A stretch of 64,000 nt of DNA, from assembly GCA_000332255.1 (NCBI GenBank), contig KB235926.1, positions 3,935,018 to 3,999,017 of the forward strand, written 5' to 3'. Each line of letters starts with the position of its first letter. The stretch's first letter is position 1. Positions 1 to 64,000 of this stretch are shown here, piece after piece. Source of the stretch: a cyanobacterium PCC 7702. Lineage in GTDB: Bacteria > Cyanobacteriota > Cyanobacteriia > Cyanobacteriales > Nostocaceae. The notes beneath the pieces are model-generated. The model ran no database searches. It saw nothing but the letters and a program-made list of their open reading frames with translations, and had not been told where the DNA came from. Position numbers and translations under genes: made by a program.

Positions 1-1314
1 TTGTTCGTCTATCGATTGTTCTTGTTTGATGCGAGCAAGAACTTTCTCCAAAACCGTACTGCTTACCTTAGAACCGCATCCCGCGCAGCGCACCGTCAAA
101 TTAGAAGTGGGAGACTGGGAATCGATGTTTTCCTGTCCTTTGTCCATGTCTGGAAAATGACGGAAGCGTTCTATAAAACGGCGATCGATCCAGTCTTTCC
201 ATTGCCACAAAAGTTTGTGGGGTGGTAGGGTAAGAAAACCCCGTGTGGCGATCGCTCGTCCATCTCCTGTACCGATTAAACTTAAATATTGTTTCTGGGG
301 TTTATAAGTTTTAAGAGGCTTTCCTAATAAAGCTCTTCGCAAGTTCTCAAACAAAGGTTTACCTTGACGAACAGCAAACACTCCTGCTTTCGGACGAGGA
401 TGATTGACTATTGTAGCTATATCCCCACTGGCAAACACGCAGGAATGAGAAAGCGATTGCAGCGTATCCTGAACTAAAATAAAACCTTTTTCGTCAGTTG
501 TCAATCCTGCTTCCTTTAACCAAAAAGGCGCAGCTGCACCCGTTACCCAGAAAATATAGTCGCAAGTAACTGTCAAACCCGATTCGCATATAACTTTCTG
601 CGGTTCTACCTTGCATACGGTTTCTCCCAGATGCAATTGTATCTGGCGCTCGGTCAAAAGTTGATGAACTAAACGCCCCACCGACCAGTGATAATTGGGC
701 ATTAACTGGCTGTGTCGTTGAAATAAATGAATCGCCAAAAAAGTTTTGGATAGTCCTTCCTTGCTTGTTTTTCGCTGTAAATGAGCTTGCATCGATAGCG
801 CCAGTTCTACACCGCCAGCACCCCCACCCACAATGGCAATAGTTAAGGATTTTGGCGGAGTTTGTGTGACATTGTTTACCAACTGATTCCAGCTTGAGAG
901 GAATTTCCCCACTGGTTTGACTGGAATTGCCAATTCTGCTGCACCTGGTACGGATGCAAAAGCTGGAGTGCTACCAATGTCTATCGACAGCAGATCGAAA
1001 GTTACCGCTGGACGATGAGCACAAATTACTTTGTGATTTTCTAGATCTAAACCTACTACTCGATCCAAGTACAATTGCGCTTGAGCAAAGCTTGTTAAAG
1101 GTCGCAAGTCTATGTGACATTCTTCATAGCTGTAAAATCCAGCAATATGCCCTGGCAACATGCCAGAATAGGGTGTTTCAAAGTTTTCTGTAATTAACGT
1201 TAACCGCACTCCTGGTAGAGGCTTCATACCGAACATTTGCAGTACTATTGCATGGGTATGACCCCCACCGACCAAGACTAAATCCTTTCTAATAGGTTGT
1301 AAATTTTGCTGCAT
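1..1314 (-). CDS. selD: FAD-dependent NADH dehydrogenase-like / selenide-water dikinase (SelD) fusion, 3'-truncated by window
   Basis: The 438 visible codons run from an ATG at 1312-1314 to the window edge. The N-terminal part is a two-dinucleotide-fold pyridine nucleotide oxidoreductase: a FAD loop (VLVGGGHTHA, about residues 13-22) and a second nucleotide loop (AIVGGGAGGVELAL, about residue 160). Around residues 410-420 a selenophosphate synthetase begins with CAGCGSKV, which aligns with the E. coli SelD start AGCGCK: the catalytic Cys17 and Lys20 equivalents are present, but Cys19 is Ser. This oxidoreductase-SelD fusion is known from cyanobacteria. SelD makes selenophosphate from selenide and ATP; the flavoprotein part may supply reduced selenium (inference). 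The rest of SelD lies outside the window. Confidence 0.88.
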   Translation of the reverse strand, partial: MQQNLQPIRKDLVLVGGGHTHAIVLQMFGMKPLPGVRLTLITENFETPYSGMLPGHIAGFYSYEECHIDLRPLTSFAQAQLYLDRVVGLDLENHKVICAHRPAVTFDLLSIDIGSTPAFASVPGAAELAIPVKPVGKFLSSWNQLVNNVTQTPPKSLTIAIVGGGAGGVELALSMQAHLQRKTSKEGLSKTFLAIHLFQRHSQLMPNYHWSVGRLVHQLLTERQIQLHLGETVCKVEPQKVICESGLTVTCDYIFWVTGAAAPFWLKEAGLTTDEKGFILVQDTLQSLSHSCVFASGDIATIVNHPRPKAGVFAVRQGKPLFENLRRALLGKPLKTYKPQKQYLSLIGTGDGRAIATRGFLTLPPHKLLWQWKDWIDRRFIERFRHFPDMDKGQENIDSQSPTSNLTVRCAGCGSKVSSTVLEKVLARIKQEQSIDEQ

Positions 1315-1547
1315 TTTTCATACTTAGACAGGTACTTCTACCCAAGTTACTAGTAACTGCTGAGTTATCTGCAAGCCTTTGCCTAAAAGCTGGAAACACA
1401 AAATACTTTATCTACTTGTAGTTGTGTTACTGAAAAATTTCTCCAAGCTGTCACTAAAAATTTTTACTTAGTTAATAATTCAAGTTAATTCTAACATTTT
1501 ACTTGGAATTTGACTGTATATTCATACTATAAACAATTTAGTTAATA

Positions 1548-2234
1548 ATGAAAATTTTATCTGGGGATAAGGTTTTGTTAGGAAAATACTTGTTGGGGAA
1601 ATTTATTGATAGAATTGGAAATATACATTTCCTCAAGGTTTTTGAAAAAGACTTGATTGTTGCTACAAAAAAATTAGAGCATCCAGATATACAAACTCGT
1701 TTAACTGCCATTTCTACTTTAGAACAAATTGCTCACAATTATCCCCTTTCCCACTGGGAAGTGATAGAAATACTTGCTGGTTTTGTGCGAACTGCTAAAA
1801 TTGAGAGCCACGCATCATCAAAGATTGGCAGAGATATCCAAGCTGCTTTAAGTGTAATTTGTGGAAGAGACACCAATAAAGACCCAAAAAACGAGCAACT
1901 AGATTTGAGTTACGCAAACATGCAAGGTGCAAATCTCCAGCACGCTCATCTCCAGGGAGCAAACCTTACTGGTGCTAACCTATCAAAAGCAAATCTTGCA
2001 GACGCCGATCTGCAGCAAACAATTCTTTGTGCAGCTAATCTTTCGGAAGCTAACTTGGCTGGCGCCAATCTCTCTCAAGCTATTTTAGGTGCAGCTAAAT
2101 TGCATGCAGTAAATCTTACTGGTGCTAACCTTTCCCAAGCCAACTTGTTCCTTGCAAATCTTGTGGGTGCAAATCTTGTGGGTGCAAATCTTTGCGGTTG
2201 TAACCTCAGAGATGTAAATTTATATCCAAAGTAA
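1548..2234 (+). CDS. Pentapeptide-repeat protein
   Basis: The 228-residue protein has a non-repetitive N-terminal half (about 1-118), helical in character (TRLTAISTLEQIAHNYPLSHWEVIEILAGFV). From about residue 119 to 225 it is an unbroken run of A(N/D)LxG/x pentapeptides, such as ANLQGANLTGANL, which fold as a right-handed quadrilateral beta-helix. The N-terminal part resembles the segment found before pentapeptide domains in many cyanobacterial proteins. No catalytic motif, signal peptide or membrane segment is seen. It stands alone between the SelD fusion (opposite strand) and psaK. Cellular role unknown; such proteins usually act as binding scaffolds. Confidence 0.85.
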   Translation: MKILSGDKVLLGKYLLGKFIDRIGNIHFLKVFEKDLIVATKKLEHPDIQTRLTAISTLEQIAHNYPLSHWEVIEILAGFVRTAKIESHASSKIGRDIQAALSVICGRDTNKDPKNEQLDLSYANMQGANLQHAHLQGANLTGANLSKANLADADLQQTILCAANLSEANLAGANLSQAILGAAKLHAVNLTGANLSQANLFLANLVGANLVGANLCGCNLRDVNLYPK

Positions 2235-2395
2235 ATTAGTTTTTGAACGAATTTGCCCAGTGCCAGGGTAGTATTAAGTAATAAAAATAAATATTAAATA
2301 TTTATGCAAAATTCATATTAAGATTGAATTTCTTGGTATGTAAATTCACATAAATATTTTTGGAAGCATTCATCTATATTGAAGGAGAAAATCAG

Positions 2396-2656
2396 TTGTT
2401 AACATCAACTTTACTTGCCGCCGCAACCACACCTTTGCAATGGAGTCCAACCGTTGGCATTATCATGATTCTCTGCAATATTGTTGCGATCGCTTTTGGT
2501 AAGTCTACCATTCAATATCCCAATGCCGGTCCTGCTTTACCTTCATCTCAGTTTTTTGGCGGTTTTGGTTTACCAGCGTTGCTAGCTACCACAGCCTTTG
2601 GTCACATTCTAGGGACAGGGGTCATTCTCGGTCTGCACAACCTAGGAAGATTCTAA
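2396..2656 (+). CDS. psaK: Photosystem I reaction centre subunit PsaK
   Basis: An 86-residue two-helix thylakoid membrane protein. The mature region (PLQWSPTVGIIMILCNIVAIAFGK, then FGGFGLPALLATTAFGHILGTGVILGLHNLGRF) is clearly PsaK, the peripheral PSI subunit near PsaA that helps bind antenna chlorophyll. I chose the TTG at 2396 as start because a strong ribosome site, GAAGGAG at 2381-2387, lies 8 nt upstream and the resulting fMLTSTLLAAATTP matches cyanobacterial PsaK N-termini; the TTG at 2360 would place the ribosome site inside the gene. A hairpin terminator follows. PsaK1 and PsaK2 types cannot be separated by eye. Confidence 0.93.
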   Translation: MLTSTLLAAATTPLQWSPTVGIIMILCNIVAIAFGKSTIQYPNAGPALPSSQFFGGFGLPALLATTAFGHILGTGVILGLHNLGRF

Positions 2657-2706
2657 ATTTCCACAGGGTCCAAGTTTGATGTTCTTTTACTTTTGTCTCC
2701 AGTCAG

Positions 2707-2739
2707 AAGCCAGAGAGTGTTTATTTCTCTGGCTTTTTT
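2707..2739 (+). terminator. Rho-independent terminator of psaK
   Basis: AAGCCAGAGA (2707-2716) pairs perfectly with TCTCTGGCTT (2726-2735) across a 9-nt loop and runs into a T-tract, 50 nt after the psaK stop. Confidence 0.88.
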
Positions 2740-2809
2740 ATTGGAAAATTCAGTGACTTTAGCTGCCTTGGAGCTTTTCTTATGGTAAAAAATCCCAGGT
2801 GCAGGTTTG

Positions 2810-3166
2810 CTATACTGGCAGGGGAGCTAAGCCACGCATTTGGCGTATGGCATTAACGCAAACAGCACAGTCGCAGCCAAAAATGGCGATTGCCGCATCG
2901 CTTTCCTCCTCGGTGAAGTCAAGTTCTTGGCCTTGAGCAGCTTCAAAGTTCTGTTGTGGCTTTAACTGGGGTTTTCGCGCGCTGGCGTAGGAGTTATTTG
3001 TTTGCAGACACGGACGGAGCGAGGCGAAGCGAGACTCTCGCACGCAAGAAAGGTGGGTTTGGGGTGATTGATTGGCACCTGCTGGATGAGCAATCAAAAG
3101 CACAAGCCACACGGACGCAAACAGTAGGGGGCTAGAAAGTAAAGTCAGGACAAATTTCTTGTTCAT
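2810..3166 (-). CDS. Small secreted hypothetical protein with Cys-rich C-terminus
   Basis: A 118-residue protein with a signal peptide (MNKKFVLTLLSSPLLFASVWLVLLIAHPAGA, residues 1-31). The C-terminal end has a compact cysteine motif, GCDCAVCVNAIRQMRG (about 98-113), after an acidic stretch (DFTEEESDAAIAI). I do not recognise the family. The middle segment (CVRESRFASLRPCLQTNN, about residues 41-58) is encoded by a GC-rich element at about 2976-3045 that looks like a dispersed cyanobacterial repeat read through in frame, so this part may be a late insertion. The gene is convergent with psaK and divergent from dapB. Confidence 0.6.
   Translation of the reverse strand: MNKKFVLTLLSSPLLFASVWLVLLIAHPAGANQSPQTHLSCVRESRFASLRPCLQTNNSYASARKPQLKPQQNFEAAQGQELDFTEEESDAAIAIFGCDCAVCVNAIRQMRGLAPLPV
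2976..3045. repeat. GC-rich dispersed repeat inside a coding region
   Basis: The stretch is rich in GCG/CGC units (for example gcgcgctggcgtagg and gcgaggcgaagcgagac) and contrasts with its AT-richer surroundings. It resembles the GC-rich elements at about 43086-43145 and 45541-45570 and lies inside the small secreted protein gene. Confidence 0.45.
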
Positions 3167-3527
3167 CTACTCCACGACGTTTTTGGTGAAACTAAGATAG
3201 GGCAACCGTATTTTCACATTAATTAATGGATTTTTAGTAAATTGTATACAAAGTCATCCCCATTGATAACCTAAGGATTGCGGAAAACTTTCTTGCACCC
3301 TTTGAGTAAGGTCTACGGGGAATTTCGATCGAGTTTAGAGTTTTGGCTGCAATAACTTGAGGTGAGACACGAGTAACTATACAATAGCCGAGTTTTATCT
3401 TCAGGAAAAGTCACAAGCAACCGGACAATGAGAAAATGTTTCAGCCATTACCAAAGGAGTAATTTTTTTCAGCTTGCCAAATTCTCCTACAATGCGCTTG
3501 TTAGGTATTTAAAATCTTTTTGGATTT
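3167..3527. other. Intergenic region upstream of dapB
   Basis: A 361-nt divergent intergenic region between the small secreted protein gene and dapB. It should hold promoters for both, but I see no clear operator, hairpin or RNA gene. Confidence 0.5.
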
Positions 3528-4364
3528 ATGGCAAATCAAACTCCTATTCCCGTAATTGTCAATGGTGCTGCTGGTAAGATGGGTCGTGAAACGATCAAAG
3601 CTGTAGTGCAAGCAGCCGATATGACTCTGATGGGTGCTGTGGACACCAACCCAGAATACCAAGGTAAAGATGCAGGAGAGGTAGCTGGTTTAAATGAACC
3701 AACAGAAGTACCAATTACCGATCAATTAGAGCCAATCTTGGCGTATGTAGCTGGTGAAAGACACCTGCAACCGGGGGTAATGGTGGATTTTACCCATCCT
3801 GATGCTGTATACGATAATGTTCGCAGCGCGATCGCCTACGGTATTCGTCCCGTGGTTGGTACAACAGGATTGAGCTCAAAGCAAATTGAACAGCTAGCGG
3901 ATTTTGCAGAGAAAGCCAGTACTGGTTGCTTGATTATTCCTAACTTCTCAATTGGAATGGTACTGCTGCAACAAGCAGCCATAGCAGCGTCCCAATACTT
4001 TGACCATGTAGAAATTATAGAATTGCATCACAACCAAAAAGCCGACGCTCCCAGCGGTACTGCCATTCAAACAGCTCAAATGCTAGCAGAAATGGGTAAA
4101 ACATTTAATCAGCCTGCTGTCAAGGAAACAGAAAAATTGCCCGGAGCCAGAGGTAGTCTTGCTGGTGAAGGAATTAGAATTCACAGCGTACGTTTACCGG
4201 GACTAATCGCCCATCAAGAAGTGATTTTTGGGGCTCCCGGTCAAATATATACTTTACGGCACGATACCAGCGATCGCACTGCCTACATGCCAGGAGTACT
4301 GCTGGCAATTCGTAAAGTTTTGCAGTTAAAGTCTTTAGTATATGGATTAGAGAAAATTCTGTAA
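3528..4364 (+). CDS. dapB: 4-hydroxy-tetrahydrodipicolinate reductase
   Basis: DapB reduces 4-hydroxy-tetrahydrodipicolinate with NAD(P)H in the diaminopimelate/lysine pathway and so supplies peptidoglycan precursor. The 278-residue protein begins with the Rossmann loop [12 protein letters not shown] (about 11-22), has the central VDFTHPDAV and VVGTTG segments, and carries the family signature [15 protein letters not shown] (about 165-179), which includes the catalytic His and Lys. Length is normal. No clear ribosome site precedes the ATG, but a start at [13 protein letters not shown] suits the family. Confidence 0.96.
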
Positions 4365-4406
4365 AAACTTCTGTTTTCGCTTATTTATTTGTGCCATTCC
4401 AAAACC

Positions 4407-5132
4407 ATGCTTGTCCCACTGACTCGCGAAACATTCCACCAACTTATCCCTCTGATTGCTACTGGTCCCCAGTATAAGTATTACTGGGGAAAATTTCCTG
4501 ATTTTTTGCAGCGGTTGTTAATTTCTGTGGTTGCAGCAGCTGTTGTTTTGATCGTCAAAGTCATTTTCCGGCTTGATTTTGGTCCTGTAGTATTTTTACT
4601 GGGATTGATAGGGGCTTTGTACTGGCTTTGGGGACCGGTATACTGGGCTAGTTTGCGCAATGCTCAATGTCGCCGTTACAAATACAGTGGCTTTTTTCGC
4701 GGACGGGTTTTGGATTGGTGGATTACCGACGAGTTGGTTGGCAAACAAGAAACCGTTGATAGCAAAGGCGATTTAGTAATTGTAGAAAATCGAGAAAAAC
4801 GGATTAACTTAGAAGTGGGTGATGAAACGGGATTTACAGCCCATATTAAAGCTCCGTTGCAACTTGAGCACAAAGTCATCACTCGCGGTCAAGTAGCAGA
4901 AATGGTGGTGATGTCAAATCGTCCAGATTTGAGTAGAATCGAACAAATCAGCGACATTTACTTACCCAGGCGGGAAGTTTGGGTTAGCGATTATCCTTAT
5001 CTGCGCCGAGATCTTTTCCCTGAGGTTAGTCGTCGTCTGCGCGATCGCCCACCAGAAAGACGCGGTCCCCGTCGCCGCTCGGCTCCAGAAACACCAAGCA
5101 TGCAAGATTACAGAAGATATCAGCAATGGTGA
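4407..5132 (+). CDS. Conserved cyanobacterial membrane-associated protein
   Basis: From ATG 4407 the protein has 241 residues: a soluble N-terminus (MLVPLTRETFHQLIPLIATG), two adjacent hydrophobic segments (about residues 35-80), a mixed soluble domain, and a basic, proline-rich tail (RRLRDRPPERRGPRRR). Such proteins occur widely in cyanobacteria, often under the doubtful label 'phosphate ABC transporter permease'; I see no ABC-permease loop here. A TTG at 4389 would add six residues but fits less well. It follows dapB by about 40 nt on the same strand and may be co-transcribed. Function unknown. Confidence 0.75.
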   Translation: MLVPLTRETFHQLIPLIATGPQYKYYWGKFPDFLQRLLISVVAAAVVLIVKVIFRLDFGPVVFLLGLIGALYWLWGPVYWASLRNAQCRRYKYSGFFRGRVLDWWITDELVGKQETVDSKGDLVIVENREKRINLEVGDETGFTAHIKAPLQLEHKVITRGQVAEMVVMSNRPDLSRIEQISDIYLPRREVWVSDYPYLRRDLFPEVSRRLRDRPPERRGPRRRSAPETPSMQDYRRYQQW

Positions 5133-5147
5133 TTTTCCGTTGCTTTG

Positions 5148-5783
5148 TTAGTTCGCTTTACTGTTTGCCTTTCCGTAGGCTTGCCAAGCTAAATCTACTA
5201 TTCCATTCACAATTGCCACAGCTACCACTGCATTTCCTTTGCGGCTATCAATTGTAATGTTGGGTACTAAAGAGTCCCGCAACCGCTGTTTAGCAGAATC
5301 CATGTTAATAAAGCCTGCTGGCGTTGCTATGACTAAAGCAGGTCTTATTTCTTCTGCTTCTATTAAATCAACTAACGCTGTCAGGGCAGTTTGTGCTTGT
5401 CCCACCACAAATATGCCTTCCGGGTAACGTTTGGCTAAAGTTTCCATTCCCCAAGCGACCCGGGTTTTTTCTTTCTGGGGGCGAGTGGGAGTATCCGTGC
5501 TACAGTATATTCCATTGGCGAAAGTGTTTTGAATGTCGTAGGTAATTCCCGCTTGTACCATTAGTGAGTCGACTACGATAGTAGTACGGGCAGCCAGTGC
5601 CGCTGCTGCCGCTTGCAAGGCGCTTTCCGAAAAGCGAATCAGGGTTTTATACTCAAAATCTGCTGTAGCATAAATAACTCGCCGCACGATTTCGTACTCC
5701 GCAGGAGAAAAGACGTGCTCGCCAATTTCATTATCGATTATTGCCAAACTTTGAGCATCAGTTACGTGCCATTCCATCATCAT
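5148..5783 (-). CDS. cobH: Precorrin-8X methylmutase
   Basis: CobH/CbiC moves the C-11 methyl group to C-12, giving hydrogenobyrinate (or the cobalt form) in cobalamin synthesis. The 211-residue protein has family landmarks ADFEYKTLIRF (about 41-51), VDSLMVQAGI, the WGMETLAKRYPEGIFVVGQAQTALTAL block and ATPAGFINMDSAK. The protein reads RRVIYATADFEY near residue 38, where some CobH enzymes have the catalytic His; I recall Tyr being usual in cyanobacteria but cannot check. The start has three successive Met residues, any of which could be used. No other cobalamin gene is adjacent. Confidence 0.9.
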   Translation of the reverse strand: MMMEWHVTDAQSLAIIDNEIGEHVFSPAEYEIVRRVIYATADFEYKTLIRFSESALQAAAAALAARTTIVVDSLMVQAGITYDIQNTFANGIYCSTDTPTRPQKEKTRVAWGMETLAKRYPEGIFVVGQAQTALTALVDLIEAEEIRPALVIATPAGFINMDSAKQRLRDSLVPNITIDSRKGNAVVAVAIVNGIVDLAWQAYGKANSKAN

Positions 5784-5880
5784 TAAGCTTTGTGCTTCTC
5801 AGTCAAATTGGATACTGGAAGTGGACAGGCGAGGAAAATTAAAGTTGCCTCCGCTTGTCCCCAGCTCCAGTTCTCCTATA

Positions 5881-6714
5881 TTACGTTTTCGAAACAGAAG
5901 AGCGGCTGAAAACAGGAGATAAATATGCAACTAAAGCACCAATTAGGAAACCGGAGATATTGCGAATTAAAGGTAGCCAATCGGAAGTGCGGGATATTAC
6001 CGGTCCAATACCAAAAGCAATAAATAAGATTCCCCACAAAGGAGAGAAAATTAAAGCCCATTGCCAGGCTATCACCTGTCCTTCGCGCCGGGGTTGGGCT
6101 GCAAATCCGCAAACGACCCCACCGATTACTGAAGTCACGAGGGTGAGAATCCACTGTTCTTTTGGAAGTCCCGGAACTACGCGGCAACCTCCCTGACGCA
6201 AACAAGTTTCGATCGATCGCAAAGACTGCAAAATCGCTTGATCTTCGCCTTGCTCGCGTACAAAATATAAATTACCAAAGCGGGTTTGCAATTCTACCCA
6301 GAAGGTACGCGGCAAAAATTTATAAACGGCGTCGCCAACGTTGAAGTTGAGAATGTTGCCACCACTAGCATCGGCAACTAGTAAAACGCTTTTTTCATCC
6401 AGCCCCCAAAAGTCTTTTACAGCTCGACCGGGAGTGCGATCGTACTGCGTTAAAACTCTTAGCTTCCAGCCAGTTTCAGCTTCAAATTTCTCTAACTCGC
6501 GGATTAAATTTTCTTCTTGGGCACTGCTGAGAGATTTTGCCAAGTCTACAACTGGAGTGGGAATATCAGGTAATAAACTCGGATCGTCGTAAGCATAGGC
6601 GCGGGGAGAATGGGCTACCCAGATGGACCCTGCCATAACTAACACCGCTAAGTATACCAGAATCCGTCGCCAAAAACAATGTCGCATGGGCTTATTTATA
6701 CAAATCTCCACCAT
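5881..6714 (-). CDS. TPM-domain protein, Psb32-like
   Basis: The 277-residue protein has an N-terminal signal/anchor (about 14-40), a lumenal or periplasmic TPM domain (about 50-170: VVDLAKSLSSAQEENLIRELEKFEAETGWKL, then SVLLVADASGGNILNFNVGDAVY), and two or three C-terminal membrane segments (about 185-265). This matches cyanobacterial Psb32 (Synechocystis Sll1390 type), implicated in photosystem II repair and protection. An ATG at 6687 is an equally possible start, since neither has a clear ribosome site. Psb32 is my best call; other TPM proteins share the fold. Confidence 0.75.
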   Translation of the reverse strand: MVEICINKPMRHCFWRRILVYLAVLVMAGSIWVAHSPRAYAYDDPSLLPDIPTPVVDLAKSLSSAQEENLIRELEKFEAETGWKLRVLTQYDRTPGRAVKDFWGLDEKSVLLVADASGGNILNFNVGDAVYKFLPRTFWVELQTRFGNLYFVREQGEDQAILQSLRSIETCLRQGGCRVVPGLPKEQWILTLVTSVIGGVVCGFAAQPRREGQVIAWQWALIFSPLWGILFIAFGIGPVISRTSDWLPLIRNISGFLIGALVAYLSPVFSRSSVSKT

Positions 6715-6880
6715 GAACGTGAACTATTTTTTTATGGTTAGGGAAAAAGTGATAAATCTTTACACTTTTTAACTTTAATCTAATTTATTTTACCTGAAAA
6801 AAGTGCTGCTTTTGCCCTCTAATCATGGTGGAATAGGGCAAACTCAGTACTTCTACAAAGGAGAAATTTCTAATTTCTAT

Positions 6881-7426
6881 TTATTCTTCTTGCCAGTCTT
6901 CCGGATCGTCATTCATGTCATTGCTGCTGTTGCTAGCAGTATCTTGATAAAGATCTTGACTTTGGTAAACTTTATACTGGCTGAAGAACTGTCGTTTTTG
7001 GGACGGCGACAGCATTCCTTTTTGGTTGACCGAGAGGCGATCGCCTGTTCTTCTTGCGGACTTAGGACGGGTAAAGGATTTCCATGCGGCTTTGACACCG
7101 ACAAACAAGCTACGCGTACCAATTTGAAGATTTTGAGCTTGTTGTTTGGCGCTATTGAGACTTTGATCCACCTGTTTGACCACTCCCGAAGCGCTTTTTA
7201 TACCTTCGCTGACATCATCTGTTAAATCGGTAATTTCCAAGCTGGTCATGCGGATTGCTTCTAAAGTAGGAGGTAGCTCCTTTGAAAGAGTATCAAAAAA
7301 CTTTTCTGCACTACGGGCGGCCCGCGCCAATTCCTGCAAAGCTGGTATTGCTGCCACCAACACAGCTGTCAAACTAGTGGCAACAAGGAGTATGGATAGT
7401 CCCAGCCAAAACAGGGGTTCACTCAC
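6881..7426 (-). CDS. DUF948-type membrane protein
   Basis: A 181-residue protein with one N-terminal membrane helix (LFWLGLSILLVATSLTAVLVAAIPAL, about 5-30), then an amphipathic coiled-coil-like region (about 31-100: AARSAEKFFDTLSKELPPTLEAIRMTSLEITDLTDDV) and a low-complexity polar tail. The arrangement matches DUF948 (YoxC-like) proteins. It lies 20 nt downstream of the YtxH-type gene on the same strand, and both encode single-helix plus coiled-coil proteins, so they are probably one operon. Envelope-associated role unknown. Confidence 0.75.
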   Translation of the reverse strand: MSEPLFWLGLSILLVATSLTAVLVAAIPALQELARAARSAEKFFDTLSKELPPTLEAIRMTSLEITDLTDDVSEGIKSASGVVKQVDQSLNSAKQQAQNLQIGTRSLFVGVKAAWKSFTRPKSARRTGDRLSVNQKGMLSPSQKRQFFSQYKVYQSQDLYQDTASNSSNDMNDDPEDWQEE

Positions 7427-7445
7427 AGTTAGCTAGATCGTTTTC

Positions 7446-7799
7446 TTAACTATCTACATGCTGGGTAAGGGGTTGGGAATTCGTCTCTGGTTCAGAATTT
7501 TTTCGCTTGATTGCTTGGCTTTCTCGCTGACTGGCATCAATACCAGCAGCTATTGCTTCCCGCAATCGTTCCAAGGTTTCATCCCAGTTGCGCAGTGCAT
7601 TTGCAGACAGACGATCGGCCTGAAGTTGAACGCTTGTTGATAGATCTTCTGCCAATTCTGGCAGGGCATTGGCAGATTTTTTTAGTAGTTGACGTGTTTC
7701 GCGCCCTGTACGTGGAGCCATGAGCAAGCCAGCTAAAGTACCGATGGTAGCTCCTAGCATCAAACCGCCAAAAAATACTACAGAACGGTTGTTAGACAT
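7446..7799 (-). CDS. YtxH-domain (general-stress-like) protein
   Basis: Starting at MSNNRSVVFFGGLMLGATIGTLAGLLMAPRTG, the protein has 117 residues: one glycine-rich membrane helix ending in the YtxH signature (LLMAPRTGRETR), then an amphipathic helical region (RQLLKKSANALPELAEDLSTSVQ). I chose the ATG at 7797-7799 because a GGAG ribosome site stands just upstream on the minus strand; upstream in-frame starts to 7862 lack one. It precedes the DUF948 gene by 20 nt. Related proteins in Gram-positives are stress-induced; the cyanobacterial role is unknown. Confidence 0.8.
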   Translation of the reverse strand: MSNNRSVVFFGGLMLGATIGTLAGLLMAPRTGRETRQLLKKSANALPELAEDLSTSVQLQADRLSANALRNWDETLERLREAIAAGIDASQRESQAIKRKNSEPETNSQPLTQHVDS

Positions 7800-8028
7800 T
7801 TTTATTATTCTCCTTACACCCATTTTATGCAGGTTTTCACGCCTTGCAAGCCCTACCACCACAATGTTATTTATAAGTGTTGCTTTCCTGATATTATTGT
7901 TGTGGGTTTAATATATTTAACATAAATTCACCTGTGTGAGGGGTAAGCGATCGCTGGAAACCTTGGCACAGAAAGCGGAATTTTCCCCAAATTTCTGGCT
8001 TTTTTCTATAAAAGGCACGAGGTTACTT

Positions 8029-8343
8029 TTAAATTTTTACCTTTAATCTCCGTAAATATCTCCGCCAAATTCGCCATCCTAAATTTAGGAGACCGATTGC
8101 CTTTTGTAATTGTTGCAATTGTAACTCTAGTATTTGATTTTTTTGCCGCCAGTTGTAAATTTCATGCTGGCCGAGAAAAATAGTTTCTGGTGCTTTATAC
8201 AACACAGCATGAGTACAAACTTCGGCAAGGATAAACCAATTGGTAATTTTAGTCCATAGCAATCGCCATTGCCACACCCGCCAGGCCAGGTAAAGTAGAA
8301 TTACTGAGATAAGCATATTAATTAGAACTACAATTTCCACCAT
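8029..8343 (-). CDS. Small membrane-anchored hypothetical protein
   Basis: The 104-residue product begins with a hydrophobic helix (VEIVVLINMLISVILLYLAWRVWQW, about 2-26) and continues with a basic, helix-prone segment with heptad-like leucines and glutamines (ILELQLQQLQKAIGLLNLGWRIWRRYLRRLKVKI). Small one-helix proteins of this kind are common and unnamed in cyanobacteria. It is alone between the YtxH/DUF948 pair and the nuclease gene, all on the minus strand. Confidence 0.6.
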   Translation of the reverse strand: MVEIVVLINMLISVILLYLAWRVWQWRLLWTKITNWFILAEVCTHAVLYKAPETIFLGQHEIYNWRQKNQILELQLQQLQKAIGLLNLGWRIWRRYLRRLKVKI

Positions 8344-8528
8344 TGCTTTTTGACTCTCTGTTGGCTCTGACTTGAGAATAAAGAAAGAGAATTTTGTTCA
8401 CCACCGGTACCTGCCTTCTGGAAAGTATCGATGAGATTAGCAACTAAAATCAAACTCGGGTTGTAGTTTGTAATGGGCTGGCTGTGGTGGCGACAATGCA
8501 AGCGCGAAAGTCACGAACATTTTAAATT

Positions 8529-9740
8529 TTAGGCAATACTGCCTCGCTTGCGTGCTTCTTTGTAAGAAATTCCCACATTTCTCAAACCTGCTTTAATCAT
8601 TTCTCTTTCCAAAAAAGCAAAGAAACGAGCCTTATCACCACCTCTTACTACCGCTTGATTGTGAGCCTCGGCTATAGCTACTGGATAACCGTATCCTTTC
8701 TGCACTTGAGCTAGCATCAATCCCAGTACTTCCAGAAACAATGATACGTTTTCGGCGACCCAAGCAGGTACTTCTATCCGAGCAATTTCTGCTCCTACAT
8801 GAACGTAACAAAAGTAAACTTGCTCGCCTTCATACATATCCAGGATGCGGGCGTTAGTGCGCCACAGAGGACCGCGTTGTCCCGGTTGCAATTGGGTTGC
8901 CCAAAGGGTAGAATCCCGCAGTGGTTCAAATACTTTACAAGGTAGGCTGTCTGTTTGGTTGGGACAAAAACTCAGACAATCAGGTGCGCAATGGGGACAA
9001 GCTAAAAGCCGCAGAAAATTTATTCCTTCTACATTGCGAGCAGCACTCATGTAGCCGAGAAAGGGAATTTGAGCATTTCGCATCTGTCGCCAAGCATCAA
9101 GAATAGATGGTAAGATGCGATCGCGCGCTTCCAGCGGTAGTTGTTCTAAAAACCAGTAAATCAAAGAACCATCCACCATCGCTAAAATCGGTATTCGAGA
9201 TGATGGCGCACGCTCATCTTTGCTATTGCTATTTTTGGCTACACTACAAGCTAGTTCTGCCAATACCATCACTTCGCTGACAGTTCGGCGAAAACTCATC
9301 CACTCCTCAGTTCTGATTCCCCACTGACGAGAAATATACAAATCCTCAGGACGGTAGAATACTTCTGGCAAACTATCTAAAAGAGGGTGTCTGTTTTGTC
9401 CGTAATACAAAGCAACTCTACCAATATTCAGGAGATAACAATAGGCGATTTCGTGGTGATTGGGAGCAATTTGGGAACCATCGGTAGCAACAACAGTGTG
9501 AACCTTGGGAGGAGAGGGAATATCAATGCGGGTATTGAGCGGTTCTAGGGGAGTTGCACTAGCAAAAAGAATGCGATCGCGCCATTTTTCCTGTCGCTGC
9601 ACCAATTCTTCCTGACAATCACAAGCTTTGCAGAGATATTGTTGAGCTAATTCCAGACGTTGACGACAACTAGCAGCTTCCTGTGTCAGATGCTGGCTCA
9701 AACCTTGCATTTGGCGGGCTAGTTTGGTAAGGTCAAGCAT
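8529..9740 (-). CDS. NurA-domain nuclease
   Basis: NurA nucleases resect DNA ends together with HerA-type translocases in archaea; bacterial and cyanobacterial homologues share the fold. The 403-residue protein has the two acidic motifs expected for metal binding, VVATDGSQIAPNHHE (D87) and LAMVDGSLIYW (D190), and a C-terminal GYGYPVAIAEAHNQAVVRGGD block. A Cys-rich insert (CPHCAPDCLSFC, about 248-259) could bind zinc. No HerA-like ATPase is adjacent. The family call is good; the repair role is by analogy. Confidence 0.85.
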   Translation of the reverse strand: MLDLTKLARQMQGLSQHLTQEAASCRQRLELAQQYLCKACDCQEELVQRQEKWRDRILFASATPLEPLNTRIDIPSPPKVHTVVATDGSQIAPNHHEIAYCYLLNIGRVALYYGQNRHPLLDSLPEVFYRPEDLYISRQWGIRTEEWMSFRRTVSEVMVLAELACSVAKNSNSKDERAPSSRIPILAMVDGSLIYWFLEQLPLEARDRILPSILDAWRQMRNAQIPFLGYMSAARNVEGINFLRLLACPHCAPDCLSFCPNQTDSLPCKVFEPLRDSTLWATQLQPGQRGPLWRTNARILDMYEGEQVYFCYVHVGAEIARIEVPAWVAENVSLFLEVLGLMLAQVQKGYGYPVAIAEAHNQAVVRGGDKARFFAFLEREMIKAGLRNVGISYKEARKRGSIA

Positions 9741-9838
9741 AAATTAATTTTGTTGTTGGTAACTCTTGCTAAGGAAAGCATACTCAAGAATACAAAACTA
9801 AACACGGTAACACTTAGAAAAAGTTTTGCTTCCTTTTT

Positions 9839-10627
9839 TTAATTCCATTGTGAAAAATCTTTCCCAAACTGAGACAGAGATAATAGTTGGATGCGGGGAT
9901 CGTTTTTAGCTGTTACCTTTTCTGATGGAGTGTTGTAACCCCAGTCTGCAAGAAATAATCTTACCTGTTGCAAGTCTTCTTGTGTTGCTACTAGCTGCAA
10001 TGTTTTTAATCTATCTTCCACAAACCACACACCATCCGGAGCCAGTTCGTTGTGCGAGTGAATTAATTCTCGTAGTATTTCGTATTTGGGACGTTTGGAT
10101 TCTTTGCCAAAAATTTCTTTTGGTCCTAAGTCAATACCTTGTTGTTGCAACAGCTTGTGTACAAATCGCCCTTCTTTTGTAGAAATGATATATAACTTGG
10201 TTGGACTAGCAACAATTTCTTTAATTCTATCGATCAAACCCGGATAAAAACGATGCAGGCTCAACCAACCCTCTAAATCTGTCTCTATCCATTCATCTCG
10301 TAGTCGGTCTAAATTGATGCCAATTTCTGTAGCATCCAGATTTTCTGTTTGCAAAATTTCTTTAACAATATTTCCCCATTCTTGAAGAATTTTTTCTTCT
10401 GGAATTTCCTTGATTAAAGCTCTAATTAAAACAGGCATCTCCCATCCTGTTTCAATTACTGGTCGCAGCTGGTAGAATTTGTTGGCTAAATTATCTGGTG
10501 GTCTTTTTTCGACAGGCGACCAAATTTGACAATAAGTGCGCCATGCTACTTGAAAATATTCCGTTAGTCCATCGCAGATCACACCATCAAAATCCAAAGC
10601 GAGAATTGTTGGACTAGTTGCCTTCAT
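9839..10627 (-). CDS. HAD-superfamily hydrolase
   Basis: The 262-residue protein starts with HAD motif I, LALDFDGVICDG (catalytic Asp15, acid/base Asp17), followed by a helical cap (about 20-125). It then has motif II (YIISTKEG, about 146), motif III lysine in the FGKESKRPK area, and motif IV acids in WFVEDRLKTL. It probably dephosphorylates a small phosphorylated metabolite; the substrate cannot be deduced. It lies about 100 nt downstream of the minus-strand Rieske region and upstream of the NurA gene, without obvious coupling. Confidence 0.85.
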   Translation of the reverse strand: MKATSPTILALDFDGVICDGLTEYFQVAWRTYCQIWSPVEKRPPDNLANKFYQLRPVIETGWEMPVLIRALIKEIPEEKILQEWGNIVKEILQTENLDATEIGINLDRLRDEWIETDLEGWLSLHRFYPGLIDRIKEIVASPTKLYIISTKEGRFVHKLLQQQGIDLGPKEIFGKESKRPKYEILRELIHSHNELAPDGVWFVEDRLKTLQLVATQEDLQQVRLFLADWGYNTPSEKVTAKNDPRIQLLSLSQFGKDFSQWN

Positions 10628-11084
10628 CGTCTTTATTCTAAAACTACTTTTGTCAGATTACTTTAGCAAGTTACGTCGATTCAGGCGAAGTTATTAGTCT
10701 TGAATACATCACCAATTAAGCATTGCACTTATCAACACAACAGAGCTTTTACAAACAAAGTGGTTGCCAATTTAGATTGGTAAGCAAACGTCATCCAGTG
10801 TTAGAAGAACTCCTCTACAGTCGTCAGATTTAACTTTGAGGGGGTTTGGGGAACTATAAGTCTCGCGCTAGAATCTCTCCCAACAGCTTGGAAACCCGTA
10901 CCATCATCTTTGATTTTGTGTGGGAGGATGTTACGAATTGACACTGCAACAGCGTAAAAACAAATAGCAAAAATACCTCACTGGTCGTGTCTTTTGGTTG
11001 TTGACTTTTGACCGTATGAAGACAATTTCACCAAGAAGTTAAGGCAGAGCAAATATTACCGTTGTTTCTTTTTGCCTTCTTTGT
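10628..11084. other. 457-nt intergenic region, nothing recognised
   Basis: Between the HAD gene and the Rieske gene, both on the minus strand. No reading frame of note, hairpin with T-tract, tRNA or repeat is visible. Confidence 0.45.
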
Positions 11085-11678
11085 TCAACTACTTTGGGTT
11101 GTGAGAGGTGAGCGGGGATCTATGGCAGGCTTTTGATTTACCAAGCGAATTTGATTTTCCTTGACTACTACCGTAATTAATGGTAAGGGACGTCTAGCTG
11201 GACCGTGAATTACTCGACCGAGATGATCGTATTGGGAGCCGTGACAGGGACAAATGAAGCGATTTTTCTGTGGATTCCATTTCACAGTGCATCCTAAATG
11301 AGTGCAAATCGGTTTGATGGCGTATTTGGCGATTTTCGGTCCTCGTTCGATTACCAGATAATCAACGCTATTATCTGGCAAGCCTTTTACTTTCACGGGA
11401 ATTCCTGGTCTAGCATTAGCTAAAAGTGCATCGGCTGCAATTATGTGTCCTTTGTCATCACGGGCACTAAATCCTGGTAAATAATTTTGACAGCTAGAGT
11501 TATCTGGATATAACGAACAAAGAGTTTCCAGGTCTACTTTTTGGCTGTGGCTTGCTTTGGGAAATAGATATCCCATTGTTACGGAAGCGATCGCACCACC
11601 CACCACATACTTTAAGAAGTCCCGTCGATTTTTCACGCCAGCAACTTGATTGATGGAAGAACGCAAATTTTTATTCAT
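11085..11678 (-). CDS. Rieske [2Fe-2S] protein, PetC-family paralogue
   Basis: A 197-residue exported Rieske protein. The N-terminus carries a twin-arginine-type signal ([23 protein letters not shown], about 18-39). The cluster motifs are CTHLGC (C125, H127, with C130) and CPCHGS (C143, H146, with C145), so both Cys/His ligand pairs and the disulfide pair of cytochrome-bc/b6f Rieske proteins are present. The rest differs from the standard cyanobacterial PetC, and no petA is adjacent. It is probably one of the alternative PetC-like proteins of unknown electron partner. It lies 89 nt downstream of the metal-transporter permease on the same strand. Confidence 0.85.
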
Positions 11679-11767
11679 AGCTAGCGCTCCTGGGGGGTAT
11701 TTATTTTATTTTTATCCTATTCCCCGTATCAGAAAAATCTCTAACAGACAAATTATTGTTAAATATC

Positions 11768-12622
11768 TTAATTTTGATCTGGCGCTTGCTGTTTAATTTT
11801 AAAAACACCATATTGGGGATTAAAAAGAAATGCCAATACAAACAGTCCTGATACTACTAACACAATTGCCGGACCGGAGGGTAAATTATAAAAGTAACTG
11901 ATATACATGCCAGCAATACTAGAAATGACCCCAATTACTGCTCCAAAAATCATCATTTCATGCAGGCGCTTAACTAATAAGTAGGCAGTGGCTCCTGGTG
12001 TAATTAAAAGCGATAGTACCAGAATAACTCCTACGGCTTTCATGCTAGCAACAATTGTTAAGGCAATTAACAGCATCAGTCCAAAGTAGAGTTGATTTAC
12101 TGGTAAACCTGTTGCTTGAGCGCCCAGAGGGTCAAAGGTATAAAATAACAGTTCTTTATACAACAAAAAAACTACAACTAACACAATGGTGGCAATGATA
12201 GCCGTATCCTGCACGTCCTGTAGGGTGACGCCAAGAATGTTGCCAAACAAAAAGTGATTGAGGTCGATTTTATTTTCCTTTTGAATGGCGGTAATAAGGG
12301 TAATACCAAGGGCAAAAAATGCCGAAAAAACTATACCCATAGCAGCGTCTTCTTTGATGGGCGATCGCGTTTTAATCAAAGCAATACACATTGTACTGAC
12401 CACACCTGCAACAAACGCCCCTACGAAAATATTTGCTCCTAAAATAAAAGCGATCGCCAATCCTGGTAAAACTGAATGACTGATAGCATCACCCAGCAAG
12501 GCCAAGCGCTGTACCATCAAGTAACTGCCGACAACAGCACACAACAGTCCCACCAAAATAGCAATGACAAGCGCTCGCTGCATAAAGCCGTACTGTAAAG
12601 GCTCAATCAATGCTTGCAGCAT
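11768..12622 (-). CDS. Zn/Mn ABC transporter permease
   Basis: A 284-residue ABC-3 family integral membrane protein with about eight hydrophobic segments. Landmarks are the N-terminal FMQRALVIAILVGLLCAVVGSYLMVQRLALLGDAISHSVLPGLAIAF block and SMKAVGVILVLSLLITPGATAYLL. It forms the channel of the importer made with the ATPase 9 nt upstream and the divergently encoded binding protein. MntB and ZnuB cannot be told apart reliably by eye. Confidence 0.92.
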   Translation of the reverse strand: MLQALIEPLQYGFMQRALVIAILVGLLCAVVGSYLMVQRLALLGDAISHSVLPGLAIAFILGANIFVGAFVAGVVSTMCIALIKTRSPIKEDAAMGIVFSAFFALGITLITAIQKENKIDLNHFLFGNILGVTLQDVQDTAIIATIVLVVVFLLYKELLFYTFDPLGAQATGLPVNQLYFGLMLLIALTIVASMKAVGVILVLSLLITPGATAYLLVKRLHEMMIFGAVIGVISSIAGMYISYFYNLPSGPAIVLVVSGLFVLAFLFNPQYGVFKIKQQAPDQN

Positions 12623-12631
12623 CTGAAATTT

Positions 12632-13387
12632 TTACACCGCCTCTTTCCAAAACATGACATTTCCACCGTAGGCGCAAGATAAGTTTTCTTCTGTCAATAC
12701 TTTTTGTCGAGCTCCTGCAGCAATTAAGTCACGATTTAAGAGAATCAACTCATCAAAATGAGAAATAGATTTACCCAAGTCGTGATTGACAACAAGTACT
12801 ATTTTTCCACTGGCAGCGAGTTCATTAAAGACTTGAAAAATCACCACCTGGGTTTTTTGATCGATACCTACGAGCGGTTCATCAAAGCAAAAAATTTCCG
12901 CCTCCTGTGCTAAGGCGCGCGCTAAAAATACCCGTTGTTGCTGTCCCCCGGAAAGCTGTCCGATCGGACGGTTGCGGTATTCTAACATTTCTACCCGTTG
13001 CAGCGCAGCTTCGGCAATTTGGCGGCTAACTGCACTGAAATGACGCAACCATCCTGTTTTTCTTACCCTTCCCATCATGACTGCATCCCACACAGTCGCC
13101 GGGTAGGTCCAGTCAATTTGACTGCGCTGCGGTACGTAGGCGACTTTGTCAAGCTGTTGCATCAAAGGTTTTCCTTGATATAACACCGTACCGCTACAGG
13201 AAACCAAGCCTAGCATTGCTTTGAGCAGCGTGCTTTTACCAGCGCCATTAGGACCAAAAATTCCGGTTAATTTTCCTGGTTTAATGATGCAGTTAATGTC
13301 TCTGAGGGCTTCTAGTGCATGATAGCGCACGCTCAAATGCACGATTTCAATTGTTTTGGTTTCGTCCGTGTTCCTAAAAAAAGGCAT
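12632..13387 (-). CDS. Zn/Mn ABC transporter ATP-binding protein
   Basis: The 251-residue ATPase energises the metal importer. It has Walker A GPNGAGKSTLL (about 45-55), the Q-loop in YVPQRSQIDW, the ABC signature LSGGQQQRVFLARAL (about 144-158), Walker B EIFCFDEP and the H-loop VVNHD. QRSQIDWTYPATVWDAVMMGR is typical of the Mn/Zn (MntA/ZnuC) branch. The permease follows after 9 nt, and the binding-protein gene starts 108 nt away in the opposite direction, so one intergenic region probably controls all three. Confidence 0.93.
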   Translation of the reverse strand: MPFFRNTDETKTIEIVHLSVRYHALEALRDINCIIKPGKLTGIFGPNGAGKSTLLKAMLGLVSCSGTVLYQGKPLMQQLDKVAYVPQRSQIDWTYPATVWDAVMMGRVRKTGWLRHFSAVSRQIAEAALQRVEMLEYRNRPIGQLSGGQQQRVFLARALAQEAEIFCFDEPLVGIDQKTQVVIFQVFNELAASGKIVLVVNHDLGKSISHFDELILLNRDLIAAGARQKVLTEENLSCAYGGNVMFWKEAV

Positions 13388-13494
13388 TTCAATCTTTTTC
13401 TGGAATATGGTTTTTACAAGTGATTGGCTTCAGTTTACTATAAAAATGAAAGAATAATGAAAAAATTCCTCATGCGGAGTAATCATTTTCATAA

Positions 13495-14514
13495 ATGAAA
13501 CAAATACCACAAGCAAATGCCAGCAGTGCTGGGATGCACAAACGAAGAGTCTTTTTTTTTCTAGCTTGGAACAAGTTATTTGCGGGATTGCTTTTGAGCT
13601 TTGCTTTAGTTAGCTGTTCATCTTCAAACTCTTCCAAAACCACCGCAGACCGCAGACCGCAAGTTGTAGCAACCAGTACAATTGTTGCAGATTTGACACA
13701 AAAGGTGGGGGGAGAGGAAATTCAGCTAACGGGAATTCTTCCACCGGGAGCGGATCCACATATATACGAACCGACGCCAAAAGATAGTAGAGTTTTAGAA
13801 CAAGCAGACTTAATTTTATACAACGGCTATAACTTGGAACCCGGACTGATGAGATTGATGAATGCATCAGGTACAAAAGCAAAAAAGGTAGCTGTGGGCG
13901 AAGCAGCCAAACCCCTACAATTGGATCGCAGTAAAGGTAAAACAGTTCCAGACCCCCACGTTTGGGGTGATGTCAAAAACGCGATCGCCATGGTCAACGC
14001 GATTCAAGATGCTTTAATCGAGTTATCACCCCAAGATAAAGGAGAATTTACCTACAAAGCACAGCAACTGACCGCTGAATTAAAACAGCTCGATAGCTGG
14101 GTTGCTCAACAAATTCAAACTATTCCACCTGCTCGACGCAAACTGGTCACAACCCACGATGCATTTCAGTATTACGGACGCGCCTACAAAATTCCGGTTG
14201 TAGGTACGTTGATTGGTATTAGTACCGAAGAACAACCAAGCGCCCAAACCGTACAGAGATTAGTAGAGTCAATTAAAAAAATTGGCGTTCCCGTGATTTT
14301 TGCAGAAACAACTATTAATCCGGCTTTAATTAAGACAGTAGCTCAAGAAGCAGGCGTCAAATTAGCACCGCGTCAGCTTTATTCCGATTCTCTTGGTGCA
14401 CCTGGCAGCGAGGCAGATTCCTATATCAAAATGATACAGTCCAATACTCGCACAATTGTTGAAGCTTTGGGAGGAAAATACAAGCCATTTACGGCTAGTA
14501 AAGGTCAAAATTAA
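13495..14514 (+). CDS. Metal ABC transporter substrate-binding lipoprotein (TroA/ZnuA-like)
   Basis: A 339-residue cluster A-I binding protein. A lipobox (FALVSC, Cys41) follows the hydrophobic signal. Metal ligands can be read as His89 (GADPHIYEPTP), His155 (PDPHVWGDV), His221 (VTTHDAFQYY) and Asp298 (YSDSLG). This His3-Asp set is that of TroA and ZnuA-like zinc/manganese binders; MntC/PsaA-type manganese binders have Glu at the third position. No His-rich loop is present. It is divergent from the ATPase and permease genes. I therefore lean to zinc, with manganese possible. Confidence 0.88.
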   Translation: MKQIPQANASSAGMHKRRVFFFLAWNKLFAGLLLSFALVSCSSSNSSKTTADRRPQVVATSTIVADLTQKVGGEEIQLTGILPPGADPHIYEPTPKDSRVLEQADLILYNGYNLEPGLMRLMNASGTKAKKVAVGEAAKPLQLDRSKGKTVPDPHVWGDVKNAIAMVNAIQDALIELSPQDKGEFTYKAQQLTAELKQLDSWVAQQIQTIPPARRKLVTTHDAFQYYGRAYKIPVVGTLIGISTEEQPSAQTVQRLVESIKKIGVPVIFAETTINPALIKTVAQEAGVKLAPRQLYSDSLGAPGSEADSYIKMIQSNTRTIVEALGGKYKPFTASKGQN

Positions 14515-14515
14515 G

Positions 14516-15937
14516 TTGAGAGCACAATATAAATATCCTGTCATTGATAACGTCTTGACTGTAAGTAACGAAGTGCCTAAAAATTTGCAAGAAACTCATC
14601 TCCATCGCGCCCGTGCTAGTCTCAGACAAGCACTGTCCTGGTATGGTAATCTCCGCAAACCCGGACAAGTGTTATCAAACCCGCAATTAGCAGCTTTAGT
14701 CAAACCGGAATTAGAGGTTTTGAATGCTGCTCTTAATAAATTAGACTATAGCTTGATCAAGATTGCCGCCTTTGGTTTGGTTAGTCGCGGTAAATCAGCT
14801 GTATTGAATGCTTTACTCGGACAAAAATTGTTGCAAACGGGTCCCTTGCATGGTGTGACTCAGTATCCGCGTTCTGTGAGCTGGAATCCTGGTGGTAAGG
14901 TACAAGTGGAGTTAATAGATACACCCGGATTAGATGAAATTGCTGGGGAAGCGCGATCGCAAATGGCCAAAGAAGTAGCGCGTCAAGCAGATTTAATTTT
15001 GTTTATCGTCGCTGGCGATATTACCCGCACAGAATATCAAGCTTTGTGTGAATTGCGCCGCAGCCAAAAACCTTTGATTCTTGTGTTTAACAAAATAGAT
15101 CTGTACCCAGATACAGACCGAGCTGCCATTTATAAAAATTTACAACAATTAGGTGCGGGAAATTTACAAGCAAAACCCCTGCAACCTGATGAAATTGTCA
15201 TGGTAGCAGCAGAACCTGCACCCGTGGAAGTGCGAGTAGAATGGCCTGATGGAAGCGTCACCTATGAATGGGAAACACCACCTCCACAAATAGATGAACT
15301 TAAGCAAGCGATTTTAAAAATTCTTAATCGCGAAGGGCGATCGCTGTTGGCTTTAAACGCACTTGTGCAAGCACAACAAGCTCAAGCGGCGATCGCATCC
15401 AAAATTCTAGACGCACGCCAGCATGTTGCGGAAGAACTTATTTGGCAATTTACCAAGTACAAAGCTTTAGCAGTAGGATTAAATCCTATCGCCTTTTTAG
15501 ATATCTTGGGCGGAACTTTTGCCGATTTGGCATTAATTCGTTCCCTAGCCCGATTGTACGGTCTGCCCATGACTAGTTATCAAGCAGGTAAACTGTTAAA
15601 AACAATTTTATTAAGTTGTGGTGGATTGCTGTTAGGAGAATTAGGTAGCAGTTTGATGTTAGGTTTAGGTAAAAGTACGGCTGCTATGGCTGCAGGAGAA
15701 AATCCTAGCAATATTGCTGCTTTTACAGGAACAGCGATCGCCCAAGCTAGTATAGCCGGTTATGGAGCCTATAGCGTAGGTAAAGCCGCTCAAGTCTACC
15801 TCGAAAGGGGTTGTAGCTGGGGACAATTAGGTGCTAGCACGGTGATTGCAGAAATTCTTGCAGAAGTGGAACCCAACACAATTTTGTACCGCTTGCGACA
15901 GGAATTAGCACAACAATTGGGAATAAGAAATGAATAA
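14516..15937 (+). CDS. Dynamin/Era-like GTPase with C-terminal hydrophobic domain
   Basis: The conserved region begins HRARASLRQALSWYGN, and TTG codons at 14516 or 14555 are the plausible starts; I use 14516, just after the binding-protein stop. G-motifs are G1 GLVSRGKSAV, G3 DTPG and G4 NKID. After a region rich in Ala/Gln (QAQQAQAAIASK) come hydrophobic helical segments (NPIAFLDILGGTFADLALIRSLARLYGLP and LLSCGGLLLGELGSSLMLG). The protein is conserved in cyanobacteria and resembles YcjF/DUF697-type GTPases that associate with membranes. Partners and role are unknown. Confidence 0.85.
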   Translation: MRAQYKYPVIDNVLTVSNEVPKNLQETHLHRARASLRQALSWYGNLRKPGQVLSNPQLAALVKPELEVLNAALNKLDYSLIKIAAFGLVSRGKSAVLNALLGQKLLQTGPLHGVTQYPRSVSWNPGGKVQVELIDTPGLDEIAGEARSQMAKEVARQADLILFIVAGDITRTEYQALCELRRSQKPLILVFNKIDLYPDTDRAAIYKNLQQLGAGNLQAKPLQPDEIVMVAAEPAPVEVRVEWPDGSVTYEWETPPPQIDELKQAILKILNREGRSLLALNALVQAQQAQAAIASKILDARQHVAEELIWQFTKYKALAVGLNPIAFLDILGGTFADLALIRSLARLYGLPMTSYQAGKLLKTILLSCGGLLLGELGSSLMLGLGKSTAAMAAGENPSNIAAFTGTAIAQASIAGYGAYSVGKAAQVYLERGCSWGQLGASTVIAEILAEVEPNTILYRLRQELAQQLGIRNE

Positions 15938-15993
15938 CTTTGTTACCAGCAGAAAGGACGAGTGTAAAAAAAAATACCTTTTTTGACAATTGT

Positions 15994-16209
15994 TCAAATA
16001 CTCAGACTTTTATTGATAAAACTCAAACGCTGGTGCTGTTTCAACCACTGTTTACAAACTTCCTCCGCAAGCATTATTTCTTCATTTGTTAAGAACTCAT
16101 CCAACATTTCTGAGACTAAAATCTCAGCAACTTTCGCCGCTATTTGATTTTCTATACCGTATTTCAATAATTCTGTGTGAAAAAACACCTTTTTCTCTGC
16201 AAAAAACAT
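15994..16209 (-). CDS. Small hypothetical protein
   Basis: The ATG at 16207-16209 gives 71 residues (FFAEKKVFFHTELLKYGIENQIAAKVAEILVSEMLDEFL), acidic-amphipathic and protein-like. The frame stays open upstream to a TAG at 16279-16281 and still reads plausibly (EINSLILDNIQNCIDEVVGLKM), but there is no ATG, GTG or TTG there. Either the gene is N-terminally damaged, or an unusual start is used. I do not recognise the family. Confidence 0.4.
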   Translation of the reverse strand: MFFAEKKVFFHTELLKYGIENQIAAKVAEILVSEMLDEFLTNEEIMLAEEVCKQWLKQHQRLSFINKSLSI

Positions 16210-16281
16210 TTTTAAACCAACAACTTCATCTATGCAATTTTGAATATTATCTAGAATTAACGAATTAATTTCTTCTTTCTA

Positions 16282-16712
16282 GGGTTAGATGTGAATATCT
16301 AACTCTAACATAATCGGACAGTTTGGCAAGCTAAAGCTTTATTCACTGAATTTCTGAAAAGGAATTTCTCCTCAGTTAGAGTTATTTATAAAAGCCTATA
16401 GCTCAGTTGAGAACAGAATCCACTCAAAACCAAGCCTTGACTAGCTTTAGAACTCGTAGCCAACAATATGCCAAGATACACCCGCTCACACTCACTACAA
16501 ATCACTCAAATTTAGCACGTTCATGTTATTCGTAAATCAGGCTTCTCCCTCGCTAGTAGTAAGCAATTAATCGCTTTTTGGCTACACCATATCCTTAGAG
16601 TTAATAAATACTCTTAAATAACTATTTCTATAACAGCAAGCTTGGGGAGAGCTTGAAGAAACTATAAATTGCATACTACAAAACATAAAAAATCGTGAAA
16701 AGCCTAGACTGC
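16282..16712. other. 431-nt intergenic region upstream of the CP12 gene
   Basis: AT-rich. It contains gcctatagctcagttgag at about 16394, which resembles the 5' part of a tRNA, but no matching acceptor or T-arm follows. No other element recognised. Confidence 0.4.
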
Positions 16713-16953
16713 ATGGGAACTGCTGTTAGTTTTGGTATAGAGCAAGCAATTACCGAAGCTATTGCTCAAATGCGCGCAACTTGCGAAGAAAAAGGTAATT
16801 ACAAAGAGCGATTCTATTGTAGCTTGGGAAATCGTTGAAGAACTACAACTCCAGAAATTTCAGCAATTAATGACAACAAAAAGGAAAACCACCATGGAAA
16901 GGTACTGTAAAGCTTATCCAGAAGCAGCCGAATGTAGAATTTATGATGTATGA
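16713..16953 (+). pseudogene. CP12-family Calvin-cycle regulator, frameshifted
   Basis: CP12 binds GAPDH and phosphoribulokinase and shuts down the Calvin cycle in the dark through two redox Cys pairs. Here two overlapping frames together form one CP12. Frame 1 (ATG 16713) gives the N-terminal helix ending ATCEEKG and soon stops. The next frame gives SDSIVAWEIVEELQ and the perfect C-terminal block ERYCKAYPEAAECRIYDV with its Cys pair. Removing one A from the A5 run at 16789-16793 would join them. The second N-terminal Cys of CP12 (ECxxAW) is Ser here. It overlaps the 3' end of tlyA (opposite strand) by 13 nt. Confidence 0.8.
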
Positions 16954-17777
16954 TTTTCTCTCAAATTAATAACTGCTGATTTCGCTATTTGCTGAATAAT
17001 TTCTAAATTGGGAGGTGGTGTTTCACTGTACATACTCAGCCATAAAAGATACTCAATATTTCCAGCTGGACCGGTAATAGGCGAGTAAGTTAAACCTTTG
17101 TACTTCCATCCTAATTCCCAAGCAGTTTGGAGAACTTGAAAAATAGCATCTGCACTAGCTTTTAGATCGCGCACAACACCTTTTTTACCTACGCGGTCTT
17201 TACCAACTTCAAACTGAGGTTTTACTAATAAAACTACTTCTCGAGGAGGTTGTAGCAGTGACCACAATGCACGTAGGACTTTCGTTAACGAAATAAAGGA
17301 GACATCTACCACTCCCAAATCAGCATAAGTTATTTGTTCAGGAGAGACACCATATAGTTGTTCGGGCGTAAGGTATCTTAAATTTGTGCGTTCTCGCAAA
17401 ATTACTCGCGTGTCGTTACGTAGTTTCCAGTCTAGTTGTCCATAACCAACGTCAACACCATAAACCAGTTTTGCTCCTGCTTGCAAAAGACAATCAGTAA
17501 AACCTCCTGTGGAAATACCGCCATCTATACAGATGCGTCCTTCCACGGAAATAGCAAAGGTTTCTATGGCCTTTGCGAGTTTTTCTCCACCTCGAGAAAC
17601 AAAACGCGACCGCTGTTTAACCTGAATTTGAGCGCAAGTATCAACTTCCGTTCCTGGTTTGTCCACTATCTGCTGGTTTACGGTTACCTCACCCGCCAAA
17701 ATTAGACGTTGCGCTTGCTGGCGGGAATTACATAACCCCAGATTTAATAATAAAGTATCTAACCGCTGCTTGACCAA
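16941..17777 (-). CDS. tlyA: TlyA-family rRNA 2'-O-methyltransferase
   Basis: The 278-residue protein has an N-terminal S4 RNA-binding domain (RLDTLLLNLGLCNSRQQAQRLILAGEVTVNQQIVDKPG, about 5-42) and an FtsJ-like Rossmann methyltransferase domain. SAM-binding motif I reads CIDGGISTGGFTDCLLQ (about 83-99), followed by GVDVGYGQLDWKLR. TlyA enzymes methylate ribose 2'-OH groups in 16S and 23S rRNA; the 'hemolysin' name is historical. Length and motifs are normal. Its 3' end overlaps the CP12-like pseudogene tail-to-tail. Confidence 0.93.
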   Translation of the reverse strand: MVKQRLDTLLLNLGLCNSRQQAQRLILAGEVTVNQQIVDKPGTEVDTCAQIQVKQRSRFVSRGGEKLAKAIETFAISVEGRICIDGGISTGGFTDCLLQAGAKLVYGVDVGYGQLDWKLRNDTRVILRERTNLRYLTPEQLYGVSPEQITYADLGVVDVSFISLTKVLRALWSLLQPPREVVLLVKPQFEVGKDRVGKKGVVRDLKASADAIFQVLQTAWELGWKYKGLTYSPITGPAGNIEYLLWLSMYSETPPPNLEIIQQIAKSAVINLRENHTS

Positions 17778-17827
17778 TTTTGTATTCTTAGTACGAATAA
17801 TTAAATAAGTCTAAAGTTCTGATTTGC

Positions 17828-17903
17828 AAGCGATAAATCGCTAACTAGGAATAGGAATTGATAAGTTTTTGGCTGTGAATAGAAAGCGATAAATCGCTAA
17901 CTA
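17828..17903. repeat. Two copies of a palindromic repeat (AAGCGATAAATCGCTAACTA)
   Basis: The same 20-mer occurs exactly at 17828-17847 and 17884-17903. Each copy contains the dyad AGCGAT-AA-ATCGCT. It looks like a dispersed Nostocales repeat in the gap between tlyA and apcF. Confidence 0.7.
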
Positions 17904-18034
17904 CGAACAGAAAGCAAGGAATTTCTGACTGTCAGGTAGCTGTAGGTCTGACATGTTATTTAGCTTTTCTTGTACTTGTTTGAGGCAGTAAATTTTTGGG
18001 TTATTTATTTTTTATCTTAGCCTACAAAGAAGTT

Positions 18035-18075
18035 TAAAAAAAGTAAACGCACCTTGCCAATCAAGCCAAAGTGCG
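18035..18075 (-). terminator. Probable terminator downstream of apcF
   Basis: On the minus strand CGCACTTTG pairs with CAAGGTGCG (18048-18075, one internal mismatch) around a 10-nt loop and leads into a T-rich tract ending at 18035. It lies about 110 nt after the apcF stop. Apart from this and the repeats at 17828-17903, the 17778-18184 gap shows nothing. Confidence 0.65.
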
Positions 18076-18184
18076 GTTAGTGATTTGTTGGAATAGTAAA
18101 TAAACTAATCCAACTTTGTATAGGCAACCAGACAAAAAGCTGATTTTACCAGCATTGACATTCTCCTGTAACTTGGAGCCTTCA

Positions 18185-18694
18185 CTAAATATCTTTCTCG
18201 CCCAATTCTCTAGTCATATAGTCAAATGGTTCATCTACAAAGCTGGTGTTAGGAATACCAGCTGCTCCTAGTTGCTCCTTGACGATTTCTTTCATAATTT
18301 GGATACCGCGCACGGTTGGACCTATGGGAACTCCCAAAGAATTATAGGTTTCCCGCAGACCTTGCAATACTCTTTCATCCAGTACATCCATACTACCGGC
18401 GACGATCGCATAGGTAGCATAGCGCAAGTAATAGTCCAAATCACGCAGACAAGCTGCATACCGACGGGTTGTGTAGGCATTTCCGCCGGGACGAATTAGT
18501 TCTGGTTGTTCGTCAAATAATTTTGAACCTGTCTGCTTGACAATTGCTGCAGCATTAGCATTGATCGCCTTAGCAGCCTGTACTCGTTGCGTGCCACTTT
18601 CAAAATAGGATTTGAGGCTTTCGATGGCGTTGCGGTCAAAATAGCGCCCGGCAACGTCATAATTCTTAATTAAACTTGTGACTGCATCCCGCAT
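18185..18694 (-). CDS. apcF: Allophycocyanin beta-18 subunit (ApcF)
   Basis: ApcF replaces one ApcB subunit in the phycobilisome core and works with the core-membrane linker ApcE in energy transfer to the photosystems. The 169-residue protein starts MRDAVTSLIKNYDVAGRYFD and has the phycocyanobilin-binding Cys82 in RRYAACLRDLDYYLRYA. IRPGGNAYTTRR and the C-terminus FDYMTREL identify ApcF rather than ApcB. I chose the ATG at 18692-18694 because GGGAG stands just upstream, whereas the ATG five codons earlier overlaps that ribosome site. It stands alone, as apcF usually does. Confidence 0.94.
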   Translation of the reverse strand: MRDAVTSLIKNYDVAGRYFDRNAIESLKSYFESGTQRVQAAKAINANAAAIVKQTGSKLFDEQPELIRPGGNAYTTRRYAACLRDLDYYLRYATYAIVAGSMDVLDERVLQGLRETYNSLGVPIGPTVRGIQIMKEIVKEQLGAAGIPNTSFVDEPFDYMTRELGEKDI

Positions 18695-18914
18695 TCTTTT
18701 TTCTCCCAATCATCCTAAAATTTATGGTTTGATATTTATTTGACTGCTTTTAGCAAATTGCTAACTTTGTGCCAAAAATGTTAAATAAGCCAAGCACAAA
18801 ACAAACATGTGCGCTACTTAAGGATTCTATGTCAAAGTTGTCCCGATCAGATGAACTATCAAGTTTTGTAGAGTTGACAGCGCAAAGTTAATAAAAGTTG
18901 TAAACTGAAAAACC

Positions 18915-18957
18915 GTATCAAAAGATACAAAATTTCCCTATTTTATCTTCTTAGGAT
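18915..18957 (+). promoter_or_regulatory. NtcA-activated promoter of glnA
   Basis: GTA (18915-18917), eight bases, TAC (18926-18928) is a perfect NtcA box with near-palindromic spacer (GTATC-AAAA-GATAC). After 23 nt follows TAGGAT (18952-18957), a match to the TAN3T -10 box. This is the classic arrangement at cyanobacterial nitrogen-regulated promoters and lies 100-140 nt upstream of the glnA ATG. Confidence 0.9.
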
Positions 18958-19056
18958 ATACCAGGGTGTTTTTTCTTTGCGTTCAGCCGAACAGGGTCAG
19001 CGTGCATTAACTAACATTGTGGTTTACTGTACTAAAACGGTAGAGAAGGAGTAGCC

Positions 19057-20472
19057 ATGACAACCCCAGAAGAAGTCCTGAAATTAATTCGGGACAAAAA
19101 TATTCAGATGATCGATCTGAAGTTCATCGATATGCCAGGAACTTGGCAGCACCTGACGGTGTTCCGCAACCAAATCGATGAAAATAGCTTTATCGACGGT
19201 GTACCTTTCGACGGTTCCAGTATTCGGGGTTGGAAAGCGATCAACGAATCAGACATGGCAATGGTACTCGATCCAAACACTGCTTGGATCGATCCTTTCA
19301 TGCAGGAACCGACTCTCAGCATTATTTGCAGCATTAAAGAACCGCGTACGGGTGAGTGGTACAACCGTTGTCCTCGCGTGATAGCTCAAAAAGCGGTAGA
19401 CTATCTAGTTTCCACCGGTATTGGCGATACAGCCTTTTTTGGTCCGGAAGCGGAATTTTTCATCTTTGACGATGTTCGCTTTGACCAAAACTCCCACGAA
19501 GGCTATTACTACGTAGACTCTATAGAAGGTCGCTGGAATTCTGGTAGAGCAGAAGGTCCTAACTTGGGTTACAAACCGCGCTACAAAGAGGGTTATTTCC
19601 CAGTTTCTCCGACTGATACCTTGCAGGACATACGGACAGAGATGCTGTTGACTATGGCACAATGCGGGGTACCGATAGAAAAACACCACCACGAAGTTGC
19701 TACCGGTGGACAGTGCGAGTTGGGCTTTCGCTTTGGTAAGTTAGTCGAAGCAGCTGACTGGCTGATGACCTATAAATACGTAATTAAGAACGTAGCCAAG
19801 AAATACGGCAAGACAGTCACGTTTATGCCCAAACCAGTCTTCCAAGATAATGGCTCGGGAATGCATACTCACCAGTCTCTTTGGAAAGATGGTCAACCTT
19901 TGTTTGCGGGTGATAAATACGCTGGTTTGAGTGAAACAGCACTGTACTACATTGGTGGAATTCTCAAGCATGCACCAGCACTTTTAGCCATCACCAACCC
20001 GACCACCAATTCTTACAAACGTCTTGTGCCTGGATACGAAGCACCAGTAAACTTGGCTTATTCCCAAGGTAACCGTTCTGCTTCTATTCGGATTCCTTTA
20101 TCGGGTACCAATCCGAAAGCCAAGCGCTTAGAATTTCGTTGTCCCGATGCTACATCTAACCCTTACTTGGCATTTTCTGCCATGTTGTGTGCTGGTTTGG
20201 ATGGTATCAAAAACAAAATCGATCCCGGCGAACCATTAGATAAGAACATTTATGAACTTTCTCCAGAGGAGTTGGCAAAAGTTCCTTCTACTCCTGGTTC
20301 TTTGGAGTTAGCACTAGAAGCGCTAGAGAAAGATCATGCTTTCTTAACCGAACCGGGTGTATTCACTGAAGACTTCATTGAAACTTGGATTTCTTACAAG
20401 TTAGATAATGAAGTTAATCCTATGCGGTTGCGTCCGCATCCTTACGAATTTGCTCTTTACTACGATTGCTAA
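19057..20472 (+). CDS. glnA: Glutamine synthetase, type I
   Basis: GlnA condenses ammonium and glutamate to glutamine and is the entry point of nitrogen assimilation. The 471-residue dodecameric enzyme shows the latch motif FDGSSIRGW (about 51-59), the metal/glutamate block [12 protein letters not shown], the [14 protein letters not shown] region, [13 protein letters not shown], and [12 protein letters not shown]. The position of the enterobacterial adenylylation Tyr is Tyr399 ([10 protein letters not shown]), although cyanobacterial GlnA is controlled mainly by small inactivating factors. AAGGAG (19046-19051) precedes the ATG. An NtcA promoter and a terminator frame the gene. Confidence 0.98.
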
Positions 20473-20561
20473 TTTTGAGAGAGCAAAATACTTGCCCGGA
20501 GAAACTGGGAAAATGCTAAGTTAGGATATTTGTTGGTTAATCATTTCCAAACATAAATTCG

Positions 20562-20584
20562 GCCACCGTTTAGGGTGGCTTTTT
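20562..20584 (+). terminator. Rho-independent terminator of glnA
   Basis: GCCACC (20562-20567) and GGTGGC (20574-20579) form a perfect stem with a 6-nt loop followed by TTTTT, about 90 nt after the stop codon. Confidence 0.85.
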
Positions 20585-20642
20585 CATATGGTTATAAGTG
20601 AAGAAATTGCCAAGCGGATTTACAAGTGGCGACTGTTAATTT

Positions 20643-21383
20643 TTAAGAAATGTTGTTATCAATGGCTGTTTTCTTTGGCTGAGAAGTTTCTGCTCCCATC
20701 AATTTGGGAAATAAAAGTCCAGATCGCTTTTTATAGTCATCAAACTCGGGATAGCGAGATAGGGATTTGTCTTTATTAAGCATATTGGGAATAAAAATTA
20801 TCCCTATAAAAGCTCCCAGGATTAAAAATGGCAGCCAGTGCTGTGTTAACATGGCAAAGGAGGTGTAGATAAATATTTCTCCTAAATAATTGGTGTTGCG
20901 ACTCCTGGCGAAGAATCCTTCTGCAATCAATCCGGGTCGATACTTGAGGGTATAGTATTTTTGAGCATCGCTAGCAAAGTGTAGAAAAACGCCAAAAATA
21001 TTCAAACTAATAGCCGCTGCAACTAAAGGTGGTGGTGGTACGCTACCGCTACTAATGAGGATAAAAGGTGCTACCCAGTATAAATTGACTATCAAAAATG
21101 CGAAAATGCCCTGTAAAAGGGGAACTTCTTGCTCCCATTTCTTGTCGGGGAAAAGACGATCTTTTAGTAGCCAAATCAAGCCGTAGGTACCGTGAAGTGC
21201 TAGATATACCCACGGGCCAAGGCTGAAGTTACGGTATGCGAACATTAGTCCTAGTATAAAGAAGAAAGTTAGCCCTTTACTAAGATTGATAGCGTGTTTA
21301 ACTTTCATTGCAAACACAGCCCCTCGACTGGTTTTTGGCAATTTGGGTCCCTTACTAAGATTAATAGCGTGTTTAATTTTCAT
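20643..21383 (-). CDS. DUF1295/isoprenylcysteine methyltransferase-like membrane protein
   Basis: A 246-residue protein with about six hydrophobic segments. The C-terminal part has GLIAEGFFARSRNTNYLGEIFIYTSF and a soluble end (YPEFDDYKKRSGLLFP), the pattern of the steroid-5-alpha-reductase/ICMT-like membrane enzymes grouped as DUF1295. The N-terminus is partly duplicated: MKIKHAINLSKG and, 25 residues later, MKVKHAINLSKG. The second Met (ATG ending at 21308) gives 221 residues, closer to the usual family length, and may be the original start. Substrate unknown. Confidence 0.75.
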   Translation of the reverse strand: MKIKHAINLSKGPKLPKTSRGAVFAMKVKHAINLSKGLTFFFILGLMFAYRNFSLGPWVYLALHGTYGLIWLLKDRLFPDKKWEQEVPLLQGIFAFLIVNLYWVAPFILISSGSVPPPPLVAAAISLNIFGVFLHFASDAQKYYTLKYRPGLIAEGFFARSRNTNYLGEIFIYTSFAMLTQHWLPFLILGAFIGIIFIPNMLNKDKSLSRYPEFDDYKKRSGLLFPKLMGAETSQPKKTAIDNNIS

Positions 21384-21420
21384 TATCTTTTTGCTGAAAA
21401 ATGTTTGAGCAGGCGATCGC

Positions 21421-21981
21421 TCACAGTAATTTTGAGTTTCGCAATTCCGATAAACTTATTTGAATTTTAGTATCAACTAACACATTGCCACAGCCCAAGG
21501 ATACTCGTTGGCCAGTTACCCAAGCTTGTTGGGGTTGACACTGGTATATTCTGCGAGGTGAATCGTTTAAATAATCTGCTGGAGTTCTATGAACTTTTAT
21601 TCTTGTTCGATTCATCAGTAGTTGCATTACTTTTTCTGTTTCCTCGGGTTTGACCTCAGATGCTATGCCGTAAAAATACAATCCCTCTGGTGTGCCTTCT
21701 GAAACATTCGAAGCAAAGATAGCGATCGCGACTCTGCCATGATTGTTATATATGTTTTGCGAGTGTTTGGATAGGATAGCCGAACTCCAATAGATGTTGC
21801 AGTGGCGATCGTAGGCAAAAAATAAAGGTGATACCCAAGGTATCCCGTCAGGAGAACAAGTAGATAAAGTGCAATAAATATTGTCGGCGATGATGCGAGA
21901 TGCTTTAGCTATAACTTCTGGATTTTTTGCATCAACTGTGTTGACCCATCCGTTTGCAGGATTTGCTGGTTCCATAGTCAA
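21421..21981 (-). CDS. Pyridoxamine 5'-phosphate oxidase-like flavin protein
   Basis: The 186-residue protein fits the split-barrel flavin-binding family: CTLSTCSPDGIPWVSPLFFAYD (about 37-58), then IYWSSAILSKHSQNIYNNHGRVAIAIF, and GLYFYGIASEVKPEE. These are the FMN-contacting strands of PNPOx-like proteins. It lacks the PLP-binding tail of true PdxH, so it is more likely a general FMN or F420-type oxidoreductase or a stress protein. It lies between the DUF1295 gene and glgB on the same strand. Confidence 0.75.
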   Translation of the reverse strand: MTMEPANPANGWVNTVDAKNPEVIAKASRIIADNIYCTLSTCSPDGIPWVSPLFFAYDRHCNIYWSSAILSKHSQNIYNNHGRVAIAIFASNVSEGTPEGLYFYGIASEVKPEETEKVMQLLMNRTRIKVHRTPADYLNDSPRRIYQCQPQQAWVTGQRVSLGCGNVLVDTKIQISLSELRNSKLL

Positions 21982-22061
21982 GAAGAATAATTTTTTATTT
22001 CCACAAGGGACGCGCAGGCTATGTATGACATTCTTGTATTTTCAAACCCAAATAGAGGTGC

Positions 22062-22080
22062 TGCGCCTTGACAAGGCGCA
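22062..22080. repeat. Perfect 8-bp stem-loop
   Basis: TGCGCCTT-GAC-AAGGCGCA between glgB and the PNPOx-like gene. No T-tract follows on either strand, so it is not a standard terminator. Confidence 0.5.
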
Positions 22081-22107
22081 CAGGAGCAGTATAGCCACCC
22101 CGATTTT

Positions 22108-24402
22108 TTAAGATTCCATAACTTCTTTTGTCTTTTTCCTATCCAACTTCAAAATTAATACTCCCAAGGGCGGCAAACACAAATCCAGTGAATAAGGACG
22201 GTTATGCATCGACCAGTTATCGGTCCACTTACCACCTAAATTACCCATATTGCTACCGCCATACTTGCGCGCGTCGCTGTTAAATAATTCTGTGTAAAAT
22301 CCTGGTTCGGGTACGCCGATACGGTAGTGGGAATGGGGTTGGGGTGTGAAGTTGCACACAACAACAACAAAATTGCTGGGGTCCTTATCTCTTCTGATAA
22401 AAGACACTACACTGTGACGGTTGTCGCTGCAGTCGATCCACTCGAAACCTTCACGAGCAAAATCTTGCGTATACAAAGCTGGTTCGCTGCGGTAAAGATG
22501 ATTTAGTTCTTTGAAAAATTCTTTCAGCTGTTGGTGCGGTTCATATTGTAATAAATGCCACTCTAAATCGCTCCATACGTTCCACTCGCTCCACTGACCG
22601 AATTCCATGCTCATAAACATGGTTTTCTTACCTGGGTGAGTGAACATGTAAGTAAACAAACAACGCACGTTGGCAAATTTTTGCCATCTATCCCCTGGCA
22701 TTTTACCGATAATGCTGCTTTTGCCGTGCACAACTTCATCGTGAGACAACGCCAACATAAAGTTCTCACTGTGGTGGTACCACATGCTAAAAGTAACGTT
22801 ATTTTGGTGAAACTGGCGAAACCAGGGATCCATGCTGAAATAATCGAGCATGTCGTGCATCCAGCCCATGTTCCACTTGAGGTTAAAGCCCAACCCTCCA
22901 GTATAGGTCGGCCAAGAAACCATAGGCCAAGCTGTGGATTCTTCGGCTATGGAAACAATGCCAGGAAAATAGCTAAATATCAGGTGGTTTACCTGACGCA
23001 AGAAGTCTGCTGCTTCTAGATTTTCTCGACCGCCGTATTGATTGGGAATCCACTCACCTTCTTTGCGGCAATAATCGAGGTAAAGCATGGAAGCGACTGC
23101 ATCTACACGAATGCCGTCAATGTGGTATTTGTCAAGCCAGAACAATGCATTGGCAACTAGGAAATTGCGAACTTCGTTGCGGGAGTAGTTGAACACTAAA
23201 GTTCCCCATTCTTTATGCTCGCCTTTGCGAGGATCGGCATGTTCGTATAAATGAGTACCGTCGAAAAATGCTAAACCGTGACCGTCTTTGGGAAAGTGAC
23301 CGGGAACCCAGTCCATGATTACGCCTATCCCATTTTGATGGCATTGGTCAACAAAGTACATGAAATCTTGAGGAGTTCCGTAACGAGAAGTGGGAGCATA
23401 GTATCCGGTTACTTGATAGCCCCAAGAACCGTCGAAGGGATGTTCGGCAATAGGCAATAGTTCTATATGGGTATAACCTAAGTCTTTGACGTAGGGAATG
23501 AGTTTATCTGCTAATTCCCGATAGGTGAGGAAGCGGACGCCAGGTTTGAGTTCGGAAACGGTGACTATAGGTTCGGTTTCCCCGTTGGGAAGTTTGGGAG
23601 GTTCTGCACTGGAAGCGTGCAACCACGAGCCTAAGTGCACTTCGTAGACTGAAATTGGCTGGGTGAGAGGATCGCTATGGCGCCGCGCCTCCATCCACTC
23701 TTGGTCGTTCCACTGATAACTATCTAAATCGCTGACAATTGATGCTGTTTTAGGACGGGGTTCCTGTTGGAAACCGTAGGGATCGGATTTTTCGTAAATG
23801 TGGCCTTCTATATTTTTGATTTCGTATTTATAACGCTCTCCTATCCCCAGTCCGGGAATAAACAATTCCCAAACTCCTGTGACGCCTTTGCGCATTTGGT
23901 GTTTGCGTCCGTCCCAGTGATTGAAATCTCCAATAACCGAGACGTTGCGAGCATTAGGTGCCCAAACAGCAAAATATACACCTTTGACGCCATCGATTTC
24001 TGTCAGGTGGGCTCCCAGTTTTTCGTAAATTCGGTGGTGGTTACCTTCAGCAAACAGGTGCAGGTCGAAGTCGGTTAAGCGAGGGGAACGGAAAGCATAG
24101 GGATCGTAGATAACTCGCTCGTGTTCTCCTTCTTTAATTTTTAACTGGTAGTTTGCTAGCTGTTTGGTTTCGATGGTGCATTCAAAAAAGTGAGGATGAT
24201 GCACGCTCTGCATCGGATATTCTTTCCTTTCTTCAGGAAGAATAACCCACGCTGCACTAGCATTGGGTAGGTAGGCCCGCACAGCCCACACATTTTTGCC
24301 GTTGTCTTCTATCAGATGCGAACCCAGTACTTCAAAAGGATCGTGATGCTGATTCCAAACGATGCGGTTAACCTGTTCGGGAGCGATCGTGGTCATAGAC
24401 AT
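22108..24402 (-). CDS. glgB: 1,4-alpha-glucan branching enzyme
   Basis: GlgB introduces alpha-1,6 branches into glycogen. The 764-residue protein has the N-terminal CBM48 modules ([10 protein letters not shown] and [20 protein letters not shown]), the GH13 catalytic barrel with D434 ([12 protein letters not shown]) as nucleophile, E487 (SIAEEST) as acid/base and [12 protein letters not shown] with the third acid, and a C-terminal beta domain. Length is typical of the long GlgB type. An alternative ATG two codons later is possible. No other glycogen gene is adjacent. Confidence 0.97.
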
Positions 24403-24583
24403 GGAGCTACCTACGTTGATTGAATAAAGTGCTTAGTAAATGTGCTTTTTAAAGATATATATATATTCTTTACATTTATTTGCAATTTTTGTCTCGTCAT
24501 CGTTCCTAGGAAGGAATGGGACAGTGATTGACCTACGGACAATATCCGTGTTTTCTTGCCGTTTTCTGGTGGTTTCTGTCCTA

Positions 24584-24904
24584 CTAAATATCTAAAAAGG
24601 GGAAAATCTGAAGCAAAATTTTACGAATGTTCAGCAAAAAAATATTTTCTCGGATTTGGGGAGATAGTTTTGGGGGAGGTGCTTGTTGCAGTTTGTCTTG
24701 TAGTTGTGCATATTCTGCAGCGGATAAGGGTTTGCCGTCTACAGGCGATCGCGCTGCTGTGATTATTTCCGTGCGCAAAATTTCTTCTGGAGTATCTTCT
24801 GGCGGTGGTAATGCCATTACCTTTGTGCTTTGATGGCCGGTCACCCCTATCCAGATACCGGTAACTACAGCTAAAATTGCCAACCTTACTGCTTTCAGTT
24901 TCAT
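24584..24904 (-). CDS. Conserved cyanobacterial small exported protein
   Basis: A 106-residue protein with a signal peptide or anchor (KLKAVRLAILAVVTGIWIGVTGH, about 2-24) followed by a soluble region: ALPPPEDTPEEILRTEIITAARSPVDGKPLSAAEYAQLQDKL, then a hydrophobic end (IFLLNIRKILLQIFPFLDI). The PPPED...EEILRTEIITxARSPxDGKPLxAAEYAQLQ block is one I recognise as conserved in cyanobacteria without an assigned function. It is a single gene between glgB and the PIN/TRAM gene. Confidence 0.7.
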   Translation of the reverse strand: MKLKAVRLAILAVVTGIWIGVTGHQSTKVMALPPPEDTPEEILRTEIITAARSPVDGKPLSAAEYAQLQDKLQQAPPPKLSPQIRENIFLLNIRKILLQIFPFLDI

Positions 24905-25165
24905 TTTTTATTTTTGATCTAAAAGTAGTTTGAATATTTTCACTTTTTAACACTAGCCCTGTTTATACCATTATTGTTGCTGCATGACCAGAACGACCGC
25001 TTGACTTGACATAAATAATTTCACATGCATGTTCGCTCCTGGCTGCTTGTGCCGTCTTTAAGCCTAAATGAGCTTGAAATTGGGACCTATGGGCGCAAAA
25101 ATTTCCTTACTGCCAGTCTGCACTGTCTAAAAGCTTTAATCGTTTATCTGTTGGGTTTTTTAGTT

Positions 25166-25194
25166 AAAAACCGATGCAGGTTTCCTACATCGGT
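25166..25194 (-). terminator. Terminator of the PIN/TRAM gene
   Basis: On the minus strand ACCGATGTAGG pairs with CCTGCATCGGT (25170-25194, one G-T wobble) around a 3-nt loop and runs into TTTTT, about 30 nt after the stop codon. Confidence 0.85.
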
Positions 25195-25226
25195 GAAAAT
25201 GGGATAGATTTGAAGGTGGCTTTTGT

Positions 25227-26303
25227 TCATGCCAATGCTGAAGCTTGCGGTTTAGCAAAAATCATTCGTCCGGCAGAAGTTTGCAGCGCACTGGTAACTA
25301 CTACTCGCACTTCACCACCAATGTAATTGCTGCCTTCCTCGACAACGACCATTGTGCCATCGTCAAGGTAGCCGATTCCCTGACTCGGTTCTTTACCTTC
25401 TTTGAGTATCTTCAAATCCAGGTTGTCGCCCGGTAGGTAGGTGGGACGCACGGCATTTACCAAATCGTTGATATTCAAAACAGGAACTTTTTGGACACTG
25501 GCAACTTTGGATAAGTTGTAGTCGTTAGTTAACAGGGTGCCGTTGATTTCTTGGGCAAACCGTACTAGTTTGGCGTCTACGGTGGCAACATCCTCGTAAT
25601 CTACAGAATTAATTGATATTCGCTCTGAATATGCTGTTTTAATGCGGTTGAGGATTTCTAGTCCCCGTCTTCCCCGTATTCGTTTTTGATCTTTGTTAGC
25701 ATCTGCTACTTGCTGCAATTCTTGCAAGACAAATTGCGGTACGATGATTTGTCCTTCCAAAAAGCCGGTTTCTAGCAGTGTTTCGATGCGTCCGTCAATG
25801 ATGCAGCTAGTATCTAGCACTTTTGTACTAGCTGGTTTTAGGGTTCCTTCTACTACCATGGTTTCCACGGTATTGGGATTAATTAAACGCAACAATCCAC
25901 GTCCGTGAGTATCGGCGATGTTCATCCCCGTGTATGCGAGTACAATACTGCCAACCACTGCTACTAATGGCTTTATAAAGCTAAAGTCAGTGGGAATTGG
26001 CAGCAAGAATAAAGGTGCTAACATCAAATTAGCCATCAGCAACCCAATTACTAAACCAATGGCACGAGTCAAAATGACTTCAAATGGTAGTTCCCGAACT
26101 TGTGCCTCCAGACGACGATATTCTGTTTGGAATCTCAGTCCGATCGCACCACCAAAGATAGCTGCAAAAGCAGCCACCACAAAGCGTAAAGCTTCTAGGT
26201 TCGTTACTCCCTCCAAGGCTTTGTTGGGTAGCAAATCAGTGCTGTAGAACCCTATCCCCGCTGCTGCTATAATGAATGACAAAATGATAATTGCATCAAG
26301 CAT
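25227..26303 (-). CDS. PIN/TRAM-domain membrane protein (YacL-like)
   Basis: From the ATG at 26301-26303 the protein has 358 residues. Four hydrophobic segments (about 1-125) precede a PIN-type ribonuclease domain (VLDTSCIIDGRIETLL about 160, with a second acidic cluster at LLTNDYNLSK) and a C-terminal TRAM RNA-binding domain (GIGYLDDGTMVVVEEGSNYIGGEVRVVVTSALQTSAGRMIF). This is the YacL arrangement found across bacteria and probably marks a membrane-bound RNase. The upstream in-frame start at 26339 would only add a poor N-terminal extension. Confidence 0.88.
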   Translation of the reverse strand: MLDAIIILSFIIAAAGIGFYSTDLLPNKALEGVTNLEALRFVVAAFAAIFGGAIGLRFQTEYRRLEAQVRELPFEVILTRAIGLVIGLLMANLMLAPLFLLPIPTDFSFIKPLVAVVGSIVLAYTGMNIADTHGRGLLRLINPNTVETMVVEGTLKPASTKVLDTSCIIDGRIETLLETGFLEGQIIVPQFVLQELQQVADANKDQKRIRGRRGLEILNRIKTAYSERISINSVDYEDVATVDAKLVRFAQEINGTLLTNDYNLSKVASVQKVPVLNINDLVNAVRPTYLPGDNLDLKILKEGKEPSQGIGYLDDGTMVVVEEGSNYIGGEVRVVVTSALQTSAGRMIFAKPQASALA

Positions 26304-26555
26304 AGTGTTGTTTTTTCCTGCAACTGTGTAAGCAGACAAGGTTAAGTATTTTTTAGATCCTCACTCAAATATATTTCAGAATAATTACTGCCATAACTAA
26401 AATTTAACAGCGGTAACATCTTGCCATCATTATAACTAAATAGTCTACTGGTTTATAACTCTCATCTTTTCGTTGGAAAAGGATAAAAATTGTTAATAAA
26501 CTACTAATCTTCATGTTTTGTAATTATTAAGATAATACTTTAACTGTTATTTAAA

Positions 26556-27737
26556 ATGGGCCAAAGAGATATTGCTTTGGGTATTCCTAGTTCTGCTTAC
26601 ATACACATTCCCTTTTGTAAACGACGATGTTTTTACTGTGATTTTCCTGTATTTGTGATTGGCGATCGCTTGCAGGGTGAAAACTCTGGTACTATCCGCC
26701 ACTACATAGAAATGTTGTGTCAAGAAATAAGCATTTCTCCTGTTTTTGGTCAACCCCTAGAAACAATTTTTTTTGGCGGTGGTACGCCTTCTCTTCTCTC
26801 CCTAGAGCAATTGCAACGAATATTAACGTTACTAACACAAAAGTTTGGCATTTCTCCCCAAGCAGAAATTTCCATGGAAGCAGACCCGGGTACGTTCGAT
26901 TTAGCCTACATCCAAGGTTTATCAACAGCAGGTGTCAATCGTATTAGTTTAGGGGTACAAGCATTTGATGCAGATTTGCTGCGCTACTGCGGGCGATCGC
27001 ACAACCTCGACGATATTTTTACAGCTGTAGACTCGATCCACCAAGTTGGAATTCCTGAGTTTAGCATAGATTTAATTTCCGGATTACCGCATCAAACTTT
27101 ACATCAATGGCAACAATCCCTAGAAAAAGCAATCGCCCTAGGACCAACACACATATCCATATACGACCTGACTGTTGAACCCAAAACTGCCTTTGGTCGT
27201 TATTACACACCCGGCAAGGCTCCTTTGCCAACGGAAGAAATGACGGTGGAAATGTATCGTCTGGCACAGCAAATTTTAACAGCTGCAGGATACGAACATT
27301 ACGAAATTTCTAACTATGCCAAACCAGGACACCAATGCCGGCACAATCGAACTTATTGGGAAAATCGCCCTTATTACGGTTTTGGCATGGGTGCTGCAAG
27401 TTTCGTGCAAGGAAAGCGCTTCACTCGTCCGCGCCAAACAAAAGAATATTATCAGTGGGTACAAGACGGATGTGTCATTGATGCTAAAGTCACATCACCA
27501 GATGAGATTTTGTTAGAAACGTTAATGCTGGGGTTGCGTTTAGCTGAAGGTGTAAATTTGAGAGATTTAGCTTCACACTTTGGGGAAAACAAGGTAGAGG
27601 AAATAAAAAAATGTTGTCAGCCATTTGTAGAAAAAGGCTGGGTAGAAATTAGAGAAGGAAGATTACTTTTGCGCGCTCCCGATGGTTTTTTGTTTTCGAA
27701 TGTGATTTTAGCAAAATTATTTGCCACCTTGGCATGA
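26556..27737 (+). CDS. hemW: Radical-SAM HemW-like protein
   Basis: The 393-residue protein carries the radical-SAM cluster motif CKRRCFYC (C21, C25, C28), GGGTPSLL, EADPGT and a C-terminal HemN-like domain. The HNRTYWENRPYYGFGMGAASF block matches the HemW HNxxYW motif; HemW is a heme chaperone rather than a true oxygen-independent coproporphyrinogen oxidase, and such genes are often labelled 'hemN'. Length is normal for HemW. It is a single gene, divergent from the PIN/TRAM gene. Confidence 0.88.
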   Translation: MGQRDIALGIPSSAYIHIPFCKRRCFYCDFPVFVIGDRLQGENSGTIRHYIEMLCQEISISPVFGQPLETIFFGGGTPSLLSLEQLQRILTLLTQKFGISPQAEISMEADPGTFDLAYIQGLSTAGVNRISLGVQAFDADLLRYCGRSHNLDDIFTAVDSIHQVGIPEFSIDLISGLPHQTLHQWQQSLEKAIALGPTHISIYDLTVEPKTAFGRYYTPGKAPLPTEEMTVEMYRLAQQILTAAGYEHYEISNYAKPGHQCRHNRTYWENRPYYGFGMGAASFVQGKRFTRPRQTKEYYQWVQDGCVIDAKVTSPDEILLETLMLGLRLAEGVNLRDLASHFGENKVEEIKKCCQPFVEKGWVEIREGRLLLRAPDGFLFSNVILAKLFATLA

Positions 27738-27905
27738 TAAAAGAAGCACTGCGTTCGATTTGCTTGAGAGCAGTTGGTCCTTTAGAAGTTTCTGGGAAAT
27801 TTCTTTTGTAGTAACGCTGCTCAATCCACATTCGCATTTCTGCTTAAGTGAACTTATTTTCTGTTTTCCATTGTTGTTGAAGATAGTAGGTAGTAGCGAT
27901 CGCCA

Positions 27906-28976
27906 TCAGGACATTAACCTAAATACATCCGCAACTACACCACTATCATCAACTAACCTGGTTTTGGCTGGAGAGTCATATACAACTAATAGCGAAGGTA
28001 CTCCAGATATATCTTGAAATAATGTCATGCCTTCAGCACGATCATCTCGATTTCCATAGGGAATTTCTTGCACTAAAAGTGGAGTATTAAGAACATTTTC
28101 TTGTAAGTGAATGCCATTTAACAAGCGGTATAGTTGTACTGGACCATCTAAATCCATTGTTGGTCCTGCTAATATCAAAATATCTTCGCCATCTATACAC
28201 AAATCTCTAATTCCCAAGCCATTCAAAAATATAAAATGCTTTTTATACTCTCTTCCCTCGGGTGTAATTTTTCGTAACTTTAACAAACCTGCTTGGGAAG
28301 ATTCCACTTCTATTTCCAACATTAAAGCCCAACCCCGCAGCACAGGACCCCGCAAACCCAAAAAAATACGGTTGTGATATACCGCTATACCTTCTATATC
28401 AAAGCCATTTTCTTTACCAGGAATTTCTGCTTTCACAAATAAGCCTAAATGAGGATCGTCTGCTAAAGCTTCTGTAAGCAAGTTTCCCTTTTTAGTTAAT
28501 TCTAGTTTAGCAGCAGTTAGTTGCACATTTGGCTGATGAGGATGGGGACAGGATTTTTTTAACTCGCCATTGACAACAGGAATACGACCCAAAATATACC
28601 GGTTTGGTTCCGATACCACTTTGGTTAGTCTTTGAATGTTTTTGAGATCGGTTTTTTCAGTTTGTGGTTTTTTGCGTTTCCAACTGTGAGAACCGACTAT
28701 CCAAAGATAGCGATCGCGGTAATCAATACCTTCTATGTCTATTTCTTCTTCCTCTGGTGCGGGTAAGTCAATAAATTCTGCAACGCGAAATCTTTTGTGT
28801 TCCGCAAAATGATTGGCCGAAACCCAATCAAGACGCTCTACTGTGGAAGTTTCATCCGTTCCCAACCACAAATGTTTTTCCGGTGTTAACGCTACTGCTG
28901 ATATATCTTCTCTGTGTTCTTTGAAACCATTAGTAAATGTGAGTAAAACTTGATATAGCAAGCTTTGGTTTTCCAT
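27906..28976 (-). CDS. DUF3616-domain protein
   Basis: The 356-residue protein has no signal peptide. It contains spaced beta-propeller-like strands: VALTPEKHLWLGTDETSTVERL, EIDIEGIDYRDRYLWIVGSHS, FDIEGIAVYHNRIFLGLRGPVLRGWALMLEIEV, LGIRDLCIDGEDILILAGPTMD and RAEGMTLFQDISGVPSLLVVYD. These match the DUF3616 family, found in many bacteria without known function. It is convergent with hemW and divergent from the CHAD-domain gene. Confidence 0.8.
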   Translation of the reverse strand: MENQSLLYQVLLTFTNGFKEHREDISAVALTPEKHLWLGTDETSTVERLDWVSANHFAEHKRFRVAEFIDLPAPEEEEIDIEGIDYRDRYLWIVGSHSWKRKKPQTEKTDLKNIQRLTKVVSEPNRYILGRIPVVNGELKKSCPHPHQPNVQLTAAKLELTKKGNLLTEALADDPHLGLFVKAEIPGKENGFDIEGIAVYHNRIFLGLRGPVLRGWALMLEIEVESSQAGLLKLRKITPEGREYKKHFIFLNGLGIRDLCIDGEDILILAGPTMDLDGPVQLYRLLNGIHLQENVLNTPLLVQEIPYGNRDDRAEGMTLFQDISGVPSLLVVYDSPAKTRLVDDSGVVADVFRLMS

Positions 28977-29199
28977 TTTACTTTTGTTCTCCCCAACCGC
29001 CTCTTCTGTGTATCATAAAATACTATATTAGCTAATGAGAAAAATTTTTTATTTTTTGAAATTTCAAGGATGATTATGGGAATAATTCGCATTAACTTTT
29101 CAAGCTCATAGCAGTCAAAACAATGTGAATTTTCAATCAATGCTATGATGCAGTTATTCTCTTCGCCTGTTAATATTTGTCCAAGGTGTATCAATTGCT

Positions 29200-30183
29200 A
29201 TGACATTAGCTAGCAAACTGGATGTGAAAAATAAAGAGAAAAATTTAGGAGACTACGCTTATGCAGCAATTCAAAAACATTTTCAAAAAATTTTGAAATG
29301 GGAAACAGAAGTAAAAAAAGACAAAGATCCAGAAGCTCTACATCAAATGCGAGTAGGAATGCGTCGCCTGCGTACTGCTGTCACTCGCTTTCAGCCAGCC
29401 GTAAATTTGCCAAAGATAATTAATGATAAGAATATCAGTAAAATTGCACGCCGTCTCGGTAATCTGCGAGATTTGGATGTACTGAAGGAAACTCTCGCAA
29501 ATCTTGAGCAGCAAATTTTACCAAAAAAAGAACGACAATCTCTACAAGCAGCCTTTAACGCTTTAGAGAAGCAACGCAAAAATGCACTGCTAGAGGTACG
29601 AGCAACACTTAAAGACGAACTTTACAAGTCTATCAAACAAAATTTACAAGATTGGCTAGAGCAACCAGATTTCCAACCCCTGGCATCCCTATCAATACAA
29701 GAAGTTTTACCAGATCTGCTTCTACCAGAAGTGAGTAGTTTCTTGCTACACCCAGGTTGGTTAGTTGGAATTGAAGTAGAACATGCGGGAATTATTGTCT
29801 TACAGGAGTGGGAAGCAGAAAAAATCGAACAGGAATTAGCAGCTGGGAATGCTAGGGTTCTTCATAGTTTGCGCAAACAAGCTAAACGCCTGCGCTACCA
29901 AATGGAGCTGTTCAGTCAGCTGTATGGTGAAGGTTACACAACTTATGTCGCAGAAGTAAAAAAAATCCAGGAGATTCTAGGATCCATACAAGATAGCACG
30001 GTTTTAAGCGAGTGGCTTGTGGATGTTTTTAAGTGCAAACTTGAGACTGAATTTCCCACCCTGGCTACTTTTTTAGTACAAAATCGCTATCAAATGTGGA
30101 AACAGTGGCAACCTTTGCAAAAGCGCTATTTACAAGCTAAAACCAGGAAGGAACTACACCTAGTAGTACTTAACCCTCTGTAA
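29200..30183 (+). CDS. CHAD-domain protein
   Basis: The 327-residue all-helical protein has the conserved histidine and basic residues of CHAD domains in two related halves: EALHQMRVGMRRLRTAVTRF (about 46-65) with KIARRLGNLRDLDVLKETL, and VLHSLRKQAKRLRYQMELFSQLYG with IQEILGSIQDSTVLSEWL. CHAD domains bind inorganic polyphosphate, and the genes often lie near polyphosphate enzymes. Here no such neighbour is seen. It is the last ordinary gene before the organosulfur island. Confidence 0.88.
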   Translation: MTLASKLDVKNKEKNLGDYAYAAIQKHFQKILKWETEVKKDKDPEALHQMRVGMRRLRTAVTRFQPAVNLPKIINDKNISKIARRLGNLRDLDVLKETLANLEQQILPKKERQSLQAAFNALEKQRKNALLEVRATLKDELYKSIKQNLQDWLEQPDFQPLASLSIQEVLPDLLLPEVSSFLLHPGWLVGIEVEHAGIIVLQEWEAEKIEQELAAGNARVLHSLRKQAKRLRYQMELFSQLYGEGYTTYVAEVKKIQEILGSIQDSTVLSEWLVDVFKCKLETEFPTLATFLVQNRYQMWKQWQPLQKRYLQAKTRKELHLVVLNPL

Positions 30184-30321
30184 GACTAAATTTCTGAGCG
30201 AGCAAGCAAAAAGCGGGTAATTGGAATGCAAATATTCGCCCGTAACTTGGCAAACATCATAGAGCGAGCAAGCAAAAGTCTCTAACCCAAACAAGCAAGT
30301 AAGTTTTCTGTGCTCTGCTAG

Positions 30322-30388
30322 ATGTTCTCAAACTCCTGAATTTATTTATGAAGACAAATCCCGAGAGTGCAAACTTTACTAAATCTCC
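30322..30388 (-). repeat. 67-nt inverted repeat, left copy
   Basis: Read on the minus strand, it matches 40344-40410 of the plus strand at 60 of 67 positions without gaps, for example TAAAGTTTGCACTCTCGG in both. It lies just beyond the 3' end of the island's first binding-protein gene. I see no coding potential. Confidence 0.85.
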
Positions 30389-30412
30389 CGCTGTCAAGTC
30401 TGGGGAATTTTA

Positions 30413-31465
30413 CTATTGTTGTTGAGGTGCGATCCGATCAGATAATTTAAAATCTGACTTTGCTAATTTTTGGGAAACTAAAAACTGCTTTGTTCCTTCT
30501 AAAAGTTCTATTCCTCTGGGAGATAGGGGTTCTTCTGGAAACTGGGTAACAGGAAAAGATTCTTTGACCACATCAAGGGGATATCCTGATGTCTGGGCGA
30601 GAAATTTGTAATATTGTTGGGGATTTGCTTTGATATCTTGAACTGCTGCTTTTCTTATCTGATTCCACTTTTGAGGTAAGTTGGGATGTTTCGCTAAAAA
30701 AGCTTCTGTAACCACAGTCACGCTTGTACCTGGTAAATCTGGATGTTTAATAGCCACGTCTGCGACAGGAAATCCCTTTGCTTTTAGTAGGGGACCAGTT
30801 CCAATTGGTGCTGCGATCGCAGCTACATCACCCCGCTCCAATGCTGCTTGGGCCTCGCTGGGAAGAAGGTGAACTACGGTCACTTTGTCTGCAATCCCAA
30901 ACTTTTGTAGCAATCCCAGCAAGTAGCGGTGCATGTAAGATCCTTTCGAGGTAGCTACTTTTTGGTTCTGCAGCTTTTCTACCGAAGACGGTCCATTTTT
31001 CTTTGCTAATAACCAAGCATTTATTCCCACCTGTTCTTGACTGATTAAACGGGTAGGAGCACCGTTAGCCCTGGCAACCAGTGCAGGTGTATCGCCGAGG
31101 ATGCCAACATCTACTTTACCCGCTACTATAGCTTCGTTCAAATTAGGACCGTTGGGAAAAGTTAACTTTTGTACTTTTTCGATTCCCAATGGTTTTAATT
31201 GTGGCAGAAACTTGTTTTTATACATTGCCCAACCTATAGGTCCGGTGGGAGTTTTAGCATTATTGGTACTGATAAAAGCCAAACGCAAGGTAGAGGAATT
31301 GCCTGTGGGATGAGATGCGGTAGATTTTTGCAATCGTGTTTGCAATAGCAAAGTTTGTCTAGAATTGCAACCGGCATTAAACAACAGCAGAGAAAAAATT
31401 ACTAAAACAGAGATACTGATTTTAGTCCGCTCGTCTTTTGTGCCATTTGTCCTGTGCCTGTTCAT
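30413..31465 (-). CDS. Sulfonate/nitrate/taurine-type ABC binding lipoprotein
   Basis: A 350-residue periplasmic binding protein with a lipobox (LLFNAGC, Cys33). The fold markers are FPNGPNLNEAIVAGKVDVGILGDTPALVARANG, QKVATSKGSYMHRYLLGLLQKFG and VAAIAAPIGTGPLLKAKG, typical of the SsuA/TauA/NMT1-like family. It diverges from the two other binding proteins of the island (37128 and 43213), so its ligand may differ. It starts 6 nt after the ferredoxin stop, in the same operon as the flavoprotein, without a permease or ATPase of its own. Confidence 0.85.
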   Translation of the reverse strand: MNRHRTNGTKDERTKISISVLVIFSLLLFNAGCNSRQTLLLQTRLQKSTASHPTGNSSTLRLAFISTNNAKTPTGPIGWAMYKNKFLPQLKPLGIEKVQKLTFPNGPNLNEAIVAGKVDVGILGDTPALVARANGAPTRLISQEQVGINAWLLAKKNGPSSVEKLQNQKVATSKGSYMHRYLLGLLQKFGIADKVTVVHLLPSEAQAALERGDVAAIAAPIGTGPLLKAKGFPVADVAIKHPDLPGTSVTVVTEAFLAKHPNLPQKWNQIRKAAVQDIKANPQQYYKFLAQTSGYPLDVVKESFPVTQFPEEPLSPRGIELLEGTKQFLVSQKLAKSDFKLSDRIAPQQQ

Positions 31466-31471
31466 TTTCCC

Positions 31472-31801
31472 CTACTCGATCTTCTTGAGCAATTGGTAAG
31501 TTGCATCTTGTTGAGCTTGATTGATTTGTCCGCCACTCCAGCCAATGTTGTGGCGATAACTGCCTAAAAGTCCTGCCTCTATTAAGGACTTTTCGTCTAC
31601 CGACTCTAAAGGTTCTACTTGGGGTGCAACATACAAAGCATCAGCCGGACAGTACAATTCACACATAAAGCATGTTTGACAGTCGTTTTGTCGGGCGATC
31701 GCTGGAGGAGCACCTGGTACTTTGTCGAAAACATTTGTAGGGCAAACACTCACGCAGATATTGCATTTAATACACCGGGAATTGCTGATTAGTTCGATCA
31801 T
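31472..31801 (-). CDS. 2x[4Fe-4S] ferredoxin-type protein
   Basis: The 109-residue protein has two cluster motifs: CIKCNICVSVCPTNVF (about 11-26) and CQTCFMCELYCPADAL (about 41-56), followed by a C-terminal extension (VEPLESVDEKSLIEAGLLGSYRHNIGWSGG). The extension and operon place suggest an AprB-like electron-transfer partner of the flavoprotein whose gene ends 68 nt upstream. It probably relays electrons to or from the flavin on an organosulfur substrate (inference). Confidence 0.88.
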   Translation of the reverse strand: MIELISNSRCIKCNICVSVCPTNVFDKVPGAPPAIARQNDCQTCFMCELYCPADALYVAPQVEPLESVDEKSLIEAGLLGSYRHNIGWSGGQINQAQQDATYQLLKKIE

Positions 31802-31869
31802 CTGCAGTTAAAGTCTGGATGTTAAGGATGAGGAACTGGGAATCCCAAACAGAACCCAATTCCATGAAC

Positions 31870-33501
31870 TTAGGCTGCAACGGGTGATTTGGTCTGTGAA
31901 ATTGGCGCCGGTTTCACCCACACGCGATCTAAACCGCCACTAATCAGGTAGTGCTGCTGGTTAACGTCCTGTTGTGGATAGTCTAGGTGTCTGTGCATTC
32001 CCCGCGTTTCTCTGCGTTCGAGGGCGCTGTTGTACATCCACCGCGCTGTGGCTACCATGGCTGCAGCTTCCCGCGCTCGCAGAATTTTGCTGTCGCTGGC
32101 AACAAAACTGGTACGAATTTCTTGCCACAGTCGATCTAATCTGTGTAATGATTCCCTCAATCCCTTTTCCGTACGGAAGTAGTTGCGATCGTAGGGAAAA
32201 ACTTCCCCTTGAGTGGCTTTGATGATTTCCTCACTGGCAAGTTGGCCCTGACCGCCATCTGAAAATATTGCCTCACCTACAGCCTTTGATTGCCTTTGAT
32301 GAACTTTGTTACCTAAGCGACGGGCAAATTCGGCAGCAGATTTTCCAGCCCAGTAACCTGAAGACAAAGCCCAAGCCGCATTGTGACTACCCCCACCTGT
32401 AAACCCACCGCAAATGAGTTCTCGCGTCGCAGCATCTCCAGCAGCATACAACCCCGGTACGGTTGTAGCACAGGTATAATCGATTATGCGAATGCCACCC
32501 GTACCGCGGACGGTCCCTTCTAGGCGGAGGGTGATGGGAAAGCGTTGTGTAAACGGATCGATTCCTGCGCGATCGAATGATAGGAAGAAATTGGGCTGTG
32601 CTTTGCGCATGTACAGCTGCATTTCCTCTGTGGCTTTGTCTAAGATGGCGTAAACTGGCTGGGTTAATAAGGTCTTGGCAATTACAGAGCGTCCTTTTTG
32701 CGAACCAGCACCTGGTATGGGTGTACCATCTTCGTATGTAAAGGTTGCCCAGTTGTAAAACAGGGTTTTGGTTACGGAAGAAAAAGCAGGTGCGATCGCA
32801 TAGGCATTGGAAAACTCCATACCCGACATTTGTGCACCTGCTTCAGCTGCCATGAGGTACCCATCTCCGGTTAAAACGTTGCATCCTAGAGCTTTGCTTA
32901 AAAAAGCACAGCCTCCAGTGGCAATTACTGTCGAAGTTGCATGCACAATCCATTTTTTACCTGTTTGACGGTTGATTCCCATCGCACCCGCAACCGCACC
33001 TTCTGCATCCACTAATAGCTGCAAAGCAGGACTGTGGTCTAAAATTGTTACTCCCGCTCGTCTTATTTGCTTTCGCATCAAGCGCATGTACTCCGGTCCT
33101 TGCAGCGATCGCCGGTAGGAGTTTCCTTCCTCATCCGTGGGAAAGGGATAACCCCACTCCGCTAACAAATTCATGTTTGTATAAGTTCGATCCAAAACTC
33201 GCTGCATCCAATCCCGGTTTGCTAAAAACCCTCCTAATGCCTCCCGAGATGCCATTGCAGCTTCCCGCGCTTTTGGATCTGGTGGTACGTACCACACACC
33301 ATTACCAGAGCAAGCAGCACTACCACTCGAACCACAATATCCCTTCTCAACTAAAACCACGCTAGCACCAGCAAACGCCGCGCTCCAAGCTGCCCAACTA
33401 CCAGCAGGACCACCCCCAACAACCAATACGTCTGCCTGTAAATTTGGCTCAAAATTGACAACAGATGACTTTACCGACCGCAAATCATTATTGCTCATCA
33501 A
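31870..33501 (-). CDS. FAD-dependent oxidoreductase of the FrdA/AprA superfamily
   Basis: The 543-residue flavoprotein has an N-terminal FAD loop (VLVVGGGPAGSWAAWSAAFAGASVVLVEKG, about 25-54), a fumarate-reductase-type middle with TGGCAF and LTGDGYLMAAEAGAQ, and a late FAD block (YTCATTVPGLYAAGDAATRELICGGFTGGGSHNAAWALSSG). It heads the operon flavoprotein-ferredoxin-binding protein. In the superfamily it could be related to AprA (APS reductase alpha), but I cannot fix the reaction. A 26-nt island element lies about 120 nt upstream of its start. Confidence 0.87.
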   Translation of the reverse strand: MMSNNDLRSVKSSVVNFEPNLQADVLVVGGGPAGSWAAWSAAFAGASVVLVEKGYCGSSGSAACSGNGVWYVPPDPKAREAAMASREALGGFLANRDWMQRVLDRTYTNMNLLAEWGYPFPTDEEGNSYRRSLQGPEYMRLMRKQIRRAGVTILDHSPALQLLVDAEGAVAGAMGINRQTGKKWIVHATSTVIATGGCAFLSKALGCNVLTGDGYLMAAEAGAQMSGMEFSNAYAIAPAFSSVTKTLFYNWATFTYEDGTPIPGAGSQKGRSVIAKTLLTQPVYAILDKATEEMQLYMRKAQPNFFLSFDRAGIDPFTQRFPITLRLEGTVRGTGGIRIIDYTCATTVPGLYAAGDAATRELICGGFTGGGSHNAAWALSSGYWAGKSAAEFARRLGNKVHQRQSKAVGEAIFSDGGQGQLASEEIIKATQGEVFPYDRNYFRTEKGLRESLHRLDRLWQEIRTSFVASDSKILRAREAAAMVATARWMYNSALERRETRGMHRHLDYPQQDVNQQHYLISGGLDRVWVKPAPISQTKSPVAA

Positions 33502-33618
33502 ATCCCTCGCTCTTATGTTCTAAATTTGCATACAAACTATCAAGACAGTCGCAATAGATTTTCGGCTACGTCAACCTATATCCAAACCGTCAACAGATTA
33601 CCATTTTAAAAATTAAAT

Positions 33619-33644
33619 ACTGTATATCTATCAAGATACTGTAT
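33619..33644. promoter_or_regulatory. Island element, copy 1
   Basis: TACTGTA at each end, 19 nt apart, enclosing ATCTATC. It lies upstream of the flavoprotein operon and matches the four other copies in the island, so it is likely a regulator-binding site. Confidence 0.75.
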
Positions 33645-33914
33645 ATTTATATTTGATCGTAAGTTTTGCACAGTTGTTCTAGAAAATCAAGAACAAATTT
33701 AATAAAAATTAAAACTTGACTGACAAAGCAGAATTTATGAAAAAGGACTTGCTTTTGTGACACAGTTTATGCGATGATGCAAACTTATCAATCTTAAATA
33801 CACTAAGTCTATCTGCTTACAGTAATTAAAGGTTAGCAAAGTGCAAATAACCTGTAATTGTTTCTGCTGGATGTCCGAGCAAGCTAGCATTTACTAGGAG
33901 ATAATAAACGAAAA

Positions 33915-33933
33915 ACCGCCTTGACTGGGCGGT
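33915..33933 (-). terminator. Terminator of the aldo/keto reductase gene
   Basis: ACCGCC (33915-33920) pairs with GGCGGT (33928-33933); on the minus strand a T5 tract follows, about 50 nt after the stop codon. Together with element copy 1 this accounts for the 33502-33982 gap. Confidence 0.8.
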
Positions 33934-33982
33934 AATAACTCCCGACGAGAGTATGGGATAGTAATGCAAAACTTGAATTGAT

Positions 33983-35023
33983 TTAGGGTGCAGGATTGGG
34001 ATAACGAGTGTGAACTGCATTCAATTGTGTCAAAATTTCTGGAGTTAGAACGATGTTTACACTGTCTAAATTTTCCCGAAGTTGTTCAAGCTTTGTCGCC
34101 CCAATAATGGTACTAGCAACAAACCAACGACTGCGCACAAAAGCCAAAGCCAACTGTGCGGGTTTCAGGTGATGTTGGCGTGCGATTTCCACATAAGCTG
34201 CAACAGCTTCATTCACATTTGGCTTGAGATAGCGTTGTCCAAATTTTTCAAACAAAGTGATTCGAGCATTCTTTGGTTTTTGTCCTTGCAGATATTTTCC
34301 AGATAAAAACCCAAACCCCAAAGGACTGTAAGCTAGCAAACTAACATTTTCACGATAGCAAGTCTCTGCTAAAGCTGAATCGAACACGCGATTCAACAAG
34401 TTGTACGCATTTTGAATGGAAACTATTTTCGGTAATCTTAGCTGTTTGGCAACATGACTAAATTCACAAACTCCCCAAGGAGTTTCATTACTCAAACCTA
34501 AATAGCGAATTTTGCCGGCTTGAATTACCTCAGCAAAAGCTTCTAATTGTTCTGAAATAGGAACAGTTTTACGCTCAAAGTCTGGATGATATTCTGTTTG
34601 ACCAAATAAAGGAACGTAACGATCTGGCCAGTGAATTTGGTACAAGTCTATGTAATCAGTTTGTAATCGCTTCAAACTATCATCCACTGCTTTTTTAATA
34701 GTGCGGCGTTCAATGTTTGTAGCACCTTCCCGCAGCCATGAAAAATTCCGACCAGGACCAGCAATTTTAGTAGCAATGATTAATTTATCTCGCTGTTGTT
34801 TTTTGAGCCATTCCCCGATAAAAGCTTCAGTTAGCCCTTGAGTTTCTCTGCGGGGCGGTACTGGATACATTTCCGCAGTGTCTATAAAATTGACGCCTTG
34901 AGCAATAGCATAATCTAACTGTTTGTGGGCCTCTTCAATAGAATTTTGCTGACCGTAAGTCATGGTTCCCAAACAAATTTCCGAGACTTTTAGGTCACTA
35001 TTGCCAAGTTGGTTATATTTCAT
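33983..35023 (-). CDS. Aldo/keto reductase
   Basis: The 346-residue TIM-barrel oxidoreductase has the AKR catalytic set: Asp in INFIDTAEMYP, Tyr in the same motif, Lys in IIATKIAGPG and His in LYQIHWPDR. IAGPGRNFSWLREG and a long C-terminal half resemble the Tas-like branch. It probably reduces a carbonyl with NADPH, and in this island might act on aldehydes released from sulfonates (inference). ATG at 35021-35023 is preferred over the one four codons earlier, as it gives the normal MKYNQLGNSDLKVSEI start. Confidence 0.88.
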   Translation of the reverse strand: MKYNQLGNSDLKVSEICLGTMTYGQQNSIEEAHKQLDYAIAQGVNFIDTAEMYPVPPRRETQGLTEAFIGEWLKKQQRDKLIIATKIAGPGRNFSWLREGATNIERRTIKKAVDDSLKRLQTDYIDLYQIHWPDRYVPLFGQTEYHPDFERKTVPISEQLEAFAEVIQAGKIRYLGLSNETPWGVCEFSHVAKQLRLPKIVSIQNAYNLLNRVFDSALAETCYRENVSLLAYSPLGFGFLSGKYLQGQKPKNARITLFEKFGQRYLKPNVNEAVAAYVEIARQHHLKPAQLALAFVRSRWFVASTIIGATKLEQLRENLDSVNIVLTPEILTQLNAVHTRYPNPAP

Positions 35024-35409
35024 ATTTGACAACAATTAACTGTGGTTTGATTTACATAATATGACTAAAAGATATCAAAGATATCAAGAAAATTATCTTT
35101 TCAAACTTTTGGAAATTTTATGATGTTTTACTGATTTTATTTCCAGTCATTATTGCTCTATTTTTTTTGAAAATGATAATATTTACAATTATAAAAATAA
35201 ATTGATTTGCTGTACTTTTGTATTGTGAGTTTTTCGAGAGATCGATAACTTAATTTTTCTAATCTGAATAAAAATTTTTGAAATCTAAAAAATTGAGCCA
35301 GAGAGCGTTCAAACTAGTAGCGAAACTTGGTGTTGCCGAATTATCCAGATATTGGGTGCAGTATTACGAAAATTTTGTCACAGACCCAGGAGAGTTTTTA
35401 TAAATAGAA
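35024..35409. other. AT-rich divergent intergenic region
   Basis: Should hold promoters of the aldo/keto reductase and the porin. I find no copy of the 26-nt element and no clear hairpin. Confidence 0.4.
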
Positions 35410-37068
35410 ATGAGCAGAAGAATTTGGAATATATTGTTCACCGGACAAGTTGCGTTGGGGTTAATCTTATCAGCAACGACAAAAATTGTGGCTCAGGAAG
35501 TACCTGCAATTTTTAAGGAAAATATTCCTCAAGTAGCACAATCCAAACAACCGGTTGAGGAATCTCCAAGACCCTTAGAAACAACATCTCCAGTTACCTC
35601 TGTTTCTCAACTTTCAGATGTACAAGCAACTGATTGGGCTTTCAGCGCACTTCAGTCGCTGGTTGAGCGCTACGGTTGCGTTGTTGGATATTCTAACAGT
35701 ACTTATCGCGGTAACCGTGCTCTTAGCCGTTATGAATTTGCTGCAGGATTGAATGCTTGTCTAGACCAAATCAATAAATTGATTGCATCATCCACAGCTG
35801 ATTTAGTTACAAAAGAGGATTTAGCCAGTCTGCAAAAATTGATAGAGGAATTTCGTCCAGAACTGACGCAATTAGGAGGAAGACTGGATAATTTAGAAAT
35901 CAGAACAGCACAAGTAGAAGCCAAGCAATTTTCAACCACAACAAAACTTGTTGGCGATGCAATCTTCCTGGTAGCTGATACTTTTGGTGACGCAGCGAAC
36001 AACACTAGCGCTAATGATACATCAGACAACACTACTACCTTTTTTGCTTACCGTGCCAGGCTTGCCTTACAAACCAGCTTCAACGGTAAAGATCAACTCA
36101 CAACTGGTTTGCAAGCAACCAACATTCCTAACTTGGGAGTATATACAGGAACCCAAATGACTCGTTTTACCTTTGATCGACAGGGTGCTTTCGCCGATAA
36201 CCAACTGTTCCTCGATCGCTTGTATTACCGTTTTCCATTAGGCGACAAACTTATTGTTTGGGTAGGTCCCAGAGCTCTTCAACCAGCTGTTCACACTCCG
36301 ACTTTGAATCCTTTGGTTGGTGGAATCAATGGTGCTGTCTCCCGATTTGCTACCTTTAACCCTACTATTTACCGACCAGGTTTTGATGGTGCTGGTGTAG
36401 CGTTGGCATATAAGTTTAGCAAGCAATTGCAATTAAACCTGAGTTACATCGGAGATAACTTTCAGACCAATGTACCGGCAATAGGATTTGCCAATGCAAA
36501 TAACATTATATTTTCTCAATTAACTCTATCCCCTAGCAATCAGTTAGATATTGGCTTGAGCTACGTCCGCAAATACTTTGCTAGTAATACTGGTTTTAAC
36601 CTGACCGGTGGTACGGGTAGTGCATTTGCAAGAAACCTTTTTCAACAAAATGCTACTACTTCCGATAACTTTGGTCTTCAATTTAACTGGAAAGTTACCA
36701 ATGGTTTTAATCTGGCTGGTTGGTTTGGTTATACATTCGCCCATCAAGTCCGCGGTGGCAACAGCGATGCGACCATCGTAAATGGCGCACTTACCTTTGC
36801 TTTTCCAGATTTATTTAAGGAAGGAAATTTCGGAGGGTTTGTCGTTGGTGTACCGCCCAAAGCCATCAGTAATGACTTTAGACCCACACCTAGTGCAGCT
36901 CGTCGGGAAGATAAAGATACCTCTTTACATTTAGAGGCTTTTTATACCTACAGAGTAAATAATAATATCACTATTACTCCGGATTTTTACGTAATTATTA
37001 ACCCAGAACACAATGATAACAATGCTCCGATTTGGGTAGGTGTTCTCAACACTACCTTTACCTTTTAA
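35410..37068 (+). CDS. SLH-domain OprB-type porin
   Basis: A 552-residue outer-membrane porin. After a signal peptide comes an SLH domain (VSQLSDVQATDWAFSALQSLVERYGCVVGYSNSTYRG, about 67-105) that ties it to the cell wall, a short coiled coil (about 120-175), and a long beta-barrel of alternating strands ending GVLNTTFTF. Such porins are commonly called iron-uptake porins in cyanobacteria. Here, as the first gene before ssuA1, it more likely lets sulfonates through the outer membrane (inference from context). Confidence 0.87.
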   Translation: MSRRIWNILFTGQVALGLILSATTKIVAQEVPAIFKENIPQVAQSKQPVEESPRPLETTSPVTSVSQLSDVQATDWAFSALQSLVERYGCVVGYSNSTYRGNRALSRYEFAAGLNACLDQINKLIASSTADLVTKEDLASLQKLIEEFRPELTQLGGRLDNLEIRTAQVEAKQFSTTTKLVGDAIFLVADTFGDAANNTSANDTSDNTTTFFAYRARLALQTSFNGKDQLTTGLQATNIPNLGVYTGTQMTRFTFDRQGAFADNQLFLDRLYYRFPLGDKLIVWVGPRALQPAVHTPTLNPLVGGINGAVSRFATFNPTIYRPGFDGAGVALAYKFSKQLQLNLSYIGDNFQTNVPAIGFANANNIIFSQLTLSPSNQLDIGLSYVRKYFASNTGFNLTGGTGSAFARNLFQQNATTSDNFGLQFNWKVTNGFNLAGWFGYTFAHQVRGGNSDATIVNGALTFAFPDLFKEGNFGGFVVGVPPKAISNDFRPTPSAARREDKDTSLHLEAFYTYRVNNNITITPDFYVIINPEHNDNNAPIWVGVLNTTFTF

Positions 37069-37076
37069 TTAAATAC

Positions 37077-37102
37077 TCCTGTATATCTATCGATATACTG
37101 TA
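37077..37102 (+). promoter_or_regulatory. Island element, copy 2
   Basis: CTGTA boxes 19 nt apart flank a perfect dyad TATATC-TATC-GATATA. It lies 26 nt before the ssuA1 ATG, so a bound factor or a promoter would act directly on ssuA1, not on the porin upstream. Confidence 0.78.
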
Positions 37103-37127
37103 TTAAGAGGAGAGGGAGTTGACTTTT

Positions 37128-38204
37128 ATGGTGAAAGTGTTTTTCAGAGGTTTAACTGTCCAGTTGCTCAATCCAAATCAACTATTTTCTGTGTTCCGTG
37201 TTTCTATAACGAAAGCTTTCTTAGCTGGATTGTGTTTGAGCTTATTTTTTGCTGCTTGTACGGCTAATAATTCTGCTAAAACTAACAACGTTACAGCAGC
37301 TGATAATCCTGGTAAGACCAAAACATCAGTAGTAAGATTTGGCTATCAAAAATCAGCCATTCTGCTCAAGAGCAAAGGAGTATTAGAAAAGCGCCTGCAA
37401 CCAGAAGGAGTATCTGTAGAATGGACGGAATTTCCCGCGGGTCCACAACTTTTAGAAGCAATGAATGTCGGTAGTATCGACTTTGGACATACAGGAGAGT
37501 CGCCTCCAATTTTTGCTCAAGCTGCAGGAGCTTCCTTGACATATATTGCGGGAATTGCACCTAGTCCTGCGAGTTCAGCTATTATTGTTCCTCAGACATC
37601 TCCAATCAAGTCAGTTACTGACCTCAAAGGTAAAAAAATTGCTTTTCAAAAAGGTTCTAGTGCTCATTACCTGCTAGTACAAATTTTGGAAAAATATGGT
37701 TTGAAATACAGTGACATTAAGCCGGCCTTTCTACCACTTGCTGATGCTCGTGCTGCTTTTGTTAAGGGTAGTGTTGATGCTTGGGTTATTTGGGATCCCT
37801 TTTATGCTGCAGCTTCAAAAACAATTAATGCTCGCGTATTGATTGACGGTAAGGGAATTACAAAACAGGGAGGATATTATTTAGCAAGTCGCAAGTTTGC
37901 GGTCGAAAATCAGCAAACGATTAAAGCGATTTTGGAAGAAATTAAAAAATTAGAAGATTGGTCTAGTAAAAATAGGCAAGCTGTAGCAGAAACTCTGGCT
38001 CCTGTGTTGGGAATTGATTTGGAAGCAATGAAAAAAGCTGTTAACAGGAAGCAATTTGGAATTGTGCCAATTAATGCCGAATTAATTGCTGCCCAGCAGG
38101 AAGTTGCAGATACTTTTTATCGGTTGAAATTAATACCTAAGCAAATTAATGTTAAAGAAGCAATGCTCACACCAGAAGAATATGCAGCTTTGTCACCATC
38201 TTAG
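37128..38204 (+). CDS. ssuA: Aliphatic sulfonate ABC transporter binding lipoprotein
   Basis: From ATG 37128, with ribosome site AGGAGAGGGAG (37107-37117) well spaced, the protein has 358 residues. A lipobox (LFFAAC, Cys44) follows the signal. The SsuA pattern is complete: VRFGYQKSAILLKSKGVLEKRL, WTEFPAGPQLLEAMNVGSIDFGHTGESPPIFAQAAG, and KGSVDAWVIWDPFYAA. It should deliver sulfonates to the SsuBC pair farther along. A closely similar paralogue (43213) is in the same island. The TTG at 37119 is too near the ribosome site. Confidence 0.92.
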   Translation: MVKVFFRGLTVQLLNPNQLFSVFRVSITKAFLAGLCLSLFFAACTANNSAKTNNVTAADNPGKTKTSVVRFGYQKSAILLKSKGVLEKRLQPEGVSVEWTEFPAGPQLLEAMNVGSIDFGHTGESPPIFAQAAGASLTYIAGIAPSPASSAIIVPQTSPIKSVTDLKGKKIAFQKGSSAHYLLVQILEKYGLKYSDIKPAFLPLADARAAFVKGSVDAWVIWDPFYAAASKTINARVLIDGKGITKQGGYYLASRKFAVENQQTIKAILEEIKKLEDWSSKNRQAVAETLAPVLGIDLEAMKKAVNRKQFGIVPINAELIAAQQEVADTFYRLKLIPKQINVKEAMLTPEEYAALSPS

Positions 38205-38230
38205 CTGTATTTTCTGAGTTAATATAACAA

Positions 38231-39070
38231 ATGTATTATCAGTTACCTATGATTAATCCTGCTGAGTTACTGAGCGATCGCTACGGCTTTAGCATTGGCA
38301 ATATACATACTTCCTGGAATGAAACTTTAGCAACACTGCTTTCCCATCGTTCCATTCGTGCTTATCTTCCCAAACCTTTGCCAGCAGGTACTTTAGAAAG
38401 CCTAATAGCAGCAGCGCAGTCTGCATCTACATCTTCTAATCTTCAGACGTGGAGTGTTGTAGCAATAGAAGACCCAGAACGCAAGGAAAAATTATCACAG
38501 CTAGCAGGAAATCAAGCGCACATTCAGCAGTGTCCGTTGTTTCTCGTTTGGTTAGCAGACTTGGCGCGTCTGACCTGTATTGCTGAAAATCTTGGCTCGC
38601 CCCATGAAGGTCTAGATTACCTAGAGATGTTTTTAACAGCAGTGATAGATGCTGCAATAGCAGCGCAAAATGCAGTTATTGCTGCTGAATCTGTGGGTTT
38701 GGGTACGGTGTATATTGGTGCCATGCGCAATCATCCAGAACGGGTGGCAAAGGTCATTGGTTTACCTCCTTACGTTTTTGCTGTGTTCGGTCTTTGTGTC
38801 GGTTATCCCGATCCAGCTGCTCAAGCTGCGATCAAGCCGCGTTTACCTCAAACTGCAGTCTTGCACCGGGAAACGTATCAGCTAGCACAACAAGTAGGCG
38901 CGATCGCCTGCTATGACAAAGTTATGAAAGACTTTTACTCCCAACGGCAGATGAACTTTCCAGGCAATTGGTCAGAGCATTCTGTCAAAAGAATAGCTTC
39001 TGCTCAATCCTTATCTGGACGTGACAGGTTGCGCGAAGCTTTGAACAACCTTGGTTTGAAACTGCTGTAA
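38231..39070 (+). CDS. Nitroreductase-family FMN oxidoreductase (NfsA-like)
   Basis: The 279-residue protein has the flavin-binding start SHRSIRAYLPKPLP (about 37-50), QSASTSSNLQTWSVV, and AAQNAVIAAESVGLGTVYIGAMRNHPERVAKVIGLPPYVFAVFGLCVGYP, as in NADPH-dependent NfsA-type reductases. It lies 26 nt after ssuA1 and is surely co-transcribed. NfsA-like enzymes can supply reduced flavin; here it may feed the flavin-dependent SfnB-like enzyme downstream (inference). Confidence 0.88.
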   Translation: MYYQLPMINPAELLSDRYGFSIGNIHTSWNETLATLLSHRSIRAYLPKPLPAGTLESLIAAAQSASTSSNLQTWSVVAIEDPERKEKLSQLAGNQAHIQQCPLFLVWLADLARLTCIAENLGSPHEGLDYLEMFLTAVIDAAIAAQNAVIAAESVGLGTVYIGAMRNHPERVAKVIGLPPYVFAVFGLCVGYPDPAAQAAIKPRLPQTAVLHRETYQLAQQVGAIACYDKVMKDFYSQRQMNFPGNWSEHSVKRIASAQSLSGRDRLREALNNLGLKLL

Positions 39071-39453
39071 TCAAACTAACTTCTTTAGTTTATGTCCTTT
39101 TCCTCCAAAGTTCTCCTCAACTGAGAATCTGTGGGATCCCTTTTGTTGACTTTTATTAAAATAATGAGATAGGGCTGTTTGGCCTTTCTGGAAAAATAAA
39201 TTGTTCGAGAAGTGCCACACCCTTATCTCTAAGTTACCAGCGATCGCCGCCAACCTCTCCATTTCACAAAATAAAATTAATGTCAACTCTCTAAAAAAGT
39301 ATTGATTATAAATTTTGATTGTTGCCCGTAGTTCTTTCTAGAGGAGTATACGGTTATCCACCCTGTTTTTGGACTCAGAATTTGTAATAATTGTTAAGTG
39401 ATTTTTATAAAAATTAACATAACTAGTGGCAGATTTTGAGGAAAACCCCACCC

Positions 39454-40035
39454 ATGCTCAAGTTCCATGCTTCTCAAAATTTGACAATGACCGTGCTCAA
39501 CCAAGCAATTTCTATTGAGCACTATCTGCGTCAACCACAACGTTTGGTTCAAGCTGTCACTGCTCGCACCCAACTGGAGCAGCTTGGTCCATCCGAATTT
39601 CGCCTCAAGCTTCGTCCTCTGAAGTTTATGACGTTCAGTATTGAACCTATAGTAGATTTACAGGTTGTGGCTGGTGCGGACGGGACGATTTACCTGCGAT
39701 CGCAAACATGTAAGATTCGTGGAGCTGAGTACCTGCAAAAGTCCTTTATCTTCAATCTTGCAGGCAAGTTATCCCACCAGAACATCGGAGCTGCCACAAT
39801 GTTAAAAGGAACAGCTGACCTCACAGTGCAACTAGAATTACCACCAGCTTTACAGCTAACACCCAAGCCAATTCTCGAAACTGCAGGAAATGCCCTTCTC
39901 AACGGTATTCTTATAACTATGAAAAACCGCCTGGAACGTCAGCTGTTGCAAGATTATCATCTTTGGGTACAGACAACTACAGCAATGGGCGCAGAAGCTT
40001 CTAACGTTGTACCAATGGGAAGTCCAGTTAGTTAA
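39454..40035 (+). CDS. DUF1997-family protein
   Basis: A 193-residue soluble protein, with ATG 39454 preferred over a TTG at 39436. Sequence features LKFHASQNLTMTVLNQAISIEHYLRQPQRLVQAVTARTQLEQLGPSEFRLKLRPLKFMTFSIEPIVDLQVV suggest an SRPBCC-like lipid- or pigment-binding fold, and DUF1997 proteins are conserved in cyanobacteria and plastids. It lies more than 380 nt after the nitroreductase, so its link with sulfur uptake is uncertain. Confidence 0.75.
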   Translation: MLKFHASQNLTMTVLNQAISIEHYLRQPQRLVQAVTARTQLEQLGPSEFRLKLRPLKFMTFSIEPIVDLQVVAGADGTIYLRSQTCKIRGAEYLQKSFIFNLAGKLSHQNIGAATMLKGTADLTVQLELPPALQLTPKPILETAGNALLNGILITMKNRLERQLLQDYHLWVQTTTAMGAEASNVVPMGSPVS

Positions 40036-40343
40036 ATCTTGTGGAACAATTATCACAGCAGTTAAGTTGCATCTTAGCTTTCACGCCAGGGGTGCTCTAA
40101 ACAGAGGGTGTCCGACTCAGCACATCGCCAATTTTGTCAACAATTTCGAAAATTTAATATTCCTCAGAAACAAAAAGATCTTCACCTGGAGTAACAATCA
40201 TAACAACTTCCGGATGAAAACTAGAAGGGACAAGATCAAGCTCCAGGACAACTAATGTGATTTCGAGCACAGCGGGAGCAATCTTTAAATCAGGTATCTA
40301 CTACGCCCGTCTTTTGGCAGAAATTTCTCCACGCCTCAAAACA

Positions 40344-40410
40344 GGAGATTTAATAAAGTTTGCACTCTCGGAATTTGTCTCCATAAATAAATTCAAGGGC
40401 TTGAGACCAT
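40344..40410 (+). repeat. 67-nt inverted repeat, right copy
   Basis: Same 67-nt unit as 30322-30388 in opposite orientation (7 mismatches, no gaps). Together the copies bracket about 10 kb with eight genes of the island. Confidence 0.85.
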
Positions 40411-40549
40411 GGCATTAAAAATTACACTCTTCCCTTCTGTCCCCTGCCTTGTGCCTTTCTTCTGGTAAAGATTCTAACTGTGTAATGCTAAGAAATTTAA
40501 CCTCCTTGCCTTTTTAGGAAAACTATGCAAAACTATTATCAATATAAAA

Positions 40550-40575
40550 TACTATAAATCTACCGATTTACTGTA
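40550..40575 (+). promoter_or_regulatory. Island element, copy 3
   Basis: TACTATA and TACTGTA boxes 19 nt apart around the perfect dyad TAAATC-TACC-GATTTA. It lies 331 nt upstream of ssuB. Confidence 0.75.
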
Positions 40576-40905
40576 TTTAAGCTAGCCTTAAAATAAAACG
40601 AAGGCTAAGGAGTCCGTTATTTGGAAAATTTCAAGTCAGGGTAATTTGAAGTGAAACGTTGTTAGAGTTAGATACTCTTAAAGGTTTGAAGTATGCAAGA
40701 AAGATTGCAAAGGAAGTTATCTGGACGCGTCTAGGTGTAATTAACGATAGAAGGTAGGAAATTTCTTCACCACTTCATAAGACATTCAACCGGTCAAACT
40801 GAAGCAGAGTTAATACCAAAATTGCCACTAGAGTTCAGCATTTTTAGTTTGATTGCAGTCGTGTCTCGATGCAGGCAAGGTCTAAAGATTGGAGGATAAT
40901 TTGGC

Positions 40906-41712
40906 ATGGGATCTCAAGTGCGGGGAATGCATTTAAAACTCGAAGGACTAAGAAAATCCTTCGGGACAAAAACAGTTTTGCAGGGCATAGATTTAGAGGT
41001 ATTACCAGGAGAATTTGTAGCGATCGTCGGTCGTAGTGGATGTGGAAAGAGTACTATGCTACGCCTGATTGCTGGATTAGATACTCCTAATGGAGGAGCT
41101 GTCTTTTTGAATGGCAAACAATCCCATGGAATCGATCCAGCAGTAAGGATGATGTTTCAAGATGCACGCCTGTTACCTTGGCAACCAGTACTGGCAAATG
41201 TGGAATTAGGATTATTGGGTTCTACATCCAAAGTACATGTAAGGCAAAATGCTTTACAAGTTCTGCGTGCTGTGGGTTTAGAAGATCGCGCTCATGAATG
41301 GCCTGCAGTCCTTTCTGGTGGACAACGCCAGCGGGTAGCTTTAGCCAGAGCATTGGCTAGTAAACCTCTATTGTTGCTTTTGGATGAGCCATTGGGCGCT
41401 TTAGATGCATTAACACGCATTGAAATGCAGCAATTGCTAGAAGATTTATGGCAGCAACAGGGGTTTACTGCATTGCTAATTACCCATGATGTGGAAGAAG
41501 CAGTAGTTCTTGCAGACCGAGTAGTTTTAATTGAAAAAGGTCTAATTGGCATGGATGTAAAGATTTCTCTACCCCGTCCCAGACAAAGGGGAGATGCGGA
41601 ATTTGCACAAACAGTAGAAAAGATTTTACAGCGTGTCATGGGCAAACCAGAAAGGAACGAATACGAGCATAATCTGGAAAATGCTTTGTCGTTAACTTCG
41701 GTGCAGGGATGA
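40906..41712 (+). CDS. ssuB: Sulfonate ABC transporter ATPase
   Basis: The 268-residue ATPase has Walker [12 protein letters not shown] (about 42-52), [20 protein letters not shown] (Q-loop), the signature [15 protein letters not shown] (about 136-150), Walker [13 protein letters not shown] and H-loop [20 protein letters not shown] is typical of SsuB/TauB. It is the only ATPase of the island, so all three binding proteins would have to share it or use another. It is followed after about 50 nt by the SfnB-like gene. Confidence 0.93.
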
Positions 41713-41763
41713 TACATGTAGCGAAAGCTACTTGCAATTCACGAGCAAAAAGAAAATAGAGCT

Positions 41764-42951
41764 ATGGTGCAATACTTAGTCAAAGAAGAATTGAAAGATT
41801 GGATAGGAATCGCTTCTTCTATATCTGCTCAACTAAGCACTAATGCTGTAGAACGGGATACACAAGCAGGACTACCAGAGCAAGAAATTAAACTGTTGCG
41901 CGAAAACGGTCTTCTACCTTTGGTAGTTCCCACAGAATATGGTGGTGTAGGAGCTACCTGGATAGAAGCATTAAAAATTGTCCAATTACTTTCCCAAGCT
42001 GATGGCTCTATTGGCCAGTTGTATGGCAATCATCTTAACTTAACAACTTTGGCTCACGTAAGCGGAACTCCTGAGCAAAAACAGAGATACTACCAGGAAA
42101 CAGCTGCCAACAATCTATTTTGGGCCAATGCCATCAATACGCGGGATACCAGACTGAAAATCGTTCCAGATGGCGAACACTTTCGCGTCCACGGTACCAA
42201 GAGTTTCGGTACGGGTATAGCGATCGCCGATATGCGGGTATTCTCTGCTATCCAAGACGGCGTCGAAACTCCTTTATTTTTCATTATCCCCAAAGACAGA
42301 AACGGCGTAGTTTCTCAGCAAGATTGGGATAATTTCGGCCAGCGACGCACCGATAGCAACACCTTCTCCTTCCATGATGTCTTGGTAAAAAAAGATGAAG
42401 TTCTGGGATATCCCCATCCTCCTGAACATGCTTTTTCGACATTTTTGGGAATCATCGCTCAGTTAACCAAAACCTACGTCTACCTGGGAATTGCTCAAGG
42501 AGCATTATTAGCAGCAAAACAGTATACTCTTACCCAAACTAGACCCTGGATTACATCTGGGGTAGAACGCGCCGCCGCCGATCCCTACATTCTCCATCAC
42601 TATGGAGAACTGTGGACACAACTGCAAGCAGCTATTGCTTTGAGCGATCGCGTTGCAGTGGAAGTCCAACAAGCATGGAATAAAGATATCAACTTAACTT
42701 CCCAGGAACGGGGAGAAGTCGCGATTTCAGTATTTGCAGCTAAAGCCTTTGCAAGCAAAGTCGGTATAGACATTACCAACCGCATCTTTGAAGTCATGGG
42801 AACTCGTTCTACAGCTACTAAGTATGGCTTTGACCGTTACTGGCGCGATCTCCGCACCTTTACACTGCACGATCCCTTAGATTACAAGTTGCGCGATATA
42901 GGTAATTGGGTACTTAACCAAGAGTTACCACTTGTGACCCAATACTCTTAA
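41764..42951 (+). CDS. SfnB/DszC-like flavin-dependent monooxygenase (acyl-CoA dehydrogenase fold)
   Basis: A 395-residue protein of the acyl-CoA dehydrogenase superfamily: EQEIKLLRENGLLPLVVPTEYGGVGATWIEAL (about 38-69), SQADGSIGQLYGNHL, GTKSFGTGIAIADMRVFSA, and a C-terminal helix bundle with FEVMGTRSTATKYGFDRYWRDLRTFTLHDPLDYK. It lacks the acyl-CoA dehydrogenase catalytic Glu context and matches the SfnB/DszC type, which uses reduced flavin to oxidise organosulfur compounds and release sulfite. It lies between ssuB and ssuA2, which fits that role. Confidence 0.82.
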   Translation: MVQYLVKEELKDWIGIASSISAQLSTNAVERDTQAGLPEQEIKLLRENGLLPLVVPTEYGGVGATWIEALKIVQLLSQADGSIGQLYGNHLNLTTLAHVSGTPEQKQRYYQETAANNLFWANAINTRDTRLKIVPDGEHFRVHGTKSFGTGIAIADMRVFSAIQDGVETPLFFIIPKDRNGVVSQQDWDNFGQRRTDSNTFSFHDVLVKKDEVLGYPHPPEHAFSTFLGIIAQLTKTYVYLGIAQGALLAAKQYTLTQTRPWITSGVERAAADPYILHHYGELWTQLQAAIALSDRVAVEVQQAWNKDINLTSQERGEVAISVFAAKAFASKVGIDITNRIFEVMGTRSTATKYGFDRYWRDLRTFTLHDPLDYKLRDIGNWVLNQELPLVTQYS

Positions 42952-43085
42952 ACCACAACAACTGTTGCCGCAGTAATCTCCTCATCCTTGTCAGGTGGGC
43001 TAAAACTCCCGCCTTATTTCCTTACACTCGATTCCGCCAAAAACTTCCACATTGGACTTGATTCCGGTCCCGACTACTCTATTTC

Positions 43086-43145
43086 TCATCTCTACGAGAA
43101 GCCGCGCGACGCGACGCGAGCCCTCGCCGCGTCTACGCTACAGCA
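43086..43145. repeat. GC-rich dispersed repeat
   Basis: Runs from ctctacgagaagccgcgcga through gacgcgagccctcgcc to tctacgctac. It shares the start (ctctacgagaagcc) with the element at 45541. It fills much of the gap between the SfnB-like gene and ssuA2. Confidence 0.6.
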
Positions 43146-43212
43146 GCCACAAGTCTAGTCCAGTTCTCAAGGTGCTTATCTGCTCAATTCGCATTATTCG
43201 CTACTTGGCCTT

Positions 43213-44289
43213 ATGCAAAATTTGCAAACAAAATCTCCATTCCGGCAACATCGCCGCATTACTCGCCGTTACATTTTTTTTGCTCTCGGTTATACTCTTG
43301 TACTATCTACTATCTTGTTCGGTTGCCACAAACTAGAAAATAAAACTCAGTCGCAAGTTCTTTCATCAAATAGCAAAAATAAAGTAGTACGTATAGTCCG
43401 TTCTAAACAACTCACCGCCTTAGCAGTACTGGAAAAGCAAGGCAATTTGCAAAAAAGATTGCAATCTCTCGGATATAAACTAGAGTGGCCAGAATTTGCT
43501 GCTGGACCGCAACAATTAGAAGCCCTGAATGCAGGTAATCTTGATATTGCATCCACCGCAGAGTCCCCCCCTATCTTTGCACAAGCAGCAGGAACTCCTT
43601 TGGTTTATTTGTCTGCTAATTCTCCCGATCCCAAAGCAGTTTCGCTTTTAGTTCCTCTCAACTTGCCAATTAAAAGCGTCCGCGACCTGAAAGGGAAAAA
43701 AGTAGCTTTTCAAAAAGCATCCATCGGTCATTATCTTTTAGTCAAAGCTTTAGAAAAAGAAGGACTGAAATTAACTGATGTCAAATCAGTTTACCTTCCA
43801 CCCCCAGATGCAAATGTAGCTTTTAGTCAAGGAAAAGTAGATGCTTGGTTTATTTGGGAACCGTTTGTGACCAGAAACGTGCAAAAGAAAATTGGCCGGG
43901 TTTTGATAGATGGTAGTAATTTACGAGATAGCAATAACTTTTACTCCACCTCGCGCCAATTTTATCAAGAAAATAAAGAGGTAATTAAAGTATTCCTAGA
44001 GGAACTGCAAAAAGCACAAATTTGGTCTAAAAATCACCCGAAGGAAATGGCACAATTACTTGCTCCAGTAACTCAATTGGATGTACCAACTCTGGAAAAA
44101 ATGCACAGAAAGTATCAATTTGAATTAGTACCAATCACTGAAAAAATTATTAAAAAACAACAAGAAGTAGCAGATAAATGGTACAGCTTGGGGCTGATAC
44201 CCAAAAGGGTCAATGTGCGAGATGGTTTTTTGACCCCCGAACAATATGCGGAAATTACTCCTAAAGACATATTAGCTAAAAATAATTAG
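43213..44289 (+). CDS. Aliphatic sulfonate ABC transporter binding lipoprotein, paralogue
   Basis: A 358-residue SsuA-type binding protein with lipobox TILFGC (Cys38) and the same core as the 37128 gene: VRIVRSKQLTALAVLEKQGNLQKRL, WPEFAAGPQQLEALNAGNLDIASTAESPPIFAQAAG, and QGKVDAWFIWEPFV. The two clearly derive from duplication, but they differ at positions lining the binding site (FGHTGES against IASTAES), so they may have different ligand ranges. The nearest partner is ssuC, 343 nt downstream. Confidence 0.9.
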   Translation: MQNLQTKSPFRQHRRITRRYIFFALGYTLVLSTILFGCHKLENKTQSQVLSSNSKNKVVRIVRSKQLTALAVLEKQGNLQKRLQSLGYKLEWPEFAAGPQQLEALNAGNLDIASTAESPPIFAQAAGTPLVYLSANSPDPKAVSLLVPLNLPIKSVRDLKGKKVAFQKASIGHYLLVKALEKEGLKLTDVKSVYLPPPDANVAFSQGKVDAWFIWEPFVTRNVQKKIGRVLIDGSNLRDSNNFYSTSRQFYQENKEVIKVFLEELQKAQIWSKNHPKEMAQLLAPVTQLDVPTLEKMHRKYQFELVPITEKIIKKQQEVADKWYSLGLIPKRVNVRDGFLTPEQYAEITPKDILAKNN

Positions 44290-44632
44290 AAAGTAAATAG
44301 GAGTAGCAATAATAGAAATAGAATAACTAATTTTTGTTTGATGTAATTACTATATTTTCCATATTTAAAAATCAAAATTTTACATTTGAATGACTAGTCT
44401 TATTCGAGGAAAAAATTGAACATTAAAAACACTTCTTATATAGACTATGATTTATTAATTCGGAAGTTATTGAGAATCAAAAATGCATAGCTAATTTATT
44501 TTTTTAAACCAGTTATTCCTAACAATATAGATATTAAGGAAGCTATGCTGACACTAGAAATCCTGAGTAATAAATAGCATACAGAGTTTGGAATATTATC
44601 CGTATTTACAGCTTCAGGACAGGAGTTCACGC
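44290..44632. other. AT-rich intergenic region before ssuC
   Basis: Nothing recognised apart from the ssuC ribosome site AGGAG at 44621-44625. No island element copy is seen here. Confidence 0.4.
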
Positions 44633-45481
44633 ATGAAAAATTTTTCTTCTCTTTCTGGCTATTTTCCGCACATAAAAAAGACCAAAAAACAAAAGTTACT
44701 ACTTAAAATTCTCAAAAATCGCCATGTGCAATCTCTGATTCCCTGGGCTGTACCCATATCACTCATCATTGTGTGGCAAATATTATCTAATATAGGCTTG
44801 ATTCCCAGCAGAATATTACCCGCACCGTTAGCTGTAGTTGGTGCTGCAATTCAATTAGCTAAAACAGGAGAATTATTTCGCAATATTGGTGTTAGTGCAA
44901 CTCGTGCTGTTTCTGGTTTTTTAATTGGTGGAGGTATCGGGTTTGCTTTGGGATTGCTAAATGGAATTTCTCCTGTTGCTGAAAAATTGTTAGATACTTC
45001 TTTACAAATGCTCCGCAACATTCCCAATTTAGCTTTAATTCCTTTGGTAATTTTATGGTTTGGTATTGGGGATGAAGCTAGATTATTTCTTGTTTCTTTA
45101 GGTGTTATGTTTCCCATCTATTTAAATACTTTTCATGGAATTCGTAGTGTCGATCCGGGATTAATTGAAATGGGGAAGATTTATGGGTTAAATCCCTTGG
45201 GCTTATTTTGGCGAATTATTTTACCCGGGGCGATGTCTTCCATCTTGGTGGGTGTTCGTTATTCTTTAGGTATTATGTGGTTGACTTTGATTGTCGCAGA
45301 AACTATAGCTGCTGATTCTGGTATTGGCTATATGGCTATGAATGCCAGAGAATTCATGCAAACTGATGTCGTAGTTTTAAGTATTTTACTATACGCTTTG
45401 TTTGGAAAATTAGCGGATGTTATTGCCAGAGCACTCGAGAATTATTGGTTGCAGTGGAATCCCAACTACCTTAAGAACTAG
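44633..45481 (+). CDS. ssuC: Sulfonate ABC transporter permease
   Basis: A 282-residue inner-membrane permease with about six segments. The ABC-interaction loop is EMGKIYGLNPLGLFWRIILPGAMSSILVGVRYSLG, and the start VPISLIIVWQILSNIGLIPSRILPAP is typical of SsuC/TauC/NrtB. I used the ATG at 44633 because AGGAG lies 7 nt upstream. It completes the transporter with ssuB and the ssuA proteins, but is separated from ssuB by two genes. Confidence 0.92.
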   Translation: MKNFSSLSGYFPHIKKTKKQKLLLKILKNRHVQSLIPWAVPISLIIVWQILSNIGLIPSRILPAPLAVVGAAIQLAKTGELFRNIGVSATRAVSGFLIGGGIGFALGLLNGISPVAEKLLDTSLQMLRNIPNLALIPLVILWFGIGDEARLFLVSLGVMFPIYLNTFHGIRSVDPGLIEMGKIYGLNPLGLFWRIILPGAMSSILVGVRYSLGIMWLTLIVAETIAADSGIGYMAMNAREFMQTDVVVLSILLYALFGKLADVIARALENYWLQWNPNYLKN

Positions 45482-45501
45482 ACAAGAAGAAAAATTTAAA
45501 G

Positions 45502-45527
45502 TACTTTAAATCTATCGTGTTATTGTA
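45502..45527 (+). promoter_or_regulatory. Island element, copy 4
   Basis: TACTTTA and TATTGTA boxes 19 nt apart around AATCTATC. It stands between ssuC and a small membrane-protein gene. It is the most diverged copy. Confidence 0.6.
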
Positions 45528-45540
45528 TTTATTTTTCTAG

Positions 45541-45570
45541 CTTCTCTACGAGAAGCCACGCGAGCGCGTG
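45541..45570. repeat. GC-rich dispersed repeat
   Basis: Begins ctctacgagaagccacgcga and has the same head as the repeat at 43086. Confidence 0.5.
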
Positions 45571-45591
45571 TTTACACAGGAGCAATAAAAA

Positions 45592-45816
45592 GTGGCATTA
45601 TTAATTTCCCGTGTTCGAAAAGAAAATCGCAACCAAAGGTGGAAGCCAACTTTAGTATGGCGTGTCAAAGCCTATACAACAGTATTTGGGATTATGGTTT
45701 TGACATTTACTAGTTTGGGCTTTTTATACATTTATGAGTTGGGGAGTGAGTTGCTAGCAGCAATCAAAAAGGGTAGGGCGGAAAATCAAGAATGGGAGAG
45801 TTTACAAAGCAAGTGA
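45592..45816 (+). CDS. Small single-helix membrane protein
   Basis: A 74-residue protein starting at GTG 45592, with GGAG about 9 nt upstream. A basic N-terminus (SRVRKENRNQRWKPTLVWRVKAY) precedes one membrane helix (TTVFGIMVLTFTSLGFLYIYELG, about 29-51) and a charged tail. By the positive-inside rule the N-terminus is cytoplasmic. No family recognised. Element copy 4 immediately upstream hints that it is regulated with the sulfonate genes. Confidence 0.55.
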   Translation: MALLISRVRKENRNQRWKPTLVWRVKAYTTVFGIMVLTFTSLGFLYIYELGSELLAAIKKGRAENQEWESLQSK

Positions 45817-46135
45817 CGGAATTGCAAAAACTGGGGATTGTTTTTCATGCGATCGCACTCGCCAGGTACTGAAAATAGAGACAGAATTTATCTAGTCTGT
45901 GTACACAGTTATGCAAGCAGCGTCAGGTTTATTTTGCAGATATGGCTGTATCAAATTTTTTTGCTAAAACACTCCAGTTTCGCTTCTAGTAGCATTAAAT
46001 TTGCTAGATAGCTACTGGAGTGGTTGATTGTGCTGCTACTGATTGTATTGTTAGCTGGTGCAAGAAGTACTTGAAGTTTGGTTTTGCTTGTAGCGAGCAC
46101 GCTTTGTTGGGATTACTGTAGTTTCTACAGCTTGC
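45817..46135. other. Convergent intergenic region with a large stem-loop
   Basis: ACTCCAGT (45971-45978) pairs with ACTGGAGT (46014-46021) around a loop with further short complementarity (TAGCA/TGCTA). No T-tract follows. It may still end transcription from both sides; otherwise nothing is recognised. Confidence 0.4.
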
Positions 46136-47707
46136 TTATATGCGTTGTGCACCTGGTTGATTATTTGAGACTACAAAAGAAGCTAGGGTGCTGATAGAAG
46201 CATTTTGTTCGGTAATGCTTGACACTACCCGGTAGTCACTTTGCCAGTAATGACGGTTGAGGTAGCAACGGACGTAACCTCGGAAAGCACCGTCAAAAAA
46301 CCTGGTATGGGGATTACCGCTCAAAGCAGCTTGTACTGGAGCGATAAACTCGGTGGGAAAGTTCGAAGAAATTGAAGTTCCGACGAACTCAGTACCCACG
46401 GTAGCTGAGGATGGATTAGTAAAGTCAACTTTGAGATCGTGTACCCAACTAGAGTGGATATCTCCACTAATGACAATTGGGTTTGAGGGTCGGCGCTGTT
46501 CTAAAAAATTAAGGAGCCTTTGGCGCGCGGCGATATAACCGTCCCACTGGTCCATGTTGAATAATTCTGTTTCTGGACGGGAATCGAAGTCGAATTCAGC
46601 TAACATGGTTTGCTGAGCGATCGCATTCCAGATTGCTGGCGATTTGTCTAATCCTCTCAGCAGCCATTGCTCCTGCTGCGTACCTGTCATAGTAGCATTG
46701 GTATCAAAGACTTGAGGACAGCGGGGCTTGAGTCCGTCACCGCAGGGTTGGTCGGTACGGTACTGGCGGGTATCTAATACGTGAAATTGTGCTAAGTCGC
46801 CAAAACTAAACCGTCGATACAACTGCAAATAGGGACCTTTGGGCAGCGAAGACGGACGCAGTGGCATGTGCTCGTAGTAAGCTTGATATGCATTGGCTCT
46901 TCGTACTGCAAACGCGGTCTGGCTTTGGTTTTCTTCAGGTATGAAGCCAGCATAGTTATTCTCAACTTCATGATCGTCCCAAGTGACAATCCAGGGAAAA
47001 GCAGCATGAGCAGCTTGTAAATGGGGATCGCTCTTGTACAGAGCATGACGGTTGCGATAGTCAGTAAGGGAGACTGTTTCAGGACTGTTATGCTGGCGTG
47101 GTCCACCCGGCAATGGACCGTATTCGTAAATATAGTCGCCCAGGTGAACGACAAAATCTAAATCCTCTTGTGCTAGATGTTGGTATGCTGTATAGTAACC
47201 GTTTTGCCAATCTTGACAGGAGACAAAGGCAAAGTTCAGTTTGGGAATAGGGGCAAAGAATGCTGCTGCTGTGCGGGTTCTGCCAATGGGACTGAGTTCG
47301 TTGCCTGCTTGGAATTGATACCAATACCACTGTCCGGGTTTGAGCCCGCGTACTTCCACGTGTACCGAGTGTGCTAACTCTGGAGTCGCTATTGCTTTTC
47401 CGCGCTGGACAATCTTTTTCATTTTTTCGTCTAGGGCAACCTGCCACCGTACCATAACGTTTTCTGGTGGCATTCCCCCTCCATGCAGGGGATCGGGAGC
47501 TAGACGCGTCCACAAGACAACGCTGTCCGGTAATGGCTCGCCAGAGGCTACTCCGAGACTGAATGGATAAGCAGAAAACCTGGGTTTTGCCATCACAGGG
47601 CGCAATCGACTAACTAGTGTTAAACCTGTTAGCAATCCCGCGCCTATTAAAAAACTCCGCCGCCGACATCGAGTTTTGAGTAAGCGATCGCTTTGTATAA
47701 GCTCCAT
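46136..47707 (-). CDS. phoD: PhoD-family phosphodiesterase/alkaline phosphatase D
   Basis: A 523-residue exported enzyme. Starting at the ATG ending 47707, it has a twin-arginine signal (CRRRSFLIGAGLLTGLTLVSRLRPVMA). PhoD landmarks are PFSLGVASGEPLPDSVVLWTRLAPDPL, the metal-binding VSCQDWQNGYY and HLGDYIYEYG blocks, TWDDHEVENNYAG, and ISGDIHSSWVHDLK near the end. PhoD enzymes need Ca/Fe and act on phosphate mono- and diesters. No Pho box is obvious. It is odd to find it inside a sulfur island. Confidence 0.9.
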   Translation of the reverse strand: MELIQSDRLLKTRCRRRSFLIGAGLLTGLTLVSRLRPVMAKPRFSAYPFSLGVASGEPLPDSVVLWTRLAPDPLHGGGMPPENVMVRWQVALDEKMKKIVQRGKAIATPELAHSVHVEVRGLKPGQWYWYQFQAGNELSPIGRTRTAAAFFAPIPKLNFAFVSCQDWQNGYYTAYQHLAQEDLDFVVHLGDYIYEYGPLPGGPRQHNSPETVSLTDYRNRHALYKSDPHLQAAHAAFPWIVTWDDHEVENNYAGFIPEENQSQTAFAVRRANAYQAYYEHMPLRPSSLPKGPYLQLYRRFSFGDLAQFHVLDTRQYRTDQPCGDGLKPRCPQVFDTNATMTGTQQEQWLLRGLDKSPAIWNAIAQQTMLAEFDFDSRPETELFNMDQWDGYIAARQRLLNFLEQRRPSNPIVISGDIHSSWVHDLKVDFTNPSSATVGTEFVGTSISSNFPTEFIAPVQAALSGNPHTRFFDGAFRGYVRCYLNRHYWQSDYRVVSSITEQNASISTLASFVVSNNQPGAQRI

Positions 47708-47907
47708 TGTTGTAATTTTGTCTCTAAGGGTCGCTGCAATAGGCAATACGAAGCTATCAAGCCAAACCCAAGTAGAAATTAAGAACACGTTAAAGTTAAC
47801 TGCTCGACAGCTTAAGCAAACTACCAAGCAATTAACTACTGTTAGGGTGCAAGCAAAATTGAGGTACTCGTGCAGGCGGCAGTGTCTTAGTTTTTAGTCT
47901 TGCATTC

Positions 47908-48816
47908 TTAAGCGATAACTAATGGTGGGGTGTAGGCAGAAGAATCTCCCTTGATAGCTTGGCTGCGTTGACCATCAATGCTGATGGGAACCTCACCAGC
48001 AATTGTCACTCGTTGCACGCGGCGGGGCTGGTCGCCATAATCAGCGATCGCGTAATGTTGAGTAGCACGGTTATCCCAGAATGCAACATCCCCAACTTGC
48101 CAACGCCAGCGAACCGTGTTCTCAGGACGTGTTATGTATGACTGTAACAATCGAAGAATATCGGTTGATTCTGTTGTTGATAAACCGCGAAACTGGCGAA
48201 CAAACCCACCAAGAAGCAAACTGCGCTCTCCAGATTCAGGATGAACGCGCACAACTGGATGTAAGGTCTCGTATACAGTTGAAGTGAAAACATCTCGGTA
48301 TGCTTTGACTTCTTCAGGAAGATCGATAGGTGTGACGTAGTCAAAAGCATTGCTGTGCACTGCCCAAAGTTGGTCTGCAAGATTGCGCAAATGAGTTGGT
48401 AAATCTTGGTATGCAGTAACTGTGTTTGCCCAAATGGTGTCGCCTCCTTCTCGAGGGATAACAAGCGCCCGTAATATAGAACCAAGGGGAGGACGATCTA
48501 CAAAGGTGACATCGGTATGCCAAGTATTGGCGCGATTGACAGTTCGACCATAATCCAGATCAAGAACCTGCGGGTGATCTGGTAACGACGGTACCGTTGG
48601 ATGAGCTGTCGTAACTTCGCCAAACTGTCGAGCAAAGGCAACCTGTCCCTTAGCGTCTAGCTGCTGGCGACGGAAGAAAATTACCTTGTATTGAATCAGC
48701 GCTTTGCGAAGTGAGGCAATAACTTCATTGCCAAGCTCAGCACTCAGATCGATACCTACAATTTCAGCTCCTATACGTCCTGCAATTGGTTGAACGTCAA
48801 AGTATTTAAAACTCAT
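47908..48816 (-). CDS. TauD/TfdA-family Fe(II)/2-oxoglutarate dioxygenase
   Basis: From the ATG ending 48816 the protein has 302 residues. The iron-binding facial triad is His100 and Asp102 (NTWHTDVTF) with His254 (RATQHYAIADYG); Arg269 (RRVQRVTIAGE) fits the 2-oxoglutarate carboxylate. TauD enzymes oxidise taurine or alkylsulfonates and release sulfite; other family members act on alkylsulfates or herbicides. The island context supports a sulfonate or sulfate ester substrate. Element copy 5 lies about 150 nt upstream of its start. Confidence 0.9.
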   Translation of the reverse strand: MSFKYFDVQPIAGRIGAEIVGIDLSAELGNEVIASLRKALIQYKVIFFRRQQLDAKGQVAFARQFGEVTTAHPTVPSLPDHPQVLDLDYGRTVNRANTWHTDVTFVDRPPLGSILRALVIPREGGDTIWANTVTAYQDLPTHLRNLADQLWAVHSNAFDYVTPIDLPEEVKAYRDVFTSTVYETLHPVVRVHPESGERSLLLGGFVRQFRGLSTTESTDILRLLQSYITRPENTVRWRWQVGDVAFWDNRATQHYAIADYGDQPRRVQRVTIAGEVPISIDGQRSQAIKGDSSAYTPPLVIA

Positions 48817-48969
48817 ATGTTTGTATCTCCCCAGAGCTTTTACTAGTTCTTTCCGCAAGCCTTTGAGTAGCAAGCACTTGTCAAGTGTTTCTTTACAGTC
48901 TGTTGCTATTCCGTGTCAGAGTGAAAATTTCTAAACTTTATCTCTGCCACAATTTGCCACTGCCAAAAA

Positions 48970-48995
48970 TACTGTAAGTCTATCAATAAACCGTA
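48970..48995. promoter_or_regulatory. Island element, copy 5
   Basis: TACTGTA and AACCGTA boxes 19 nt apart around GTCTATC, upstream of the TauD-type gene (opposite strand). The rest of the 48817-49185 gap is repeat DNA. Confidence 0.68.
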
Positions 48996-49131
48996 TTTTT
49001 TAATGTAAGTAGGTTACCATATAAATTCTTTAGAAATCAAGCACTTAGTTTGTAGTAAGCACTTCGGTGCTGGTTGGTATCAGTGGTTGCACGCTTGTAG
49101 TAAGGACAAAGTGTGCTTTTTAGAAGACGAA

Positions 49132-49162
49132 TTTACAAGTACTAAAGTACTTACTACTAACC
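49132..49162. repeat. Dispersed repeat (AGTACTAAAGTACTTACTAC)
   Basis: The 20-mer AGTACTAAAGTACTTACTAC appears here and again near 57514-57533, and a palindromic relative (AGTACTTAAGTACT) lies at 52846-52859. It belongs to a short repeat family scattered in this part of the window. Confidence 0.6.
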
Positions 49163-49185
49163 TATTGCTGGTTGATACTAATCGC

Positions 49186-49806
49186 TTAAGTGGTGGTTAC
49201 GAGTCCGTTATTGAGTTTGGCAGTCACAGTTGCAAGCTTGCTACCTAGTTCCAGGATAGCTTCCTGTTGTGCTCGCTCGCGTAAATTGCCATTTTCATCA
49301 AAAGCCTGGGATGCATTGCTAATAGCTTTTTGGTCTGGTAAGACTAAAACCCCGATATTGCCGAGAATAGAGCGGACATGAATCAATCCTCGCAAACCGC
49401 CCAATGCTCCAGGAGAAGCACTCATCAAAACTGCTACTTTCTGTTTGAAACATGCTAAAGGAGGTTCATCTGGTTCGGGACGGGAGGCCCAATCAATAGC
49501 ATTCTTCAGCAGTGGAGTAATGGAACTGTTGTATTCTGGACAGGCAATTAGAAATCCTTGATGTCCTTTCATTAATGCCTTAAGTTTGCGAGCATTTTCT
49601 GGAAGACCTTCAGCTGCTTCCAAATCCTGGTCGTATAGGGGAAGGGGAAGGTCGCGAAAATCTAAATAGGTAACTTCTGCACCAGCTGCTTTGGCTCCTT
49701 GGGCGGCAATTTTCACCAATTTTTTGTTAAAAGAGTCTTTTCGAGCACTCCCAGCAAAGGCGAGGATTTTAGTAGCGATCGCAAGTTTCTCTGTTTCAGG
49801 GCTCAT
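49186..49806 (-). CDS. NAD(P)H-dependent FMN reductase
   Basis: A 206-residue flavodoxin-like protein (from MSPETEKLA). FMN-binding loops read AFAGSARKDSFNKKLVKIA and ACPEYNSSITPLLKNAIDWASRP, the latter typical of SsuE/ChrR-like reductases; MSASPGALGGLRGLIHVRSIL follows. Such enzymes give reduced FMN to two-component monooxygenases. Its place at the end of the island makes it a plausible partner of the SfnB-like enzyme (inference). An upstream Met in the same frame adds nine residues. Confidence 0.86.
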   Translation of the reverse strand: MSPETEKLAIATKILAFAGSARKDSFNKKLVKIAAQGAKAAGAEVTYLDFRDLPLPLYDQDLEAAEGLPENARKLKALMKGHQGFLIACPEYNSSITPLLKNAIDWASRPEPDEPPLACFKQKVAVLMSASPGALGGLRGLIHVRSILGNIGVLVLPDQKAISNASQAFDENGNLRERAQQEAILELGSKLATVTAKLNNGLVTTT

Positions 49807-50084
49807 ACATTCCCAACCACTAAGATAGCGCAAAAAAGTTATTGATCGAGAGTCTTAGTCTCGCACCTAACTAGGTGCTAATCACTTCATTTATATTAAT
49901 TGAAATCATTATTTCTATCAGAAAGCGAATTAGTAATGTGAATCAATCCTGTAAGGTTTGTAATTTGCTTGAGCTTGTCAGGATTTCCGATTGTGTGGAT
50001 GCATCGAATGCAGCTATCCCCAATATCTGAGGTTACGTCCATAAAAATCACCTTCTCTACGAGAGTTGAATAACAATTCACGTG

Positions 50085-51053
50085 TCAAACAGACTTACCA
50101 ATTAATGTATTATTTTTTTTATTATTTACAGTATTTTCAACTAGCCATTCTAAAGGGCGAGGCTGGAAGCCCAATTCACGTTTGGCTTTTGCATTTGAGA
50201 CACCTCGTAACTGAGTGCCGTAAAAGACAAATTTTGCACCACCTGCCTTCAAAGCCTGTTCCACTGAGACGTGGATAGGCGGTGGAGCGTTGAGCCAGCG
50301 AGCATAAGCTGGAAGCCACACACTCATCTGCAAAGGTTGCTCGTCGGCGATGATGTAAACGCCAGGATTACCCTGCTCGACTGCTTTAGCTGTGGCGATC
50401 GCTGCATCTTCAACATGAATCCGCGACCAGACGCCTTTTCCATTTGCAACGATAGGAAACTGTTGCTGACGAACTTGTTTGGCAATATCTCCATCGGGAG
50501 CGTACCAAGTACCGGGTCCGTAGAAGAAGCCGTAACGCAGAACAATTCCTTCTAAATTCGGTACTGCAAGTAAGCGACGTTCAATTAAGGCGATAGTGCG
50601 GATACCGTCTGCGATCGCAGTTGGTGCATCAAGGGCCAAGCTTGTTTCCTCATCTATCTGCCAATCCTGGACTGGGATCTGCCCAAAATGCAATTGACTG
50701 GAAAATGTATCGCCGCACGCCAGCTGCTTGCGCTGCTGCCAGTACATTTCCCCCTCCTTCTCGACGCAGGCGATTGTTTGCTTGTGCTGCTGCTCGCATT
50801 GACTCTTGAGTGTAGGTTTTAGGCAGACAAGTGAGTTGTTCTATCGCTACTTTTGGCTGAATGCGGTGAATGGCATTGTTAATAGCGCCAGTTCAAACAC
50901 GTTAGCAACAACGACTTCTACACCCTGTGCAGCCAAGGTCTGGGCTTTTTCTGGAGAACGGGTCAAGACCACCACATCGTATCCTTTCTTAAGTAATTGC
51001 TCAACTAAAGGACGACCGATCGCTCCGGTTGCACCTGCTACAAAAATTTTCAT
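50085..51053 (-). pseudogene. NAD(P)-dependent epimerase/dehydratase with two compensating frameshifts
   Basis: The N-terminal Rossmann part (MKIFVAGATGAIGRPLVEQLLKKGYDVVVLTRSPEKAQ) and the C-terminal part (TIALIERRLLAVPNLEGIVLRYGFFYGPGTWY to LEWLVENTVNN) are in one frame, but the middle (INNAIHRIQPKVAIEQLTCLPKTYTQESMRAAAQ to AAGVRRYIFQSIAFWADPSPGLAD, about 50650-50890) is in another. One base was lost near 50850-50893 and one gained near 50650-50680. Stops appear at 50847 in the main frame and 50652 in the middle frame. Total length is normal for an extended NAD-epimerase. Confidence 0.8.
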
Positions 51054-51086
51054 ATCCAAATACCTGGAAATATCAAGTATTCATAG

Positions 51087-51605
51087 CTAAGACGAAGGGA
51101 CATTGTTGTTTGTGACAGTTATGGATGGAAAAGTGGTGGGTATTTCCACTAAGACAGAGGCTATAAGGGCGCTTAAGCCTGCTAGATGGCAGAAAAATCT
51201 TGCCAGGTGCGAATATTCCCACTGGTTGCGTAACTGTTGCCAATTTGTCGGTATTGATGTGGGTGTGGCTTTGCGAAAGATAATATTTGCTGGTTCGGTA
51301 AAGGCGAAGAAAATGACTGGAAACGCCAGCAACATAAATCCCACAGCTAAAAGCGTCAGTGGCAATGCTTTTTGATGTTTGCGCACTAAAATTGCCAGGG
51401 CGATCGCTGCAAGCGGTGCAAGCACTTCAATGAATGCACCAATGTTTGGCGGTCCAAAAGCTACATACAAACTGTTTTGCAGCATAACGTCAAGCCAACC
51501 AGGATACTGCATTTTCGCCGGGAGTTCGAGGGCGTGACAAAACGCCATTCCTGTCACTAGAGCCGACAAAACGATGGTTAGCAAGCGCCAAATTCTTAAA
51601 AACAT
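51087..51605 (-). CDS. DUF1772 (anthrone oxygenase-like) membrane protein
   Basis: A 172-residue protein with about four membrane helices: LLTIVLSALVTGMAFCHALELPAKM, IGAFIEVLAPLAAIALAIL, LPLTLLAVGFMLLAFPVIFFAF and HLAGLSALIASVLVEI. NQWEYSHLARFFCHLAGL fits DUF1772. Some members are anthrone oxygenases; here the substrate is unknown. Its start overlaps the end of the methyltransferase gene by 10 nt, so the two are translationally coupled. Confidence 0.75.
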   Translation of the reverse strand: MFLRIWRLLTIVLSALVTGMAFCHALELPAKMQYPGWLDVMLQNSLYVAFGPPNIGAFIEVLAPLAAIALAILVRKHQKALPLTLLAVGFMLLAFPVIFFAFTEPANIIFRKATPTSIPTNWQQLRNQWEYSHLARFFCHLAGLSALIASVLVEIPTTFPSITVTNNNVPSS

Positions 51606-52210
51606 GATTGAGTTTCCTCCCATGATTTTTTGGCTAAAACACAGAATCCTTGTTGTGTCTCGACGAAAGTTATCTCTGTAAATCCAGCTAGCTCCAGCGT
51701 TTCCAGCAATCCAACTTTTGATTGTCTAGACTGGGGGGTAAATCCAAGCGCAATCTTGCCACCCGCCTTGAGCACCCGACGTATTTCTTGCAGTCCAGCC
51801 ATAACATCAAACCAAACTTGCATCGAGTTGATTGTTAATGCTTTATCAAAAGTGCGATCGCTAAAAGGTAGTTGTTCGACCGACCCATGTTGAAGTTGAA
51901 CCAAACCTGCTTTGATTGCTTTTGCATTTCTCGATGTAGCTTGTGCAACCATTTCCTTAGAAACATCTATTCCCGCTATCAAACCTCTTGACGCCGCACC
52001 TGCTAACATTTGAATTCCCACTCCAGGGCCAAATCCAACTTCTAGCACCTTGTCTTGTGGTTGAACGTCTAGTAAATGAATTACCCGCTGAGTAAAATCG
52101 TGTTTGGTGTGAGCTAAAATTATGCCACCCAATCGACCCAGTACTCCCTTAGGGCGTCCAAACATCCGCATGAGCAGGCTATCCGCAATTCCCAAATACA
52201 ACTTTTGCAT
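51596..52210 (-). CDS. Class I SAM-dependent methyltransferase
   Basis: A 204-residue enzyme with SAM motif I VLEVGFGPGVGIQML (about 54-68), IDVSKEMVAQA, the VEQLPFSDRTFDKALTINSMQVW block and LKAGGKIALGF. It belongs to the Methyltransf_11/UbiE-like group; the acceptor is not deducible. It heads a minus-strand operon (methyltransferase, DUF1772 protein, damaged epimerase) divergent from a MarR-type gene, whose two operators lie in the intergenic region. Confidence 0.88.
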   Translation of the reverse strand: MQKLYLGIADSLLMRMFGRPKGVLGRLGGIILAHTKHDFTQRVIHLLDVQPQDKVLEVGFGPGVGIQMLAGAASRGLIAGIDVSKEMVAQATSRNAKAIKAGLVQLQHGSVEQLPFSDRTFDKALTINSMQVWFDVMAGLQEIRRVLKAGGKIALGFTPQSRQSKVGLLETLELAGFTEITFVETQQGFCVLAKKSWEETQSCF

Positions 52211-52241
52211 GGCTTGGGGGGAAAATCAGTCATACTCTCAT

Positions 52242-52280
52242 AATGACAACTAATTGTCATTTTGACTATTAATTGTTATT
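52242..52280. promoter_or_regulatory. Tandem MarR-type operators
   Basis: AATGACAA-CTAA-TTGTCATT (52242-52261) is a perfect inverted repeat. A second, imperfect copy at 52263-52280 matches 15 of the last 18 bases. The two are 19 nt apart, about two helical turns, between the divergent methyltransferase and MarR genes. Confidence 0.75.
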
Positions 52281-52314
52281 TATGGAAATATTTATGGAAA
52301 ATCAACTTTTGTAA

Positions 52315-52836
52315 ATGCTACAGGCAATGACAAAGCAAGCAATTAAAAGAAGCGAAGCAAAAGCTGCAATGGAAGAATTAGTCATCGAAATTGTGACAAC
52401 ATTTTTTCTCCTACGGGCTGAAGGAATGCGAATTGGGGTAGTTTCGCCCTCGGGAGAAGGTTACTGGAGTATGTTGCGGATTTTGAAGATGAATGGTCCG
52501 CAAACGGTACCGCAGATTGCACGGTATCGTTATGTACCTCGTCAGAGTATTCAGAAACTAGCCAATCAAATGCTCCAAGATGGAGTGATTGAGTTAATCA
52601 ACAATCCTGCTCACAAGCGCTCGAAACTGTTGCGTCTGACTCCCAAAGGAGAAGCTGTTTTCCAAAAATTGAGCGATCGCTTTTCCTGGCTGTGCGAAAC
52701 TCTAGCAAAACGGCAAGATGCAGTTCAGTTGCAAAATGCAGTGGTTGTCGTGAAACACCTGCGCGAGCAACTCAAACAGATGCTAGAGCAAGAGAATCAA
52801 ATACATAGTAGTCAAAATGACTATAAATGTTCGTAG
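52315..52836 (+). CDS. MarR-type winged-helix regulator
   Basis: A 173-residue protein. The winged helix runs from YWSMLRILKMNGPQTVPQIARYRYVPRQSIQKLANQMLQDGVIEL to the wing NPAHKRSKLLRLTPKGEAVFQKL (about 55-118), and flanking helices at both ends form the dimer, as in MarR. It probably represses itself and the divergent methyltransferase operon through the tandem operators just upstream. An effector such as a phenolic or drug-like compound is usual for the family. ATG 52315 or 52327 may be the start. Confidence 0.87.
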   Translation: MLQAMTKQAIKRSEAKAAMEELVIEIVTTFFLLRAEGMRIGVVSPSGEGYWSMLRILKMNGPQTVPQIARYRYVPRQSIQKLANQMLQDGVIELINNPAHKRSKLLRLTPKGEAVFQKLSDRFSWLCETLAKRQDAVQLQNAVVVVKHLREQLKQMLEQENQIHSSQNDYKCS

Positions 52837-52871
52837 TTTCTAGCAAGTACTTAAGTACTGACTAGAAACTA
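52834..52871. repeat. Hairpin overlapping the MarR stop codon
   Basis: TAGTTTCTAG (52834-52843) pairs perfectly with CTAGAAACTA (52862-52871); the loop holds the palindrome AGTACTTAAGTACT. The first three bases are the stop codon of the MarR-type gene. Confidence 0.7.
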
Positions 52872-53003
52872 TGTGTTTAAAGTATTAGTTGCTTTTACAA
52901 TTAAATTAAGTTAACTCTGGTTAACATGCTTAGTATTAATTTTGGGTTGAGTATTAACCAGAATGGGAATTTTAATTGCTGAGCCTAGAACCTATATATT
53001 TTG

Positions 53004-54242
53004 TTATGTAGTCTGTTTGCTAAATTCTTGGTTAGATACCTGTTTGGGTTGACTGTAATTTTCTATAATTTGCTCGACGACATTTCTGTAGACTTGTGCA
53101 AATTTCTCTCTTGTATGGTTGGCTCTTGCATATTCCCATACTTTGTAAGACATAGTTTTCAGTTGTGGAGCAGGTAGATTGGAAATTCTTCTTACTGTTG
53201 CTTTGATTTCTTCAATCGAGCAAATTTTTAGAATCACTCCGAAGTCATGAACATCTACACCTGTTTCGTAGCTGATGATGGGAATTAATCCACTATGCAA
53301 GCAAGTTATCACTGCGCCTGATTGTCCTTCGCAACCAGAAGGATAAACAAGACCCAAGCATTTTTTTGTTAATTCTAAAAAATCAGGACTGGTAACATCA
53401 ATCCACCCATATGTATGAATGTTAGGTGTTTCATAAAGTTCTTTATAAAAAGCTTGTTCAAATGCTTTATCATCCTGAATTGGTCCACAAACAGTAAGGT
53501 GAAAATCTGACATCTCAGCAAAAGCGTCTAAAACTAAGTCTAATCCTTTGAGAACTAGCGCGCCGCTTCCTAACCACAAGAAATGCTTCCTTACAACCTC
53601 AAAATCTTTATCCTCTGACCAAGGATAAACAGCTGGTGCAGAAATGGGAATGCGATACATTGGTTTGTTAGCATATTTATATGTGCTTTCGGTGAAATCA
53701 TTTCCCAAAACAGTAGCGCAATCTGCGTATTCAATTCCCAAGTTGGGAACCTCATAACGTTGTGGACGAAGAGTTATACCTTTGCGTTGCTGTAACTGTA
53801 GAAGTCTGGTACATTCAGCGGCATTTCGAAATATCATATTCGCAATATCAGCGTGAAAAATTTTCACGCAATCTTGATTGATGAATGGTGAAAGAGATTC
53901 CAGGCGATCGCGAATGTCAATGAAAAAAGCATACTTTTTTTTTGGAATGAATTTATGGTTATGGAACTGGATAACGTCAACACTATAACCAAGATCTAAA
54001 AAAGTTTGTGCTATTTGCCTAACTTCCCAGTGCCAAGTATGATCGTGAGGCAGTGATTGACCAGGTTTGACACAAAAAGGTTCAATACGATACGACAAAA
54101 GAACATTTCCCTTAGAAGTTTGTTGTGGTTTTAGTGAAACCACTCTAAAACATTTCATATACTTAATACGAGCTTGGATCTTTTGGAATAAAAAATTTAT
54201 CAAATTCTTCACCGGCTCGATTATTTTTTTCATTCCATCCAC
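53004..54242 (-). CDS. Glycosyltransferase, GT4-like
   Basis: A 412-residue protein. The N-terminal half has HTWHWEVRQIAQTFLDLGYSVDVIQFH, and the C-terminal half contains HFLWLGSGALVLKGLDLVLDAFAEMSDFHLTVCG and CLGLVYPSGCEGQSGAVITCLHSGLIPIISYETG, the sugar-nucleotide binding region of GT-B enzymes (Glu of CEGQSG). It probably adds a sugar to a surface polysaccharide or lipid. It is the last of a minus-strand cluster with a GT2 enzyme and a damaged C-methyltransferase. Several Met codons near the start leave the N-terminus uncertain. Confidence 0.82.
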   Translation of the reverse strand: MDGMKKIIEPVKNLINFLFQKIQARIKYMKCFRVVSLKPQQTSKGNVLLSYRIEPFCVKPGQSLPHDHTWHWEVRQIAQTFLDLGYSVDVIQFHNHKFIPKKKYAFFIDIRDRLESLSPFINQDCVKIFHADIANMIFRNAAECTRLLQLQQRKGITLRPQRYEVPNLGIEYADCATVLGNDFTESTYKYANKPMYRIPISAPAVYPWSEDKDFEVVRKHFLWLGSGALVLKGLDLVLDAFAEMSDFHLTVCGPIQDDKAFEQAFYKELYETPNIHTYGWIDVTSPDFLELTKKCLGLVYPSGCEGQSGAVITCLHSGLIPIISYETGVDVHDFGVILKICSIEEIKATVRRISNLPAPQLKTMSYKVWEYARANHTREKFAQVYRNVVEQIIENYSQPKQVSNQEFSKQTT

Positions 54243-54288
54243 CTGTAGTTCATTTTTTCATACTATTTTGATGAATTTGAGATTATAA

Positions 54289-55299
54289 TTATTCCATCAT
54301 CCTTCTATTTTCATAAAATAAATCTTCCGCACGATTAGATTGATTATTTTGATTTTTAATAATTATTAGCTGTAATATTGACACAATCACTAAGGTCAGA
54401 AATGGAATTACTGTACTGATAGTGAAAAAAGGCCATCTTCTCAAAGCACCCAAAAAAACTTTCAAATTAACTTCTTTAAAATTTTTCACTATCATTTGTC
54501 TGCAAAATTGTTTAGAGTATCCGTTTTCCTCTAATTTCACCAAAACTTCAGGAATATGCTTGTATTGCATCAATAATGCAGACTTTGGTTCTTTCTGCCA
54601 ATAACTAACACCTACTATACATTCCAAGTAAGTATTTTTAGTTACAATTACTTTGCCGTGAGCAGCACAATATCCTGCTAAATATGCTAAGAAGATCCAA
54701 TTGCTATCAGCATTATTCCATATTTGCAGACCGCGTTTCACCACATCAGTACGGTAAATTGTAGCAGTCAGAAAAATGACAGCCCCTACACTTTTCCGAA
54801 AACAATGTTCAAATGTTGCTTTACCGTCACTGCAGCCATCTTCGCAATCTATATCAAACCAACGATTGCCAATAATTGTCGGTGGATGTACTGGTTCTCC
54901 TGTAATTTTATTACGACCAGAAAAATTAAGAAATATTAATGATATTTTTTCGTCTTGTTTGAGTTTGGTTAAAACATAACTGACTGCAGTGTCGTGAATT
55001 GGATCGTCGTCACCTATAGCCCAAACGTATTTAGTAGTTGCAGATTTTAGGCAATAAGCAACGTTTTTTAGTACTCCTATATTTTGTTCGTGCCGGTTTG
55101 TTTTAAATGTTAAGTTACTAAAAATAGCTTGCCATTTCTTAATTATTTCCGGAGTGTTGTCGGTAGAACAATTATCAGAAACTAGTATTTCAATATCTGA
55201 CTCAAAGCCTTTAGTTGCTTCAGCAAGCCATGCTAGCTGTTTGTCAAGTAAATGAGCACGATTAAAGGTAGGAATAGCAATGGTGAGCAGCTTGTTCAT
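54289..55299 (-). CDS. Glycosyltransferase family 2 protein
   Basis: Beginning MNKLLTIAIPTFNRAHLLDKQLAWL, the 336-residue protein has the GT-A fold with SDNCSTDNTPEIIKKW, and the metal-binding acidic motif in WAIGDDDPIHD (about 90-100). A C-terminal membrane helix (FFTISTVIPFLTLVIVSILQLIIIK) anchors it. It likely transfers a sugar from a nucleotide donor onto a growing polysaccharide at the membrane. I prefer the ATG ending 55299 to the one six codons upstream since the family starts close to the TFNRA motif. Confidence 0.88.
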   Translation of the reverse strand: MNKLLTIAIPTFNRAHLLDKQLAWLAEATKGFESDIEILVSDNCSTDNTPEIIKKWQAIFSNLTFKTNRHEQNIGVLKNVAYCLKSATTKYVWAIGDDDPIHDTAVSYVLTKLKQDEKISLIFLNFSGRNKITGEPVHPPTIIGNRWFDIDCEDGCSDGKATFEHCFRKSVGAVIFLTATIYRTDVVKRGLQIWNNADSNWIFLAYLAGYCAAHGKVIVTKNTYLECIVGVSYWQKEPKSALLMQYKHIPEVLVKLEENGYSKQFCRQMIVKNFKEVNLKVFLGALRRWPFFTISTVIPFLTLVIVSILQLIIIKNQNNQSNRAEDLFYENRRMME

Positions 55300-55348
55300 A
55301 TTTGGTATCGAGTCCATCAGAAATTATTGTCAATTATTTCTTAATTGA

Positions 55349-56617
55349 TTACGCAGTTAAAGTGAAAACATTGGCAGGAGGACGACAAATTTGTACTTCC
55401 GGAATTGGTATAATAAATTGTCCGCCCCACTGGTCAATAAATGCAATTTGTTCCATGATTTCTTCTTTGAGATTCCAAGGCAAAATCAGTACATAATCTG
55501 GTTTGGTTTCTAGAAGTTTTTGAGGATGGAATATAGGAATATGTGTTCCAGGTAAAAATAGCCCTTGTTTATAGGGATTGCGGTCTACTGTATAATCAAT
55601 AAAGTCTGTGCCAATACCGCAGTAATTCAACAGAGTATTACCTTTTGCTGGCGCACCGTAGGCAGCAATGGATTTATTTTGATCTTTGGCATGAATCAAA
55701 AAAGCTAGTAGTTTCCGCATTGTTTTTTTGACCTTTTCTCCAAAGGCAGTGTAAGTTTCTAATTGATCTAATCCGGCGGCAATTTCCTTGATTTTTAGTT
55801 TAGTAATGCGCTCGCTAATTTTTGGAAACAGAGCATCCTCATGTTTTCCATATATCCTCAAAGAACCACCATGAGTTGGTAATTCCTCTACGTCAAAGAT
55901 TGTTAGCTGATGTGCTGCAAAAATCTTTTCGACACACAGGAAGGAAAAGTAAGAAAAATGTTCGTGATAAATCGTATCAAACTGATTCTGTTCTATTAAT
56001 TGCAATAAATGGGGAAATTCCATTGTCAAGATACCATTCGGCTTGAGAATTATTTTTATTCCTTGAACAAAGTCATTCAGCTGAGGTACGTGAGCCAAAA
56101 CATTATTACCTATTAATAAATCTGCTTTGATACCTTCTGCAACTAATTCCCGAGCCGTCTCAGTACTAAAAAACTTAGTAATGGTAGGAATACCTTTTTG
56201 AATAGCTACTTTGGCTGTATTTGCAGCTGGCTCTATGCCTAAAACTGGAATACCTTTTTGATGAAAAAACTGTAATAAATAACCATCATTACTAGCAATT
56301 TCAATGACTTGATGGCTAGAATTTAATGTTAGTGTTTTTAACATTAATTCTGTGTAATTCTTGGCGTGTTTTAGCCAGCTTTCTGAATAAGAAGAAAAGT
56401 AAGCGTAGTCCCCGTCAGCAAAAATATGATTCGGTGATTAGTATTCTTCTAGTTGAACTAAAAAACATTGTTCGCAAATATATGTGTGAAGAGGATAAAA
56501 TTTTTCTGGTTTATTTAACTGTGCTTGACAGAGGTAGTCATTTGCTATTGGTGACATACCTAAATTGACAAATGTGTGTTTTAATTCATTTCCACAAAAA
56601 CGACAATTACTAGCCAT
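55349..56617 (-). pseudogene. Zinc-ribbon sugar C-methyltransferase with one nonsense codon
   Basis: The full frame of 422 codons starts at ATG 56615-56617 (ribosome site GGGAGG just upstream). It encodes an N-terminal zinc-binding domain (SNCRFCGNELKHTFVNLGMSPIAND, with a second Cys pair CEQCFLVQ), a SAM-binding domain (VIEIASNDGYLLQFF) and a C-methyltransferase C-terminal domain (PDYVLILPWNLKEEIM). Codon 60 is TAA (56438-56440) where the family reads YQSPNHIF, so a single C-to-T change of CAA explains it. An internal ATG (56342-56344) leaves a 331-residue frame without the zinc domain. Confidence 0.85.
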
Positions 56618-57638
56618 GCAAAGCCTCCCATAATGAAAATATGATGAATTTCATTGCTTATGTCAATTGCACTTGGGTTGCTGAGAATATCAAAATTTAG
56701 CTAGCAACCCGAAAAAAGGTGTGCAAAATTATGAGCTATTAATGCAGGTAATAGCTAGGGAAATTTTTTGATGCTTTTTTCAATAGCAAGAAAGTTCACC
56801 TCTTTGAGTGCACGCTTTCTGGAATGTGCAAAGAGTGTATTAACTTTATAAATGCTGTGATTTTAAAACTACTGCATTTGCAAGACAATGACTTTTTCTT
56901 TATCTACGAGTAAAGAGAAATTTTCTCTAACGTCAAAAATATTTGCTTGCAAATTAAATACTAGAAATACTAGATTTTCATTAATTCTATAGTCCTTCCG
57001 TTGTTTTTTTGAGAGTTTCGTAGGTTTGGTGAAAAAATGAGCTTACAGTCACAAATAAAAAAGATAATATGCCCTAAAAATTAGCTCAAATCAAACAAAT
57101 TTTTAATATTTGTTTGAGCTTTGTTGGCAATTTCTATTAGTATTTACATGTACTCAATCTATGGTACTTATGTCATGTACCACTAGTGAGTAAACATGTA
57201 AGGTAGGTATATCTAGTTATGCACTTATGCACTTAATATTAAGTGCATTCTTTGCTGGGAATCATGAAGATTTTATTATTCAACGGTAAAGATACAATAA
57301 AAAGCCGGTTGCAGTTTTAGATTTTACTTGACATCAAAGAATTTTCTCGGTAAAGGCGGGTTGATAGTATAAATTTTTGTAGTTACGAGCGTTTTGTGTT
57401 TTCAAGTCCGCACCTTTATGAAGCTACTTTCAATGGTAGGGGATTATTTGCAAAATGATAATGTACATGCAACAGCGATTACCATTAAATTTACTTACTC
57501 TACTAACTTCACTCAGTACTAAAGTACTTACTACTAACTTGAGCGATCAGGTTTTTAGAACCGAGAAAATACTATTACCTTCTTTCGATAATGATTTTAT
57601 AATTTTACTTATGAAAGTAAGTACTTGCATACCATGTG
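56618..57638. other. 1-kb AT-rich intergenic region with palindromes
   Basis: No credible gene. It contains a perfect 22-nt palindrome at 57227-57248, a complementary pair (AGCTCAAA... with TTTGAGCT) near 57075-57120, and one copy of the AGTACTAAAGTACTTACTAC repeat near 57514. Confidence 0.5.
57227..57248. promoter_or_regulatory. Perfect 22-nt palindrome, possible operator
   Basis: Half-site ATGCACTTAAT followed directly by its complement. A further half (TTATGCACTT) overlaps it at the left. It lies about 390 nt before the TetR gene. Confidence 0.5.
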
Positions 57639-58286
57639 ATGGGGAAAGTAAATCGAGAAACAGTTCCGACGCGCGATCGCATCCTGGAAGCAGCAATCAA
57701 AGTTTTTTCACAAGAGGGTTTCGTGGGAGCAACGACTCGTGAAATAGCTCGAGTGGCGGGGGTGAATGAAGTCACGCTATTTAGGCATTTTCAGAGCAAA
57801 GAGCAACTATTGGCGGCGGTTGCTGAGCATATTACTGCACTGAGACTAGAAGCTCTGTCTCATCAGTATGAGTGGACCTACGACTTGCGTCGGGACCTTT
57901 TGTACTATGCAAAAATCCACGACGACATGCTTGAGGAATACCAAGCACTGTTTCGGATGTTTATTGGTGAAGCGCAACGTCATCCTCGAGAAGCACTTCA
58001 GGTTCTTCAGCAATCATTTCAACCTTGGCGTGAAAAGTTAATCTCCTATTTACGTTCTTGTGTGGAACGAGGAAGTATTCGTCCTGATGTCGAGCTTTTA
58101 TTAGCGGCGGATCAATTTACGGGAATGCTGTTATCGGGAATGATTCGCCGTCATGTTCTTCCAACTGCGAGAAATTATAGCCGCGATCGCTACGTTTGGG
58201 AGTGCGTGGACATATTCATACGCGGAATTGGAACAGCAGCAGTTACCTCTGATTCTTCTTCATCTTATTTCGGAGGTAATTCTTGA
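57639..58286 (+). CDS. TetR/AcrR-family regulator
   Basis: A 215-residue repressor (ATG 57639, one codon after a GTG). The N-terminal helix-turn-helix reads TRDRILEAAIKVFSQEGFVGATTREIARVAGVNEVTLFRHFQSKEQLLAAV (about 9-60). The C-terminal half is an all-helical ligand-binding and dimer domain. It lies 77 nt upstream of the MFS efflux gene on the same strand and is the likely regulator of it. Typical ligands are drugs transported by the regulated pump. Confidence 0.9.
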   Translation: MGKVNRETVPTRDRILEAAIKVFSQEGFVGATTREIARVAGVNEVTLFRHFQSKEQLLAAVAEHITALRLEALSHQYEWTYDLRRDLLYYAKIHDDMLEEYQALFRMFIGEAQRHPREALQVLQQSFQPWREKLISYLRSCVERGSIRPDVELLLAADQFTGMLLSGMIRRHVLPTARNYSRDRYVWECVDIFIRGIGTAAVTSDSSSSYFGGNS

Positions 58287-58363
58287 GTGCTTGACAGATG
58301 GGATACAACTGGGACGCTCCTCATTGCATCAACCAACAGAAACAATCGCTTTGAAATTTGATT

Positions 58364-59937
58364 ATGACTGCATCTTCTGCTCACTCTAGTTACATTCGAG
58401 GACCGCTAAAGTGGGCGATCGCCCTAACGGCTTCCCTCGGTGCTATTTTAGAAGTAATTGATACCAGTATTGTTAACGTTGCCCTAACGGACATGCAAGC
58501 GACCTTAGGGGCGACTGTCACTGAAATTGGCTGGGTAGTGACAGGTTATGGAATCGCAAACGTAGTTTTAATTCCCCTATCCCCATGGCTGGGAGATTTC
58601 TTTGGTAAAAAAATTACTTTTTATTTTCGATGGCGGGATTTACCGTTGCTTCCGTGTTGTGTGGTTTATCAAGCAATCTACCCATGCTAGTGATAGCACG
58701 GATCGTTCAGGGTTTATGCGGAGGAGGACTGCTGGCTAAAGCTCAAGCCATTTTATTTGAAACTTTTCCACCAGCAGAACAAGGCATTGCGCAAGCGGTG
58801 TTTGGCGTGGGAGTAATTTCTGGACCTGCTATTGGTCCCACCTTGGGGGGTTTTCTCACCGATACGTGGGGTTGGCGTTGGATTTTCTTTATTAATCTAC
58901 CGATTGGAATCGTCGCCGTGATGATGGCGATAGTATTTTTACAACCGGACTCCAAAAAACGTTCCCACAGTCAACAACAAGTAGATTGGTTGGGAATTGG
59001 ATTGTTGTGTATTGCCATTGGTAGTTTGCAAACATTTTTAGAAGAAGGAGAAAAGGATGGGTGGTTTGAATCGAGTTTGATCGCGAAGTTGGCGATCGCA
59101 GCTGGTGTGGGGTTAGTTTTGTTTGTTTGGCGAGAGTTGAGCACTGCAGCTCCTGCAGTTGACCTGCGGGTGTTGCGCCACAAGTCACTGGCAGCAGGCA
59201 GCCTTTACTCTGGTATTTTGGGAATGGGACTGTACGGAACATTATTTGCCGTACCGTTATTTGCTCAGGGAATACTGGGATTTTCAGCTACTCAAACCGG
59301 TTGGTTGCTAGCTCCGGGAGCGCTAGCTTCGGCTATCACGATGATGCTGCTGGGTAAGATTTCCACCAAGATCGATGCTCGCATTCTGATTGCTGTTGGT
59401 GCAGCAGGCTTAAGTATAGTTATGTTTGACCTAGCAAAAATCACGCCTCAAACGGGTAGCGATAGTTTATTTTGGCCCCTACTTTGGCGCGGAGCAATGA
59501 CTGTTTTGATGTTTCTACCATTGAGTTTAGCAACCCTGGGAACTCTACCTAAAAAAGATATATCTGCTGGTTCCGGCTTTTATAATTTAACCCGCCAACT
59601 TGGTGGTAGTATCGGTATTGCCATTTTGACCACCTTGCTAGATCGGCGAGAAACTTTTCATCGAAACATACTGCTAGCAAAACTGACTCCTTACGATTCT
59701 GAAACGAACCAGCGTCTGAACGCACTCGCCGAACTGTTTCAAAGTCGTGGTTTCGATGCTGCTACTGCACAGCAACAAGCCATAGCATACCTTTCGCATT
59801 TGGTAGACCTGCAAGCAACTATTTTGTCTTATGCTGACATCTTTCGATTTGTTGGTGTTGTCTTTCTGTGCTCGCTGCCGTTATTATTGTTCCTAGGTAA
59901 AGGAGCGGGGACAGCAAAAGCACCCCTAGGTCACTAA
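58364..59937 (+). pseudogene. EmrB/QacA-type (DHA2) MFS drug efflux transporter, frameshifted
   Basis: The first part (ATG 58364) has helix 1, DTSIVNVALTDMQATLGATVTEIGWVVTGYGIANVVLIPLSPWLGDFFGKKITFYF, then runs out of frame and stops at 58690. The second part resumes at MAGFTVASVLCGLSS (58630) and covers the other helices to 59937, including GPAIGPTLGGFLTDTWGWRWIFFINLPIG (motif C-like). Adding one T to the T4 run at 58624-58627 would give TFYFSMAGFT, the normal join. With 14 helices this is a proton/drug antiporter. The TetR gene upstream probably controls it. Confidence 0.85.
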
Positions 59938-59939
59938 GA

Positions 59940-60199
59940 ACAGCAGTATCGCCAAAATCTGGTTCGTGGGCAAGGAGAATTGTACTGCCTTTGTCAGATA
60001 ATTACTGCAATACCAGATCCAAGCGCTGTTTGTCCAAACACACGTCATCTACGTCTGCAATTTGCAATGTGGCATGACCCCGGTGCAAGCTATAAACAGC
60101 ATTATGAAGCATGATAATACCGATTTGCGTTATGGCTTGGTCGATAGCTTATAGATGTGCTTCCCAGTCATGGTTACCGTTCGCCAAGCGAACCGGATG
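59940..60199 (-). pseudogene. Metallophosphoesterase remnant
   Basis: One minus-strand frame reads VRLANGNHDWEAHL-stop-AIDQAITQIGIIMLHNAVYSLHRGHATLQIADVDDV, then LVLQ-stop-LSDKGSTILLAHEPDFGDTAVLS. GNHDW and LLAHEPDF are core motifs of YaeI-like calcineurin phosphoesterases, in the right order and spacing. The two stops (TAA at 60149-60151 and 60002-60004) each sit where CAA would fit. The C-terminal SGHxHxGQ part and the N-terminal metal motifs are gone; the left end abuts the MFS gene. Confidence 0.75.
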
Positions 60200-60544
60200 G
60201 CATCATATGCCAGGTGTGGTAAAGTTAAATGCAAGGATTTAATTTCAATCCAATTTGGTTAAATCCAGCAAGCGTACAAAAAAGCACAAAAGACCAAGCA
60301 AAAACCAACTCTGAAAAATTGCCAGGCAAATTTACGGGCTTTTTTTAGCATTAGACTTTTTCTCAAAGCCCAATCTCCATTCCTTGTAATTGCAATTGCA
60401 CTGACTATCACAGTAGCGATCGCCAGCTAAATCAATAAAAATTTTTGGTTCCCAATTTGTTCTTCAAGGACAAACACAGAGTCATTACTAGCAAATGTAG
60501 GTTCTAGCTAAAATAAAGATTTGCAGCATTTTACATCTGAACCT
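60200..60544. other. Intergenic region upstream of der
   Basis: Nothing recognised beyond two HIP1-like sites. It should carry the der promoter. Confidence 0.4.
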
Positions 60545-61906
60545 ATGAGACTTCCTGTTGTTGCTGTTATCGGTCGCCCGAACGTGGGAAAATCCACTCT
60601 AGTCAACCGTCTGGCAAAAGAACAATTTGCTATTGTTTATGACGAACCAGGGGTAACGCGCGATCGCACCTATCTACCTTGTTTTTGGCGCGATCGCGAG
60701 TTTATGGTCGTAGATACAGGTGGTTTGGTATTTAACGACGACACTGAATTTCTACCACTCATTCGCCAACAAGCAGCGATCGCGCTTTCAGAAGCTAGTG
60801 CTGCTATTTTTGTTGTCGACGGTCGCAGCGGTCCCACAGCAGCTGATGAAGAAATTGCAGAATGGTTGCGACAACAATCCGTACCTGTTTTGCTAGCTGT
60901 TAATAAATGCGAATCTGCAGAACAAGCTTTAATTCAAGCAGCAGAATTTTGGCATTTGGGATTGGGTGAGCCTTATCCCATCTCTGCCATTCATGGTAGC
61001 GGAACGGGAGAATTGCTGGATGCGCTGATGAATTATTTACCACCAAGTACGGAACTACCGGACACAGATGAAATTAACGTCGCAATTGTAGGACGTCCGA
61101 ACGTCGGTAAATCCAGTTTATTGAATGCTTTGGTAGGCGAGCAAAGAGCAATTGTCAGTCCCATTTCCGGTACTACCCGGGATGCCATTGATACCTTTAT
61201 AGAACGCAACGGACAAACTTACCGTTTAATCGATACCGCAGGAATTCGCAAAAAGAAAAATGTTGAATACGGTACTGAATTTTTTAGTATTAACCGCGCC
61301 TTTAAAGCAATTCGCCGCGCCGATGTGGTTTTATTGGTAATAGATGCCCTTGATGGCGTTACCGAGCAAGATCAAAGATTAGCTGGACGAATTGTGGAAG
61401 AAGGACGAGCTTGCGTAATTGTCATCAATAAATGGGATGCGGTAGAAAAAGATTCGTACACTATTTACGACTACGAAAATCATCTGCAACAAAGGCTGCA
61501 TTTTACTGAATGGGCAGAGAAAATATTTGTTAGTGCATTGACTGGACAAAGGATAGAAAAAATTTTGGAGCTGGTAGATACTTCCGCCGCAGAACACAAA
61601 CGCAGGGTCACCACCTCAGTAATTAATGAAGTTTTGGAAGAAGCAGTGCGCTGGCATTCTCCACCAGTTAGTCGTAGCGGCAAGCAAGGTAAAATTTATT
61701 ATGGTACGCAAGTCAGTAGCCAGCCGCCTACAATAGCATTATTCGTTAACGATGCCAAACGCTTTAACGAAAACTACCGTCGCTACATAGAGCGACAATT
61801 CCGGGAACAATTGGGTTTTAAGGGTACTCCTATTCGTTTTTTATGGCGAAGCAAAAAAGCTCGTACCGTGGAGGATGTTAATGTTAATAGAGCAACCCGT
61901 GCTTGA
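60545..61906 (+). CDS. der: Ribosome biogenesis GTPase Der (EngA)
   Basis: Der has two consecutive GTPase domains and a C-terminal KH-like domain and is needed for 50S subunit maturation. Domain 1: [18 protein letters not shown]; domain 2: [18 protein letters not shown]. The KH-like end has [12 protein letters not shown]. Length (453 residues) is normal. I chose ATG 60545 ([16 protein letters not shown]), since the TTG at 60521 would add an atypical extension. The ecfT gene follows on the same strand, an order I recognise from other cyanobacteria. Confidence 0.96.
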
Positions 61907-61999
61907 GGAACTAAAATCTGGGGACCAAAAGCCACAAACAAAAATTCCAGCCTTTTATCTACTATTTTTTTATCTTTGATTTCGAGTCCCCATTCCTCT

Positions 62000-62929
62000 A
62001 TGGATTTACTGCGATCGCTACCGCTCGGTCTTTACTTGGAACAACCGCAAACTTGGTTGCACAAACTCGACCCCCGAGTCAAATTTATTTGGTTGATGAG
62101 CTTTCTAACAACCTACGTATATGCCAATAACTTCTGGCGCGTTCTTTTGGTGGTACTGTTAATCTTTGTGACCTTAGCAGCTCAGATTCCCAAGCGAGTT
62201 TGGCAACAGCAAATGGGTTGGTTGTTGATGCTGTGTTTTTTTGTTTTAGCGGTCGCCGCCGTTAGTCCCGATGGCTTTAGTATAAAATATCAACCGCGCC
62301 TACCAGCTTACGAGCATACCATTATTCCCAAATCAGAAGCAAAGCCTTCTACCGCACTATCTTCCTTGCTGAAAAACCATTCTGGCTACAGCTACGTGTT
62401 GTGGGAAAAAGGTGCTATAAAAGTAACTCGCCGTTCCTTAGAATTGGCGATCGCCTTGAGTACTATTTTATTTACTGTTATCTACAGCACCAATTTGTAT
62501 TTGCTCACCACCGCACCAGAAGAAATCACAGCTGCTATAGAAGACTTAATGCAACCCCTGCGCCGCTTCAACTTACCTGTTACTGAAATTACCCTGACTT
62601 TAACTTTGTCTTTGCGGTTTATACCTTTGGTTCTCGAAGAAGTGCAAAATTTATTTCGTTCGGTAATGACAAGGGCAATTAATTGGAAAAAGTTAGGATT
62701 AAAAGGAGCAGTTAAAGTCTGGATGTTAGTAGCAGAGAGATTACTAGAAAATTTGCTCCTGCGCGCCGAGCAAATGGCCAATGCAATGATGGTACGCGGT
62801 TTTACTAGCCCCAACGAACATCGAGTGCAATGGCACGAATTACGACTCACCCCAAAAGATTGGCTGGCTATTGTCATTTTAATCTTTTTTTGGGGACTGC
62901 GTTTGGCCATCGGTACGGAAATTCAATAG
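62000..62929 (+). CDS. ecfT: Energy-coupling factor transporter transmembrane protein
   Basis: A 309-residue CbiQ/EcfT-family protein with about five membrane segments. Characteristic are the N-terminal HKLDPRVKFIWLMSFLTTYVY, EITLTLTLSLRFIPLVLEEVQNLFRSVMTRAI, and the Ala-Arg-Gly-like coupling motif NAMMVRGF, which contacts the ATPases. It links the ECF ATPases to an S-component for a vitamin or metal; neither is in the window. ATG 62000 gives the normal MDLLRSLPLGLY start; a TTG at 61976 is possible. Confidence 0.9.
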   Translation: MDLLRSLPLGLYLEQPQTWLHKLDPRVKFIWLMSFLTTYVYANNFWRVLLVVLLIFVTLAAQIPKRVWQQQMGWLLMLCFFVLAVAAVSPDGFSIKYQPRLPAYEHTIIPKSEAKPSTALSSLLKNHSGYSYVLWEKGAIKVTRRSLELAIALSTILFTVIYSTNLYLLTTAPEEITAAIEDLMQPLRRFNLPVTEITLTLTLSLRFIPLVLEEVQNLFRSVMTRAINWKKLGLKGAVKVWMLVAERLLENLLLRAEQMANAMMVRGFTSPNEHRVQWHELRLTPKDWLAIVILIFFWGLRLAIGTEIQ

Positions 62930-63241
62930 GTGCTGTGTGCTTGTAACGTTTCTTTCCATCTCAGATTACTTAAGTCCTTGCCAGAAACTATAGTGTTTGC
63001 TAAGGAAGCGATCGCTAAGTGCAAATACCCCAGCAGTACACACACGAGCATGGAAATCAAACTTACTTCTGGTTCTGAAGCTGTTACAAACCACTTTATA
63101 AAGAAGTAGTAATTTTATACAAAGTTTTTGTAAAGCAATTATATTCTTTTTACAAAGGTAACGAAGACCCGTTGGACAAATTACCGTAATAATACTTAAA
63201 ATGCTTTAGCTGTGTTTCACGCGTAAACAATCTTTAACAAC
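62930..63241. other. 312-nt intergenic region
   Basis: Between ecfT and the dioxygenase-like gene. AT-rich, nothing recognised. Confidence 0.4.
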
Positions 63242-64000
63242 ATGAATATAAACACTATTGTCCAACGCTTACGCAAGAGAGTTTTAAGAAAAGTATACCA
63301 ATTATCGTTCTTACAAAATCAGTCCGAGCAAAACTACCTAGCAGCGACGGAAAAGCATAGTTGTTTTTTACCTGCAATTTCTACCAATGATTTAATTTTA
63401 GTAGAGACTATTAAAAGAGAAGGCGTGGCGATAACTTCCCTAGATGCGCTATCTATTACTTCCACAGAAAAAATGTTACAAGCAGCACAAAATCTCATGC
63501 CAAAAATACCAAGAAATGTTTGTGGAGACAAAAGAAAATATGTAGTCCATGCTACTGCTGAGCAAATGCTAGCAAATCCAGAAATTTTTCTTTGGGGACT
63601 GCAAGAACGTCTGCTGAATATAGTCGAACATTATATTGGCTTGCCTGTAGCCTACCACGGTGCATATTTTCGCAGAGATCTTGCCAATCAAGTAGAACGA
63701 AAATCCAGGTTATGGCATATAGATACAGAAGACAGAAAAATTCTGAAAATAATTGTTTACCTTCACAACATAGATGAAGATGGCGGTCCTTTTCAATATA
63801 TTCCCCAGTATTTAACAGATATAGTTGCCAAATCTTTGAAATACAAGTACGGATATATAAGTCAAAAAAGAATGCGAACAGCTTTACCGCCATCTTATTG
63901 GAAATCATGCCACGGAAATGCAGGTACGGTAATTTTCGCTGCTACTGCTAGTGTGTTTCACAGAGGCAAAATTCCGACTAAATCTGATAGATTTACAATC
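63242..64000 (+). CDS. Phytanoyl-CoA dioxygenase-like Fe(II)/2-oxoglutarate oxygenase, 3'-truncated by window
   Basis: The visible 253 residues include the iron-binding HxD (SRLWHIDTED: His159, Asp161), a core strand ILKIIVYLHNIDEDGGPFQYIPQ and a distal His (ASVFHRGKIP, His240), with Arg250 (KSDRF) placed as the 2-oxoglutarate-binding Arg. This is the PhyH/EctD-like pattern. The N-terminal 100 residues are helical and lysine-rich. It could hydroxylate a lipid, small molecule or peptide; the substrate is not deducible. The frame is still open at the window edge. Confidence 0.78.
   Translation, partial: MNINTIVQRLRKRVLRKVYQLSFLQNQSEQNYLAATEKHSCFLPAISTNDLILVETIKREGVAITSLDALSITSTEKMLQAAQNLMPKIPRNVCGDKRKYVVHATAEQMLANPEIFLWGLQERLLNIVEHYIGLPVAYHGAYFRRDLANQVERKSRLWHIDTEDRKILKIIVYLHNIDEDGGPFQYIPQYLTDIVAKSLKYKYGYISQKRMRTALPPSYWKSCHGNAGTVIFAATASVFHRGKIPTKSDRFTI

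Follow-up and report, generated by a model that had tools for sequence, protein, structure and literature searches.

Within a 64-kb window of the 4.9 Mb genome of the cyanobacterium PCC 7702 (G000:C1:3935018-3999017; the window is the whole stretch of DNA that was analysed) lies an island of genes for the use of organosulfur compounds, and between these genes a 26-nt element recurs that a first-pass annotation had read as a candidate operator of a sulfur regulon. The locus thus raises three questions: whether the element is indeed an operator, how far its regulon extends beyond the island, and which protein would bind it. The genes concerned are given below; their starts are those of the longest open reading frames, and distances to start codons are consequently lower bounds.

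30413..31465, minus strand: SsuA-like substrate-binding protein (SBP; TIGR01728 107 bits, under the cut-off of 163.5)
31472..31801, minus strand: 4Fe-4S ferredoxin (Pfam Fer4)
31870..33501, minus strand: fumarate-reductase/AprA-like flavoprotein, first in its operon (Pfam FAD_binding_2, Succ_DH_flav_C)
37119..38204, plus strand: SsuA1, sulfonate-binding protein (TIGR01728 256 bits, cut-off 163.5)
40906..41712, plus strand: SsuB-type ABC ATPase (PRK11247 340 bits, under the cut-off of 395)
41764..42951, plus strand: DszC/SfnB-like flavin monooxygenase (DszC 339 bits, SfnB 293 bits, both under cut-off)
43213..44289, plus strand: SsuA2 (TIGR01728 239 bits, cut-off 163.5)
44588..45481, plus strand: SsuC permease (PRK11365 350.5 bits, cut-off 347)
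47908..48873, minus strand: TauD-family dioxygenase (Pfam TauD 213 bits; taurine dioxygenase model 257 bits, under the cut-off of 313)

A 26-bp dyad in the organosulfur island

The copies of the element in the window, scored with a symmetric matrix that was trained on own-genome sites with these six included, are as follows.

33618..33643, no strand assigned: operator copy 1, upstream of the flavoprotein-ferredoxin-SBP operon (30.7 bits)
33799..33824, no strand assigned: sixth operator copy, TACACTAAGTCTATCTGCTTACAGTA, 181 bp from copy 1 (22.9 bits)
37077..37102, no strand assigned: operator copy 2, upstream of ssuA1 (32.2 bits)
40550..40575, no strand assigned: operator copy 3, upstream of ssuB and the genes that follow it (33.6 bits)
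45502..45527, no strand assigned: operator copy 4, directly 3' of ssuC (25.7 bits)
48970..48995, no strand assigned: operator copy 5, upstream of the TauD-type gene (30.4 bits)

All five copies previously described are present, copy 1 registering better at 33618-33643, and a sixth, which shares its intergenic region with copy 1, had been overlooked. The element is a 26-bp near-palindrome, TACNGTAAATC-N4-GATTTACNGTA, and each of the five copies has 14-20 self-complementary positions out of 26; the dyad that had been seen in the core of copies 2 and 3 spans the full 26 bp and is a near-palindrome in all five. The 19-nt spacing between the starts of the TACTGTA-like boxes is confirmed, and the boxes resemble a direct repeat because TACNGTA is itself palindromic; with the whole 26 bp forming a dyad, the direct-repeat reading is ruled out. 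In leave-one-out matrices, the five copies score 24-34 bits; copies 2-5 each rank below only their four training copies, and copy 1 below two of its four. Outside the six sites and their reverse strands, the five-copy matrix reaches at most 6.5 bits in the 64-kb window, and the symmetric matrix, which gives the six sites 22.9-33.6 bits, scores the next-best place at 6.3; by these scans the window holds no copy outside the island, as originally reported.

The genes said to lie downstream of the copies were the right ones for the flavoprotein operon, ssuA1, ssuB and the TauD gene; copy 4, which had been placed before a small membrane protein, directly follows ssuC. In the related genome G091 (stretch L268), an island resembling that of the window has sites in like places, and the counterpart of copy 4 there precedes ssuD. 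Among the genes scanned in the island there is no regulator, in keeping with the earlier observation. A MarR-family gene (52315-52836) is found 3.3 kb beyond the last operator copy.

Sites beyond the island and their promoters

The operator reading had been set against that of a common dispersed repeat, to be decided by a genome scan, and it was not refuted: with up to three mismatches, the five-copy pattern yields 28 forward and 27 reverse matches in the whole genome, and its reversed counterpart 9 and 7 (55 versus 16 strand matches). Twenty stretches fetched around pattern matches, together with the window, comprise 400,015 bases and contain 24 sites of at least 20 bits, six in the window and 18 outside it, while the reversed sequences reach at most 14.0 bits; because the stretches were picked for their matches, this density is not an unbiased rate. 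Hence at least 18 strong copies exist outside the window, and nine of the 18 stand immediately before a sulfur gene or the gene of an Rrf2 regulator:

upstream of sfnG (626 bits, cut-off 383)
upstream of a second tauD gene (tauD2)
upstream of ssuD, followed by an FMN reductase gene (ssuD 644 bits, cut-off 510)
upstream of an SBP gene (L036)
upstream of an aldolase-luciferase-like-SBP run (L038)
upstream of rrf2 (L032)
between the cysR homologue and cysA (L033; CysA-type 426 bits, cut-off 343)
upstream of cysK (L031; 467 bits, cut-off 351)
upstream of an SBP gene followed by a peroxiredoxin-like gene (L029)

Another strong site (L043) precedes a gene of the carboxymuconolactone-decarboxylase family, which is followed by that of a flavoprotein with the acyl-CoA-dehydrogenase fold. 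No clear sulfur gene adjoins eight of the 18:

the gene of a 606-aa protein that matches no Pfam family (L029)
a 262-aa protein (L038)
genes for glutathione transferases, with two sites nearby (L036)
a UPF0093 gene (L034)
cutA and brkB-purB (L030)
a DUF2808 gene (L035)
an aminotransferase gene (L041)

Weaker sites of the same genome score 14.9 bits before the gene of a sulfate-binding protein, 11.3 bits between cysE and a second rrf2, and 17.3 bits before a luciferase-like monooxygenase gene. The reach of the element is consequently wider than the organosulfur genes and includes sulfate uptake and cysteine synthesis.

A stricter pattern has matches in 69 of 242 cyanobacterial genomes, with no more than 15 strand matches per genome besides PCC 7702; these counts are strand hits, so that one palindromic site may count twice. 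The reversed control pattern matched 44 of the 242, seven of them two or more times, and single matches in other genomes mean little because the reversed-control rate is about equal. The bias to sulfur genes is evident in relatives as well when the best site of each of 29 genomes is considered: 16 of these 29 loci contain a homologue of a PCC 7702 sulfur-regulon protein (identity of 40% or more across 60 or more residues), compared with none of 20 control loci, which were set at round coordinates of the site-bearing contigs and come from 20 of the 29 genomes (p = 2.5e-5, although genome-level p-values are too small because the genomes are related). The remaining 13 loci have no such homologue; two contig-end-cut loci, L143 and L151, were kept among the 29. 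In longer stretches from families f1, f26 and f33, sites are scattered through sulfur clusters (sbpA-cysT-cysW-cysA, cysE, cysK, ssu, tauD, sfnG, cysR, rrf2), and the distribution of the element extends beyond the order of the window. The symmetrised half-site of 114 sites from other genomes reads T A C g g T A A a T C g A, with C3 conserved in 99%, T1 in 95%, and A2 and T6 in 91% of the cases.

Many of the own-genome sites share, in the direction of the gene, an upstream block consisting of TTG, 17 bp and a TGn-extended -10 element with A2 and T6. Two such predicted promoters lie in the window.

33662..33690, minus strand: predicted promoter of the extended -10 type for the flavoprotein operon (TTGATT-N17-AAAACT), with copy 1 lying 18 bp downstream
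40506..40534, plus strand: predicted promoter of the extended -10 type for ssuB (TTGCCT-N17-AAAACT), with copy 3 lying 15 bp downstream

For own sites above 18 bits, TTG-N17-TG is present in 10 of 31 gene-ward flanks, as opposed to two of 21 opposite flanks and 29 of 319 background stretches. A promoter model built from 11 own-genome examples, themselves picked by the TTG-N17-TG search, scores above 8 in 37 of 93 gene-ward versus four of 93 opposite flanks of relatives' sites, many of which are Nostoc orthologues; sites with genes on both sides or on neither had been dropped from this set, and for these reasons its significance is overstated. In a less redundant set of 114 relatives' sites, from which the loci of the 93-flank set and near-identical sites were left out, the model exceeds 10 on one side of 37 sites versus 1.8% of shuffled flanks, and 36 of these 37 predicted promoters lie 7-20 bp before the operator; both the operator matrix and the promoter model were built on the PCC 7702 genome. 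The other 77 sites have no such promoter by this model. An operator situated just past the transcription start is typical of a repressor and not of a class I or class II activator, and the location downstream of a predicted promoter therefore fits a repressor; by prediction, about a third of the relatives' sites occupy a position over or just downstream of the core promoter.

That the element is a neutral dispersed repeat or part of a mobile element, as several copies in one island might suggest, has a negligible probability. The flanks differ among the copies, the dyad is kept across families when its flanks are not, the neighbourhoods are biased to sulfur genes and the spacing to the predicted promoters is fixed; the excess of the genome scan over the reversed pattern, this bias and this spacing rule a neutral repeat out. 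The operator, its sulfur bias, its location before its candidate regulator's own gene, their co-occurrence (both considered below) and the promoter geometry are supported by computation, and the element is almost certainly a functional operator of a sulfur regulon.

The candidate binding protein

A factor encoded at a distance had been postulated, and a strong candidate is an Rrf2-type regulator whose gene (genome positions 1659933-1660367) is located about 2.3 Mb away and is preceded by two sites of 18.1 and 27.0 bits. When the matrix was trained without these two sites, it detected, in 44 of 80 named relatives' loci, a site scoring more than 12 bits in the 400 bp that precede the Rrf2 gene, with only two matches above 12 bits in 757 kb of reversed loci as the control. 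The upstream sites often form a doublet, at -67 and about -158, and a degenerate version of the -67 copy persists at many of the other 36 loci. In a tree of 50 Rrf2 proteins (upstream windows of 400 bp), a single clade (100/100) unites 21 rows that have a site above 10 bits with one weak and one site-less row, and none of the 27 rows outside this clade has a site; the site-less row, G231, has its sites further up, between rrf2 and cysR (L264). A tree of 62 rows splits, with 99/95, into clade I (29 rows) and its sister clade II (33 rows); rows more than 80% identical, rows shorter than 110 aa and five further rows chosen by name (the distant L190 plus four duplicates) were left out, and its bootstrap was still unsettled. 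In clade I, 23 of 29 rows carry an upstream site, one carries a weak one and five have none, and in clade II the corresponding numbers are zero above 10 bits, two and 31, with windows of 400 bp or, for the longer stretches, 600 bp. The PCC 7702 genome has five Rrf2 matches: those at 1659933 and 1518746 belong to clade I, those at 2924752 and 3013813 to clade II, and the fifth, at 4208651, is distant. The second clade-I gene (1518746-1519174) is located beside cysE.

The phyletic pattern points to the same clade. All 25 genomes (of 242) with a core clade-I protein have at least one strand hit and 22 of them at least two, versus 44 and 12, respectively, of the 217 genomes without one; the core was set at 199.9 bits or more, with the next match at 197.3, and the model itself includes many core proteins. 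Judged from these sequence comparisons, the most likely binder of the 26-mer is the CymR-related Rrf2 clade I, which would act as a repressor, and we favour this reading with some reservation. Weighing against it are the five clade-I rows without a site in the 400-600 bp considered and four genomes that have sites and no clade I, namely G123 and G134, whose sites lie near sulfur genes and cysR, and G128 and G197, which have neither clade I nor CysR. Eight non-core genomes have three or more hits: a site-less clade-I copy occurs in G063, G144 and G101, G235 possesses a partial copy with a site, clade I is missing from G123, G134 and G128 as judged with the clade-I profile, and G143 is unplaced.

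CysR, a regulator of the CRP family, has a claim of its own to the site, as it is the described sulfur regulator of Synechococcus in what is accessible of PMC12016511. A strong CysR homologue (E up to about 1e-50, with one at 1.7e-50; 63 genomes) is present in all 25 core clade-I genomes, and CysR accompanies the sites of G123 and G134 in place of clade I. Moreover, a site stands no more than about 330 bp upstream of 14 of 16 cysR genes (the exceptions being L261 and L274; many of the stretches were picked for sites or for neighbouring regulators), an arrangement that fits the role of a target as well as that of a binder. Clade I is the better predictor, however: among the 63 genomes with a strong CysR, at least two strand hits are found in 22 of the 25 with core clade I and in only seven of the 38 without it. 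In addition, a 28-bit site separates two sbpA genes in G197, a genome with no CysR match at E 1e-15, and an operator downstream of the predicted promoters would be odd for an activator. Known sites of the CRP family are also typically narrower than a 26-bp span with a conserved outer TAC. We thus regard binding by CysR as unlikely, albeit as an alternative of some weight.

Less probable still is binding by the widespread, CysK-linked Rrf2 proteins of clade II, alone or shared with clade I. As the sister of clade I, clade II is represented in all four exceptional genomes (G123, G128, G134, G197) and its gene adjoins cysK in G123, G128 and G197, reminiscent of the partnership of CymR with CysK; yet not one of its 33 rows has an upstream site above 10 bits (two are weak), and most genomes have a clade-II-like Rrf2 match but few or no sites. 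The sites of G128 and G197 could likewise be taken to mean that another factor binds and that the Rrf2 gene and cysR are mere targets, and the case for clade I is one of sequence comparison. We consider this very improbable, given that the self-operators and the phyletic pattern both link the site to one Rrf2 clade.

Relation to known regulators and a proposed circuit

The preferred candidate, clade I, shares the Rrf2 fold family with CymR of Bacillus and Staphylococcus, which is its best PDB and equivalog relative apart from a T. potens Rrf2 and the superfamily model (TIGR00738 rrf2_super; the two own clade-I proteins pass with 104.2 and 113.0 bits, cut-off 73.3). The likeness, drawn for the protein and its targets, extends to sulfur and cysteine genes as candidate targets and to a likely role as repressor. 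Four clade-I proteins reach 87-98 bits and three clade-II proteins 104.5-107 bits against the CymR model NF047409, in each case under its cut-off of 195; in contrast to CymR, clade I is a cyanobacterial clade with its own operator, and its candidate targets include genes for sulfonate and sulfone scavenging. CymR acts together with CysK, according to the accessible parts of PMC9338935 and PMC2940859, and cysK adjoins the clade-I rrf2 gene in G231 and G189. The CymR operator sequence was looked for in the available portions of PMC2940859, PMC2869319, PMC9239247 and PMC9338935 and was not found there. Clade I, though not classed as CymR, probably works like it.

Like the candidate, CysR of Synechococcus elongatus is a cyanobacterial sulfur regulator, with a homologue in PCC 7702; it belongs to a protein family other than Rrf2, and the predicted operator position fits repression. 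The main text of PMC12016511, as far as it could be consulted, mentions no binding motif, consensus, palindrome or EMSA for CysR. IscR, the Fe-S regulator of the Rrf2 family, is of the same superfamily and more distant from clade I than CymR (69.5-76 bits for four proteins, under the TIGR02010 cut-off of 207.55), and the candidate targets of clade I are instead genes of sulfur supply. No invariant or nearly invariant cysteine that could serve as a ligand is found in 22 clade-I rows, which makes an IscR-type cluster in clade I unlikely. Synechocystis Slr0846 is listed as an uncharacterized IscR in the part of a review available to us (PMC7058544).

For binding, repression and the signal we infer the following course. 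The 26-bp dyad would serve as the operator of a regulon for sulfate uptake, cysteine synthesis and the scavenging of sulfonates, sulfones and taurine-type compounds, and the clade-I Rrf2 proteins (in PCC 7702 those encoded at 1659933-1660367 and 1518746-1519174) would bind it as dimeric repressors. At many promoters, the operator would begin at about +1 to +15 relative to the predicted start of a stereotyped extended -10 promoter, so that Rrf2, bound when sulfur is plentiful, would block initiation or early elongation. The Rrf2 protein would repress its own gene, and its targets would include cysR, which encodes the known sulfur regulator of the CRP type. The sensor, on the analogy of CymR, may consist of CysK and O-acetylserine.

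Taken at its widest, this would be a master sulfur regulon common to several cyanobacterial families: an Rrf2 repressor without an Fe-S cluster, with CysK as its sensor partner, would form a CymR-CysK-type circuit outside the Firmicutes, silence extended -10 promoters through an operator just past the start, stand above CysR and be carried along with spreading organosulfur islands. We put this forward tentatively, as a possibility that we rate as somewhat doubtful. Among the matches listed, in the accessible parts of open-licence PMC papers (a set without subscription papers or preprints), we found no prior account of a cyanobacterial Rrf2 sulfur regulon or of this operator, and cyanobacterial sulfur control in the portion of the literature seen rests on CysR, whose operator is not given there. 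The present analysis links an operator with its candidate targets, with a promoter architecture and with a candidate repressor that can be named. The operator also flags genes of unknown role that travel with the use of organosulfur compounds, such as the flavoprotein-ferredoxin-SBP operon and the gene of the 606-aa protein.

Flavoprotein operon and phosphatase gene of the sulfur island

Window 30413-33501: AprA/fumarate-reductase-like flavoprotein, 4Fe-4S ferredoxin and SsuA-like substrate-binding protein (SBP)
Window 46136-47827: PhoD-type alkaline phosphatase

The flavoprotein, ferredoxin and SBP genes form one operon preceded by two predicted operators, and the same trio is found again behind predicted operators in another cyanobacterium (G123; L257 269-3291); this operon may encode an organosulfur oxidoreductase. 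The phosphatase gene lies inside the sulfur island, with operator 4 on one side and operator 5 on the other.

Operator-linked genes elsewhere in the PCC 7702 genome

L029:9461-11281: 606-aa protein
L041:7553-10795: aminotransferase, then kinase-sulfatase fusion
L043:5955-8543: 862-aa protein with cyclic-nucleotide-binding, sigma-54-activator-type AAA and 4Fe-4S domains

The gene of the 606-aa protein, for which no Pfam match was found, stands behind a predicted operator, and a 61% relative in genome G192 is flanked by predicted operators (L272:9230-11005); it is a candidate new member of the sulfur regulon. The aminotransferase gene also follows a predicted operator, and the next protein joins a protein kinase domain to a formylglycine-type FGE-sulfatase domain. 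The 862-aa protein gene has an operator-like site downstream, ahead of the next gene, and a weaker one upstream.

Rrf2 genes and their neighbours

L232:1728-2965 (G192): two divergent Rrf2 genes

Two predicted operators lie between these genes, and a sulfate transporter cluster adjoins the pair. Clade II Rrf2 genes, from the sister of the CymR-related clade I, adjoin cysK in G123 (L198), G128 (L201) and G197 (L234), with an iron-uptake-type porin gene nearby. This adjacency in gene neighbourhood resembles the pairing of CymR with CysK in Bacillus and Staphylococcus, and occurs outside the Firmicutes.
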